Below are positions 1 through 64,000 of a stretch of 64,000 nt of DNA, piece after piece (position 1 is the stretch's first letter; each line of letters starts with the position of its first letter). Both the position numbers and the translations under genes were made by a program. The notes under the pieces are model-generated. The model worked only from the letters and a program-made list of their open reading frames with translations, searched no databases and was not told the DNA's origin. The DNA is from Romanomermis culicivorax. Its lineage: Eukaryota; Nematoda; Enoplea; Mermithida; Mermithidae. The stretch is from NCBI GenBank assembly GCA_963922205.1, contig CAWUHX010000077.1, positions 248,001-312,000 of the forward strand, in the 5' to 3' direction.

Positions 1-861
1 TTTCCACAAGTTAATTGTAGCGACCTATGAAAAATTTCGATATATGGAACAACTATTCTTTTGTGTTTTTTTATTTGCGTCTACGTTCTACGTCGCCGAG
101 GTTCATTGGAAGAAAATGGACTATGAAGGATTTGCTTCAAAAATCAGAAGTCATTCAAAAAATTCAGTCGTAAATGTCTTTAACCACTTCATAATACATT
201 TGATAGGTACGATGTAAAACTTTTACTTCACTAGCTTACTGTATTTTTTACTGCATTTTATTCTTCTCGACAACTTTTTGATTGTAGTCAATTCATTTTC
301 AAATGATCCTAGTAAAGCGAAATAATCCGTGAAAGTCAGTGAGCCGACAGCAAACCTGCATCTTAGGCCGAAATTTTCTTTCCTCAATTTGTTCAAAGTT
401 GGCTGGAGGGAAAAAGGTGTCCGTATACGCAGGTTGTTTTTAATTTGCATGAACATCTTTCTGCGCACCAAGGCTCATTGGAAATACAGACTTATAACAT
501 GAAACGATCACGAAAGACAACTGTTGATGCAAAAGAATTTCATTCGTTCTAATTTTATTTTCGTGTAAGGCAATGAGATAAAAGTTTCAAGACACTCACA
601 TAAGGGTCAAATACTCGGCACAGTGAATGTTTTTGCAGTTGGAATAATGTTATGATTTTTATTTTACACATACTGTCAAGTCAGTGTTGCGTCATGACAT
701 TAATCTTATTAAAATTAATAGTCTGCTCAGAAAGACTCCATTGAATAGTCATGACTTTCATACCCTCCGTTGTTGCCCGAAAGAAATTCATGCTATATTA
801 TGTTGAAAATGACAACTTACTCATATTTCCTCACACAAAAGGCAATAAGCTATTTACTCAC
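1..861. other. no recognisable gene
   Basis: AT-rich sequence next to the receptor exon. The minus-strand open frame at 223-471 matches no family I recognise. I looked here on the minus strand for the next receptor exon (third transmembrane helix) and did not find it. Confidence 0.4.
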
Positions 862-1144
862 TCGTGACTAAACACGTTTCCATCAGATGGTTGAAACACA
901 ATAATATCGTATAATTGATCAATAAAAGCAGTTGAGCAATACTCAAGCCGGTCAAAATGGAATTGGTCGACGAACGCATGCTCCTTTTAGACAAAATTAG
1001 AATATTTAGGGCGTTGGCCGTCGTACCAAATATGCATATGGCCAAAGATAAGGGTTTGTGGATGACTGTGTAGGCGTTTGAGAATTCGATTAGACCAGAC
1101 GAAGTGTAAGTTAAGTTTGACATTCTAGTGGTAGTGAAGGTTTT
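862..1144 (-). CDS. exon of a seven-transmembrane peptide receptor (DMSR/FMRFamide-receptor-like)
   Basis: One exon of a probable rhodopsin-class neuropeptide GPCR. It encodes a short extracellular N-terminus with an N-glycosylation-type Asn-Leu-Thr, then TM1 (PLSLAICIFGTTANALNILI, containing the GxxxN signature), the first intracellular loop (KRSMRSSTNS) and TM2 (ILTGLSIAQLLLLINY). The loop Arg-Ser-x-Thr-Asn followed by a TM2 starting Leu-Thr-Gly-Leu is typical of nematode DMSR-type myosuppressin/FMRFamide receptors. Edges are supported on the minus strand by an acceptor (TTTTCATTACAG) ending at 1145 and a strong donor (GTGAGTAAAT) starting at 861. The Met at 1123 lies in frame; 21 further in-frame bases precede it, so it may be internal or the true start. 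TM3-TM7 are not visible. The gene is either cut by the window edge or an orphan exon. Confidence 0.65.
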
Positions 1145-1169
1145 CTGTAATGAAAAGAGAGAAAAATAG

Positions 1170-1235
1170 TCTATAGTCTGTTTTTCTTAAAATGCTACTA
1201 AATAATAAACTGGAAAGCAAGTACTATTTCATATT
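1170..1235 (-). repeat. copy of a dispersed TIR-like repeat
   Basis: Begins CTATAGTCTGTTTTTCTT and continues through a TTTATTATTT-like core to GCAAGTACTATTTCA. The same arm occurs around 3755, 3835, 18700 and 20480, so it is the end of a short inverted-repeat transposon family. Confidence 0.6.
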
Positions 1236-1429
1236 TTTATGAGTTTCTGTTGAAATACTCGTCATACCTGATTAAAATTTGTAAGTGTGATCAACTTTAA
1301 TCAAGTAAAACAGTGTTTCAGTGAAAAATTCTACTGAAAGCCTCGTGTAAAAGATTTTGATGACTCTTGAATTTTGATGATGATGAAGATGATTTTGATG
1401 ATTATGGTACGAGCCATATAATTTAAAAT

Positions 1430-1780
1430 GATAGATGCAGCGAAAAAAAGTGGCTTCAATTTGATACGCAAATTTTCGCTTCCTGGAAAAATCTATACCG
1501 CAAAAACGCCAAATTTCTTCATGAGAATGGTAAAGGTCAAAATCATTGAAAAACATCATGCTTATTCACTGTTGATTTGGACAGAACTGTGTGGGTAGCT
1601 GAGTGTTACTCGACATTTGACTGAACCAAGTTTTTGAAAGCATTTTCAGCTGTTCTGTTTGCCGCTCACTAACGAATAATTTTTTCCGTTGATTGCAGTA
1701 ATCAGTCCATTAGTTTTTTCCATACTGAACTAACTTTCATGGGATCACTAGCTGCATCATTCACTCAACTGGAAGGAGTA
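1430..1780 (-). repeat. dispersed repeat, copy 1 (partner at 25800-26150)
   Basis: This stretch aligns by eye, with many substitutions and small gaps, to 25800-26150 in the same orientation. Shared words include CAGCTGTT, TTTGCCGCTCA/TTTGTCGCTCA and TAGTTTTTTCCATACTGAACT or close variants. Neither copy keeps one open frame throughout, so I treat it as a non-coding repeat. Confidence 0.55.
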
Positions 1781-3059
1781 TAATGTCTAATATTTTTCAA
1801 CTAATAAGTAGTTGTTAAAAGCAGACTGTATGTGAATTCTGCGTCAAAAATGTGATTAGTAGGTCGATTTTCTATCAGTACTTCTTAGATAATGGAACCA
1901 AAATCATTGACTCGCAAATAGCAATTTTTTGACGAAAAATTTTATCGTACGAGCGTTGTGTAAAGGATTCCAACGACAATGCTATTTTTTGTATTTGCGA
2001 TAGTCTAAGAAACACGCATAAACATTAATGAGCACTAATGACTTTAAAAAAACTCGTGTAATAGAATCTGAGTCACATTTTCTTTAAATTATGTTCTTTT
2101 GCTGTGAGTAAGCACAGATTCAAGAGTCATAAATAACGTAATATTATCGACCCCACTGGAAAGATTAGCATTCAGCTTCAGACAGAATCTAAAGTCTGAA
2201 ATAAGGAATGATCAATCACTTTTTAGAATTTGACACAAATATGGTCTGCAATGAAAACTATTACCAAAACTACCAAATTTTGCATGGCGAGTACATGCTA
2301 CATAAACGAAATTCAACGTTTCATAATTTTTTGTCAAGGAATGTGAATTCATAATATATTCAATAACTTCATAAGAGGATGTTTACGCAACTCAATGCTA
2401 ATTATAGTCCTTCAAATTATTCACTTGGCACAACAGTGGAGCAAGATCGAACAGCTAAATCCAAAACTGATTTTGAAATGATTAAGTTTACTTTTCTGCG
2501 ATTTTCCACTGATAAAGTTTTTTACTATGTGCAAATTGCGTTTCAAATTGAACCTATTTTTTGGTTGTCACTTGTCGCAGCATCTACTATTATTTCATTG
2601 TAAATGGCCGATAGTTTCTATACAGGGTAAACGTCTAAGACCAGTGGCGTTGTTTTTAACTAATGGAAGGCTTTACCTTGGTGCCATGCTTATGCTTTCT
2701 GATTACAAAATTAATCAAAAACTAATGTGAAAAAAGTACAAAAAAGAATCAGAAGGATAGAGAAAGGGAAAGATAAAGAAGTCAAAGCAAAAAACTAAAA
2801 TGAAAAGTAGGCAAGAATGAAGAAAAATCACAAAGGATAAAATTAAATAGGAAATGTGTGTTGAATTGTATAAGAATTCTATGGGATACAATTCTTATTA
2901 AAAATGACAACTTGTAATGTATTGTGAAAAAAAGAAAAAAGTAGATGACAAGAAAAAAATGAAAGAAAGCAGAGACAAAAGATAAAAACGCAAGAACACA
3001 CATGAACGAAAACATAAGCAACACATCGAACGAAAGGAAAAAATACATTTTCTATCGCT
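1781..3059. other. no gene seen; purine-rich stretch at its end
   Basis: AT-rich sequence with only short open frames. From about 2730 to 3050 the plus strand becomes strongly purine-rich (many AAAG, GAAAG and AAGA words). This produces artificial hydrophobic Phe/Leu/Ser frames on the minus strand. Confidence 0.4.
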
Positions 3060-3061
3060 CG

Positions 3062-3205
3062 TTTGGAATTGCCGAATTGGGAATTCGCTCATTTGGGAAT
3101 TCGCTCATTTGGGAATTCGCTCATTTGAGCATTTGCGCAGTTGGGAATTCGTTCAATTGGGAATCGCTCACTTGTGAATCGCTCGCTTGAGATCGCCCAC
3201 TTGAG
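3062..3205 (+). repeat. degenerate 16-18 bp minisatellite
   Basis: Tandem units of the type TTTGGGAATTCGCTCA, degenerating to the right into CTTGTGAATCGCTCG and CTTGAGATCGCCCA. About eight units are visible. The first three are nearly identical. Confidence 0.85.
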
Positions 3206-3566
3206 AATAGACCATAACTCTTTCTACTGTAATCAAAACATCTTTTGATTTGATTCTTGTTCACTGATTAAACTATGGATAAGATTTCATGAGGTTGTAA
3301 ATGATTAAGCAAAACGTGTAGTCACAGCATATCCGAGGTTGCTGTTTTTTGACTCCTTCAGTCCATTATTTATGAAATTTTTCTAAACTAAAAACTATAT
3401 TTTATATATATTTTAAAAATATAAAGAAAGTTGAAAAATTTTGTCAGTGTCTCAATTTACAGTACTCATGCACAATGCATACTGTGGAAAAAGAATATGC
3501 AGCATCTATATTTTGCAAAAATAAAGTAGATTATTCGCTAAAAAAGGTGGGACAATCGAGAAAAAT

Positions 3567-4076
3567 ATAGTGTGTTTTTTATAAAATGCTTCCAAATAGA
3601 AAAATGACACAAATCAGTACTGTCGTCAAAATCGTGAACATAGACTCTTTCTATAAAATCTTTTGCTCTAAAAATTGTTAAACGTTAGGTCAGTATGCTC
3701 ACAGGTTTCCAGTCCTATACGATATATTGCTCATCAACAAATCGTGAAAATCTGAAATACTACTTGCTTTCCACTTTCATTATTTAGAAGCATTTCAAGA
3801 AAAATAGACTATAGATTACAATATGGCATGTTTTTTGAGATTTTTCAAAAGTAAATAATAAAACCATAAAGCAAGTACTATTTGGCATTTCTAAGATTTT
3901 ATGCTAAACAATGTGTCACATTGGATTGGATACATCTGAGCATATTCAGCCGACGTCTAAGAATTTTTCAGTAAAATATTCTCAAATAGAAACTTTGTGT
4001 ATATGATTTTGACGGCAGTATTAATTTCAGTTATTTTTCCTATTTACAATCTTTTTATAAAAAACAGACTATAGAA
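3567..4076. mobile_element. non-autonomous Tc1/mariner-style inverted-repeat element
   Basis: The left end (TATAGTGTGTTTTTTATAAA, about 3566-3640) and the right end (about 3996-4076, ending TTTATAAAAAACAGACTATA) are inverted copies of about 70 bases. They share the words GACGNCAGTA, ATTTTTC and TATTT. The flanking TA dinucleotides fit a TA target duplication. No transposase is encoded. A second, shorter fold-back (3751-3895) with arms AAATACTACTTGCTTT and AAAGCAAGTACTATTT is nested inside. A single diverged right arm recurs at 56424-56505. Confidence 0.65.
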
Positions 4077-4152
4077 AAACCGTAGAGTTCCTTCGCCGAC
4101 TTGTGATTTGTGCATTGTTGACTGGATGCCTGCGTCCGTCGCAACTTGCGTC

Positions 4153-5188
4153 TCAGGGCCGAATTGTTGAAGGTGGATCAATCAAAGCGCAGAGAAAAAG
4201 TGAAGTAGGAGCAATGTCGGAGCAAACTAGAAGAGAAGAAGAAGTAGATTCTCTGAGTTTACTTGATTTTGTATGCTTCAAACTTGCTCCTCTGTCGTAT
4301 CGCACAAGCTGGAGTAAAGCAGGAGATTTTTCTCCGCAACAAAGTCGGAGAAAACTTGGAGCTGTGCGGACATTTTTTATATGTCCGTTTTTCTGATTCA
4401 TATCGCGCCACACTTGCAGTGTGAACGCATATAAAAAGTTGAACACAAAATAAAAATGTAAATTTTTAATGAAGAGCGTCAAAGCAATAAGGTCATAAAT
4501 GAGCTGCAGAACTGTCTCGAAAGAAGAAATTAATCTACCAAAAAATATTGATGATGAGACGGAAAGATGTCGAACAACGAGTGACAATTGATCCAAATCA
4601 GGTTACAGTCGTGGTGTTGGAGAATTTGTGACCAGTGGTTTTCTGAATCAGTGTTCTCCTACATCACATGGCTCATCTGATAACAGCTCTTCTATCAGTC
4701 ATTTCACCATGTAGTAATTTTTTTACTATTTCATCTACTTGCATTTCAGCTGATATCGCACTATGATGTATAATTGATCTAGTTAGACTTGACCCATTAA
4801 ATTAATCAGATAATTAGCAGCAAATTTCTAGATTCTTCATAACGCTTGAAAGCATTTATTTTCTGAATTGGCCAAATCGGTGGTATCAAAGCTTGTTCTG
4901 CATCGATACTCTCATTACCCAAACGATCGAAGAATCTACTAACTCTTTCGTCACAGTGCAAAAGTCCGAATTTACATCTCCTAGCAGGAGTAATATTCAG
5001 AACAATTTCGTTCTTCTTTTCTCCCATTTTGCTCCAAATTTTCTCTGAGTTTATTTCTACTTTACTTCTGCGATGCAGAAAAAAGTTTTTTTTCTGAATT
5101 TGCTCCACGATTGATCCCAGTTTGCTCCTTGAATGCTCGAAAATCTTCTCTTCTCATACTTACTCCACCTTCAGCGATTCGGCCCTAA
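4153..5188. mobile_element. MITE-like element with ~28-bp terminal inverted repeats
   Basis: The left terminus 4153-4180 (TCAGGGCCGAATTGTTGAAG...) and the right terminus 5161-5188 (complement TTAGGGCCGAATCGCTGAAG...) match at 23 of 28 positions. The interior has further inverted and repeated GGAGCAAA / TTTGCTCC and CTCTGAGTTTA words. No transposase is visible. The 147-codon minus-strand frame at 4153-4596 lies inside the element and is probably not a gene. A similar GGAGCAAA-rich fold-back is at 27790-28090. Confidence 0.7.
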
Positions 5189-6206
5189 AATGAAATTGTT
5201 ACCATGCTTAAAACATTATCTAAACTGGTCAAAAAATTAAAAAACCAATTTATCTGACAATAACTTTATATTATTTTTGCATAACTGCTTTTTTTACTGA
5301 GCGTGAGATAAATTAATCAAAAAAGATTGCAGTAACGACCATGTGAAAAAAATTTATGAAAAAAATGTGTTTATAAAAAAATGATAAAAAACCTACGAAA
5401 AATCTTACGATGGTCTAAACATAATTTTGTATAATTGATTTTCATACCATACTTCATAAGTAATAGCAAGAAATATTGCTTGCTGCGTTAGAAACTAATC
5501 CGAAATTTCTAATTGTTTCTTTAGGTTGGTGGAAACCAAAGCCTCAAGCCAAATCGAATAATAAATGCGGCTTGCAGTGAATCTCGGTGGTTTTTAGGCA
5601 TCTGCTCGGACGCATTTATTTTTAACAAGAAGCGAATCCGGAGGCAAAATAGTGTCGGATATGGCGACGTATGGTTGTTATATCCATGTGTTACTATGAT
5701 AACTGTCATTTCTGTTCTTTACCAACTCATAATTCAGAGACTTTTCAAACTTCATAAAAAATTTGAGAGTATCTTTCAGTGACTTCAGCAAGTTTTTGGG
5801 CCTCAAAAATATGATTTCTTCATTCCTTTGATCGAGACTTGAGATGAATTATACTATCAAGGAAAGTTGTTTCTCAAATGAAAACTCACATACATGAAGT
5901 ATCTCAATGATGATAATTCTACAAATGATGGAAAATTGCGTCAATATGCATCTAAGCAATGCGAAAGCATCTCTTCTCGGTCATTTATAAGTTTGTGATA
6001 TCATCAGAAACCCGCCTTAGGAGCACATTGTCCATGACATAATTTCCCAATACCAACATTTTGCATTCTATACAGAGATTTTAAAATTTTCCACATGTTC
6101 CTGGATAACCAAAAACGTAGAAGTGGAATGGGAAACAAGAGCCAAGCTAAAAGTTGCACTTTTGGAATTTTCTATACTTTACAAAGTGCCCAAATGATTG
6201 CATGCA
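5189..6206. other. no gene seen
   Basis: AT-rich sequence between the MITE-like element and the left LTR of element 1. No coding or structural feature recognised. Confidence 0.4.
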
Positions 6207-6810
6207 TGTTGGGCACCCTGTTGCTGGCAAGTGGCAATGGGAAATCGACATGCAAATCAAAAAATTGGAGGACCAGCCAGGCAGACATTTGCATGGAAGT
6301 GGAGCGCCACAAAGAAGGAGGAAGAGATGGTGAAAATCATTCTTCACTATTATATGTTTTTTGTTATATTTTGGTTAAAGTGCTGGCGTCCAATAATAAA
6401 CTTTATCCCAGCAATTTTCTCGTTTATTTACCTGAATTATTAGTGGTGCATCCACATTTTTTACGATATTGTATTATTTTACTAATATTCTATTTATTTA
6501 GATTTTGACTTAAATCATCGGGAGCAAAGGCCCAGGCACTCAGCCTGCTTACACCATGCCCAGGAAGACCATAATAGGGATCCTGCAGGTAAGTCATTTC
6601 CTGAGAAGGAAACTTTCTCTCCTAGGAGATTGCGACGGCTTCATAATTGATGCCCCTCAATTAAGGGTAAATTACTAGTTGTTGTTGCCAGATCTGGGGA
6701 ACCCGACTGTCACGCAATCTCTGAGGTTTAGCCAAGGAATTAGCTCTAAAATGTCAGTTCTGACCAGAGGCAATCTTTTCTTAAACCCATAAGAAAGGAC
6801 CTGCACAACA
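6207..6810 (+). repeat. 5' LTR of element 1
   Basis: Starts TGTTGGGCACCCTGTTGC and ends GGACCTGCACAACA. It aligns along its whole length to 16647-17257 with scattered substitutions and small indels. It contains AATAAACTTTATCCCAGCAA, a possible polyadenylation region. No start codon or protein is assigned. Confidence 0.92.
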
Positions 6811-7451
6811 AGTGGTGGCTTTTAACTCCTCATAACTGAACTTCATAGTCAGACTAGAAGAAAAGAATATCCTCCAGGTTTCTACAAAAAATTAGCAGGT
6901 TTAAGATGCTAAATAAAAGGATACCAAGAGGTAATACTTTGAATAGATCACCACCCAGAGTGGCGAGTGCTGGGAAGCTAGTTAATTTGGGAGACAGGGA
7001 TCAGCAAGGCCATGCTGCCCTGGACCCAATGATTCCAGATTAGACTCCTGCAAGGGTACAGCCATTGCAACAACAGGCAATGCATTTTGTGCCCCATTAT
7101 CAAGATGTGCCAGTAGTCTGCCCGCCAACAATTGCCATGAAACCGCAAGAGGCAGGGCTGGCGAAGCCAATTCCAGATGCTGATGGGCCCCTGCCACAAA
7201 ACATCAAAAGGTCACCACTGTGAGTCGAATTAGCAGGACCTAAACAAGATATTGTTACCCCTGAAATTTGATTAAATTTGAATGAAGTCAACCCCAAAAC
7301 CAAACGGCAATGGTTAGAAAGGATCGGACAAGATCAGGAGTGACTCAAGAAGCTGGAAAGAGCTCCAAAGATGTCCAACCAAGATTTTTGAGAGAGATAA
7401 TTTACCATGGAATCAAGGAGGTGTACCACTGCAACGAGATCAAATTGAATT
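6811..7451 (+). other. 5' leader of element 1
   Basis: About 640 bases between LTR and gag. TGGTGGCTTTTAACTCC starting at 6813 begins with TGG, as a primer-binding site should, but I could not match it to a tRNA 3' end. Minus-strand open frames here are shadows. Confidence 0.5.
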
Positions 7452-9154
7452 ATGTTGTTATCTCTAAACCCTGATATCGATCCAGTTTTAATGGCAGCAT
7501 ATGATCAGAGGAAAGTGCCAACTAACAATTTGGCACAAGAGATTGTTATTAGGAATATCATTAAAGGTGTGTTACCCAGACTTTTAGAAGAGGGTATGGT
7601 AAATCAGCAAGTGCTTAGCTTCTTGACAGCACTAGAAGGGGAATTTTGTAGAGATACACTTGAATCGGCTAAGTACGAAGCACTGCTGAGGCTTTCTAAG
7701 GGCAGACCCAAGGCTGTTGCAAGTGACAACATGGCCTATATGGATGCCAGGAGAGCCCTAATTAATGTCTTTGCACCAGAGTGTAACCTGGAAATGTTAA
7801 CCAGGAAATTATTTGAGATCCAACAAAAACCCAATGAACAGGCTATTGACTTTTTAAAGAGAGTCAGTATATTAGTGGAACTAGTTAAAGGAGATTTAGA
7901 CTATCAGTCAAAACAGAGACTGATTATTGACACCTTTGTGTACAAGAGTGATCTTACATTTTGGTCAGAACTGAAAAATTCTAAGCATACCTTTAGGACT
8001 TGGTATGACTTAGCAGTTGAAGTTCATGATATTGAAGGGAGATATAAAAATGCCTTTCAAAGATATGGACCTAAAGGTACTCAGCAGGATCCAGTTGTTA
8101 TCAATGAGGTAGCCATGCAGAGTGGGCAAGACCCTGAAATTGCGGTAGTTACTAGAAATCAGTCAGAGGATTTTCAGCAAAGCCATAGACAAAGGTTTTG
8201 GCAGCGGTATCAGAGTTCAGGTAATCAAGTACCAGCCCAGACCCAGAGGTCCAGAAGTATTTCATCTGAAATAGAGGAGATTCCAGTTAAGGAAGCCCTT
8301 AGAGCTCAGATAGAAAAACGTAAGAAGGAGTCTCTTCTATTAAAAATTTCTAAAGAAATGGTACAATTGGTCGAAAAATTCGATCAACTCCAGCAAAAGT
8401 TGATGGTAGACAAATGGAAAATCAGTCTGATATGGCCATACCCTGCACCAGCCATGGACGTCAAGTCTCTAGAGATGCTACAAAGCCATGGTGTGAGTTC
8501 CACAAGAACATAACACATAATACTGCAGACTGCAGGACACTGCAAGTTTTGTCCGAACACAGGAGCAGAGGCAGATGTAGCTTCCCTACCTTCAATAGAG
8601 GGGGCTTCAACAATTTTGCTAGAGGTAACTGCAGAGGTAGAGGAGGTTACCCAAATGCTAAATTTAATAGCAGAGGCAGAGGTGCTTATCATGTTGGCTA
8701 CTCCAGACATCAGGATGGCCATAAAAGTTATGAACAGAATTCCATCTATAATGAATTTTTGGAATTCAAAAGCCAGAAAGAACTGCAGAAGCAGTATCAC
8801 CAGATGCAGCACTTCCAGCAGCAAGCTGCATTACAGGGACATAAGCCGACTCAGGCTATTACGGGACCAACTCAGACTCTGCACCAGGGTCAATTCCCAA
8901 ATCAGCTGGCCCAGAAGGATTATTCAAGTGTAATGGTTGCTAGGCAATCATCAATGAATCCTTTTGTACAAGTGAAGCAGAGAGTGAATTGCCCTAATGT
9001 AGTATTGCGCAGCATTGTCCAAATGAATGCTATAGCAGCTCAAAATGTAGTACTAGCAGTACAGTTAATAAAGAGAGGCGTGCCAGCTAGTCCTCAGGAG
9101 AACATTTGCTGGATAGGTACCCCAAGGCAGCCTCATTCCATATTGAGGTTATAA
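7452..9154 (+). pseudogene. element 1 gag (broken)
   Basis: Gag-like polyprotein. From ATG 7452 an open frame runs to 8513. Its central part (PECNLEMLTRKLFEIQQKPN, then DFLKR and LIIDTF) aligns with the Gag of element 2 ([15 protein letters not shown], then FLSKV and VIDTF). The reading then moves to another frame (8414-9154) that holds a zinc knuckle of the form C-X2-H-X4-H-X4-C (WCEFHKNITHNTADC, codons at about 8489-8536). RGG/Gly-Arg repeats and a Gln-rich region follow. The frame change at about 8414-8510 falls just before the knuckle, so it is a mutation or, less likely, a programmed shift. Further breaks separate this from the protease. Confidence 0.85.
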
Positions 9155-9159
9155 TATGA

Positions 9160-9480
9160 CATTGTAAGACATTGGCTCTCATTGACACAGGAGCTCAGTG
9201 TACAGTTATGTCAGCTAAGTTTCCGAAAGAAACTGTGGGTCCCGATTACACTGAATATCCAAGGATACTGAATGTCACTCTAGCTGATGGTAAAACAGTC
9301 CAAGCCCATAGGTATATTAAATTTAGGATGGATACCCTGTGTGGACAGTTTCCTGTGAAAGCAATTGTTATACCTGAAGCAGGTGAAAACATCATTGTAG
9401 GAACAGATTTTTGGCTCATCCTCAGGTAGGAGCCATAATAGATTTCAGAAACAGGATGATGATGCTCAACAACAGGTAAC
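9160..9480 (+). pseudogene. element 1 aspartic protease (frameshifted)
   Basis: Retroviral-type pepsin-fold protease. The catalytic triplet Asp-Thr-Gly is encoded at 9184-9192 within [12 protein letters not shown], followed by LADGKTV and the second-half motif NIIVGTDF. The frame then reaches a TAG at 9427, apparently through loss of one T in the T-run at 9410-9414. The coding pattern continues one frame over to about 9480. A TGA lies just upstream at 9157-9159, so the join to gag is also broken. Confidence 0.85.
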
Positions 9481-9481
9481 A

Positions 9482-11858
9482 ATGGATATACATGATGCCA
9501 GAGCAGCCTCAAATGAATTATGGAGAGGTCATGACCATAAGTGCTGTAGAATCTATGACAAGTGCCACCAACCAGTTCAGCCAAAGATTTGCCTCTTAAA
9601 GGTTTTGGTACCAGTAGTAAGTTTGAATCAAATCTACTTGCCTAGTGGTACTCATATACTTGTAAAAGCAAAACTTTGGGACAAGGTAGGCCAAAATTGC
9701 TTGCATGGGATTATAGTAGAGTGGGAACAAAATGAAAATAGGTTCCACACAGATAGTACTATAGTAGATGGTACTAAAAATGATTTTGTAGTTATTGTAT
9801 CTAATAGGGCAGGATCATGATGCCATTCGAAACAAAATCAAATAATTGGCTGTTATGTGATTCCTCAAATCAAGATCAACTAAAGGGGAAGATAGTTAAG
9901 AGGAGGAGAAGCTGCAAACTTGTGCAGTTCAAGCTAAGCCAGATTCAACTCTAAGTGATGAGAGAGAGAGAGAGAGAGTTCAGGGAAGCTTTGTACAGTA
10001 TGCTAGCTAAATCCAACATACCTTCTGATCAATTGGAGCAAGCTCTAAGATCTCTCACCAAATATAGAGACGTATTTAGCTTGCCTGATGATCCACCAAC
10101 CAGTACACCTTATTTGACCTGTAAAATAAATACAGGCAATGCAGCACCTGTTGCTAAATGGTATCACAGGACTGCCATTAAGTTAAGGCTGCATGTTCGT
10201 GAGCAGGTGCAAGATAGACTCAAAAAGGGTGTCATAGAACCATCAAAGTCACCTTGGGCAGCTCCTTTATATTTAGTAGGTAAGAAGGATGGTACGAAGT
10301 GACCAGTAGTGGACTTTAGGGGTATAAATGAGGTCACAAAAGATGACAAGTATCCCATTCCCAGAATAGATGACTACAAAGACTGTTTAGGAAGAGCAAA
10401 ATATTATACCACTCTGGATCTTAAATCCAGTTATTGGCAAGTGCCATTGGGGGAGGAAAGCAAGGAGAAAACTGCTTTCATATGCCAGGAAGGGCTATAT
10501 CAATTCAATGTTATGCCTTTTGGTTTAAAGAATGCCCCAGCAGAGTTCCAGTGCATGATGGAAAGAGTTTTGCACCCATATGCCTAGAAAATCTGTCTAG
10601 TCTATATAGACGATATCATTGTATTCTCAAACACATTTGAGGAACATTTGGTAAATTTAGAGCTAGTCCTGCAAGCTGTAAGAAAGGTTCAGTTGACCCT
10701 GAAGCTGGAGAAGTGTGAATTTCTCCCAGAGAAAGTCCATTTTTTGAGACATATCTTGAATTCGGATGGAGTTTCCCCAGATCCGAAAAAGGTTAAAGCC
10801 ATTATAGATTCCCCATTCCCAGAGTCTAAGAGAAACTCAAAAGATTTTTAGGAATGCTACAGTGGTGTATGAAGTTCATACCAGGTCTAGCTAAATTTGC
10901 AGAACCTTTGTACAAACGAACTAGAAAAAATAGTGTTTGGGAAGTATTGGAGGTTCATCATCAGGCTTTTCAAAGCCTAAAGGATGCATTTATCTCAGTG
11001 TCTTTTCTGCAGTACCCAGTTTTGGACACGTCTGCAGATTTTGTCCTTCAAAGGGATGCCAGAAGAACAGCACTGGGAGCAGTTCTCTACCAGGAGACCA
11101 AGTCGGAGTACTGGGCAATAGCTTATAATAGCAGAATCTTGAAAGCGGAGGAGAAAAAATGATCAGCCATGGAGAGAGAATGCCTGGCCATAGTATATGG
11201 CTTGAAGTTATACAAGCACTATCTAGTAGGTCATAGAGTAATCATTAGAACAGATCACAAGCCTTTACTTTCAATGAAGGTCAATGCGATGACCAACTGT
11301 AAGTTGAAGAGATGGTACTCCTTCCTCTCTCAGTTCAATTATAAACTAGAGTATGTGCCTGGAAAACAAAATGACATGGCAGATTTCCTTTCTAGAATGG
11401 ATGAACCAGACGATCAAATGGAAAAAATACAGCCAAAATGGGAACACATGTTCTCAGAAGATAGACGGGAGTCAAATCTAAAAGATCTGGAAGCACAAAA
11501 AAATGAGAAAACAAACCTCAAGTTAGTGAAGAAATTCAGAATTTTGACAGATCAGAATCCTGAAGACCGCACTCCATTATATCCAGAGCTGAAAAGTGAG
11601 GAATGTCAAAGGATTGACACAATTCCAAGATTCACCCAAATATATCAGGAAGATTCTGAGGGTGATCCAGAATCCATGTTGCCAGCAAACTTTTTAAATG
11701 CTATCACTACAAGGAGCATGGTGAAAGAAGTGGAAAAGAAAGAGCAGGCTGAAATTCAGCCTGATGGCAGTCAGGGTCAGGTAAGAGGAAAGGAAGGTAA
11801 TGACGAAAAAGGTGAAGAAAAAAGAGTAGCCAGGTTATATCTGGAAAAAGAAGTGTAA
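9482..11858 (+). pseudogene. element 1 reverse transcriptase / RNase H (broken)
   Basis: The region starts with a linker domain (about 9482-9820) equivalent to that preceding RT in element 2. RT follows from about 9955: the PWAAPLYLV box, VDFRGINEV, TTLDLKSSYWQVPL, LPFGL-like MPFGLKNAP, and the catalytic YIDD at 10603-10614. RNase H is at about 11040-11400, with the DHKPL box, [10 protein letters not shown] and a terminal ADFLSR. Breaks visible: TGA 10300-10302, TAG 10585-10587 just before YIDD, a frameshift near 10845-10855 and TGA 11160-11162. A charged spacer (DDQMEKIQPKWEH...) runs from about 11400 to 11858, towards the integrase. Confidence 0.93.
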
Positions 11859-12021
11859 TTCAGTTTGGTAGACCCTGGGGAAAATGAGTTGCCAAAAGGG
11901 ATAATTAGAGATGATCTCGGCCCTCTTGCAGAGAAAAGATGAGGTATTGAAACCTTATTTTGATAGATTGGGTTCAAGTGGGACAACTGAGTATCATAGT
12001 GGATTTTATATCTAGAATGAG

Positions 12022-13220
12022 GTGTTATACCGGGAAGCCAGACAGGGAGCTGATGATCATGTGGTCATTCCATCCTGTTTGAGAGACAATACTTTGCACC
12101 AGTACCATGGTCCTGTTATGATGACTCATCAAGGGTTCAAAAGAACTCTTGCCATGATTAAAAAAGGGTTCTGGTGGCCTGGAATTGAAATGGATGTCAG
12201 GCACTGGAGCAAGTTTTGTCCAGTTTGTCAAATGGCTAACCCAGGAAATGCTGAAGTTCCTCCACTGATACCGATAATTCCAGAAGGTCCTTTTGACATA
12301 GTATCAGTGGATATAGTGGGTATTTCTCCATTCAGTGAGAAGAGACCATATGTCATAGTCTTTCAGGACTATTTTACAAAGTGGGTGGAAGCTGAACTGA
12401 TCCCAGATCAGTCAGCTAGTACTGTTGTATATACTTTTCTACAAGCTATTGTACTCCATGGAGATTACCCAGTGATAGAGGACGTTGTTTTTACCTCAGA
12501 TTTAATGAAAGAAATCTGTGAGTTTTTCGTGTCAAAAAATTTACACAACAGCTTACCATCCTCTAGGAAATGGTATGGTTGAAAGATTCAATCAGACACT
12601 TATAAAGCAGCTCAGAAAAGTGGGGATTGAAGAAAGGGACAACTGGCCACGATATTTGAGAGCTGTGGTCTTTGCCTATAATGCAGCAACAGGGCAATCC
12701 CCATTTTTGTTGCTTAGAGCTCACGAGGCAACCTTCGGGTTGAACTTGTGGAAAGCATACGACATTGTAATGGCAGATATCAATGCAGAGGCTTACACAT
12801 TTGTGTTCACAAACCCTTTAGTCAACTTGTACAAGGATATTGAAAAAAATATCCAGAGTGCTGCAGATAAATCGAAAAAATACTTTAATAAAAAGTCCAA
12901 GGAACACAGGTTCAAAGAGAAGGACTGGGTTCTGCCAAAAGTTGATAAGCAGAAGAAATTAGGACTACCTTGGTCTGGTCCGTTCTTCCAACATTTCCCG
13001 AGCAGTGGAGAATGTTGTCACCATTGTTCATTGGGATAACCCACTAAATCGCCAAACTTTTTTAAGCAGCAGGTTGATAAATTTTTGTTACGAGACCACT
13101 AAGGTCTTGCCGCAAAGTGCGGAAGCCAATCAGGACGACCCAGGCAAAGAAAGTACATCACTCTCCAACATGGTGCATGCAGTTACAACTGGAGCATCAA
13201 ATCAACCACATTCATTGTGA
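12022..13220 (+). pseudogene. element 1 integrase (broken)
   Basis: Ty3-type integrase. The HHCC zinc-binding region (HQYHGPVMMTHQG ... CPVCQ) is at about 12085-12240. The first catalytic Asp is in SVDIVGISPF. The stretch holding the second Asp is damaged (reads VIEDVVFTSDLMKE, shortened against element 2). The frame shifts near 12520-12580 to [18 protein letters not shown], which has the catalytic Glu. A C-terminal basic region follows (KKYFNKKSKEHRF), then a further frame change near 13005. The missing Asp region and the shifts make it non-functional. Confidence 0.9.
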
Positions 13221-13682
13221 AATTTCACTCAAGGGGAATCTATGCACAATTCTGCGCAGATTTTTTTTTATTTTTTGTGTATTTCTTGTGTGCGTAGGTA
13301 CTTATTTTAAATTTATTCTGTAAAATTATGTAATATTTATTGCTTTTGTGTAGTATTTGCAATAATTTTGTAAATTTTTTTATGTAATTCAGACTTTGGG
13401 AAAAATTCTTCAGAATTTTAGACCAAAGTGATAACCCAAAACACATTCCAAATTTTTAAAAAAATTACAATCCTCAAATTTTTTTCATTTTTCCAAAGTA
13501 AATTATTGCTGCCCCACTCATCTGAATTCTATACTTCAATGGGAAGGAAGAGCTACATTTCCCCAAACCGCACATAAAAAGGAAATTAGCAAAATTGCTA
13601 AATAATACTTTTTCAGCGTTTGAGAAAATTTTAAATTTTCAAATTATTTTAATGAAAAAAAAGAAATTTTTCAAAAGGAAAA
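13221..13682 (+). other. AT-rich spacer 3' of integrase in element 1
   Basis: T- and A-rich sequence with no convincing coding frame. It separates pol from the accessory coding remnants of element 1. Confidence 0.5.
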
Positions 13683-13910
13683 ATGGGAAAGGGTGCCCAG
13701 AACTGCCATCAAGCTCCAACATGGGAGTGGTTGCACATCAAACGCCACGTAGAATATGGAAGACCACAACACTGGCAAGATAACTGGTTCTTCTTCATGG
13801 ACGGTAAGCTTGGAACTTATTTTATTAAACATTTTTTGGAAATTGCAGGAAATGCCCAGAAGTCACTGGAAGACCAACTCAGCGCCCCAAATAAGGGCAG
13901 ACGAGGTTAG
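13683..13910 (+). CDS. small ORF in element 1 with a possible 45-nt intron
   Basis: ATG at 13683 opens a 75-codon frame rich in Trp, His and Gln (WEWLHIKRHVEYG, then WQDNWFFF). A donor (GACG|GTAAGC at 13804) and acceptor (AAATTGCAG ending 13848) bound 45 bases with no net frame change, so spliced and unspliced RNAs would both be translated. It could be the first exon of the accessory coding region. I recognise no domain. Confidence 0.35.
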   Translation: MGKGAQNCHQAPTWEWLHIKRHVEYGRPQHWQDNWFFFMDGKLGTYFIKHFLEIAGNAQKSLEDQLSAPNKGRRG

Positions 13911-14514
13911 AACTTGAAGGGAATGAAAAACGGGAGTATGGAGAATTGGAAACTCATAGCCAATCAGGGATTTCCTAATTTGGAAATAGACCTGCTATCA
14001 GGGAGAGTTATACCTTTGGAGGAAAACCTAGAACCTTGGGTTCAGCCCATTTAAATTTTAAAGTATCAAAGTTAAACATTCAAATCAAATTTCAACATTC
14101 AAATCAAATTATATCATTTTTCCAAATTAATGGTCATTAAATTTACATATCTCGAGGGCTATAAAAATTGTAAATACTGAGCACCACAAATGGAGCATAG
14201 TTGGTCGCTCAAGCAGCTGGTCAGAGATTGGTGTCCGATCAAAAGATGGACAATTGGATCAGGTCTACCCTCCTCAACATATAGAGGTAGCAAGAGTAAG
14301 ATTTGGTAACATATTAGTTGCCTACCAGCTATGTGTTTGTTATATCAGTGGCTCTCCTAACACAAGCCTGCACTAATCTATCTTTCTGCAAAACTTAACC
14401 TGCTTGGTGTAGTGGTGTTGGTGTATTATAGACCTTAATTAGATGCTGAAACAAAAGGAATAGCTATCAAAATTAATGATATCTTTAAATAATTAGACCA
14501 CAACAACTCGAAAG
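13911..14514 (+). other. spacer in element 1
   Basis: No coding frame is supported. Contains a short direct repeat CATTCAAATCAAATT at about 14078-14110. Confidence 0.4.
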
Positions 14515-15936
14515 TTGAAATCAGAGACCTCCAAAAGTCAAACGACATCGGATAAGGCTACTACCTCCACTGCAACATACTCTCAGATGCAAACGGTATC
14601 GATAACTGGTGGAGAGGTTAGTACCAAATCTGGTAAATCTACGTCAGTTCCCACAATCTATACTGCTAAATATAAGAAGTTTTATAATGAGCAGACCAGA
14701 AGCGTTTTGGTAAAGCCTGATTTTGAATCAGAGGAAAAGCTGATCTAGAATGTCAAGCTGAATGTGGTTGCTAGACCCGCATGGGAAGCACCTCAGTATG
14801 TCACTCTGGGTCAATTAGTGGAGACTCTGATTGATTATTGGGAATGGCAGAGAGAGCAAAGGGGAATGATTAGCCCTATCTCATTTAAAATCCAGAGGTA
14901 GCCAATTATTTTGCCTTTGACCACCGAGAATGGCAGATAGTTTACAGAATGGTTAATGATGCCATGGCCGAAATTCACGACAATTACCGCCAGCAATTCC
15001 AAATGCAAGGTGGTTTTATGTTCAAGGGAGAATGAATACCCAAGGAAATCTGGGAATAGATAATTTCAGCACTCATTCCCAGGTGGCTTCAGGACTACAA
15101 CGCTTTAGACGTCAGCTATCAGGTACATGACCTTGATGATCTTTTTACAGTTGGATTTTGCTCAGATCATGCCCACGGCAATTGCTAAATGGTATACCCA
15201 GGCCTGTTCATTTGCGAACAGACAACTAGTCATCCAAGCCCAGGGAAACTGTGTAGAAGAATAATACATCACAGCCTTTCAGCAATACATCTTTATGGGG
15301 TCCCAAAGGTTAAACCAAATGGGCCTGAAAAGGAAGGCACCGGGTGATGACAAGCTGAAGCCTGATAAATATCAGTGCATGGGCCCCAAGAGCCCTGGTA
15401 AGTTTAAAGTGCCCAGACTTCCACCAGCTAAAAAACAACAGCAGCCGATGCAACAGTCTTCAAGTTCGACCAGTCAGAGGTCATATGTGAGAGCTGCTAG
15501 TTCTTCATACAAAAGTACACTCTCTAAATTTCAATCATCTTCTTCTAAATCATTAAATTCAACTTTTCTGCTACAAAATCAATGATATAGCAGCTCCACA
15601 AGCAGTGGATTGGTGCCAAGACAACAGGGGAGAGATGATGGATTCTCAAACCCTGCCCCCTACAGGGGTAGACGGGGGTATGGCAGAGGCCAAGTCAGAG
15701 AAGGTTTTGGAGGGCACCCTCAGCAACCCTATGGAGGCTGAGGAAACTGGCAATGCCAAGGCCAAGACCCCGATAGGCAGTTTTACAATCCAAATTTGGA
15801 ACCCCCTGGCAGATGGCGTAGAGGCCAAGGAGGTCAAAACCAAAGCCAAATTGCCAAACGCGAGGCCAAGGCCAGATGGGATATTATCGAGGAAGACCTC
15901 GAGGAGGCTATAGAGGTGGTGGGCAGCAGCAGTAAA
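14515..15936 (+). pseudogene. degenerate third ORF of element 1 (RGG-rich, unknown function)
   Basis: Coding-like pieces in several frames. The first, 14515-14748, is Ser/Thr-rich and then reads PDFESEEKLI; past a stop at 14746 it continues with ETLIDYWEWQREQRG. The second, about 15169-15585, has a stop at about 15262 and then a Lys/Pro/Ser-rich stretch (LKRKAPGDDKLKPDK, then PRLPPAKKQQQPMQ). The third, about 15610-15936 in another frame, has Arg-Gly-Tyr/RGG-like repeats (YRGRRGYGRGQ) and an acidic end. It is low-complexity and probably RNA-binding. It occupies the position of ORF3 in element 2, but I see no exonuclease motifs and no clear homology to that ORF. Confidence 0.5.
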
Positions 15937-16646
15937 TAGCCACACAATTTTGGTCCAAAAATCATCTTTTTCGTATTTAATTTTACTAATTTCATAAAAC
16001 ACAAAAACCCAAAAACACTAATAAAATTGCAAAAAACCCAAAAAATCACAAAACCATAAAACCCAAAAATATTATTTAAATTTCGGTGCTGCTGACCAAC
16101 AAAAATTTTCTTTTTGACAAACTGGTGCAAAAAACAACCCCAAAAAAATTTTCAAATTTTTGGCCATATTTTTTGCTCAAATTTTTTAGCACATTTTAAA
16201 ATTTTGTAATACTTGTACATTCCTGCATCATCTTTTTGTGTCATAAATATAATCTCATATTCTAGTTATTTTAAAAAAATAGAGACGTGGGAAAGGGATT
16301 TGCATGATTGATTAGATTATCGACCAACAACTTGCCACAACATGAAGACTGTACCACGGAACCCGAAATCGACCCAATTTGGGGCCAATGGCAACGTCAT
16401 ACTCCTTAGGACAGGAAGTCTTTCCACCAAAGCCAAGGTCAAAATGGGCCTCACTTGCAAGCCATTGCAGAGCAGTCCTTGGTATTCATTGTGTCCAATG
16501 ACCATTACATGAAATTGAGCCAAGACAGACTGGGAAACCGGGAGTCGGCCAAACAGTAGACATTTTTGGTAATTTTAATAATGCTGGGGTAACCCTACCA
16601 AAAATTTTTTTCTACCTCCAGTAGGTCCCTTTTGATGCATAAGGGA
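15937..16646 (+). other. 3' untranslated part of element 1
   Basis: A/T-rich with CCCAAAAA-type runs and no supported ORF. The sequence just before the 3' LTR (AAGGGAAG at 16641-16648) is a weak polypurine tract. Confidence 0.5.
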
Positions 16647-17257
16647 AGTTGGGCACCCTGTTGCTGGCACTTTGCGATGGGAAATCAACATGCAAATCAA
16701 AGAATTGGATGACCAGCAGTGCAGACATTTGCACAGAAATGGAGCACCAGAAAGAAGAAGGAAGTGATGGTGAAAATCATTCTTCACTACTACATGTTTT
16801 TTATTATATTTTGGTGAAAGTGCTGGTGTCTAATAATAAACTTTATCCCAGCAATTTCGTCATTTATTCACCTAAAGTAGTAGTGGTGCATCCACATTTT
16901 TTATGATATTTGTATTATTTTATTAATATTCTATTTATTTAGATTTCGACTTGAATCGTTGTGAGTGAAGGGCAAAGGCCCAGGCGCTCGGCCTGCTTAC
17001 ACCAAGCCCAGGAAGACCTTAATAGGAATCCTGCAGGTAAGTCATTTCCTGAGGAGGAAGTTTTCTCTCCTAGGAGATTGTGAGGGCTTCGTTGTGAGGC
17101 CTCTCAATTAACGGTAAGTTAATAGTTGTTGTTGCCAGGTCTGGGGAACCGGATTGTTGCGCAATCTCTGAGGCTTAGCCAAGGAATTAGCTCTAACAGG
17201 TCAGTTCAGACCAGAAGCAATCTTTTCTTAAACCCGTAAGAAATGACCTGCACAACT
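16647..17257 (+). repeat. 3' LTR of element 1
   Basis: Diverged partner of 6207-6810. Its termini have decayed (AGTTG...CAACT against TGTTG...CAACA), consistent with long residence in the genome. Confidence 0.92.
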
Positions 17258-20200
17258 TGCAGATAAAAAGTTTTAATACTAATTTAAAGAGTGTCATTTA
17301 GGTCAAATTACAAATCATACTTTTTTGTGTTTGAAAAGTATTTGAGTGCTTCCATCGAAGAGTTTGAGTAATTGCCCATGACTGTATTCAGGGACAATAT
17401 CGACCAGTTTGATGCATGGCACACTGCATAGGTCTCCTATATTTTTAGCAATCTTAAGTATGTGACTGATGCAATATAATGAAAAACTTTAATTGAGAAA
17501 GGAAATGGGAAACACGTTAAATATTCACCATTCGAGGGATGATCAAGTGTAATTTCTGAATTTTTCGCTCGACATCTCTTCTAGCTCACGAAACTATACT
17601 GCATTTATTTTGAAATGACAGATGCAGCGAAGCAAAAACTCATTTACTGTAATCGGTGCGAAAAACTTCCTCGTCCATCAACGATAAACAGATCGACTGA
17701 CAATTTTTTACAATAACTTTGTCGGGTTCATTTGGTGTCCGTTATTCAAATCACGAATGAACAAGCAATTTTCTGTCTTTGTTTTTGATCTTACCCTTGT
17801 AATGATGAAATTCATATTTTTAACAGTATAAAGTTATTCACTTCGTAAAAATTGTGGGCTAAGTGAAACATAGTTTAATGGACTATCAAAATGTAAAGGA
17901 GTTTGTGGAATTTTTCATATAGTCTTTTCCTTTTTTCCTGACTGATTTCGAACCTATTTTTTGTAAAGTGTCCGTAAATGATGAAATTTGAATTCAGCAC
18001 TGAATATTTTTTTTACTCCATGCTAACCTCACCTGTTATGTGGAATTGGAACCACGTTCATTCAACTAACCCTTTGACATATTCCGAAAAATTTCGCACC
18101 AACAACCAATGTCTGGACAATGGCAACGACTCTTTGGTTGAAAGATGCGATGTGTTGGTTGGATGTGAACTTTACTTGTTTTTGTTATTTTATAATTTTT
18201 AAGGCCCAACTCAGAAGTGCAGTCGCTGATTGTCGCCGAATAAGTCCTAGAAATCGGCGACATTCGCCGATTGTCGGCGACAAAAGTCCTGGGATTTTTC
18301 ACTTCTGAATAGGGCGAGGAGAAATATTCTGTATAGTTTGGATGACTTGTACATGAAAAAATGACAACATGTATAGTCAAATCAGTCTCAAATGAGCCTC
18401 GACCATGCAAAACGCTGGACGCAAGTGACAAGAATCGAGAGGAAAAACACTACAGGTGGTCGCTACTGTCAATTTGTGAAAAGATGTTGATGTACGATGT
18501 AAATGTTGTATTTGCATAAATATCGTTTTGCGTCGCAGAGATCATTTGGGAAAAAAGATTATCGTTGTGTGATCAGAATGGTTTGGGCAACGTTTTGAAC
18601 TATAGCATTTTTACTCAAAAGATTGTTGAAGGCTAGTTGAGTATGTCCACAAATTTCTAGTCCAATGTGGCATGGTTCAGCATTATATTGTAAAGATGAA
18701 ATAACTGTTAGTACTTACTTTACAGTTTTATCATTTATAGGCCATTTAACAAAACAGATCATAGCGTCAGCATATCTCAACTGAGTTTTATTTCACAAGA
18801 AAACATGATCAAAATATTGGGCCAGTCAACATCTTGTTACAAGTTTGAGATACTTTGATGCCCGAGATAGATAAGTTATTTGAATCAATATTTTGTACGT
18901 CATAGTCGAAAAAGAGGGTAAATCTTCAACTATAAATAATAAAGGACATTGCACAACCACATGATTGTTTTCTGTGAGAATGCAATGAGCTGAATTGAGA
19001 GATTCCACAGCACACAACAATTCTCACTTGAATAAGAAGTAAATTGATACACTCTAATTGTGGAGAGAAGAAATAGAAGAAAAGTGTCTTATTTCTTGAG
19101 TTAATGAAACTCAATTATTTCGGCGCAATTAGAATTATTAGTAACTCGCAAAAAAAATCACGAGCGCATTTTGTCATTAATTAAGAATGGTCGTCCCAAT
19201 CTAATTCAATCATTGATAAGGAATTCGCCATTTGATATGTTGGTGGTTGGTAAAAAGCAAATCGCATGTATATGTCTATCCAACGAGGGAAGATGCGAAA
19301 AAACTCATTGAACAATTTATTCTAAGCCTCAAAAAAGTATTTGAAGCTTGCATAAAGCATAAACATTCTGCTTGTACATGAATCTTTCTGGTGATAGTAT
19401 ATTCTTCTGAAAGGTTATCTGGAGTTAATTTTCTATAGATCAGTCTTGTAGATGGGATTCGACTAAAAATATCCACCATTTCCACCAGAAGACCCACCTA
19501 TTTATATAACTACGATACTGTAAGCGATTTTCGTTCCTGGCTAGCAACTGCGCTTTGGCTAATTTGGCCGCAACCAAGGAAGTCTACAGTATTATAGCTG
19601 CAGCTTTTGAAAAATGGTCGCCCTTTTCGCAATCACTCGGATGCTCATTCAGACAAAATACAGTTAATTGTAAAATCTGCTTTGCGATTGAGTCACACTA
19701 TATAAAATTTAAAAATAAAAATAACAAATCTATACTTCATTTTAAAACAACTTGATTAAACGAAAGACCGGCATTGAAAGATACTTTTCTTGGCCAAATA
19801 CAAACACGGATATCAGACATTTTCACAGTTTAAGGGGAAAGTAGCCGTGAGAAAATATCTCATTCTTATGAAATGCTTAACGTGAATAGAAGATTCGTTT
19901 TTTGATCAACCTATACATCAACAAAATTAGTTTTTGGAGTTTCCTAGTTGACTTCATGAAATGAGAAATTTTTTGTCTTGTTGATCACGCAGATTTACCC
20001 ATCAAACCTCATTTTTTCAGGCAGCTAATTAGCCGTCGGGGCAGTAGGCCAAATATGAAAAGTTTCCTACAGATATAAAAGCATACGTAAGAAGAGAAAA
20101 TACATTAATGCACGCTATGGGGCATGCTAAGGAAGACGTGGGTGGTGGCCCGAAAATTGCAATGTCTTGAGTGATTTCTAGCTTTTGAATTACGCAAATC

Positions 20201-22261
20201 AGCCCCTTTTTTAATCCACCCAATGCTTTGTCAAGGACACATTCTCGGCAACACTATAACGGGTGATGACAAAAAAAGGCAAAATTTTTGAACTGTTATA
20301 TCTTCACTCCCAGAAAAAATTTTTTACTGTGGTGAAAACTATTAAAATGTTCCACAATCGAACTATTCAATATCCTATGGCAAGTTTGTTAGCTTGCACC
20401 AACATTCACTAAACAAAATCATGTAAACTTTCCTTTACAATTTTTTACTTAAATAATTCAGCAGAAAATTTTTAAAATATGAAATAGTTACCTGCTTTCA
20501 AGTTTCATTATTTACAAGCGTTCGAAGCTAAATGAACCATAGAAAGACGTCCCACTCTTCAAGATACGGTAGCGTTTCTAGATGATTTAGAGGTATCAAT
20601 TAGCTCAGTTTGATAGAAACTTTATATTGTATACGCAGACCTGCAAAATAGGAATTAGTCTGGGAACTTTCTGGGACATTATTCTCAGAAGAAAAAAAAA
20701 TTCTCGCGACATGAATCAATAAAGAAAGCACGTTATTAGATCAATCATATTCGGAATAATAATGTCGGAATGAAGAGCATTCTCCGTTATCAGCATCATG
20801 ACTAACAAGAACAATAAAAAGCACCGTTGTTGAAACAGAGAAAAGCCTGTTTTGTCTAATAAATAAAATCCGTCAGACAGGCATCATTCCTTTGAAACTA
20901 ATTGAAAATCACCATCAAGAAAGAAAAGAAACAGTAAAAACGATAACCGTTCGTAAAGAATCGTTTGAGCTTTGATTACTCTTATGTAAATCATTTTTCC
21001 TTGAAAGGGGTAATGTAACTGAGCATCTGCGTTGACGAAAATTTCATAAGTTTTTTGATTTTTTTAATAAAAAATCAATTCTTTATTTATATCTAAATAG
21101 GGCAATGATTTTTTGCATAGAATTCTTATAGGGTCGAAATTAAAAGTCCTAGTGACGAAAAGCAAAGTATTTTTTATGTAAAATGATCTCCAATTAACCA
21201 CAATCATTAAATTTGTCACAGAAAGGGAGCGGCAACAGCGAATCTAAAAAGACGAACATGGGAAAATGAAGTGAATGCACATTAATTAGGACGCATAGAA
21301 AAAATGACAAGATTATGAATCTGTGGTATCGAAAAGACGTCAAGGTAGGATAAATAAATGATTTAGGATTCAGTATATAATTTCGCTGAAACCAATTTTG
21401 TCCCGATTTACCGATATGTTTGCCTGTACGTTTCACTCACAGGACTGATGTTTGTTTCAGTCCACATATTACGAACCCGGACATTTTCGTTCAGCCCTGG
21501 AAGGGATGGTTACACTCAATCTGACATTGGCCAGTGGTGTAACTACGGCACTAATCAATCATCATTCTTTCCAAATTTTAAGCAAGTTCGATAGGAAATG
21601 ATTAATGACTGATAACTTGGTTTGTATATCGTACAATAACGGTTGTTGGTAAAAAAGCAGACAGTCGGGTAAACGTGATTGACTTACGATTAGATTAATT
21701 TATTCAATAAAAAATATATCATTCGAAAGTACAAGAGAATTTTTATTTACTGATGTTAAGCTCGGTCTTCAGGTACTCTACCACGTCGTACAGTAACAGT
21801 TCTTTATCTGGTAATACCCACTAATTTCTTTACAAAATTTAGGTCATCAATTTGGATTTTTCTGCACAGTAATGATTAGAAGGATTCCTTGATAATGGAC
21901 TCTTGCCGGTCTTGTCAGGAGGCTTGTCTCCCTCCTCGATAATTTAACTGAATATAGGGAATGTGCGAACACCTTATAGGTCATGCACATACGGCTGGAC
22001 TATTATGGCATACCCGAATCTTCGAAATGGGTTTTTGACTTGTCATTTAGCCCAATGATGATCCAAACTAAAACTTTTGCTCGTATTTTGCGCCCCGGAT
22101 TTTCTTAACTGTAGCAGATCTGCGAAGAATATGGAGTGTGCGTGCCTCTTATTGCCAGCACCACTTTTACTGCACTGCAGATACAAAACGCGACTTTTCA
22201 TTTTCAGAACCACTCAGTTTTATAGTTGTGTCCCCATTAAAACGGCAAGTCCATTTTTGTA
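17258..22261. other. about 5 kb without a convincing gene
   Basis: AT-rich sequence with short unrecognised frames only (for example minus 19276-19497 and minus 21194-21436). It holds the 18203-18313 fold-back and copies of the dispersed TIR-like arm at about 18700-18765 and 20480-20542. Unrecognised exons cannot be excluded. Confidence 0.4.
18203..18313. repeat. short fold-back with GGCCC / GGGC ends
   Basis: Left end GGCCCAACTCAGAAGTG and right end CACTTCTGAATAGGGC are imperfect inverted repeats. The interior is palindromic with repeated GTCGCCGA / TCGGCGAC words, GC-rich within AT-rich surroundings. Confidence 0.7.
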
Positions 22262-22480
22262 ATAGTCACGCGTCTCTGAAAACAGAAATTATTCTGTCGA
22301 TTTCTGATTTCTGATACGGTTGTGCATCTTTGGAAACGAAAATCTTACCGTAGGTTTTCAATTTTTGAAACGAACGGGCGTCGGGAAGAAGAGTCATACT
22401 GTAGATTTTTGGTTTACGGCTCGATTGCGCGCCTTGGAAAACGAAAACTACCGTAGATATTTAAATTTTGTTGATCTCCC
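22262..22480 (+). repeat. degenerate ~54-bp tandem repeat
   Basis: Four units share the pattern GCG(T)CTTTGGAAACGAAAAT followed by TACCGTAGATTTT. They are at about 22265, 22320, 22375 and 22425. The repeated TACCGTAG / CTGTAGA core is conserved and the spacing is irregular. Confidence 0.6.
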
Positions 22481-22623
22481 ATTATTATACATCTATTCAG
22501 ATTGTAGTTAAAAAAATTGCATATTTAATTTTTGAATAATTAAATAACATGTATATTTTATATATTTTTTAGATTAGTTAAGATTTAATCAAACAGTGCA
22601 CAAAATCCAAATTTTACGGCGTT

Positions 22624-23370
22624 ATGCCGTCAGGACGCACGGCATTAGGACGCAAGGACATTAGGACGCAGGAGACTAGGACGAAAGACACGAAAACGTA
22701 GGAATTGGGACTCAAACATTAGAGTACTCAGACATTAGACCGCAGAGCTGACACCAGTGGCTTAAGCTCATTGATGGTTGTCTTTACCGCCTATAGAACC
22801 CTGGCTCACCACCAGCAGAATGTTGGCTGACCCTCCAGAATTCCAACCCTTTTGGAAAATTTTTAAATTAAAGAAATTTCTCAAAAATAACAGAATATCA
22901 TAAAATTGCCCGAAATTATAGTTTCTGTGCATTGAAAGTAACAAAATTGTTCAAGCCAAGAAATCCATGGAATTTGAATGGTTTTATACAAATTTTGTGT
23001 GAAAATCTTGGAATATATTGAAAGACTCTTCTGACTGTGAATTAAAGAGCATGCTGAGAAGAGTCTAAAAACATAGTTTCAAACTAATTATTTCTGGCTT
23101 AGAACTCCGAGCATTTAATTTCAGCTAAAAGATAGAAAAAATGGCCCTACTTCCAGAAATTTTCGAAAAAGTTGCATTAGGGGTGAAACTTTCAAACTTG
23201 TGGCGAGGGTCTCGAAATCTGGAGGGAGGATAGCCGAACCTTGAATTGGGGTGCCCCCACCCATCCCCTTCGTACATGCATGTAATAAAAAGATTTACTG
23301 CGTCCTAATATCTTTGAGTCCTAATGTCCTGCGTCCTAATTTCTGCACCCTAGGGTTCTTCGTCCCAATA
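22624..23370. repeat. fold-back whose arms are GGACGCATTA minisatellites
   Basis: The left arm (22624-22740) has direct repeats of ATTAGGACGCAGGAC type. The right arm (about 23297-23370) has the complementary repeats TGCGTCCTAAT and GTCCTGCGTCCTAAT. The spacer of about 550 bases has no ORF. It looks like a fold-back (Foldback/MITE-like) transposon. Confidence 0.65.
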
Positions 23371-23696
23371 TTTGAAACTAACACGAGAGGCTAAACAAAG
23401 ATGTTCAAGTGAAGGGGTAGCCCCATTACGGTGAGATACGAATTTTGATGAATCGTATCGTATATTTAATAATATAAGAAAAATGGAGGACTTCTAAATA
23501 TTTCTGTGAAAAATATGACTGTGAAGTATTTTATCAAATTATCGGGTCACAATAGCATTTAGCCACTTGCTTGTGAGTAAATATATTCAGAATTCACTGA
23601 ACAGCAGCTAAAATTGTACCTCGGTCGCGACCGCATGCAATTAAGGGTTAAGTTTAACGCGTTACAAAAAATAAACTTTTTGAAAGATTGCGAAAG

Positions 23697-23862
23697 TTAG
23701 GACAAGAAAGTGGCGGAGTTGGGACAGTGGCGGAGTTGGGACGGTGGCGGAGTTGGGACGGTGGCGGTGTTGGGACACGATAGTGGCGGAGTTGGGATGG
23801 TGGCGGAGTTGGGATGGTGGCGGTGTTGGGACGGTGGCGGTGTTGGGACGGGCCCTAATTTT
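23697..23862 (+). repeat. 17-bp GC-rich minisatellite
   Basis: About eight units of GGTGGCGGAGTTGGGAC, alternating with a GGTGTT variant and interrupted once by ACACGATA. The right edge runs into GGGCCCTAAT, the same terminal word seen in the 4153-5188 element. The period is not a multiple of three, so it is unlikely to be coding. Confidence 0.9.
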
Positions 23863-24182
23863 TGATTGCTGATTATTTTGTGTTTTTTTTTCGTTCTTGA
23901 AAGAATATATATGTGCAGGGTAATCATATACAGACTTTTTTCTAGGCGTAATTATAGTTTAGTCACGCCTATGGAAGACTGACAAATTTGACAAATTTCT
24001 CTTCAATAAATAGTACAAAATTGCTAGATCAAGCAAGTTTTCTTCGTCTGACATCGTAATAATTACGAGTAGACCTGGAAAATAATATTATATATATTTT
24101 CCATACACAATTTCTCCTGAAACAAAATACCTCACAGATTTTAAAGTATTTTAACATAGTAAAAGCAAGAATAAATTCTCAT

Positions 24183-24368
24183 CCGACATTTCCGGCGCCG
24201 GAAGAAGTATGAATTGCCATCCCATCCGGCAACTTGCCAGAAGCCAGTTTGCCGGATGCCGGAAACCAAATTGCCGTATGCCGGACACTGAATGCCGGAA
24301 GCTAAAAATAGCTTGCTAGACGCCGGATGCCGAATGCCGGATGAAGTATGAATCCGCCTTAACGCCGT
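24183..24368. repeat. GCCGGA/TCCGGC repeat cluster with GAAGTATGAAT edges
   Basis: Irregular repeats of GCCGGATGCCGGA type, bounded on both sides by GAAGTATGAAT (about 24201 and 24345). The complementary word TTCATACTTC borders the 28361-28580 palindrome, suggesting related elements. Confidence 0.6.
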
Positions 24369-24452
24369 AGCGCCGTAAAATTTTACCTTCATGCACTTTT
24401 TGATTAAGTATTCACAAACCTAAAAAATAAATAACATATGAATGTTTTTTCA

Positions 24453-25058
24453 CTAGTCAAAAATTAAATATATGAAATTTTTTAAAGTACAGTCTGAATA
24501 CATAGGGGGAAAGGTTTGAAAACGTAATAATGGGTGATCAACATAATCCGAGGATAGTTTAACGTAAAAAAGCATTTTCTTATACCGCTTTAGTGGGAAC
24601 ACAAGCATAGGACTGAACGATTCTGAAAGTAAAAAGTCATTTTTCGTTTCTTCTGTGCAAGCTAAAAGTGACGCTGGCCCTAAGAGGTACGTCCAATGAA
24701 GTATAAGACCCTTCATCACTTTGAATCGATGGATGCGACGGAGTGAAATACGACAGAATAGAATGTCGGACGCAGAAGTTTCTGAAAAGTCAACCCCATT
24801 CCGTTTTTTCAACTGGATAAGGTTTCGAAACTGGCAGGAGTGCAAATTTATTTTCCTATGTTGGAAATATAGCTCTGAGACTATCGTATCATTCATAAAC
24901 ATGCTGAATTGGATTCTCGTCTGACGAACGTGAATAGAACCCTGATGAATGATTATTGAACAAATTTGCAAAAACGCTAATGCACGTGTTTCTGAAAACT
25001 GTCCGATAGAAGATAGGACATATGAACCGATCCTCCTATTCGGACAATGTTCAAACAT
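24453..25058 (-). CDS. unrecognised 201-codon open frame (doubtful)
   Basis: The longest open frame in the 17-31 kb interval. It starts MFEHCPNRRIG and has no recognisable domain, signal peptide or repeat. Composition is mixed rather than low-complexity, and no flanking splice signals stood out. It could be a chance frame, a decayed transposon remnant or an unknown exon. I list it because its length is unusual for such AT-rich DNA. Confidence 0.2.
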   Translation of the reverse strand: MFEHCPNRRIGSYVLSSIGQFSETRALAFLQICSIIIHQGSIHVRQTRIQFSMFMNDTIVSELYFQHRKINLHSCQFRNLIQLKKRNGVDFSETSASDILFCRISLRRIHRFKVMKGLILHWTYLLGPASLLACTEETKNDFLLSESFSPMLVFPLKRYKKMLFYVKLSSDYVDHPLLRFQTFPPMYSDCTLKNFIYLIFD

Positions 25059-25436
25059 TTTTGTATAATGCCAAGCATCACCCTATCTTCTGAATAATAT
25101 CAAGCATCACTCTATTTCCAATTTCCTCGATCTTGAAATGGCGGACAGTTGATGATTTGCTCTTGTAACATGTTTCTTTCAAGTCGTATCACAGACTGAC
25201 GGTATAACCATTACAAATCAAGCTTATGTTTGCCTGTCTGAAAAAAGTTCAAACTTTGGTGGCAGCTTTTAGTGCTTTTCAGCTTTCAACGTAATAGCAC
25301 GTAGTGGTGTGAGTTAATTTGATTGGCAAAAAACAAAAATCATAGATTTATGATGTTTATGTATTAAAATGTCGTGGAGAAATCGTTTCAATTAAAAATA
25401 TTAGCATAACAAATTCTACAGTAGACTTTTTGAATA

Positions 25437-25575
25437 AACGATATCAGTCGGGGTAACCACTTAGTCAGGGTAATGGGAACGTCGGGGTAGCGGGAATTTT
25501 GAACTCATTCTTTGAGCATGGATAACGATACAGTTGGGGTAACGGGATGGTCGGGGTAAGGGGCCAATCGATGTT
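25437..25575 (+). repeat. GGGGTAACGGGA-type short repeats
   Basis: Repeated words TCGGGGTAACCAC, TCAGGGTAATGGG, GTCGGGGTAGCGGG, TTGGGGTAACGGG and TCGGGGTAAGGGG. Similar GCGGTAATGGGCC words recur at 58895-59045. Confidence 0.6.
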
Positions 25576-25799
25576 GCGGGGCACAATCAACCATTCAAAA
25601 TGATGGCGGTCCTGTTGCAATGCTAATTTATGACGGTATTAAAGTCATGGCACAGAAACATAAAGACACTTACTCATCTTTTTTTGACGAAGCTTTTATA
25701 GCGCTCAGAAGTTTTGCGCCCTAAACATAGTGCCTATACGTTCTATAAATCTGCAACCTCACAATAGCCCATTTAATATAGGATGCTAAACGCATTAAA

Positions 25800-26150
25800 A
25801 AAGGAAAAAATATATTTAATTTGATATACGCAATTTTCATATTAGTGAAAATCTGTATACCCTAGAAAAACGCTACATTTCTTCAGTAAAATTAGGAAAT
25901 CCAAAATCATTGAAAAAACAGAATGCTTATCTACTGTCGATTTGAACATAACTACGTCGATACGAGTGCTACGCGAGAAATTTTGATCACTTGACCAGGT
26001 TATTGAAGGAAATTTCCAGCTGTTATGTTTGTCGCTCAATGATGAAGAAATTATTTCATTGATTACATTAGTAAGCCTACTAGCTTTTTCCGTATTGAAC
26101 TTATTTCGGCGGGATCTCTGCATCGATCATCTCAGAGTGGAGTGTAGTTT
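25800..26150 (-). repeat. dispersed repeat, copy 2 (partner at 1430-1780)
   Basis: Same orientation as 1430-1780 and alignable by eye over most of its length. The 93-codon minus frame at 25842-26123 is not preserved in the other copy. Confidence 0.55.
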
Positions 26151-26362
26151 CAAAAGTGATAACCTACCTTAAGACGTTAATATCTAGTTTATGAACCTTT
26201 TTGCTAGCACGTGAATGTTTTATCTACATGCGTTTTTCAACAGTATGCTGAAGATGATAGTTGTTCAACAGTTGATTCTGAAGAAAAAAAATCTATAATT
26301 CTCATGAATTTTAATAAGGGCCGCTTTAACAAAAGAAAAGGACCTAACTCAGGCATTAGTTC

Positions 26363-26510
26363 GGAAATGTTTCCCTTTCTGTCATTTCTGTCATTTCTGT
26401 CATGTCTTTCATGTCTTCTTTCTGTTTCTGTCATTTCTGTCTTTCTTTCTTTCATACATTTCGGTCATATTCTGCCACCCTTGTTTTCCTTTCTGTCATA
26501 AGGATAAATT
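26363..26510 (+). repeat. 9-bp TTTCTGTCA minisatellite
   Basis: Repeats of TTTCTGTCA with variants (TGTCTTTCA), followed by generally T-rich sequence to about 26900. Hydrophobic Ser/Phe/Leu frames here are composition artefacts. Confidence 0.8.
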
Positions 26511-27789
26511 TTATTGAGATAACTGCTCGACACAGTTATTTCAGGATAAAATTTATCTCAGATTACTCTCTAGGGAGCAAGACTTATTCCCGACACAACT
26601 TACTTATATCGCTTTCTTTTTTTGCAATTTTTCTGTCTTTTATCTTAATTTTTTTCGCGATTTCCTATATTTTATAGTTATTTTTTCTCTACTATTTGCC
26701 TTTTCTTAGCAATTTGGCAAAAGAACTTGCAATTTTTCTTTACTATTTGGTGATTTCCGCAAATAACTCGCATTTTTAATTTTAGATGATTTTGCATATC
26801 TTGTTGCATCCCTTTTTCCGCCATTTTGAACATGATTTCAACATTTTACAGCAATTTTTCTTAAGTTTTCCCACTTCTTTTTTCAATAAATTTGATTACT
26901 TGATGTGCCATTTTTCCAGAGGTAGTGAAAGTTTTTTCAGACCCCTGGTGGGGGTTTACCCAGATATTCTCTATGTTGTTGTCTGAATGGGATCACAAAT
27001 TTCGAATTTTACACGACGTGTTATTTAGCATAAAACGGCAAATATGTGAAATTACTTGTTTTCCTACTTCAGTCTTTATAAACGTTCTAACGTAAGAAAA
27101 ACAGGCCACGGTTAGCATGTGCATCTTTCAGTTGATTGAAGCCCCAAAGAAAGAAATCGCAAAGCATTGACTCACTCAGTTTATTACGATGATCAATGCA
27201 AGCCGAATCAAAACATGAGCGCAAAACTCACGTGGATACAACACAACATCGCCTCAAAATTTCTTTTGTATTGAAGAGCTAGAACAGTACTTTACAGTAC
27301 GTCAAAGCTGTACTAGATATTTGGTATACCCTGTCCTATAGTCAAATTACAATTGTGTGGCGAAAAATAATTGTGGCGAAAAAAATTCTAACACAGCACC
27401 TGGAAAAGTTCTCATTATGAATTAATAATTTGCTTTCTTTTTGTTACGGGTGCAATTATAGCATTCCATCTACTTTTCGAGCTATAAAGGAGATAGTACA
27501 ATGGCCTCTCTCAATAATTTCCTACTATACATTATTACGTAGTATCAAAGACTTGTGTCGATGAAGGAGCTGGATACTACTCATATAATTGCAGAGGAGT
27601 TCAACAGTGTGAACAAAAGAATAATGATCGTCGGAATATTGTATGTTGAAGTTCCATTCTGCAGTCTATTTTTCTCAAAATCATCTAAACAATAAAATCA
27701 CATAGCCTATTTTAATTTTATTGTCATTTCACCAAATTATGGGTCACGTGGGGCTGGAACTTATGAGATAACCACACTAAGAACTGAAT

Positions 27790-28090
27790 CACATAAGGCG
27801 GAGTAAGTAAATTTAGAGCAGTTTGTGGAGCAATTTGGAGCAAAAGGGAACAATTTGTGGAAGATAAACTGTTGGTATCACGGAAGGTTGAGAAACTAAC
27901 TTCGGAGCGTTCTATGAGCAGAAAAAGAGCAAATGTGGAGCAAAACAGCGAAAAATGTATCGACATTTACTTCACGAACCAAAAAAGGAGCAAAATATGG
28001 AGAAAATCACAACAGGAATCATATGTAGAAAATACTCCAGGAGCGACCGTTGAGTATTTTTCCTCTTCTCCCTACTTACTCCACTATCGT
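27790..28090. repeat. fold-back rich in GGAGCAAA
   Basis: The left arm GCGGAGTAAGTAAATTT (about 27798) and right arm CCCTACTTACTCCAC (about 28068) are inverted. Between them GGAGCAAA / GAGCAAAA recurs many times. It resembles the interior of the 4153-5188 element. Confidence 0.55.
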
Positions 28091-28360
28091 ACCACAGAAA
28101 GTGGACCAAGTGCAAAGCGAATAATCCCGGAGTGATCTAGTGTATAAAATTAAAGCTTAAAATCCGACTTTTTGTCATTGCTGTTGTGCAAGTGGTTTTT
28201 CCGCGGTTGTTCGCTGGTGACGCAGATGGAAATGATCAACCACAAAAAGAATATGCTGACCAGACTGCGACAAATAGTAGGATATGCTGTGCACATTTGC
28301 CTATTTTGCTCCAAATCTACTTCTGTCCGTTTTTGCACAAATTTCTGCAACTTTAAGGCC

Positions 28361-28580
28361 CTGTCATACTTAGCCGCCCGGTACCGCGCGGCGCCGCGCG
28401 GTGGCTTGTCATACTTCGCCGCGTGGTACCGCGCGGCGCCGTACGGCGCCGCTTTTTTACTTTTGGATTTTGCTCTTCTCAAAAAATGTGTATTGGTTTA
28501 GTTGAAACCTGAAGGGGCGCCGCAAAAATTACAAAAACCTATTCATACTTCAAAGGCGGTACCGCGCGGCGCCGGCCGTT
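28361..28580. repeat. GC-rich palindromic element with repeated GGTACCGCGCGGCGCC
   Basis: GGTACCGCGCGGCGCC occurs three times (about 28381, 28426 and 28557). Each is preceded by TCATACTT (28371, 28411, 28552) with a short GCC-type linker. The core CGCGCGGCGCCGCGCG is self-complementary. It is extremely GC-rich against the surrounding DNA. The plus-strand frame across it is not credible as a gene. Confidence 0.75.
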
Positions 28581-30179
28581 AGTGGAGTGCAGAATTAGTG
28601 GAGTGCAGAAATCTGCGGGTTCATCCAGTGCCGTAGCCAAAATAATGGTACGTAAGGGACATCAGTTGAAAAAACTTTGTGTCGAAAATCTAGGGAAGTA
28701 TGCCTTTTCATGATGAGAATTGACGGGTATAATTTTTTTGAAATTTTGAGATTTAATTATTACCAAGAGTGATAGGAATGCTGGTGCACGGGGTTGAGGT
28801 TTAGGTTAGGGAAAAAATAGTGGATCCTTACATATACTTCATAACAATTTAACTGCAAATCATTAGAATCGGAATGATTAAAACTCGGCACTTTATTTGC
28901 TAAATGAATGCGCTATCTACACTACATCAGACGAAAAATTAGGCATTTGGTACTGATTAGGAAACTATTAAACTTGACTAAAAATACATCTACCTGAAAA
29001 ATTTTCACATGCTTTTCAGCTCAAACTGCATTTTGCCTGCATTTTACAGCATTAAAACCAGTAAAAATGTTGTTTAATCTTATTTAGTGGAGGGCACGTT
29101 CTCCTGTGCCTCCCTTGGCTACGTCAATGAGCAACTGCCAGATCGAAAAACCATCATTAGGTTGATCTTGGCCGAGTAGTGATGAACGGAAGAAGTTTAT
29201 GCGACACGACTCACGCGTTGGGGAAAGGAAGAAAATCAATTATTTTCAAGTTGTTTTGTATGGATTTTACAACAAAAGATATACGATACATCAGCATATC
29301 ATGACTATTGATAAGACTAGTGCTTGCTATAATTCGTTTTTTCAAATAAGTCTTGATGACGCCAAAATATGTTTATGCAAGTAAAAGGCCCACAGTAAGT
29401 CTATTCCCTTTTTACAGTTGACCACCGACATATGAAAAATTCCACGACGTTACACACATTGGAACCACGGTTTTGACAGCATTCTTTAGCACTTATGTTC
29501 CGCGTTTTGCATCACCGAGACTCACTTGAAAAAATGGACACCGGGTGTTTCACTAATATACACTACTGCTGGCACACAGGTTCGAAGTCAATATCTGAAA
29601 ACGCAACAACAAACTTTTCACGGCACCGGAAAATCGTTTCAACCTCTCATTTTCTCGTAGCTGAATAAATGAATTGCAGTGGACCTAGTTGGCAGGATGC
29701 CCTTTCTAATATAATTTCATCAGGCTTCTGTCATCAAGGAATATCGAAGTCTGCAGATTCTAAGAATCAAACGTGAAACGTATCTCATATGTAGACTTCT
29801 ATTGAAAGTAAGTAAAAACTTTCTTTGTAAGGATGCATTTTCTCATTGCGTTACTGATGCAATAAAACAGAACAATATCCATTTGCTACTGCTTATGAAT
29901 GATGCAAATTGACATAATAGGTAGAACAACGATCAATGATGATACGGAATTAGTAATTTATTTTCCGCAAGCTGATAGCATAGTAAGTTGGAAACTCGTA
30001 GACAGATTAGAACGATTGTGACAGAAAATCGAATCGTCGAAATACAAAGTTTGCAGCTGCTGCAGTGATATAAGTATTTAATGATGTGGATTAAAATTTT
30101 CTTTTACTTGTAGACTTACTCAACAATTTCAAGTGTTTATGCTAAAGAATAGTTATACTAACACCTGGCCGTACAGGAT
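28581..30179. other. no gene seen
   Basis: AT-rich intergenic-type sequence. No coding or structural feature recognised beyond short frames. Confidence 0.4.
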
Positions 30180-30650
30180 TGTTGGACTAGACCAAAATAA
30201 GTTGAAGTTCAAGTTAACATAGGGTTTTAGGGTATATAATCAGGCCTACATCTACCGTACAGTAATTTTTCCCGAAAAAACTGACAGATCGTAATTATTT
30301 TAACACAAGGTTAAAAACTGACGTGTTGTAAATCTTAACGGCCGAAAATCCCCATGTAGCAAGTCACCTGGCAAAAATTGACCCAAAGTTAATCCTACAT
30401 AGTTAACAATTAGTGTAATAAACCTAAATGACCAAAAATAAGCCCAAAGCATATATAGCCTAGAAAAATTTGCCTGTAGTAAATCTGGTAAAAAGTTGAC
30501 TAATAGTAAAGAATATCCAAAAATCCACCTACAACAAATCTAACCTGGCAAAAATTGGCGTATAGTAAATCTTACATGGTCTAAAATTGCCCTATAGCAA
30601 ACTTTATATGACAAAAATTGGTCTAAAGTAAACTAACTTTTTAGGGTGTA
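30180..30650 (+). repeat. degenerate ~35-bp tandem repeat
   Basis: Repeated pattern CCTATAGTAAATCTTACATGG then CAAAAATTGG, with many substitutions. Clear units lie at about 30345, 30380, 30470, 30520, 30560, 30590 and 30620. Confidence 0.6.
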
Positions 30651-30742
30651 GTAAATAAATACTCTATGATTGCAGTGTGTACACATATGGTGTAAGACCT
30701 ATAGTTACAGGCTGATCATGATTTCTAAACGTTAACATCATA

Positions 30743-31115
30743 CATGCACAACATGGAAATTCTGTTGAAGGTCAGCCAGGACGGAGGATGGAATAGAAAT
30801 TTTTTACCTTCTTGATAGCGAAAAGGAAGATCTTCTAAAATTCAAGCAGCATATTCTTCAATCTATATTAGTCAAATATGTGAAAATACTCGCTTGGCCA
30901 GCACTTTTTAGTTTTAATGTCACTGATATTTAGAAAAATCAGCATCATTTTCATTTTTACGACGTCTTTCTCTTCTCTTTTTCTCATTTTCCTTAATCAT
31001 CTTCTCAATCAATGCTGGAGGGTCGAATCTGTTGGGGATCAGCAAGTATCTTCTCAGGGTCAGTCAAAATCTGACGGTAGTCAAGAACCCCTCAAACTCC
31101 CCCATGTGTATGTAT
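30743..31115 (+). repeat. dispersed repeat, copy 1 (partner at 51605-51980)
   Basis: Aligns with 51605-51980 over about 370 bases. Both share ATAGAAATTTTTT, AAAAGGAAG, GAAAATACT, ACGTCTTTCTCTTCT, TCATCTTCT and a C-rich right end. The partner copy sits in an intron of the first cysteine-rich gene. Confidence 0.7.
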
Positions 31116-31772
31116 TATGGATGATATGTATTATGGATAACACTTATTATGCTTACTTGGACGATTGAGGAACGAGCTTGTTCTTTGTGTTACGATAGGT
31201 TAGCACAATTTTGGAGTAAAAAAAAGATTTAAAACATTGAACCAAAGCAAAAAAAAGTGTTCTAAAATAAGATTCAGGTATAAAGGATCACTTTTTTATA
31301 TGTTTCGTGCGCAAAAAAGTTCATGATTATTTCGGTCTCGGGATCATTCTGTTTATTACAACCAGTCCCAGATCAACAAAAACTCTGTTTGTCGTGTCAC
31401 CAATACAATAAGCCGCACAATCATGGTTGTAGAGATATACTGTCGAACTGGTTGAATCTAAGGCCTCATCATACTCAGAAAGAAGTAAAATCAATTCCGA
31501 TGATTTGATTTTTCTGATCTTCATCGCATTTGCATGCATTACCATACATTTTGCCTTGAATGACTACTATAGTGAAAAAACGAGCGCGTCTCCTGACGAC
31601 TATAAACGAAAATACAGTCATGATACGCCTTCTCCGAAGTATTCTAATTCTCAGAATACTGTACACTCGGTAATCCTAAGAACATTAATGCTTAATTATT
31701 GTTATGCTTATACCTCGGGAACTCTGGGTATTCGCGTCATCCCTCGCCATCAATCGACATTTACGCCGAAAG
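31116..31772. other. left flank of element 2, no gene seen
   Basis: AT-rich sequence without a recognised gene. The last 60 bases before the LTR are somewhat richer in G+C, as are the first 60 bases after the right LTR. Confidence 0.4.
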
Positions 31773-32299
31773 TGTTGTAGTGTGTTTTCCGCCGATTTTT
31801 CATTATTTGTCAAATTACGTCATAGGCCCGCAGGTGGCAAGTGGAGAGAGCAACGCGGACCACTGGTGGCCATCTTACTGTAGCGCACGTCGGTACGCGT
31901 GCGCTGGTCTCTCTCTAATTATTATTCGTTACGTATACTTTACGTGTATTTTTATTTTCCTTACTAGCTGTGTGCCCCGCCGGCCACCACTAGCTCGTAT
32001 TAGCCGCCTCCCACCACGCTTTTCTCGTCTTTGTTCGCCCGTGCGTGGGAGTAGATTTATTGTTGTTACTTTATTTTTCGTTTCGCCCGTCGCCTTGTCA
32101 CGTAAGTTTCGTACGTTTCTTTTATATCGTAATAAATAGGTAGGAAAAGTCTTTCCTCTCTGGTTAGTGAGAGTAGAAGGGAGACAATTAAAGAAACTAG
32201 GTTTTCTTTGATTGTTGGGGAGAAATTATTATCGTCGGGGTTTAAGTATTAGTAATTGAGTAATCGGGTAAACGTGGGCGTGGGACGCACGTACATTAA
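31773..32299 (+). repeat. 5' LTR of element 2 (identity block)
   Basis: Begins TGTTGTAGTGTGTTTTCC. Identity with 44577-45103 ends after CACGTACATTAA. If the LTR ends at the CA-type terminus ACA, the edge would be 32295. It contains no ATG. A good donor-like CAC|GTAAGTTTCG lies near 32101, which could serve subgenomic splicing. Confidence 0.9.
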
Positions 32300-34871
32300 T
32301 CAAATCATCGGCGCCGTCTCTGATCAATTCCAAGCCCAACAACTACGCGTTCAACGCGAGATTCAAGAACAAACAAAAGCAACTAACGCGCGTTTCGCCG
32401 CGCTCGCCGAGCAAATGCAACACTTGATTTCCACAACCGCCGCCGCGACGCACGCGCGTAATCCGCCTACACCAAGACCGCCGCCGGTGTCCTCACGGTT
32501 TCACGGCGAGGAAACAAGAGATGTTTATATCCCTAACGAAACTCTCCGTGAAACTGAACCGGCTCCAGTCTTTGGCAGGCTACCAAACCAAGTCAAACCC
32601 AAAGCACCGTCGACGGATACCTTATATAATAACGAATTCGCCCGCAGTACGCGCGCCGATGAAGATTTACACCGTTCCGCGCTTCAAAGACGCCCACCGC
32701 CCGCGGCAAACCAATTTGGCTTTTCAGACTATCCACCCGAGGACTATTATGAACACCCGCACCCTCGGTACGACATGCCGCGCACGTCTCATCATGAAGA
32801 AGATAGCCGCATCAAAACAATCGTCGACAATATGCATCCGTTGATAATCGACAGCGCCGCAACAAATAAACGCCTGTTACGCTTCTTCATACGACTGGAA
32901 AATGAGTTCGGCTACGACGCCTCCAATCACGTAAAGATGAGTGCCCTCCGCCGACTTACCCGCGATACGCCGAGCGACATGATCCAAGATATGACGCGGT
33001 ATGAAGACGCCAAACATTTGCTCATGTTCCAGTTGGCGCCCGATTGCAATCCGATGACTCTTAAACGCGAACTCGCGTCAATCACGCCAGAAGCCGGAGA
33101 GGAACCCGCCGCATTCCTGAGTAAGGTAATGACTTATGTACAACTATTGTATCAGCATGAAGATCAAACTTTCCGGCATAAACAAGTAATTGATACCTTT
33201 TTGACCAAAATGCCTGTTTTCTATCAACTCACAATTGGCGAACAAGCAAAGAATTTCACAAATGTTCAACAATTGGCCGACGCCGTAGCCAAAGCCCGTA
33301 GTGTCCTCAACGCAACTAAAGCCGAAATCGGAACCGCGGAACGACCCATTCTGGTAAATCAAGCCGAGCAAGATGCACCACCTCCGAAGTCGCCGCAACC
33401 GTTTGACCGCCGTTTTGAACGCCGCCGCAGCATGGACCGTCCTCAAAATCGCTACCGCGAGCGCTCTCCCTCAATGGACCGCAGGACGCAAAACCCGGCG
33501 ATGCAACCCACTAAATTCGTCTCTTTCCAACCACAAGCAATTGAGCCACCGCCGCCGCAACCACCGCGCATGGAGATGCTTCTGGAACAATTGATTCAAC
33601 GATACGACCGCGACTATGAAGAAAGAAAATCTCGACAACGCCCTGAAGAAACGATATCCAACAATAGGCAACAAAGCCCGCGCCACCCATCTCAGAACAG
33701 AGAGCCGTACGCAAATCGCTTTGACCGATCCACCAGCAGAGACCGCGCGCGCCCGATGCAACCTACAGGTCTGTGGTGCGACGCTCACAAATCCCGCACA
33801 CACAACACAGAAGATTGCGTCTGGCTCAAACGGCAAAACGCTCAACAATCAGCCCGACTTGAACCAAATCGCTCAAATTACGCCGCCCAACCACGGCAAG
33901 TTGATTTCCGAAACAATTCAAACGACGTCCGCGGACAACGTGACTGGCGACCCCGCCGCGGAGGACCGCCCCAACGTGGAGCGAACTACGCCCGCGGCGC
34001 GCGAAACCATTTCTATGAAAGTAATCCTATACAACGCCCAAATGATTTTGTTCAGAACACCTACGCCGTCTACCCGAACCACCAATTTCCGGCGCCGTGG
34101 GAACAACATATCCATTACAACGCGGTACCGGCTCCATACGTCACAACGCCAACGGATTCATCGCGCGCTAGTTCTCAATCTTCAGAAATGCAAATTACCC
34201 TACCCGCCCTTCCGGCACCAAACACCGCGCCCGTACCTGCGCTCGAAACACGCGTTAACAATCATTCAACGTCCGCGGCCAATATGGTCGTCCCATCCAA
34301 AGAAATCGCTTCCGCCGCGCCGATTGTCAGCCCCGGCATCGTCCGTTGGAACGCAACAGGCCGCGCTTTTCAAGACCCCTGTCATATTCGTTCGTCCGTT
34401 TGTCAAATTGATAATCTCACGCCATCTTCCAAATCGTTTGTTCGCAAGTACGCTTCTACGAGAGCTTTTCAAATCCCAATCAAAATTGGAGCCGTCAAAG
34501 CACACGCGCTCATCGATACAGGTGCCCAATGTTCCGTCCTATCATCAGGTTTGGTCAAACGCGCTTTCGACAAGCAATTGCTTCAACTCCCGATTTGTGG
34601 AAAAATTAAAGTAGCCGACGGCGCCTTAGTCAACGCTCACGGCCCGGTAGTTGTCACAATGGAATCCGCCTTCGGAGAGCACATGATCAAATGCGTAATT
34701 CTTGACGACGACGGAAACGATCAATTCATCATCTGAACCGATTTCCTCGCGCACCCCGATATCCACGCTATTTTAAATTTCAAAGACAATTATATCGAAA
34801 TTCAAGACGTTAAACTGCCGTTAAATCGCCTCAATCCGCCCGCAAACGGAATTGTTTCTCAACGCCGCTAA
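32256..34871 (+). CDS. Gag-protease polyprotein of element 2, interrupted by one TGA
   Basis: The frame is open from TTG 32256, just after TAA 32253-32255. The first ATG, in any frame since the LTR start, is in frame at 32415. Using codon 1 at 32256: a coiled-coil-like N-terminus (20-60), a proline-rich linker, the Gag core (about 190-365; [15 protein letters not shown] and VIDTFLTK match element 1), and an Arg/Ser-rich segment (about 385-420). A zinc knuckle C-X2-H-X4-H-X4-C follows at about 507-522 ([15 protein letters not shown]), then RGG-like repeats and a protease with Asp-Thr-Gly at 754-756. The in-frame TGA at 34734-34736 replaces the Gly expected before Thr-Asp-Phe in the second protease motif. 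The frame then stays open to TAA 34869. It could be inactivation or a readthrough site. Confidence 0.88.
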
Positions 34872-37800
34872 CGACAACGTTTTAGAAGAGATACCAGAAG
34901 ACGAACGAGTAAGTTGTTATGATGATAAATCTGATATTTTTAGCCAACCCGAAGAAATCGAAGTCGAACAACCGATACGGCAGGCTCAACCTGGTCCACA
35001 CCAACCGCCCCCTAGGCGGTTGGAGGTTACTGAGCTGGCCGAACCGATTTTTCTCGTCGCCCAAGCTTCCATTTCGATTTCGCCGCACTGCCAACAATGG
35101 GTCAAAAGTAGCGTTTTTCCCACAACATCGGCGACAGTGCCCGATGTGATCGTACAACCACTCGCCACGGATAACGTTGCCGCAGAGCTCCCAGTCGAAA
35201 CCGCAGTGGTCAACATCACCAACGGCCATTGTCCGCTCCTTTTCATCAACAATACGCCGAACAGTATCAAACTCCGACCAAATCAACTCATTGCGATGGC
35301 AAAGCACACGCTGGAGTATTCCGAAACCCACGCCGATTGTCAGATAGCAACCGCCGCCGCCGACCGCGACTTAACCGACCACGAGCCGGCCGCATTGGAC
35401 AAGTCATTCCCTGGCAACACCGCTCAACAAAAGCTGGAATACGCCCTGAACAAGATGACGGAAAAGACGTATGTTTCTACCGCGCAAAAAGAGAGAGCCC
35501 TCAGGATGCTCCGACAGCACCGCGATGTTTTCAGTCTCCCCGGCGATAAACCAACTATCACTAGCGAATTAACCGTCAGCATTGACACCGGCACGGCAAA
35601 ACCCGTTTCACGCCATTATTACCGTGCCGCAATGGAACAAAGACCGATTGTACGCCGCCACATTCAAGAAATGCTTGACAACGATTTTATCGAACCATCC
35701 CGCTCACCCTGGGCCGCACCGCTATTTTTGGTAAAGAAAAAAGACGGCTCGTGGAGACCCGTTGTTGACTACCGCGGAATCAACGATGTTACGCCGAGCG
35801 ACAAATTCCCGATCCCGCGCATCGACGATTACTTGGACGCAATGGGACACGCAAAATTCTTCACCACGCTCGACCTCAAGGCTGGGTATTGGCAAGTACC
35901 CCTCGACGTCGATTCCCGCGATAAAACAACCTTCATCTGCCAAGAAGGTTTGTTTCGATTCAAAGTTTTGCCCTTCGGCTTGAAGAACGCGCCCGCCGAA
36001 TTTCAACGGTTAATGGAACGAATCCTCCGCGCCTATATTTGGAAAATTTGCCTCGTTTACATAGACGATATTATTATTTTTTCGAATTCATTTGAAGAGC
36101 ATTTGGAACACCTTCAAATCGTTTTTGACGCCCTCCGCGCTGCCAATCTTACGCTTCCGCCCGACAAATGCGAGTTCTTGCCGCCGCAAGTCAAATTTTT
36201 GGGACATCTACTTAGCGCCCGCGGAATCGCCGCCGATCCCGAAAAAGTCAAAGCAATCGCCGAATACGAATTTCCGAAGACTAAAAAAGGTATGCAAAGT
36301 TTTTTAGGACTAGTTCAATGGTGCAAGCGATTCATCCCGAATTTGGCGTCCTTGTCCAGTCCTTTGTACGGACTCTTACGCAAAGACGCCCAATATTTCG
36401 CCACGGATGAACATTACGCCGCATTCAAAGGCATCAAGACAGCCCTTACGTCTTCGCCATTTCTCCGCTACCCCGTCTATGATGGCAAAGCTCAATTCGT
36501 TATTCAAACCGACGCTAGTACGACCGCCATCGGAGCAATTTTGTATCAAGAAAACGAGAACGATCAATGGGTCATCGCCTACAATAGTCGCGTACTCACC
36601 GATGCCGAAACCCGCTACAGTACAACTGAGCGTGAATGCCTCGCCATTGTCTACGGCTTCCGGATGTACCGCCACTATGTGTACGGCCAGAAAGTTATCG
36701 TCCGCACCGATCACAAGCCGCTCGAATGGCTCAAAGACGAAAAACACCGAAACTCACGACTACAACGCTTCGCGATCAGTCTACAAGATTACGATTACAA
36801 AGTGGAATATGTTAAAGGTAAGGATAACGCTTGTGCTGATTTTCTATCTAGGAAAGATGACCGCGACAAATGCCCGATCCAGAACGCTGAAAACTTGACC
36901 GCAAAGATCTTCCGTGAAAACTTTCACCCTGCTGGTGCAACTACGGAAGCCGACTTAACGGTACCGGAAACACGCCCAGCAGTGGCTCCACTATCCACGG
37001 AGGTCGACGCCGAAATCAACGCCATCACCCGTGCGATGACGAGAAAGACCATCAGTTCACCCACACTCTCTAATTCAATGCCTAAGGATGCCGACCACGA
37101 ACCGCCTCCGGCCGAAGCCATTACAATCGCCGCTCACGCAGAAGTTCGGAAAGCTCAAGCCGCAGATCCAGCCATAACGAAAATTGTCGCCACCCTCAAA
37201 GCAGATAACGCCGCCAAACACCCGCCGATTTTCTTCCTCGAAGATCAACTTTTATACCGGCAAATTAAAGACGTCAAGCAACTAGTCGTACCCGCCTCCA
37301 TGGTCGACCAAACTCTTCACCAATTTCACGGCGCCAAAATTTTGAATCATCAAGGGACGAATCGGACGCTAGCCGCCATTAAAGCTCACTTTTGGTGGCC
37401 CCGCATGGAAGAGGACGTTCGGGATTGGATCAAAACCTGTAAAATTTGTCAACTCACAACGCCGCGCACGTCACCGCCTCCGCCCTTGTTGCCAATTCAA
37501 CCCAAACACCCATTCGAAATCGTGGCAACCGACATCGTCAATATTTCGCCAGTAGGTGAGAAGCGTCCCTACGTTATTGTTTTTCAGGATTATTTTATGA
37601 AATTCGTATCCGCGCACCCGATACCGGATCAGAAAGCCTCAACAATAGTGGAATGTTTTATCAATAACGTCGTCCTCACGCACGGTAGCCCACTTGTACT
37701 CCTTTCCGATCAAGGTGGATGTTTTACGTCAAAACTCATGCAAGATATTTGTGAACTTCTCAAAATTCGAAAAGTCAAAACAACGGCGTACCACCCCCAG

Positions 37801-38415
37801 TGCAACGGAATGGTCGAACGTTTCAATCAAACATTGATCGCCCAACTCAAAAAGTATACCGCCGACGATCCAGACAACTGGGAGCGATACCTGCCCTACG
37901 CCGTGTTCGCTTACAACGCCACGCCGCATACAGCCACACGACATTCGCCGTTCAGTTTATTACGAGGATATGAACCGCGCATCACCTTCGACTACGATTG
38001 CGCCCGCCGCCTCACCTTGCCGCTGAATTACGACGCTTATCAACATATTCTAACGCAAGCCCAACTCAAAATGCACGAAAAGATCAAAGCTAACCTCGAT
38101 GCCGCAGCCGCCGCCAGCAAAGAATATTTTGACCGCAAAGCTCGAAGACGCGACTTCGCCGTCAACGACTTAGTTCTTTTGACCAACACGCGAAAAGCCA
38201 ACAAGATTCAACCCGACTTCATCGGGCCTTTCCTCATCACGGACGCGTCCCGCACAGCCGAAAACGTTGTTACCATCGACGCACTCGACGCACCCGGCCG
38301 CCCGCAGACCGTCTCCATAACGCGTCTAAAACCGTTCATCCCAAGACCGGCAAAGACCACTTTTGACAGCGAAGAAGGTGGACCCCGCACGCCCCACACT
38401 TCTCGCCGGCAATAG
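34825..38415 (+). CDS. Pol polyprotein of element 2: reverse transcriptase, RNase H, integrase
   Basis: The frame is open from 34825, overlapping the gag-protease frame by about 44 bases and shifted +1 (or -2) relative to it. It has no convincing ATG start, so it is probably made by frameshifting or reinitiation. Counting from TTG 34852 (1187 residues): an N-terminal linker; RT with [41 protein letters not shown] and the catalytic YIDD (403-406); RNase H with [16 protein letters not shown] and DHKPLEWL; the integrase zinc region [13 protein letters not shown] ... CKICQ (about 822-870); a catalytic triad in TDIVNIS, SDQGG and VERFNQTL (about 893, 953, 989); and a C-terminal SH3-like tail. No stop interrupts it. 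All catalytic residues are present, so it looks functional. Confidence 0.95.
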
Positions 38416-38497
38416 TTCGCTTTGAAATTTCCCTTTTGTGATACGGCGCTCATCACGCCGCGTTGTACATAATCTTTGTGTTTGTTTAATTCAGATC

Positions 38498-38716
38498 ATG
38501 GCGACCTCGATAACGAGCAAGGATGCACGGCAGTTCCAACGTTTCCACTCAATACGTCGTTTTTGCCTTCAGCCGACTTTACAATGTCACTTTACATCCG
38601 GTCCCGGTTTCCACACTTACGCAATAGGAGGGGGTTTCTTCTATAATGTTAGGTTCTGTTTGCGCGAGGCCATTCGGTTTACTTCCGCCCGACCCTGGCC
38701 GCTATCACTCTCATAA
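38498..38716 (+). CDS. small ORF between pol and ORF3 of element 2
   Basis: ATG 38498 lies three bases after an acceptor-like GTTTAATTCAG (AG at 38493-38494). It opens a 72-codon frame beginning MATSITSKDARQFQ, with several Cys, Phe and Arg residues. I recognise no domain. The placement after a good splice acceptor suggests expression from a spliced subgenomic RNA, for example from the LTR donor near 32101. It may instead be a leader of the overlapping ORF at 38646. Confidence 0.35.
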   Translation: MATSITSKDARQFQRFHSIRRFCLQPTLQCHFTSGPGFHTYAIGGGFFYNVRFCLREAIRFTSARPWPLSLS

Positions 38717-38924
38717 GACTAATTGGGAAAGGTTGATTTTACTCTCCATTAACATAGTGGTGTTTGTGTTGCTTTTCGTAATGATAGTGTTTGCATTTTC
38801 CTACTTTACACTTTCTTCACCTTTCAGCGGCTCATTCTTTTTACTATTTCATTTCCATCTTTCGCTTCCATCAGCAATAGTCGCATTTTCCAGCCGCTCT
38901 CAAAAATTTTATTTTTCAATATGA
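38646..38924 (+). CDS. small ORF with a transmembrane segment in element 2
   Basis: ATG 38646 opens a 92-codon frame overlapping the previous ORF in another frame. It carries a strongly hydrophobic run (LLSINIVVFVLLFVMIVFAF) long enough to span a membrane, and a second hydrophobic, Ser-rich part. It occupies the position where env sits in some Ty3/gypsy elements. It is far too short for an envelope protein and has no visible signal peptide or fusion motif. The run partly reflects T-rich DNA. Confidence 0.3.
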   Translation: MLGSVCARPFGLLPPDPGRYHSHKTNWERLILLSINIVVFVLLFVMIVFAFSYFTLSSPFSGSFFLLFHFHLSLPSAIVAFSSRSQKFYFSI

Positions 38925-39059
38925 CGACGCCGTCGACCGCATCATCCTCCACGGCCGACGACCCTCCGCCGTATCGCGAATCGATAAACGTAAACGAACG
39001 TTACGTCCGCTGGGCCGAACAGCAGCCCCACCAAAACGACTTAAGTTTCGCCTGCGACG
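38921..39059 (+). CDS. possible first exon or upstream ORF of ORF3, element 2
   Basis: ATG 38921 (after TTTTTCAAT) starts a Ser/Thr/Pro-rich and then acidic frame containing DPPPYRESINVNERY, in the same frame as the ORF3 body. It could be an exon ending at the donor-like GACG|GTATTTTC (39059/39060). The best acceptor, CCCCTCTGTAG (AG 39138-39139), would change frame; a poorer AG at 39151-39152 would keep frame. Without splicing, the frame ends at TGA 39119-39121. Confidence 0.35.
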
Positions 39060-39409
39060 GTATTTTCTCATTTTATGCTTTTGCTGCTTATACTTGCATG
39101 CTTTTGCTTGGGACCCCATGAGTTTCTCCCCCTCTGTAGTCTTGGGTCAGAGTTCCATGGTCAGCCCCCGCGATCCCGTCATCGTCAAGTTGTGGCCTTC
39201 TCAGCCCACAACCGGCCGCTGCCTTGATTTCCGCATACCGCAACTCTCGTTATCTCGCTATCGTAGCCCGATCCAGTTGTCCAAGTGCGCCCATCAAGGT
39301 GACATCGCCGCCCAAGCCAACGCCGCCTCAAAGCATGTGTACTTCTAACGAGTTGACAACACCACACCGCTTTCCTCTTCGTTCATGTTTACATCATCCT
39401 TTAAACCCC

Positions 39410-42400
39410 ATGTCGTTCATTCGACGTGGTGTCCCATGTGTCACTGATGAGTATCGCATTCGCTCTTGTTTAGAAAACAACGTCAAACGCCTAACTCGCG
39501 TCGCCGATTTAGAGTCGTGGTACATTTCCATGTACGCGCGACCCCCGAACGTCTTGCCGCCGCCGATTTTCCTTTCACCCGGAAGTTTGGGGCAGGCCTT
39601 GGCCGCCCAACCCACACCAAACTTCCGCGGCTACACGCTGGTCGGCTTTGACACCGAATCCATCTCGGCCACCGATTTCAAACAATTTCAATGCACAGTT
39701 CAAATGCCAGCCGACCCCAACGCGTCTAGCTACCCCCGCTACGTTCAACTCGCGTTTCCGAATGGCACAATGTTCGTCTTCGAAACGTTCACCGCCACCC
39801 CAGAAGACTGGACCGCGCTTTTCGCCCTAGTCGACGGCGACCACACCATCGTAGTCTCTTTCGATGGAGCCGACGACTGGGCGGGAATCTACGCGCTTCT
39901 GGGAACCCAATTTCGCACCGACCGACAAAAGAAAAACAAAGATCCCGTCGTGAAAGCAATCCACTTCGACGCGTACCGCGTCATTCGCAATATCGACATA
40001 TCTCCGTCACTGTACGAGTTGGCCCGCCGAATCGGTTTCTTTCCGGAAAAACGCACGCTCAAAGCCACAGTTTCTGCGATGTGGGCGCTAGACGTGTCAA
40101 AGCTCACTTTACGCTTTCCCCACGCTCTACGCTTTTTCAACAATCCAACAACGTCGTTTCTACAATCCGACGTCCTGGCATACGCGGCCCTCGACGCCTA
40201 TTATCCGCTGCTATTGTTCTTGGCATTTGGTCGTTACGGCTTCATCCCCGAGGTCTACAACGCGCCCGCGTTGTTTCCCCACGACTCGTTGGACGCCGCC
40301 GAAATCGATCATCTTGCCGAGTACGTCATCGCCACTTTTCACAACGTCGCGCTGTCGGATGTCTTGCCTCCCGACTACGCCAACCGGATCTACCCGACTA
40401 CGTCGCAAGTGGCCTTGCCCGCGATCATGCGAGATGAAGTTCTTTCGGCTTATAAATTCTTTATGTATGATTGCACATCGTCCGACCACGGTCGGTCTTT
40501 CTGTTTAGGAACGGTCCCCAACGGCTTCAAAGATGTCAAATCCTTGACGAGGACAACTCACCCGAAGCTTCTCCCCGTTCCGAAAGTGCCGAAAAAGAAG
40601 AAAAAGAAACAGAAAGACGAATGGAACAAGTCACCAGATGTTTCCGACGATGAAGACCCGGCTCTCAAACCACAATCGGTGTTCGACGATCCCAAACGCC
40701 TTCAAGCAGCCGTCACGTCGGCCATGAAAAGCAATCTCATCCACCGCATCATCGAGTTGCTCAACTTCCCGCTTTCACCGATATACAAGTTGGCCGTCCG
40801 CGATCGTATGCCTTACAACGATCCCAACTTGCCGCCGCTTCCCCACGAAGTCGAAGATCTTTGGACCGAACGCGTAGCTGCCGACCAACCCCTACGCGAG
40901 CGCACTTATAACGGTACCCATTATCGTTATCACCCTTCAACCTTCCTTAATTTTTTACAGATTGATGGAGAATGGTTCCGGAAGCTAACGTCTTTTATGC
41001 CGTTAGCCGCGCTCCTAGCTTCACCGTGTTCCGCCGCGGAATACGCCTGGGTCAACGACGTCCTTCTCCGCCACGCGCAATCGATGACGCCAGATACACG
41101 CGCCGTGTTCTACGAATGCATGTGGTACCGCAACGACGGCAACCCCAATTCGCTTCTCACGACTTGGATGAACCGCATTCCGGAACGCGAGCCCAGTTTT
41201 TCGGCCGACCCGAGCACGTACATATGCAACCGCTTCGCGTTACGCCCGATCGTGTTCGACGAAAACTTCCACATGGAAACGTCGGTCGAAGAAGTCGAAA
41301 TCGATGAAAATGATTATACGGCTAATCCACATAGCCGTTTCCATTTTTATTCAACGTTCATCGCGCTCATCGACCACCAAAACCGTCTTTCGTTCCCCGC
41401 GCCGGTGTATGCGTACCCCATGCCGACTACGGCTTCGGTGCACACCCTCACCGCCGAGGAACTTCTCGACCGCCCCATCGACGTTGAAGTTGAACCCGCC
41501 GACGATGAACTACTTGAAACGCCAATCTTCGATCTCAACATAGCGAAGCTGCCGCCGTCAACGGACGTGTCGGCCCTTCCTATGGTACCCGCGCCCTCCG
41601 ATATCACCGCAACCGCTACGCAAATCAACGATTTTCTGAAATTGACGCTAGACGAAATTTCCAACATCGCTCCGGCTCCGATGGACGAGTCCACACCCCT
41701 CCAACCCACTGCGATTGACTCCGAAACAACGACATCAGAACAAATGTTGACTGACATACCCGAAGAAAGTACGGTGGACCAATCCACGTCTATGGACGTC
41801 GCCTCTATGGAACCAGCCGCTGCGCCTATCACCACGGCACCCGCCGTGGATCCACGAATATATTTGGCGACGCCGGCCGTTTTGCCGGGACCTCCGCTCA
41901 TTGCTACTGTTGCCGCAGCCAGGTATAGTCTTCCCGTATGTTTTTCACAACACTTCATTTCAGCTGACAAACACGCGGCCTTAACTGCCGCACTCCTCGC
42001 GTATAATTTTCCGCCACCGCCGCCTGGTATGGTGTTCCCCGAGCATCAATGGAAAGATTTCCCCGAAGCGTTGAAAGAACGAATACAAGAAATTTTGTTG
42101 CCGCAACCGACGTTGATCGCTCCGGCCCCGCAAGTAGCACAAATGGCTCCAGCGATGGCCCAACCCGTCACGCAACCACCGGCCCCGTTACCGCCGCCGG
42201 TCATAGCGCAACCGCAAACGATCCCGCAACCGCCGCAACCAGCGATTCTACCGCCGCCGACGGCGCCTGTGGATGTCCAAACCCCACAGGCATCCAGCAC
42301 GTCCGTGCCGGCTCTAGATCGCTATGGTAATCCCATCCGAAGACCCGGTCGGTATGAACATTCGATAAAACGAAAACAACAGCTCCAGGACGAATCAGCG

Positions 42401-44158
42401 TACCGCAAATCTCACAAGACCAAAACATCGGACGAACCGAGTACACGGCGTACGCCGCCACCCAGCACTTCGCGTGCTGAGCGCGGCCGAACGCCCAGCG
42501 AGCGCACCACTCGACGCCGTGAACAACGCGATAAGCAAAGAACCCGCGAAGAAGCCGAACGCTCTTCGCACGCTACGTCAACGCCGAAACCCAAACGCGA
42601 TTCTTCCAAGACAGCAGCGTCGGCAACGTTACCGCCGCCTGCTCGCAAACCAGACAGCCACCGTTCACACCATGAGTCCCATTCTCGTGATGACCGCCAC
42701 CGTAAAGAAACGAAACAAACTCCAGCCACCGGCAGGGAAAGCCGCCAACACGAACGCCGCGATGACGCACCGCCGCATCGTACGCAGAGCGAACAAACCC
42801 GTAAGGTGCACACGACGGGCTTCTACGAAGAACATTATCGCCACAGTTTCCGCCGTTCACCTACGAAATTAACCGACTATATTAGCCCATTGCACCGAGA
42901 CGCCGAAATCCAGCGCCGCCTGGAAGCTCTAAAGAACCCGCCGAAAGACGAATTTAAAGCTCCACTCCCGCCGCCTCCTATGGACGTGGAGCCCGCAACA
43001 CCCTCGACTACGCCTATGGTAACGTCGCAGCCCCCCACGGCTCCGACAACCGCCATATCGACCACGGTAACCCACACCACGTCGCTGCCGCCTACGGCCC
43101 CGACGTCGGCTCCGGTTACTGCGGTCAGTCAGCCGCCAATGATCATCGCCACCAAACCGGTCCTTGGAGTACCGTTGCCACCAAGTTCCGCGCCAGCAAT
43201 CAAACCCCGGTTGCCTAGCGAGGCTACGCACTTGCCGAACTATACGCGATTTCGTACTACCGATAAGCCGCATACTGTTACGATTGTCACGCCGGGCTAT
43301 CCGCCACATATTGACCCGGCCGTCGAATTGTTCTCACCGCGCACGATGCACGAGATGGTGCTGATCAATTTTTTCGGGCGTCTCCGCATTCACATCATTA
43401 TGCCGGTGCACATACGCGCCACGAACGCCTCGTTGGCACTGTATCAGTATTTCCGCGACCACTACCGCCCCTCGTACGTAGAACAGCAACCACCGATCTC
43501 GCACGCCGTTGCCACGGTAATATTGAAATGGGTCGCCAGTCTTTGGGCCGAGGAGCTCGGCGTCGTTGACGCCGTTCACACCGCCCATTTGACGCTTTTC
43601 CTCTACGAAGCTCGCGGCCTGGACAATCCTTCGTGCCTGCTCCAAGCCTACAACACCGCGGTCGGACTCATCGACAGCTGGATGGCTTACCCAGACTACG
43701 CACCGTTTCCACAGCCGCCCGAACTCGCCGACGTCCGAAAAATTTATTTACAATACCATAGCGAGACGGATCGCCCCGCGCCCCTGCTGCGTCGGCACGA
43801 TTTCTCTGCCCGGTGGAATCTTTTACCACCGCGACCGTTGCCGCCAACAGGGACGCCGTCCGACAAACCGTCGTTAATCGCGACTCAGTTACCAGCGCCA
43901 GGCGTTAACCCGCTATCGCCGCTCCCGCCTCAAATGTCAACCTCGTCGTCTCGCCGCCGGGATACCTCTGACTACGGTCGATCCCGCTATTCTCGTAACT
44001 ACCGCTTTGACGGCCACGAAGATCCATACGATCCCCACGGCTACCACATCGAACGCCAACGAGAAAGAGAACGACAAAGAGAACATGAACGAGACCGCCG
44101 CGATCCGCAACGAAATCACCGTTCAGCGTCCGACACTCGTTATCGCCGCCGCCACTGA
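39410..44158 (+). CDS. ORF3 of element 2: DEDDy 3'-5' exonuclease with long disordered region
   Basis: The frame is open from 39140; I chose ATG 39410 (1582 residues). Residues about 70-285 form an RNase D/Rrp6-like exonuclease. Exo I is VGFDTES (Asp81, Glu83), Exo II is [14 protein letters not shown] (Asp155/156), and a helix region [15 protein letters not shown] precedes Exo [16 protein letters not shown] (Tyr258, Asp262). Tyr-X3-Asp marks the DEDDy class, which removes nucleotides from 3' ends of RNA or DNA using two metal ions. A basic run ([11 protein letters not shown], about 392-402) may be a nuclear signal. A folded-looking middle (about 430-680), a long Pro/Thr/Ala-rich stretch, basic Ser/Arg segments, a second folded region (about 1300-1450) and an Arg/Glu/Ser-rich tail follow. 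There are no internal stops. Possible roles are 3'-end trimming, degrading host small RNAs or proofreading; none is shown by the sequence. Confidence 0.85.
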
Positions 44159-44563
44159 TCACGAGCTTTTGTACAGTAACTTTGTACTTCTTTTCGTTTT
44201 TGTTGTTTTCTTTTAACCTCATTTTTCACACCGGTTGTTTATTTTCTAATCTCGTTCGTGCTTTATTATTTTGTACTAGTGATCCCAGCGCACGTGCAGC
44301 CGACGCTGCAAACACACAGTAAGTTGACCGCCGGTGGCCCGCTACACGCCCCCACTTGCCCCGTTTTTGTCCGTACACTTCGCCGCCGGGCTTATGGTCG
44401 CAGCCCCAAAAATCGGCTCAAACTACCCCAACAACTCCGCCGGCCCCGCTGTGTGACGCCGAAGAATCTTCGGCAACCCCGGCGACGGCCTGTAGTGGCG
44501 GAGCCCTTCCCCTTGCACGTTCTTTTCGGTATTTCTTGACGATCGCTTAGGGCGATCTACTGC
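44159..44563 (+). other. 3' UTR of element 2 with two hairpins
   Basis: No ORF is supported. GCCGAAGA-ATC-TTCGGC (about 44459-44475) and GATCGC-TTAGG-GCGATC (44541-44557) are perfect or near-perfect hairpins. The second lies seven bases before the polypurine tract. Confidence 0.6.
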
Positions 44564-44576
44564 AAGGGGGGAGGGG
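44564..44576 (+). promoter_or_regulatory. polypurine tract of element 2
   Basis: AAGGGGGGAGGGG immediately precedes the TGTTG start of the 3' LTR. This is the standard plus-strand priming site of LTR retrotransposons, and it confirms the LTR left edge. Confidence 0.9.
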
Positions 44577-45103
44577 TGTTGTAGTGTGTTTTCCGCCGAT
44601 TTTTCATTATTTGTCAAATTACGTCATAGGCCCGCAGGTGGCAAGTGGAGAGAGCAACGCGGACCACTGGTGGCCATCTTACTGTAGCGCACGTCGGTAC
44701 GCGTGCGCTGGTCTCTCTCTAATTATTATTCGTTACGTATACTTTACGTGTATTTTTATTTTCCTTACTAGCTGTGTGCCCCGCCGGCCACCACTAGCTC
44801 GTATTAGCCGCCTCCCACCACGCTTTTCTCGTCTTTGTTCGCCCGTGCGTGGGAGTAGATTTATTGTTGTTACTTTATTTTTCGTTTCGCCCGTCGCCTT
44901 GTCACGTAAGTTTCGTACGTTTCTTTTATATCGTAATAAATAGGTAGGAAAAGTCTTTCCTCTCTGGTTAGTGAGAGTAGAAGGGAGACAATTAAAGAAA
45001 CTAGGTTTTCTTTGATTGTTGGGGAGAAATTATTATCGTCGGGGTTTAAGTATTAGTAATTGAGTAATCGGGTAAACGTGGGCGTGGGACGCACGTACAT
45101 TAA
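44577..45103 (+). repeat. 3' LTR of element 2 (identity block)
   Basis: Reads identically to 31773-32299, including the first ~44 bases of the gag frame. After 45103 the sequence diverges at once into about 60 bases of G+C-rich unknown DNA and then AT-rich host DNA. Confidence 0.9.
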
Positions 45104-46051
45104 GGACGCAACCTCGGAATCCCAATCCTGCTTCCGCTGCATCATCTCCGCCCCGACCAAACCAAGATATAACAAAAGCATGGAGGGTCTATTCTTGATA
45201 TCATGTTTCACCACGGTGGCGTCATTCCTTCATTACATTAGTGAAAATTTCATATTTTGACGAAACGTGGGCGCGTAACATAAGAACTTCAGGGGACCGG
45301 AGGCTGGAAAATTTCCGGTAGGTACAAAATAAGAAACGTGATCAAAATTAGCAGTTCTATAAAAGGAAAGGTGAGTCTAGGAGCGAGGTACCACACTGAA
45401 ATTATAGTGAAAATACCACCTGGTACTCAGCAGTCAAGAAAAATGCATAATTATGTTGATTACAGCTGATCATCAAATATTGATTGATTATAATCCGCCT
45501 CCTCAGATGCATGAAAACCCGAGTGATTTCCGTTGCAAAAAAGAGTTTTTTCGCCCGTTGCTTCTGTACTGTTACAGACGCCAACGTATTATATAATGGC
45601 TGCGGTAAACTGATGAATGTGAGTCTAAACGCAGAAATTAGTAAACTTATTACTGTAGCCAACGAGCAAAATAATATTTACGAGCTTAAAGAGGCAAACT
45701 GATGAATTTCTTTAATAAAACTGGTCGAATCATCAAAATTTCACTAGTGGTGCATTAAGTTGTTAACATACTTCTGTCGAAATCAAAAGTCGACAAGCAT
45801 GATGTTGTTTCTATGCTGTTGGCCTCCTCTCGTGAAAAAAGTTAATGCTCTTGCTATAGTGTAGGGATTTCCACTCCAATAGCTATTCTCACTTGTGAAA
45901 AAGGTTCTCAACTTTGTACAGCCTAACCAAAAGATCTACAAGGTTTTTAAATAAGTATCCCCTGAATTGTTCCTGAATTCCCCTAATTGCGCATAAGAAA
46001 CCCGAGTTGAAGCTCTCTAAAATCTTAAAAGAGAGAAATGAGATGCGGACT
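45104..46051. other. right flank of element 2, no gene seen
   Basis: AT-rich sequence; the plus frame 45484-45702 and minus frame 45402-45662 overlap and match nothing I recognise. Confidence 0.4.
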
Positions 46052-46118
46052 GTTGTAGTGGTGCAACTGGCTATTCATTACGCAGCGCATGCCCTGCACT
46101 CAACACCACCACTACAAC
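46052..46118. repeat. 12-bp inverted repeat upstream of the tRNA-like gene
   Basis: GTTGTAGTGGTG (46052-46063) is the exact complement of CACCACTACAAC (46107-46118). The loop is 43 bases and contains the self-complementary GCGCATGC-type core. It ends 23 bases before the tRNA-like sequence. Confidence 0.7.
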
Positions 46119-46141
46119 CACAATTTCCGAACCATCCACGT

Positions 46142-46216
46142 GGCTCGGTTAGCGCAGTTGGATAGCGCATCTGCCTTGTATGCAGAAGGTCGAGGGTTCG
46201 AGATACCCCGAACGTT
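46142..46216 (+). tRNA. tRNA-Thr(UGU)-like gene, probably degenerate
   Basis: The A box TTAGCGCAGTTGG, a perfect D stem (GCGC/GCGC) and a perfect five-base anticodon stem (TCTGC/GCAGA) enclose loop CTTGTAT, giving anticodon TGT. The B box reads GGTTCGAGATA, one base off consensus. The T stem and acceptor stem pair poorly: the 3' side CCGAACG against 5' GGCTCGG leaves mismatches. A T-run (TTATTTTT) follows as a Pol III terminator. A decayed tRNA gene or the head of a tRNA-derived SINE are both possible. Confidence 0.55.
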
Positions 46217-47716
46217 ATTTTTCTGACGCGCCGGCCACGTGGATTTGGGCATACGACACGACTTCATGACCCGTAGCACAAACATTGATGTTGATCACCA
46301 TGAAAAATCATTGATAGAATCTGCATCCGGGTGCTGTGAATTCGCTACGGTACCTCACCATCATCTCTTTGATGAATATGATTCTTGGAAAAATTGATCC
46401 TGGGGAGTATTTACAGATTTATAATCTCATTCCATGAGTAATGCGAATGAATCTGACAAATTCAAAACCTCTTCGATTGGTTCGCTCCCCCCTCAAAAAA
46501 AGAATTTATTGATCTTTCGTTCAAAAAGTGATTTCTGGGTGATTAAAATCAAGCAGAATGTTCTGCTATTCACGTAAGTTCATTTATTAATATACGATGC
46601 TAAGTTTATCAATAATCATAGTGACCTGCTCGCTTTGCTATTTCAGACGTTAAGTATCGACGTCATCATTTAGATTTCCGGTCATTGGAAAGTAGATTAC
46701 AGTAAATTCAGTGAAGCACACCAAAGTGATCTTAAAAAGGTACGTAGTGTCGACAGCGTTGGCCAAATTTTATTTCTTTGTTGGAAAATATAGGTTGCAG
46801 TGAATTCGGTGCGGAGAATTACAGTAATCTCAAACAAGCATAATTTATACAAGCTCAATGTACCACCAACTGATGATTATTGCTAGCGTCGACGTTGCAG
46901 ACATAGTAATTAAAGAAGGGCATGACCGTTAATTCAGCGAGGATAATTCAAGAAACAAAATTTATGAATGCTCAACATATATAGAACCTGTAGATTGTTC
47001 CTGAGGTGGTGTCAACATCATAGGCCACATTTTATGTGCAAAGGCTCAATCAGGAAGACTTGCCCCAACATTCACGTTTGATTCATAAATACGCAAATTA
47101 AAATCTAAAACATCATCTCTGCACAATCTTCATGCAAATTTTTATCCGAAGAGGAAATACGCACTAAATAGGAGAAATGATACCTCGACGCCTGAAAAAA
47201 TCTGGTCTCAAATTACCGTAATTATCTCTCACAATCCGAAAGCAGCGTCGTTTATTTTTTCTGGAAACGGACAATTGCTGTGTTTCCGTATATCGGCACG
47301 TCGTCAATCTTCTTATGAAAGATTATTAGGAAATTTTCAAATCGTATAGAAAAGGTTTTCTCAAAACGATGAATAGAATTGACAAATAGAAAAAACGACG
47401 ATTCTTGGTCAGCTCACGCATCCATAGACTTTGACCGAATGACAGAAGGCTCATGAGAATCTCAGGTCAAAAAGCAATCACTGATCAAGGTCGAATAAAT
47501 GAATGCTCGTTAGTAGCCAATTCAACAATCGGAGATTTAGGTCAAATTGATGGCGTTTATGTGAATCTTTGGAATAATTACCCGTAATTTTTCTACGATT
47601 CTTTAAGCTGAACCACATATGTTGAAACTGAATATGATGTCAAGTCCTGTGGCTGGGTGCAACATCGCCAGTTAACAGAGTCAATCGTCAGAGGAACGGA
47701 CCCTCTGACAGTATAA
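46217..47716. other. no gene seen
   Basis: AT-rich sequence. CCACGTGGAT at 46233-46242 is the inverted partner of ATCCACGTGG just before the tRNA-like gene. Nothing else recognised. Confidence 0.4.
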
Positions 47717-48008
47717 GACTCGAGCACTTAAACCGAAACTTCAGGTTTAGCAATTGTAGTAAAACAAAAATAAACTCGAGCTCGGTCTTGACGTAATGGA
47801 AAAGTTAAACCTGAGACATGTCCGAGCTCATATTGAGTACGTTTTCTCCATTTGTTGTCTTAGGGGCAAGCTCGGGCCAAAAACCAGAGGTTTAGCTGAA
47901 ACCGAACTCGAGATTGTTATTGCAACTGATAAAAGTCAAAACCGACGTCCAGCTTATCTAAACCTATGGTTCAGAAGTTAAAACCGAGCTCGACTTAAAC
48001 CTGATCTG
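47717..48008. repeat. fold-back with CTCGAGCTCGGTT motifs
   Basis: The left part has ACTCGAGCACTTAAACCG and TTCAGGTTTAG; the right part has the complementary TAAAACCGAGCTCGACTTAA and AACCTGA. Several further copies of CGAGCTC / AAACCTGAG lie between. Arms are degenerate and no transposase is present. Confidence 0.55.
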
Positions 48009-51000
48009 ATTGCGACCGGCTCCTGGTTCATGGGAAAATTTTTAAATTCCTCTCTTCAGTCACGTATTCCTAAATAAAAACATTCGTGACATAATTTCGA
48101 ATAATCAGGCACCCCATTGTTTCCATAACAACAAGGAAGTAATATTTTTAATGACGCTCCAACTTTCTACGTTTATACCACAAAAATCACATGGAAACTC
48201 TATTCAGATTTTTTTGCCATGGCACAATGGCCACAATAGTTTACATTAATCACTTATAAGCAATTTCAAGATCACATAAACTTACTGTAATACCGGCCGG
48301 AGATGGATTTTTTATAGTCTATGGCAGTAGATACTGTTCTAACATTATCCACTGATTACGGTTCGTTGAAAACATTGTAAAAGACGATCATTCTTTGAGA
48401 CGGTGTTCATAGCATGATCGGATAAATGCAAATTCGATTTGAAATGTTCATCAATGACAGCAGAATATGGATAGAAGAACCACAATACTCGAGTATCGGA
48501 CATATATTCTTTCAATGAAGCACATGCTATAGACGAAGTGATCTGAAACCAAAGTAGCAGAAAATACAAAAAGTTGTCGTCGTGACTTTTTTGAATCGGA
48601 GATAACAGAAATCGGCCATCTGTCATACCAAAAACACATTACAGTAATATTTTCTTATGTGAGACTTAAAACACAGAATGATGTCCAGCTAGAGAAAAAA
48701 CAATTCAAGTTTTTCACTAAATGATTGTGGCGGATAAGGCCTTAAATTTGTTCAAAAAATATGTCCACGTGTACTGGAGATTTTTCATAATGTTCCAAGA
48801 TTTTTCTTCGTTCCAAGTGTGATTTTAAAATAAGTGAACACATGAGTGATTTAAATCGAACTTAAATCGACGATTCAATCGGAGATTGGTTTTGTCGCAG
48901 AAAATGCACAAAAAAAGATCAGAAATAATTAGATTCCTCCCTTTTACACGGCTGAAACTGTCTTAAAAAACGCTTCGTTTCAAAATCGAACGATAAAAAT
49001 GAAATCGTTAGGAAACCGTTCTCATAGAAACGTTGGGAAATAATTGAGACTCGATGAAATTACAACATGTAACGATTACTTGCATTTTTAATGGATTCAC
49101 ATGCTGAAAAATTTTTTAGACACGAGTTCAGACTTTCATGAAAATAATTTTTCGATGCTTAACTTGGCATTGATAGTCCTAATTACGGCTGATCAATTAC
49201 TTTTCTGCGATGACAAAGTGGTCGTTATTTTCTCCTGTTACATAATACTGTTTATATCTAATACTGAAACGGGAGAAAAAGTCAGACACGACAAGAGGTT
49301 GAAAAATGAAAATCGATCATTTATAGAAGTTCAATTTACGAGATAAGTGTAGTTGGGTTTCAGTGAAAAATAATGATTAATTTGTTGGAATTATTGCTGT
49401 CGTCAGGCACTTTTCTCTGTTCTCAAAAACTGATGTATCAACAATCTATTCTTCCTCAAGTGCTTTTAACTGGTGCGCAAAATGAAAGAGCAAGTATCAA
49501 GCTGTATTCATTGGTCACCCTTTTGCTTTAGAAATTTGCTACATACGTAAATAACGTGGACGGCTACAGCTGCTCACTGATCACTCTTGAGTGTAAATGC
49601 GATTGTTGAAGGGATATCAAAACCATAAGAACTCATTTATTGTTTGATATTTCACAATTTGAGAGTACAAAATTAAAAATTATCCTGACTTGTTAATTAA
49701 GGAAGGTGGCAGAGTTCAGAATTTTTTGAAATCGTTGGAAATTTATTTTGTCGCTCGGCATTGCAACAGATTCAGCGTAAGATGTATTTAGAAATGATAT
49801 TCATAAATTATACTAAATGAAGAGATGATTCGTTTGACAATTTTTATTCAACGTTATTCCTAACTTCATTTTTATCGAGAAAAATAGGACTAGTTCTTGT
49901 CAAAGTTTGTTCTTTTGAAAAGGATGTTCGGTGTGACCTCGCTATTTCTCCCTACGTTAGCGATGGTTTACAGAATCATGAATTCAGAACAGAAATTCAA
50001 TGATTGATGATCTATATGCGTTGTGATAAAAATCCATTTGTCTATTTTCGCTCCGGTTCAATCGTCTATGTGGAAAGTAGGTTGATCCTATAACTTTGCG
50101 ATGTTACTACTCACAAAATAGGTCAGAAACAGGTAAAATTTCGGTCGGTTGTTCGCCCCTCCTTTTTTATGATAAGATTTCCGAAACGAAAGAAAATCTA
50201 TTCGACGCTTATTCGCTAGGTTTCTCATTTAAGGTTTTAAAAGTCGATTATGATTGGCATCCATATCACGCACCTGTTGACATTGACAATATTTTTTCCG
50301 TACATTTTTTGTGACGATGGCACCACCCATGTAAAACAATTGTTCCAGGCCGGCGATGCATGTAAGTAAAATTTGAACTTTTTCAATTTGCATATCATAA
50401 TAAATTTTACCGTCTCCTTATTTTGCATTTGTTCTCTTGATTATTTCTAGTCTCGTCTAATCACTTTTCGTTTAATTTTTTCAATTGATATTTTATGGAT
50501 TTTCTGGTCGTCTTTTTTATTCTTGTTTTTTGTTCACATGCGCATCTCTTTGCATGTTGATTTCGATTTCTGCGTCCCTTTTTGGTTTGGGTTTCTTATC
50601 TTCTAATGTCTTGTTCTTGCCTGTTCTATTCTGCTTCCGTTTATTTTTTCATCTATGATTTTACTTCAGTCTTTCTAATGTTTCTACACTTTTTTCATAT
50701 ATATTTTTTGCAAGTTCATGTTTATATTTCTGCTGAGGTTTCATTACTGCTCGTTTATTGGCTGCATTTCCGGTTTGCGTATCAATTTTTCGTTTCGCGT
50801 TTCCAAAGTTGTCGCGATTTTTGTTTACTTCATCTTTTGGTACTTTTTTATTTCAGCTTCATATTCTGTTGTTGTTAGCACTTTTTCTGTTCATATGCTT
50901 TTTCTATTTCTGTGCCTTTTGTGCCTATGATCTAGCGTCTTTTAAAATCCATTGTGTATGCTCTATTTTTCCATCACTACTCCTGTTTCTATTTCTTTTT

Positions 51001-51299
51001 ATGTTCATTCGTGTTTCCGTGTTCTTCTGCTGTTGTTCCTGTTCCTACGCATTGTTTTGTCACGCTGCCGTTTGACTACTATTTCACTTGTATTTTGTTT
51101 GTAACTTATTAAGCTACTCATGTTACTTCCATTTATTTTTCTTAGGTTATCGGTTCTTCTTCTCGTTATGGATTCTATTTGTTCATATTACCATTTTTTA
51201 GCTTTCCAAATTCCAAGACTCGTTTTCTCATTTTTATTCAATTTTTCTGTCGTTTTTATTTCTGGTTATTCGTTCCTTCTTTCCCATACATTTTTACAG
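48009..51299. other. about 3.3 kb without a convincing gene; T-rich strand bias at the right
   Basis: Unrecognised frames only (for example minus 48345-48626). From about 50430 to 51295 the plus strand is strongly T-rich, giving spurious hydrophobic frames (50582-51075). A signal-peptide-like start (MDFLVVFFILVFCSHAHLF, ATG at about 50495) lies here, but no matching phase-1 donor was found, so it is not claimed as exon 1 of the next gene. Confidence 0.35.
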
Positions 51300-53044
51300 G
51301 CACTGCCCCCGAAGGCTCGTGGGCTCCTTTGCCGGACGGCGTACGATGTGGTAGCGTCAATTGCGATTGGCCATCACAATGGTGCGTAATAGTAAAGGGC
51401 GACAACGCACCAAATTTCAAATGTGTTGATGGTAAGACAGTCTTCGCTGACATTAAGCATGTATGCCCAACTCTGCGTAGAACTTCTCTTACCTCAAGCA
51501 GCTTTTGCCTAACCACCAACAGATAGTAAAACTAAATCGTATGCCAACATTTTTTTGCTCAAGTTGTAGACATGACTGCTACAGTGAACTTGAGAAGTGT
51601 TCTCATCGTACATGCACTACATGTAAATTCTGCTGGGTCGGATAGAAATTTTTTCCTTTCTTGATAACAAAAAGGAAGGTATTTTTACATCCAAGCAGAA
51701 TATTCTCCTATCTTTACTCGTAAAATATATGAAAATACTTGTTTCGTCAGTACTTTTTATAGTTCTTTGGAATCATGCACGCGTTGTTCAGGAAAGCCGT
51801 TAAGCTACAGTATCATTTTCATTCTTATAACGTCTTTCTCTTCTTTTTTCTCATTTTTCTTCATCATCTTCTTGATCTATGCTGAGGGGCCGAATCTCAA
51901 AAATCTTCTAAGGGTCAATCAAAGTCTGCTGAAGGTTTAGATCTCCAAACCCCCCCCCCCCCCGGGTGCATGCTTGGTGCTCACAATGAAGGTTTATTAT
52001 TTGCATGAGCGTCATCTTAGCTTTCCTGCATTGGTTTGATGAAGCCTAACAGTATTCTTTGTAGAGCCAAATTGTGAAAACAGATTAGATAAACTCCATA
52101 AAAGCTTGCGGTTTCTAAAATTTTTGTCAACCAGCTCACGTTTCATCAATGATACTATTTTTAGTACTTCCGACATGTAAAAACGCTATGGGCGTTACAC
52201 CTGCCCCTGTAACGTCACCGGACCCACCGACGGGCGCCGAGGGCGGTACGAACCGGCTTCCCGGACCTACGAGCGGCCAATCGCCCCAGCCGACTGATAA
52301 TGGTTGCGTTGACATGCATCCGTTTTGTTGTTACTGGGCGCAAAATGGTGAATGCGACAAGAACATATACTTTATGCGGGTGGGGTGCCAAAAGTCTTGC
52401 GGCACGTGCGGATGCCGTGGTAAGTGTGGTGACACATATTGTTTGAATAACTTGTAGGTTTCTATAAGATAGGTAATTTGGTGACCATCATGTTTTATAG
52501 GAGCAGCTTGATTGATCTAGATTGAGTCGATCTATTGACTATGTGAAAAGTGATTGCTTCACTTGGAAGTTTTACTTTTCTTTAATTTGGTAAAATTTCC
52601 CAACATTCCAATAAGAAAAGTCTCAAATTGGGATAATCCTTATCGGTTACTAATTTACTGGATCGATTGAACTATTCTATGGAACGCGTTGATTTTTATA
52701 ATTGGCTGCTACAATTGTACAAATCACACATCCATGATTATGAATTTTCTGCACAGTCCAATCACTAACTGATGTAGTCACGTATCATATCAACTAATAA
52801 TCCAATTTGTGCTGTTGGGTTGATATTTTGTTTATTTTTAGTCGAAAAAGCTGAAACTTGTGCGGTAAATTTGAACGTCGCCGATTGCAAGATTGTTCGA
52901 GATTCTAGTAAGTGTTCCATTTGAAGACGCAACTGTAAGAGTTTTCACGCGTTAATATTTCATTACAGTGATCCTTGCAGTTCGTGCGCAAATGAATTTC
53001 TAAAGTCTGTTGGGAAATGCCCCGATGCTGCAGAAAAAAGATAA
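51300..53044 (+). CDS. secreted cysteine-rich ShKT-domain gene (first of three), 5' exon missing
   Basis: Exons: 51300-51431 (after TTTTTACAG; donor GATG|GTAAGAC), 52165-52419 (after CTATTTTTAG; donor CGTG|GTAAGTG), 52842-52907 or -52911, and 52969-53044. The first three internal exons are multiples of three and phase 1-1. Exon 1 of this set has four Cys (VRCGSVNCDWPSQWC); exon 2 has a Pro/Thr/Gly-rich linker and a ShKT module (CVDMHPFCCYWAQNGEC then a Met-x-x-x-Cys and SCGTC ending) with two extra Cys. The last exon fits its cysteine-rich reading (DPCSSCANEF) only if a weak donor AA|GTGTTC is used instead of A|GTAAGTG. ShKT modules are common in secreted nematode proteins; the true function is unknown. 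Exon 1 with a signal peptide was not found. Confidence 0.7.
51605..51980 (+). repeat. dispersed repeat, copy 2, in an intron
   Basis: Partner of 30743-31115. It ends in a run of 13-14 C followed by GGGTGC. Confidence 0.7.
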
Positions 53045-53449
53045 TGTACTTTCTTGGATAGTTGTCAAGCTAGAAAAAGGGGGACTAGATTTTTGCGAAC
53101 TTGGGTGAAAGTTTAGAAAATCCAGTTTTGTAATATTGGATTTTCATTCGTTCTCATTAAAAAGTTTTCCATGTCTGTGAAAAAGTATACTCAGCAGCTT
53201 CGCGAATTTTGCCCTTCTCCAGGCATTGTGTCAACTAAAGTAAAATTTTTCCAAATAAAAATTATATGCAATCATGCTTATCATGGCTGGCTTCACTCAA
53301 ATGTCTAGAAATAGTAAACCAATAGCATTCTAGTTCTTGACTAATTCGAAACTGTGCCTCTCCCTGAAGCTGAAAAATAGAGATGGATTGACAAATTATA
53401 GTCATTTTGTTTTTTACAACTTATGCCTGTGATTAAAGGGGCGTCCATT

Positions 53450-53880
53450 AGCACTATAAAAACCGGAGGTTGGTTGCATTAACCTATCCTGAGGATAATC
53501 TCAGCGTGGAGATTAAATTGCTGATCCTCAGTTTCAGCTAATCCCAATGTCGAGATCACTTTCTTGCAGTGTTGCACTAACAATCCTCACTTCAGGGTTG
53601 GCTAATACTGAGCTTTAGGCTTGAGTTCAGAAATTGCGGACATTTTTATATTTATTCGATTTTGACATAAAAAATTACGAGAAAATGCTAGTGCAACCTG
53701 ACAGCTCGAGCTGGTGTCGACATCAAGCGTGGGATAATCCTGAGGACGTTGCTTTTACACCAAACTTGGGGTCATTGACATGTTAGTGCAATCTCTGAAA
53801 CTGAGGTGGTCGTCCTTTTGTTCGAGATTATCTTGAGCTCGAGCTTAGACCCGTTTAGTGCAACTGAGCTCTGCCTAGCT
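53450..53880. repeat. fold-back with GTTGCACTAA / GATAATCTC arms
   Basis: The left arm GGTTGCATTAACC ... GATAATCTC (53471-53505) and right arm GAGATTATCTTGAG ... TTTAGTGCAAC (53823-53866) are inverted. Internal words TTGCACTAAC / GTTAGTGCAA and GGATTATCC-type palindromes repeat. There is no ORF. Confidence 0.6.
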
Positions 53881-54770
53881 CTGACTACACTCATTGGGCA
53901 GCATTTGCAAATGCACCAACGGGGTAAAACATTCAAAAATGCCTTTAAAAAGCTCCTGATTCAGCCAAGTCTATAAAATGATATATAGGCCCTATATTAC
54001 ACTGACGCAATTGCAGATTTTTCCTCATCTGCTCAATTTTAATGCTTGCAGTTGGTTCAAACGATTGATTTAGTTCTAGGACTTTGCTGTGTAACTTTTT
54101 ACTCAAAAACTGAGCTGGATTTTATGTCCATACTTCCCACTGTGGATTCCTGTTTTATGGACAATAAATTAAGTAAAAAATTTCTATGCAGTTAGAAGCA
54201 CACATGTGCGACGAGGCGGGGATATGGGGGTACATACCCCGAGAGTTTTGAAATTGAAAAATTTTCTGTATGAAAAAAAATTGTGGCCAACTTTATTGGA
54301 TTATTGTTTAGAAAAATTCGGGGTCCAATCCTAGTACCCTCCTCAAAATTTTGGAGCTGCTCATGTATGGTTGGAAGATGTGTTGATGCACTCAGCTGCA
54401 GAATATACTTATTCATAGACACAAAAAATTTTTTAACGAAAAAGAATGAAAATCCGATATTACAAAACTGAGTTTTTAAAACTCTTTCACAAAAACCTAG
54501 TCCCCCCTTTTTCTAGCTTGACAACTTTCCAAGCAAGTATATTCTCTTTTTTCTGTCCCATCGGGGCATTTTCCAGTAAACTAGTTCACCCTTTTTTAGT
54601 GGGCCTTGACCATGTATGAAAACCTTCATTAAAACACATTGAAGTTTTAACTTCGGCCATCTTCAAATCAAAGAAACAACAAAAAGCAAATCTTTAGCTA
54701 CGAATTCTCACTCGGTAAAAGTAAAAAATGTGTAAACTGCATAGTACTTAAAAAACGTTGTGAACAAAGT
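53881..54770. other. no gene seen
   Basis: AT-rich sequence between two repeat blocks. It was searched for the missing signal-peptide exon of the next gene without success. Confidence 0.4.
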
Positions 54771-55175
54771 GTAAAGTAACCGTATCCATTGAATTCCCCA
54801 TAATCAAAACCCTTCACTTAAAACAATCACAGACATACCTTTGTTTACACCCGCAACTATTTTTTGTGTAAAGTGACCAATTCAATGGAAGCGATCACTT
54901 TACACTAAAAATTATCCCAAGTGTAAACCACTGTATTTCTGAGATTTGGTAAGGGGGGGGGCTTTTCGGCTATGAAGAATTCGATGGATGCAGTCACGTC
55001 ACTCAAAGTTATCCTAATTTTTCGTGTATAGTGACCGCGTCCATTGAATTCCCAATGGTCGAAAACCCCTTTCATTAAAAAATTGCGGAAATATGTTTTC
55101 TTACACCCGGGATATTTTTCGAGTAAAGTGACCGCATCCATTGAATTCCCTATGATCGAAAATCCTAGCACTTCG
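54771..55175. repeat. direct and inverted repeats of GTAAAGTGACC-ATTGAATTCCC
   Basis: Units containing GTGTAAAGTGACCGCATCC, ATTGAATTCCC, ATGATCGAAAACCCTTTCA and TTACACCCGGGATATTTT occur at about 54771, 55022 and 55122. Between them (54880-55000) the complementary version appears (GATCACTTTACACTAAAAAT). A G8 run lies near 54953. Confidence 0.7.
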
Positions 55176-55908
55176 AAAATCCCAATAACACTACAGGTTC
55201 AATTGAAATAGCAAAAAATTCTGGCACCGTAGTGATTGGAAAAAATTATTTTTTTGAAGCCAGTATTATATAAGAAAATTGTATAATTTTGGTGGTTTCC
55301 GGGTATCGTATTGAAACCATATTTCCAAAAAGAGAAAAGTGTAATCTGAGGGACATCTGGTAGGATCATTGGGCGAAGTATCGAGCTCCGAAAAACTACA
55401 CAAAAGCCCCCAAAAAGGCCGTTTTTTGCATGTTTTTTGGGTACCACCGAGCACCATTTGCAAATAGAAGTCAAATGACCACATGCATCCCATACTTTGT
55501 CTCTCTGCCCGAAATTATGAAAAGACCCCAAGTTTCTAGCTCTTACCGTTTTGGCTCTAGAGAGTAGACGCGAACTTGGGGGTCCAAGTATATTATAGGT
55601 TGTCGCTACCGCGCCACCTATGATGACAGATCTTCTTCCTATAGTGGGCGAAATTGATAAAACTAAAAATATTTTTTCATTGACCGCACCAGCAGTACTT
55701 GACCCATTTTCATTTCTGTACTACAATCTTTCAAATCTTTTACACACAAAATTTTAAAATTGTCAAAATTGAGCTGTATCGCATAACACATTAATAGCAA
55801 TAAGACATTTAAGCTTTTGGCAGTATCAGTCTATAAATTTCCAACGACGACAAAAAACTGTAGTAGTAAGAAAAATACAAAAAACGTTAAGTAATACAAA
55901 CTATTTAG
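55176..55908. other. no gene seen
   Basis: The minus-strand frames at 55199-55531 are overlapping and unrecognised. A signal-peptide exon for the following gene was not found. Confidence 0.35.
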
Positions 55909-57838
55909 TCATGCAAAACACCGGCTGTAATCCAATGACTGGCTGCAACAACCCCGGTCAAACGGCCAGACATCAACAGCGCGGCTGCCCACAACCTTCG
56001 GGTTGTTTGCCCTTCGAACAGCAACAACAGCATCAACCTTGCTTCACTCCCGGTGGCTGCGGCTCTAAAATGCAGGTCAGTTGCGTCGACTGCGGCGGTC
56101 GTTCGGAGACGAGGTCAGTGAAATCACTCCTCAGGGCGGACGAAGGGCATGGCGTTGCCCAAAGTCCGACGTTGGGTGGTCAAGGAGGTAAGTTGCTGCG
56201 GCACAGTGGATGTCTTTGTATTTTGGAAATGTGGTTTAAGGCTAAACCTGCTTTTCAATTGTTTAGCATCGACGAATTCCATAAATCTACAGTCTATTAA
56301 TCTTGATATGCTTGTTAATAGTAAGGGTGAAAATCAAGCACTATTTCTTGTTTTTACGATTTCCTGCCAAACCATGTCACGAAGGATTGAAAATTTTTGA
56401 GTAAAGAATTTTACGGTAAAACCTGTGTGTGAATGATTTTGATGACAGTACTAATTCTTGTCATTTTTCGATTTACAAGCATTTTATAAAAACCTGACTT
56501 TATAGTATATTCATAGTACCTGAATTTCCGTTATGCAGAAATAAAATTCAATCAAATATATATAAAGTGTTTGAGAAAACGAACCTCCTCTCCATCATAA
56601 TCTTGAAGTGCATATTTCTAATAATTTTGTTCATTTGTACTGCGAAAAATATTTTGCAAAAAATGTTCATCAAGCTTACAGTAATCTTACTATCTTTTGT
56701 CTTCGGAATGTACCAATTTTTAGGATCAAATGAGATTTCGCATGTTCTTCGAACTGTTAAATTTCAGGCCAGGGACAGATTTTTATGCGTTTTAGTTTGC
56801 CTGGAATCAGTTATGCTTTACTTAAATTGTCTTACCGTATTTCTGATTTTTGAAATCCTCTCGTATTCAGGGCAAAGGATACCATGCTATGAAATTCCTA
56901 ACTTGGTTTTACTTGCTTGCTCAACTTACTACAGATGAGTCTTTGAGAAGATAACTCTCAGACAAACGATCGCTTTCAATCAGTTATTGTCCAAAAAGTA
57001 CAGTTCTGACATATGTGATTTCAGTACGAAATAAAAAACGAAAGAAAGCAATTGCTAAAAAAGTTAATTTTAACTTCAGTCATTTACTCGAAGCCCCGAT
57101 GTTCTTTCTCTTTACAGGTCCAGAAATGAATGGGCTCTCAAAAAAATGAGTTATACAAATTTATAAATGAACTTTAGTCGAGGCCTAGGATCAAAACTGT
57201 ACAGCTTCAGTTGACGCAAAGTAGAAAATCAACTATATCTGTTCCATAAAAGTTACGCTGAAAATGACGAAGTATTTTTGAAAGGTTTTTCAGAAAAATA
57301 ACAATAAGGAGAAGTGCATAATGCCATTTGAAGTATTTATGAGCAATGGTAGATCACGTATGGAAAATGGTAAATCTTTTCGAGGTTCTTGAGTATTGCG
57401 CGGAATGTGGTTGGCGTTCGATAATCAATCTGGTATTTTTTATGCAATGACTTATGGATGCACTTTATGGATTCAACTCGCTGCTCAGATGAAATATTCC
57501 TCAGGGCCCATTTATTCTCGTTAGCGGCGCTAAGGAATCTTTAGCGGAATTCGCACACGATGAAAGTGTTTCGATTCAATTTTTTTGCATATCCATGTAG
57601 AAGGTCATCTGGGTAAGATAGTGCCATGAAAATATGTGCATGGGCTCTGCTGACATACTCGGGGTAATCAACTTGCCATTTAGGATCCCTAAGCCCCACT
57701 AGGAGTATAGACGGGCTTTATAATTCAGGTTGCTCCGATTATATAAGAAGTTGCTCCACTATGTCCGCCAATGTGTGCCACAAATCAACTTTCATGAACA
57801 ACATGTGTCGACAAACTTGCGGCGGTTGCAGAAAATGA
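55909..57838 (+). CDS. secreted cysteine-rich ShKT-domain gene (second of three), 5' exon missing
   Basis: Two exons are supported: 55909-56187 (after CTATTTAG; donor AGGAG|GTAAGTTG) and 57729-57838 (after TATAATTCAG, ending TGA). The first has 279 nt, phase 1-1. It encodes eight Cys in a Gly/Gln/Pro-rich setting (TGCNPMTGCNNPGQ, then GCPQPSGC), and ends in a stretch containing GVAQSPTLGGQG that matches the third gene's GPAQSPTF. The last exon is 110 nt and encodes a six-Cys ShKT module (CSDYIRSC ... FMNNMCRQTCGGCRK), 23 of 35 residues identical to the third gene's module. It lies in a different frame from the longest ORF there, so it is easily missed. The product is probably secreted; no channel-blocking Lys-Tyr pair is seen. 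Confidence 0.75.
56424..56505 (+). repeat. dispersed TIR-like arm in intron
   Basis: GTGAATGATTTTGATGACAG, then ATTTACAAGCATTTTATAAA and a CTTTATAG end. It matches the right end of the 3567-4076 element. Confidence 0.6.
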
Positions 57839-58441
57839 CGAATTCAGAGCTACAGAATCTAATACCGTTCAAGATTCGTTATCCAGCCTTTGTGATCGTT
57901 TACTTATGCATACTTTTTATAGTAATAAAAATGGGAGCATAAATTTCAGTTCTACAGCATCTCCCTTTTATTGTGATGTAACAGAGCAAAATTTAAAAAA
58001 ATTTCATATTACTGACTAATGACTATAGTGATGGAAATTTTGTATAAAAAATAAAATGCTCTTAAAAGCTTACTATTAATAATTTCATGATATGATTGCA
58101 TTTGGATTTCGATTCTTCCCATAATTTTCAGAAAATTTATTTTTTTCCATACATTCCAATTTCAAAAACTTGTTTATCGATGTTACAAAGTGGTATCACC
58201 GTCGTACGATAATTAACGTTTGATTTTTCATGCCTTCATTTTTAGAAACGTATGTTATAAAATAGATTCATGATTCGATGCTTTTGTTGCTGCTCTAAAT
58301 CAGGTTATGCATAAAAATTAGACTAGTCCATACACGAGATCATCGAACAAACCGCAGTAGATCTTTAATTTTAGTTTTCTAGTTTAATAGTTCAAATTTT
58401 ATAATATATTTCTTTCCTTTGGGAAAAGTCAGAGGTTGGAT

Positions 58442-61256
58442 ATGAAGTTCTTATTAGCTGTAACCCTTACATTTATTCTTCGTGTTATGGGCGATAGTTA
58501 CGGCTCAGGTAAAAGAAATATAAGTAAAGAAATGCTTCACTTGAAGCAGTTTTAGTACTGCACTTTTCCACTTTTTGTTCGTCAAAGACCACGTTTCAAG
58601 AATTCGATATCACTTGGTCCGTTTTGTCTGAACTAGCCTAATAATTCAAGCAGTCTTGTTCGTGATGTTTGAATTGAATTAGAAATGCTGTAGAACTACT
58701 TCCCAACACGGTTCCTTGTGACGTTATTTTTGATGACGAGCGGATGTCACCATTTCTGCCATATATGCATTTTATCCTGTCAGAGAATCAATTCCTCTGT
58801 TCTCTGTGATTAATCTTTTCACTTTTTCCTTTCCTTTTCATTTTCTCTTCCGCTGCTCATTTTGCTCACATTATAAACGGGCTAAAAATCCACATATGCA
58901 GCGGTAATGGACCCGTCGCTGTAATAACTCTCTGCTGTATATAACATACCTTATAATCAAGAGTATACACTTGTAGCGATGTTGAGCCTTTCGTGGTAAT
59001 GGGCCTGATAGCGGTTATGGGCCTGTGGCGGTAACGAGCCCTTCCAGTATCGTCGAAGCGTGAAGAAAATGAGGATTCAGCTGAGGATTCAGTAGTTAAG
59101 GTGTTTTGCTCGTGTCAGCGTCCTTATTGCATCAGGGTAACAACCAACTAGGAACTCCCAAGAACCGCAGGTAGGGTGCTGAGACTCATTCCAAATGAAA
59201 AATAAACTATGATAAATATTTTAGCAGTGTGAACTGTAATACACAAAACAGTTCAGACCATCAGATTGACCATCCACTTTGTACGAAATAGGTTTAGTTT
59301 GATTCTGATCAATTGTGTCCAAGACTCGGGGTTCTGATCCAGGTTGCTTGGAGAATGTTTACTGATATGGAAATGCAAACTTCATGATCCCGACATTGTT
59401 TCAGGAAGAAGTCGGTTTCGAATTACATCATGTTTTCCCAACATGTCGAAGCGGCTTTCAGAATGTCGAGTCTTGCATAAGCTTGATCAGAATCAAATTA
59501 AACATGTTTGGTACAAAGCGAATGCTCAATCTAATGGCGTGAACTATTTTGTGAATAACAGTTCACATGGCCAAACAGTTTATCATAATTTATTTTTCAT
59601 TTGGAATGGGTTATAGAAAACGCATGTATAACAGAAATGATAACATCCGGCATCAAAAGTAATGTCATAAGCAACTGTTTGTACATCATGAAAGTAAGAC
59701 TAATTCATTTTTCGTTATTTTCTGCTAGTATATATAACCTGCAATGCAGTTTTGTTATCTGCTCATGGATTTTTACGGACGAATTATTCTGAATTCCGAG
59801 GCTCACTTGAAAATGAATGAGGGTTAGAACACGCATTACATTGAACTAAAAATTTTTGAACAAACCCAACTCACCATTTCACAGTTTCTGATTAAAAACA
59901 ACAGAAGCTTTGTGTAAACGATGTTGGTGACTGAACAAGAATATATTAAAAATGACTACGATGCGAAAAGCCAAACTCAAATCTGCAATTTTAATATGAC
60001 ATGCAACACTCGGAGAGTGCTGTTTCATTGGATAACCCTAATTACTTACTCATCATCTAAAGTTGAGTTTTGTAATCGATTTTGAACAAAACCATGCAAA
60101 AAATACATGAAACGGAAGTATTGAATAAAACTTCGATCCTCTTCAACAGGCGGCTCATCTGGCGGTTGCGACTCCGGGGACTGTCCGCCAACACCTAAGC
60201 CTTGCCAAGTGGGAATTTTTCCGGCCGAAGGAGGCGGGTGCGGCGCCAGACAATACGGCGGCCGAGGCGGTTGCGGCGACGGCAGTTGTGGCGGTCAAAT
60301 GAAAGCGTTCATGCTGCCCAAGCCGAATCGACGACTACAAAATCGAATGGACCAAGGTGGCCCGACCGGACCGGCACAAAGCCCGACGTTCTCCGTAGCA
60401 AAAGGTACTGGTATGGAATAAATTTTTGAGGGATCATTTTCGGATAGTTCGCTTGATCATGCATATGCAGTATATCAAAGTCAAATATCTGGAACTTTTC
60501 GCTGTTCTGGATCGTAAATCAAAACCATAAACGAAGATCCAGACCAAACACGTTTGGATCAGTGGTAATGTAGAGATAACAACCTTAGCTATATTCCGCA
60601 ATATTCTTGTAGTTTTTCATGAAGCACATATCATATATAGCTGAAAATTTACGTATCAACTCAGCCGAGAATTTCCAAATAAAAACGTTCTCCAGTTAAA
60701 GCTTTCTGCGAAGATTTTCAATATATTACTTGTTTTCGTCATTTGTTAATTTACGAGCATTAAAAAACAAAAAAGAAATCATGTTGATCTGTTGAGTCCT
60801 GCCACAAAACTGGTTGTTTTCGACGAGTAACCTCATAATGTACACTCACTGATCGAAAGACGGAACCCACGTCCGTCCCACTATAGGTCCACCAGAAAAA
60901 CTATATTCATTTATCGAATCCTCTGTCTGAAAATTCAGTGGGTATTTTTGACAAGCATGTCTCTACTATACGAGTGCATTCGCAGCACACCACTAGGATA
61001 ATGAGCTGATTCTCCCATTATTGTACAGCAGGTTCATAATGTCCACATGTACAGAACGGTATAATTTTTTTTAAATTTTTTGTTCAATTTTAGTTCCTTA
61101 GTTCATTAGAAAAAAATCAAAATGTCTTACTGATAATGTTTTTCAGGATGTGGTGATTTTATGAGGAGCTGTTCGAACATGCCTGAAAAGATGTGTAAAC
61201 GTTCGTCTTTCATGAACAATATGTGCCAACAAACGTGCGGTGGCTGTCGAAAGTGA
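58442..61256 (+). CDS. secreted cysteine-rich ShKT-domain gene (third of three), complete
   Basis: Three exons join in frame: 58442-58508 (67 nt), 60150-60404 (255 nt) and 61147-61256 (110 nt), making 143 residues. Exon 1 is a signal peptide (MKFLLAVTLTFILRVMG) ending at donor TCAG|GTAAAAG. Exon 2 follows CTTCAACAG and encodes six Cys in Gly-rich repeats (GGCDSGDC, GGGCGARQYGGRGGCG), then a Pro/Gln-rich linker; its donor is AAAAG|GTACTGG. Exon 3 follows GTTTTTCAG and is a six-Cys ShKT module (CGDFMRSC ... MCQQTCGGC) ending CRK-stop. All introns are phase 1. It is likely secreted and disulphide-rich. ShKT modules serve as binding or protease-associated modules in nematodes; the exact role is unknown. 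No Lys-Tyr channel-binding dyad is apparent. Confidence 0.88.
58895..59045 (+). repeat. GCGGTAATGGGCC-type repeats in intron 1
   Basis: Words GCGGTAATGGACC, GTGGTAATGGGCC, GCGGTTATGGGCC and GCGGTAACGAGCC recur at 18-bp spacing on the right side. They resemble the repeats at 25437-25575. Confidence 0.6.
59046..60149. other. remainder of intron 1 of the third secreted-protein gene
   Basis: Unrecognised frames at 59344-59616 and 59601-59792; no domain. Treated as intron because the exon phases on both sides match. Confidence 0.5.
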
Positions 61257-61397
61257 CAGAGTGCTTGATATCAATTTTTGTCATACTGTAATTACTGTTG
61301 GTGCTCCAGAAGAGAACTGATTCTTAACATCAAATTGTTGTTCATTCAAGGGTCGCAGTCAAGTACTAGTACTCCCGAGGTTTGAGGTTTATCATGA

Positions 61398-64000
61398 TTT
61401 TATTTTTTTTATTTTTTTAATAATTTATTAGGAGAAAAAAAACAAAACAGCACTCATGCACTTTAACACCAGGAGAAAAAAGAAAAAGGAAACATTATTC
61501 ATAATATGATATTTTTTATTGACTTTGTGTGGCCTCAGTGGCCGTATTCCACACAGGTAGCTTTCGATAAAATTCATACTTACATTCAGTTTATTATTTC
61601 GTTTGAATATTTTTGCCTGTGTTTTGACCGAATTTATCCAGGCTGAATAGTTTGGTATTTTACCACTTTTTCTTGTTTTATAAATAAAAAACTTGGCCAT
61701 AATCAGTAGAACATTAATTATTTGAAGTTCTAGCGGATCATACCCATTTAATATTCCAAAGATTACATCCACTCGTGAGACTTTTATTGGTATAAGCATT
61801 TTTACTTTAAGTGAGTCCTCAAACTGCTTCCAAAAGAAGCCATTTGTCTTACATACAAACAGCGTGTGTAGTATATCATCATTTTGGTTGTCGTCGCAAA
61901 GGTTGCATCTACTTGATTCACTAATTTTATACTCATGCAGTAAATTTTGTGTCACCAAAATATTATGCAGAATTTTGAACTGAAATTGATTATATTTATC
62001 GCTTAATTCAAGATTATATAAATTTTTCCAAATCTTCTCAAAGTTTATGAGTTTGGTGGCATTTAGTTTTGACATCCATGCCTTTTCACCTGTTGGAGTT
62101 TCCAGCTTTGCCTTTATCATGCACTCTTTGATCTTCTCTAAATCCTTCTTATCCCATACTTGAACTTCAAACTCACATTCACTCTTTGAATTGTAAGTTT
62201 TGACTGATTGTTTCCAATTTTTTGGAATTGAGCTGATTACCTTTGCATAATCAAACCAGGAAATTTTACATCCCTTTATCATCATATAATCATACTTCTC
62301 TAATTTTCATCAAACCAGTGGAACATATAGTTGAACTGTGTGCCCTGAAATGATTTTATAAACAAGGATTTCTTGCCACTTATCACAAATCTGTTATTAT
62401 TTATTTCTTGTACCATTACTTGACATGGGATAATGATACCATAAATGTTACTACTCAGGACATATTTTACCGTTTCGAGAACTTGATTATAGAATGGTGG
62501 TAAACTAACAGCCAGAAGGCTTGTGCAAAAATTTGATTGTATTACATTTTCCAGGCTGCCAATTCATTCAAGGTTTTTTACTCCAATTTTGCACCATTTG
62601 CCTGGGTTATTCAGCATTCTCAGTAGCCATTTTGCTTTGAGTGTCATTGCTATAGCCTCAAAGTCTGGCATTTTAATTCTACCATGTATGTACTCTTGAA
62701 TCATCACTGTCTGTTTGATTTTGGGCATTGATCCATTCCAAAGAAAATTTTGTAGCATTCCTGTCAATTTTTTGATAATAATTGGTTCAACTACCAGGTT
62801 GATCATACTGTAGGTAAGTTTAGATGATATAAGATAGTTCCAAATCACTATTTTTCTGTAGAAGGTTAAATTTCTTTTTTGCCATTTATCACATTCTTTT
62901 TGGCATTCTATAATTTTTTCACCAAAGTTTTTTCTAGCATTTTTTGCCTATCATATGAGAAAAACACTCCTAGTACTTTTATTGTGTCTTCTATTTCACA
63001 CCTTGCGATATACCCCTTTTTTGTTTTGTTGTATCTTAGACCAAGCATCTGAGTTTTTGCTATATTCATCTTTAAGCCTGAGGCCTTTGAGAACATTTTA
63101 ATTAACTTCATAGCATGCAAAAATCCTGCTCATCTTTTACCAGTAACATAGTGTCATCAGCATACATAGAGACTTTGTTTCTTTGATCATATATATTCAG
63201 TCCCTCAAATTCTTTGGAGTCCCTGAGTGATATCGCCATGTATTCCATTGCACATATGAATAGGTATGGTGAGATTAGACATCCTTGTCTTACTCCTCTA
63301 CTCAACTTAAAACTTTTGGTGCTGTATCCCATATTGGTTACAACAGCCTCAGAGTTTTTGTACAGTGTTTCTATCCAAGAGCAGAACCTTTCAGCCATGT
63401 TAAAATTTCTCAACACTTTAATCATAAAGGTTCTGTCTAGGAAGTCAAAAGCCTTTTCTATGTCTAAAGCTACTAGATAGCCCTTTTCTTTTTTGGATTC
63501 ATAATGTTCAACAATGTCTAAGATATATCTGATATTTTCCTCTATGTATCTATCAGACATGAAGCCTTTTTGATCTTCATGTATCAACTTTTTGAGAGAT
63601 AATTTCATACGATTTGCTAAAGTTTTAGCAAAGATCTTATAGTCAACATTTGTTAATGATATATGTCTCCAGTTTGCCAAGTTTTGTGTATCTTTCCCAC
63701 TTTTAGGCAACAGAGAAATAACACTTCGTCTTTGAGATCCAGACATATGCCCCATCTCTAAATTTGATTTCGAGCAGTTAATAAATGGATCCCTTATCAG
63801 GTCCCAATAACCTTTATAAAACTCAACTGTTAAACCATCATCACCTCGTGTTTTCCCATTCTTCATTGTGTCAAGTGTATCCTTCAACTCTCCTTCTATT
63901 ATGTCTATTTCTAGGGGATTTTTTCCCCATCTGTTAATTTTGGAGTATTGAGTTGCTCAACTGCATTGAAAAATATTCGCTGGCTCTCAGTTTTGTTACT
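61398..64000 (-). mobile_element. L1/Tx1-like LINE, 3' part
   Basis: A non-LTR retrotransposon on the minus strand. It enters from beyond the right window edge and ends in an A-rich tail (TATTAAAAAAATAAAAAAAA type) at about 61398-61425, with an AATAAA nearby. The 3' UTR is almost absent: the ORF stop lies just before the tail. Its end is about 140 bases past the stop codon of the third cysteine-rich gene, in convergent orientation. Confidence 0.88.
61428..64000 (-). pseudogene. LINE ORF2: reverse transcriptase and C-terminal zinc region, broken
   Basis: RT motifs read on the minus strand: NGKTRGDDGLTVEFYK, NWRHISLTNVDYKIFAK, DQKGF, the palm LVALDIEKAFDF, RGVRQGCLISPYLF and the catalytic YADD (63153-63164). 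Then come the thumb region, LWNGSMPKIK, and a C-terminal zinc motif CNLC ... HTLFVC (about 61855-61910), typical of L1/Tx1-type LINEs. Pieces: 63108 to about 63917, 62908-63120, 62564-62848 and 61428-62285. They are separated by frameshifts near 63917 (an A-run) and 63112, and by gaps with stops around 62850-62905 and 62290-62560. Any endonuclease would lie outside the window. Confidence 0.9.

Follow-up and report, generated by a model that had tools for sequence, protein, structure and literature searches.

A Ty3/gypsy retrotransposon of the mosquito-killing nematode Romanomermis culicivorax carries, downstream of pol, a third gene (ORF3) that is under strong purifying selection and very probably encodes a DEDDy-type 3'-5' exonuclease, predicted from sequence and fold comparisons and with putative activity. 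The R. culicivorax genome contains hundreds of copies of the family with this third gene, and the ORF3 exonuclease likely helps the retrotransposon to persist.

Results

Organization and age of the element

The copy located in the window, the 64-kb stretch of DNA analysed here, shows the features of a Ty3/gypsy element, with paired LTRs and the order protease, reverse transcriptase (RT), RNase H, and integrase, the protease match lying slightly under the Pfam cut-off. Its main parts are:

31772..32299, + strand: 5' LTR, identical at 528 positions to 44576-45103; the start is likely the TG of 31773
32256..34736, + strand: gag-protease frame, with Asp_protease_2 (E 3.1e-4, just under the cut-off) at its C-terminal end
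34825..38415, + strand: pol, with RT (RVT_1, E 1.1e-38), RNase H (RT_RNaseH), and integrase (Integrase_H2C2, rve)
44576..45103, + strand: 3' LTR, identical at 528 positions to the 5' LTR

The gag frame starts inside the 5' LTR. No target-site duplication was recognised by eye at the two element ends (the exact LTR end is uncertain), no primer-binding site was clearly recognised at the 5' LTR, and the Pfam families matched by the gag-protease and pol frames, taken up to E 1, include no dUTPase.

The first-pass annotation of this DNA had described the element as young, and the identical LTRs and the CpG content agree with that description. The CpG observed/expected ratio is 1.2-1.6, or about 1.5, across the measured parts of the element (LTRs, gag, pol, ORF3) and 0.98 in the ORF3 intron. 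The two flanks have 0.69 and 0.91, and an old Ty3 copy elsewhere in the window (7449-13142) has 0.21. Since the genome erodes CpG in old copies, this high CpG content points to a recent insertion. The window copy is not entirely intact: the protease frame terminates prematurely, with pol in a different frame. Among eight stretches fetched from other copies, four contained both sides of the protease/pol junction, and all four read through it in a single frame; one contained one side and three missed the junction. The window copy probably either is a recent insertion that was aided by other copies or contains an assembly error.

ORF3 is better read as two exons

Judged by its sequence, ORF3 is better read as two exons separated by a GT-AG intron, with a predicted spliced product of 1607 aa:

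38921..39059, + strand: predicted exon 1; the junction agrees with gene model P0012, and the ATG is present in 20/20 sampled copies
39060..39473, + strand: predicted GT-AG intron; GT in 19/20 and AG in 20/20 sampled copies, codon usage not coding-like in the frame of the first-pass annotation
39474..44158, + strand: exon 2; 1560 open codons, codon usage correlated with that of pol (r 0.79), pN/pS 0.07-0.20 by region
40583..40615, + strand: lysine run of 11 residues, possibly a nuclear localisation signal
42473..44155, + strand: C-terminal part; two Arg/Ser- or Arg/Glu-rich stretches (from ~42473 and ~44054) flanking a globular-looking stretch

The gene had previously been described as a single giant, uninterrupted frame. 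The frame 39140-44158 is indeed open over 1672 codons, but 39060-39473 reads as an intron on the evidence of codon usage, the P0012 junction, and the kept GT and AG, and the single-frame model was dropped. The codon usage of 39140-39473 (334 bases) correlates with that of pol at only r 0.13, versus 0.79 for exon 2, the remaining two frames of which give 0.29 and 0.38. Exon 2 has 1560 open codons, whereas no open run exceeded 382 codons in any of 300 dinucleotide shuffles. The UniProt gene model P0012, which derives from another copy, fuses a segment resembling 38921-39059 straight to a segment starting at 39474, and in a second lineage of the family (lineage 2, described below) a counterpart of exon 1 precedes exon 2 by ~280 bases at 10/10 loci. 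Retention of the predicted intron in the third gene of both lineages implies controlled splicing, as in retroviruses.

The globular-looking stretch at 43148-43900 has no Pfam match. The hydropathy profile of ORF3 contains one 19-residue peak above 1.6 (1.72, residues 280-298), which coincides with the helix of the Exo III motif; an env reading of ORF3 was set aside on this hydropathy evidence.

The exonuclease domain

The domain and its predicted active site occupy the N-terminal part of exon 2:

39623..40264, + strand: DEDDy-like exonuclease domain (ORF3 residues ~97-310), supported by profile, shuffle, alignment, and fold comparisons
39650..39658, + strand: Exo I, codons of Asp106 and Glu108 (alignment columns; kept in open copies)
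39875..39877, + strand: Exo II, codon of Asp181, the second D of DDW (alignment columns; kept in open copies)
40181..40195, + strand: Exo III, codons from Tyr283 to Asp287, YAALD (alignment columns; kept in open copies)

The motifs FDTE (39647-39658), FDGADDW (39860-39880), and YAALD (40181-40195) stand in the order claimed for them by the first-pass annotation, and in the alignment columns Asp-x-Glu, Asp, and Tyr-x3-Asp are ordered as in DEDDy exonucleases, with an additional conserved Asp ahead of Exo III.

The HMM comparison proposed earlier, against PF01612, remained under the cut-off (E 0.2, 11.9 bits, cut-off 23.6), and DUF4350 scored above PF01612 on the same stretch (E 0.0079). Queries with the single domain or the family profile returned no significant DEDDy match in Pfam, NCBIfam, PHROGs, or PDB, no curated profile reached its cut-off on the lineage 2 domain, and no PDB chain matched ORF3 by sequence. 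In profile-profile comparison (hhalign), the probability was only 52-56%, versus 98% for true members, and the score exceeded that of 200/200 shuffles (probability ~52%). In a separate shuffle set, 2/150 outscored the true profile, both through degenerate alignments (4 and 7 columns).

AlphaFold supplied with family rows alone reached a pLDDT of 39, which indicates that the good model leans on the rows of known DEDDy proteins. For the modelled domain, the nearest solved fold among the matches listed (Foldseek, VIA) is Nibbler, named a mut-7 homolog in PDB, and archaeal polymerase exonuclease domains tie with it within 1 Z unit among the same matches; owing to this tie, the predicted fold cannot pick RNA over DNA as substrate, nor a subfamily.

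Copies, lineages, and selection

Two protein searches, one with a 497-aa ORF3 piece as query, returned 54 and 115 relatives, respectively, together 124 distinct clusters, all labelled R. culicivorax (scoring was limited in each to the 7,995-7,997 candidates with the most words in common); the full-length ORF3 protein found no relative among 7990 candidates scored. A search of viral contigs with automatically chosen peptide patterns found no relative of ORF3 or pol. In the R. culicivorax genome itself, the exonuclease query of the window lineage (lineage 1) gave, for the best 150 of 3166 candidate places, 95-100% identity, and the exonuclease stretch is free of stops in 144 of the 150 (counted from the listing). 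The more distant query P0115 led to lineage 2 (126 of 3457 candidate places scored), which is 62% identical to the window element in pol, 31% in ORF3, and 43% in the exonuclease domain. In all ten lineage 2 loci fetched, an ORF3 frame of 1273 codons adjoins pol, and in 7/10 the gag and pol matches share one open frame. A third ORF with a DEDDy-like exonuclease domain and kept motifs, as first described in the window copy, is thus present beside pol in many copies.

Selection was assessed in 20 lineage 1 ORF3 stretches, picked from the 150 places so that frames were long and open and a range of identities was covered, and in ten of the 126 lineage 2 places, all with the 1273-codon frame. The comparison among copies called for by the first-pass annotation bore out constraint. 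Pooled pN/pS in lineage 1 (21 copies) is 0.07 (exonuclease domain), 0.09 (residues 311-760), 0.20 (761-1290), and 0.15 (1291-1600); in lineage 2 (10 copies) it is 0.11 in the exonuclease domain and 0.04-0.12 in the rest of ORF3, with 0.05-0.08 in gag-pol (6 of the 10 copies). The first set was recruited via the exonuclease domain, which may bias its values downwards; nine copies recruited via the C-terminal region and absent from the exonuclease-query list gave an exonuclease-domain pN/pS of 0.08. A single stop interrupts the exonuclease domain in three of these nine, and small gaps occur in several, which means that this set includes copies that are starting to decay.

The catalytic D, E, D, Y, and D are kept in 21/21 lineage 1 and 10/10 lineage 2 open copies, and all five are present in 8/9 of the copies recruited via the C-terminal region, the ninth having a gap at the Glu codon. 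Older, decayed gene models have kept the catalytic acids no better than their other acidic residues, which counts against the enzyme reading but is expected after insertion. An Asn in Exo II of P0115 was considered as a lineage 2 trait and rejected: the position is Asp in 10/10 open copies, and the Asn reflects decay of the P0115 copy. The low pN/pS and the kept catalytic residues indicate that ORF3 is a working part of the element during its active life, and values of ~0.1 in two divergent lineages that the element needs it.

Discussion

Possible role of ORF3

The role that we put forward, with somewhat less than even confidence, is that the product of this gene, which is under strong purifying selection and predicted to be a two-exon DEDDy exonuclease gene, trims RNA 3' ends and thereby lets the element evade host small-RNA silencing; the anti-silencing part, taken separately, is putative and held more tentatively. 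RNA trimming that blunts silencing would fit with the modelled domain having Nibbler as its nearest listed fold, with the stretches that may contact RNA, and with the CpG loss in the old Ty3 copy. The env of other elements is made from spliced RNA. In a similar manner, the full-length unspliced RNA of the Romanomermis element would serve gag-pol synthesis and packaging, and a spliced RNA would yield the ORF3 protein. The lysine-rich and Arg/Ser-rich parts suggest RNA contact and may keep the protein bound to RNA, perhaps within the nucleus. The enzyme would shorten siRNAs of the host, or the precursor RNAs of these, and would thereby delay CpG methylation of new copies. That ORF3 is, in this full sense, an element-encoded, Nibbler-like RNA exonuclease made from spliced RNA which suppresses silencing by eroding the siRNAs that would direct methylation seems rather doubtful. 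If true, silencing suppression would explain how the family amplified despite host DNA methylation and the absence of piRNAs.

Transposable elements are reported to make up 289 of the 359 Mb of the R. culicivorax genome (PMC10879605). R. culicivorax is described as having no 5'-triphosphate (22G-type) small RNAs and no PIWI, and as having DNA methylation (PMC4323106, PMC8821070); PMC4323106 also shows Dicer-type siRNAs in Trichinella. The link to MUT-7-dependent silencing suggested by the first-pass annotation is weakened accordingly: a C. elegans-like MUT-7 pathway is not an obvious target in a host lacking PIWI and 5'-triphosphate small RNAs, and what stands of the link is Nibbler as the nearest listed fold. 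Dicer-type siRNAs would be the more obvious putative target of the ORF3 exonuclease.

About as likely as the silencing role, and held just as tentatively, is that the exonuclease serves the cycle of the element itself, in the maturation of RNA 3' ends or the trimming of cDNA ends before integration, with no part in silencing. Constraint on ORF3 resembles that on gag-pol (0.04-0.12 vs 0.05-0.08 in lineage 2), as for a replication factor, and 3'-end processing of element RNA was proposed for rotifer exonuclease ORFs by Rodriguez et al. (PMC5408684). On the other side, tblastn with queries from both lineages detected nothing of ORF3 in the older related Ty3 copy at 7449-13142, which suggests that replication in this group does not always depend on ORF3; the copy is decayed, and the argument is weak.

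Both a non-catalytic and a proofreading role are less likely. ORF3 could be a scaffold or RNA-binding protein that uses the exonuclease fold for binding, as in Maelstrom-like proteins, with catalysis incidental: the exonuclease domain covers only ~220 of 1607 residues, other parts of ORF3 are constrained too, and RNA-binding, catalytically dead DEDD proteins exist (PMC5408684). The five active-site positions are nevertheless intact in 31/31 open copies from two divergent lineages, which makes this reading improbable. Slightly more improbable is proofreading, in which the exonuclease would clear mismatched 3' ends left by the RT of the element, as ORF3 lies outside pol and would be made as its own protein from a separate, predicted spliced RNA, and the sampled young lineage 1 copies differ by 0.15 at synonymous sites, which, although not a direct test, indicates no special fidelity. 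Least likely of all is a chance resemblance of motifs in an orphan protein: the lack of a curated profile at cut-off and of a PDB chain by sequence, together with the failed family-only folding, speak for it, but the shuffle controls, the extra conserved Asp before Exo III, and the conservation across lineages make it very improbable.

Comparison with known exonuclease-bearing elements

The first-pass annotation knew of no Ty3/gypsy accessory ORF with this domain, and the literature does not support the view that such elements are unreported. Rodriguez, Kenefick and Arkhipova (2017) described DEDDy ORFs in bdelloid rotifers, carried by the Juno and Vesta groups of LTR elements as well as by Athena Terminons (PMC5408684), and a later paper treats the DnaQ-like 3'-5' exonuclease as one of the accessory domains well known from LTR elements (PMC6338049). 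The words exonuclease, DnaQ, and DEDD are all absent from PMC5348765, taken as the 2017 Ustyantsev paper cited in PMC6338049. Capture of a host exonuclease, as proposed by the first-pass annotation, would be one candidate origin of the domain. In the open-licence literature, surveyed mostly at the level of listings, no report of an exonuclease-bearing LTR element in nematodes was found. An exonuclease gene in a retrotransposon is thus of a kind already described in rotifers, to which the Romanomermis case adds strong constraint and a large, recent family; the role of a 3'-5' exonuclease in a retrotransposon can now be put to a direct test in a host whose genome was assembled from long reads.

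Compared by description, Juno1/Juno2 and Vesta2/Vesta5 are likewise LTR retrotransposons with a DEDDy exonuclease ORF3 downstream of pol. According to PMC5408684, rotifer LTR elements gained the DEDDy ORF at least twice, their motif is DEED, the ORFs evolve without significant departure from neutrality, and the authors saw no clear benefit. The Romanomermis ORF3, in contrast, has DEDD plus Y and pN/pS ~0.1, belongs to another host phylum, and encodes a predicted spliced protein of 1607 residues; the Juno/Vesta families also contain a dUTPase between protease and RT, and none was found in the Romanomermis element. The Athena-type, Penelope-like Terminons are likewise retroelements in which an accessory ORF encodes a DEDDy 3' exonuclease; they differ in having no LTRs, another RT class, a telomeric location, and lengths of up to 40 kb (PMC6431247, PMC5408684). 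A transposon-borne DEDDy exonuclease domain is also known from the Dada DNA transposons of Laccaria and Ectocarpus, where it lies within the DDE transposase (PMC3706591), as opposed to the separate retroelement ORF in Romanomermis. Nibbler and MUT-7 are host genes, whereas the ORF3 exonuclease is borne by the element.

Integrity and variation of the young element

In the window copy of the young Ty3/gypsy element, the protease-pol junction (window 34600-34900) is broken, despite the identical LTRs. The same junction is open in four of eight stretches taken from other copies, namely all four that span both of its sides. Among the young copies (the best 150 of 3166 candidate places in the genome), the frame of ORF3, the gene downstream of pol predicted to encode a DEDDy-type exonuclease, shows two common lengths, of approximately 1560-1582 and 1644-1676 codons, which may represent two recently active subfamilies.

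ORF3 pieces also occur, fused with other sequence, in two UniProt gene models of R. culicivorax, P0035 and P0024. P0035 contains an Astacin domain (E 9.6e-12). P0024 carries the name Autophagy protein 5, but no Pfam family matched it at E 0.01 or below. Both fusions are likely annotation artefacts.

Other features of the window

Further features of the window
7449-13142, old, broken Ty3/gypsy copy
46142-46215, predicted tRNA-Thr (tgt), approximately 1 kb downstream of the young element's 3' LTR
52119-52457, ShK-domain ORF (PF01549, E 3.8e-7)
61428-63956, minus strand, LINE-like element fragments, matching zf-RVT and the reverse transcriptase family RVT_1 (E 1.3e-30)

The pol pieces of the old copy share 35-59% identity with the young element, and its CpG observed/expected ratio is 0.21. 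No trace of ORF3 was detected in this copy by tblastn with both ORF3 lineages, and no direct repeats of at least 60 bases were found surrounding it. The ORF encoding the ShK domain is likely part of a host gene.
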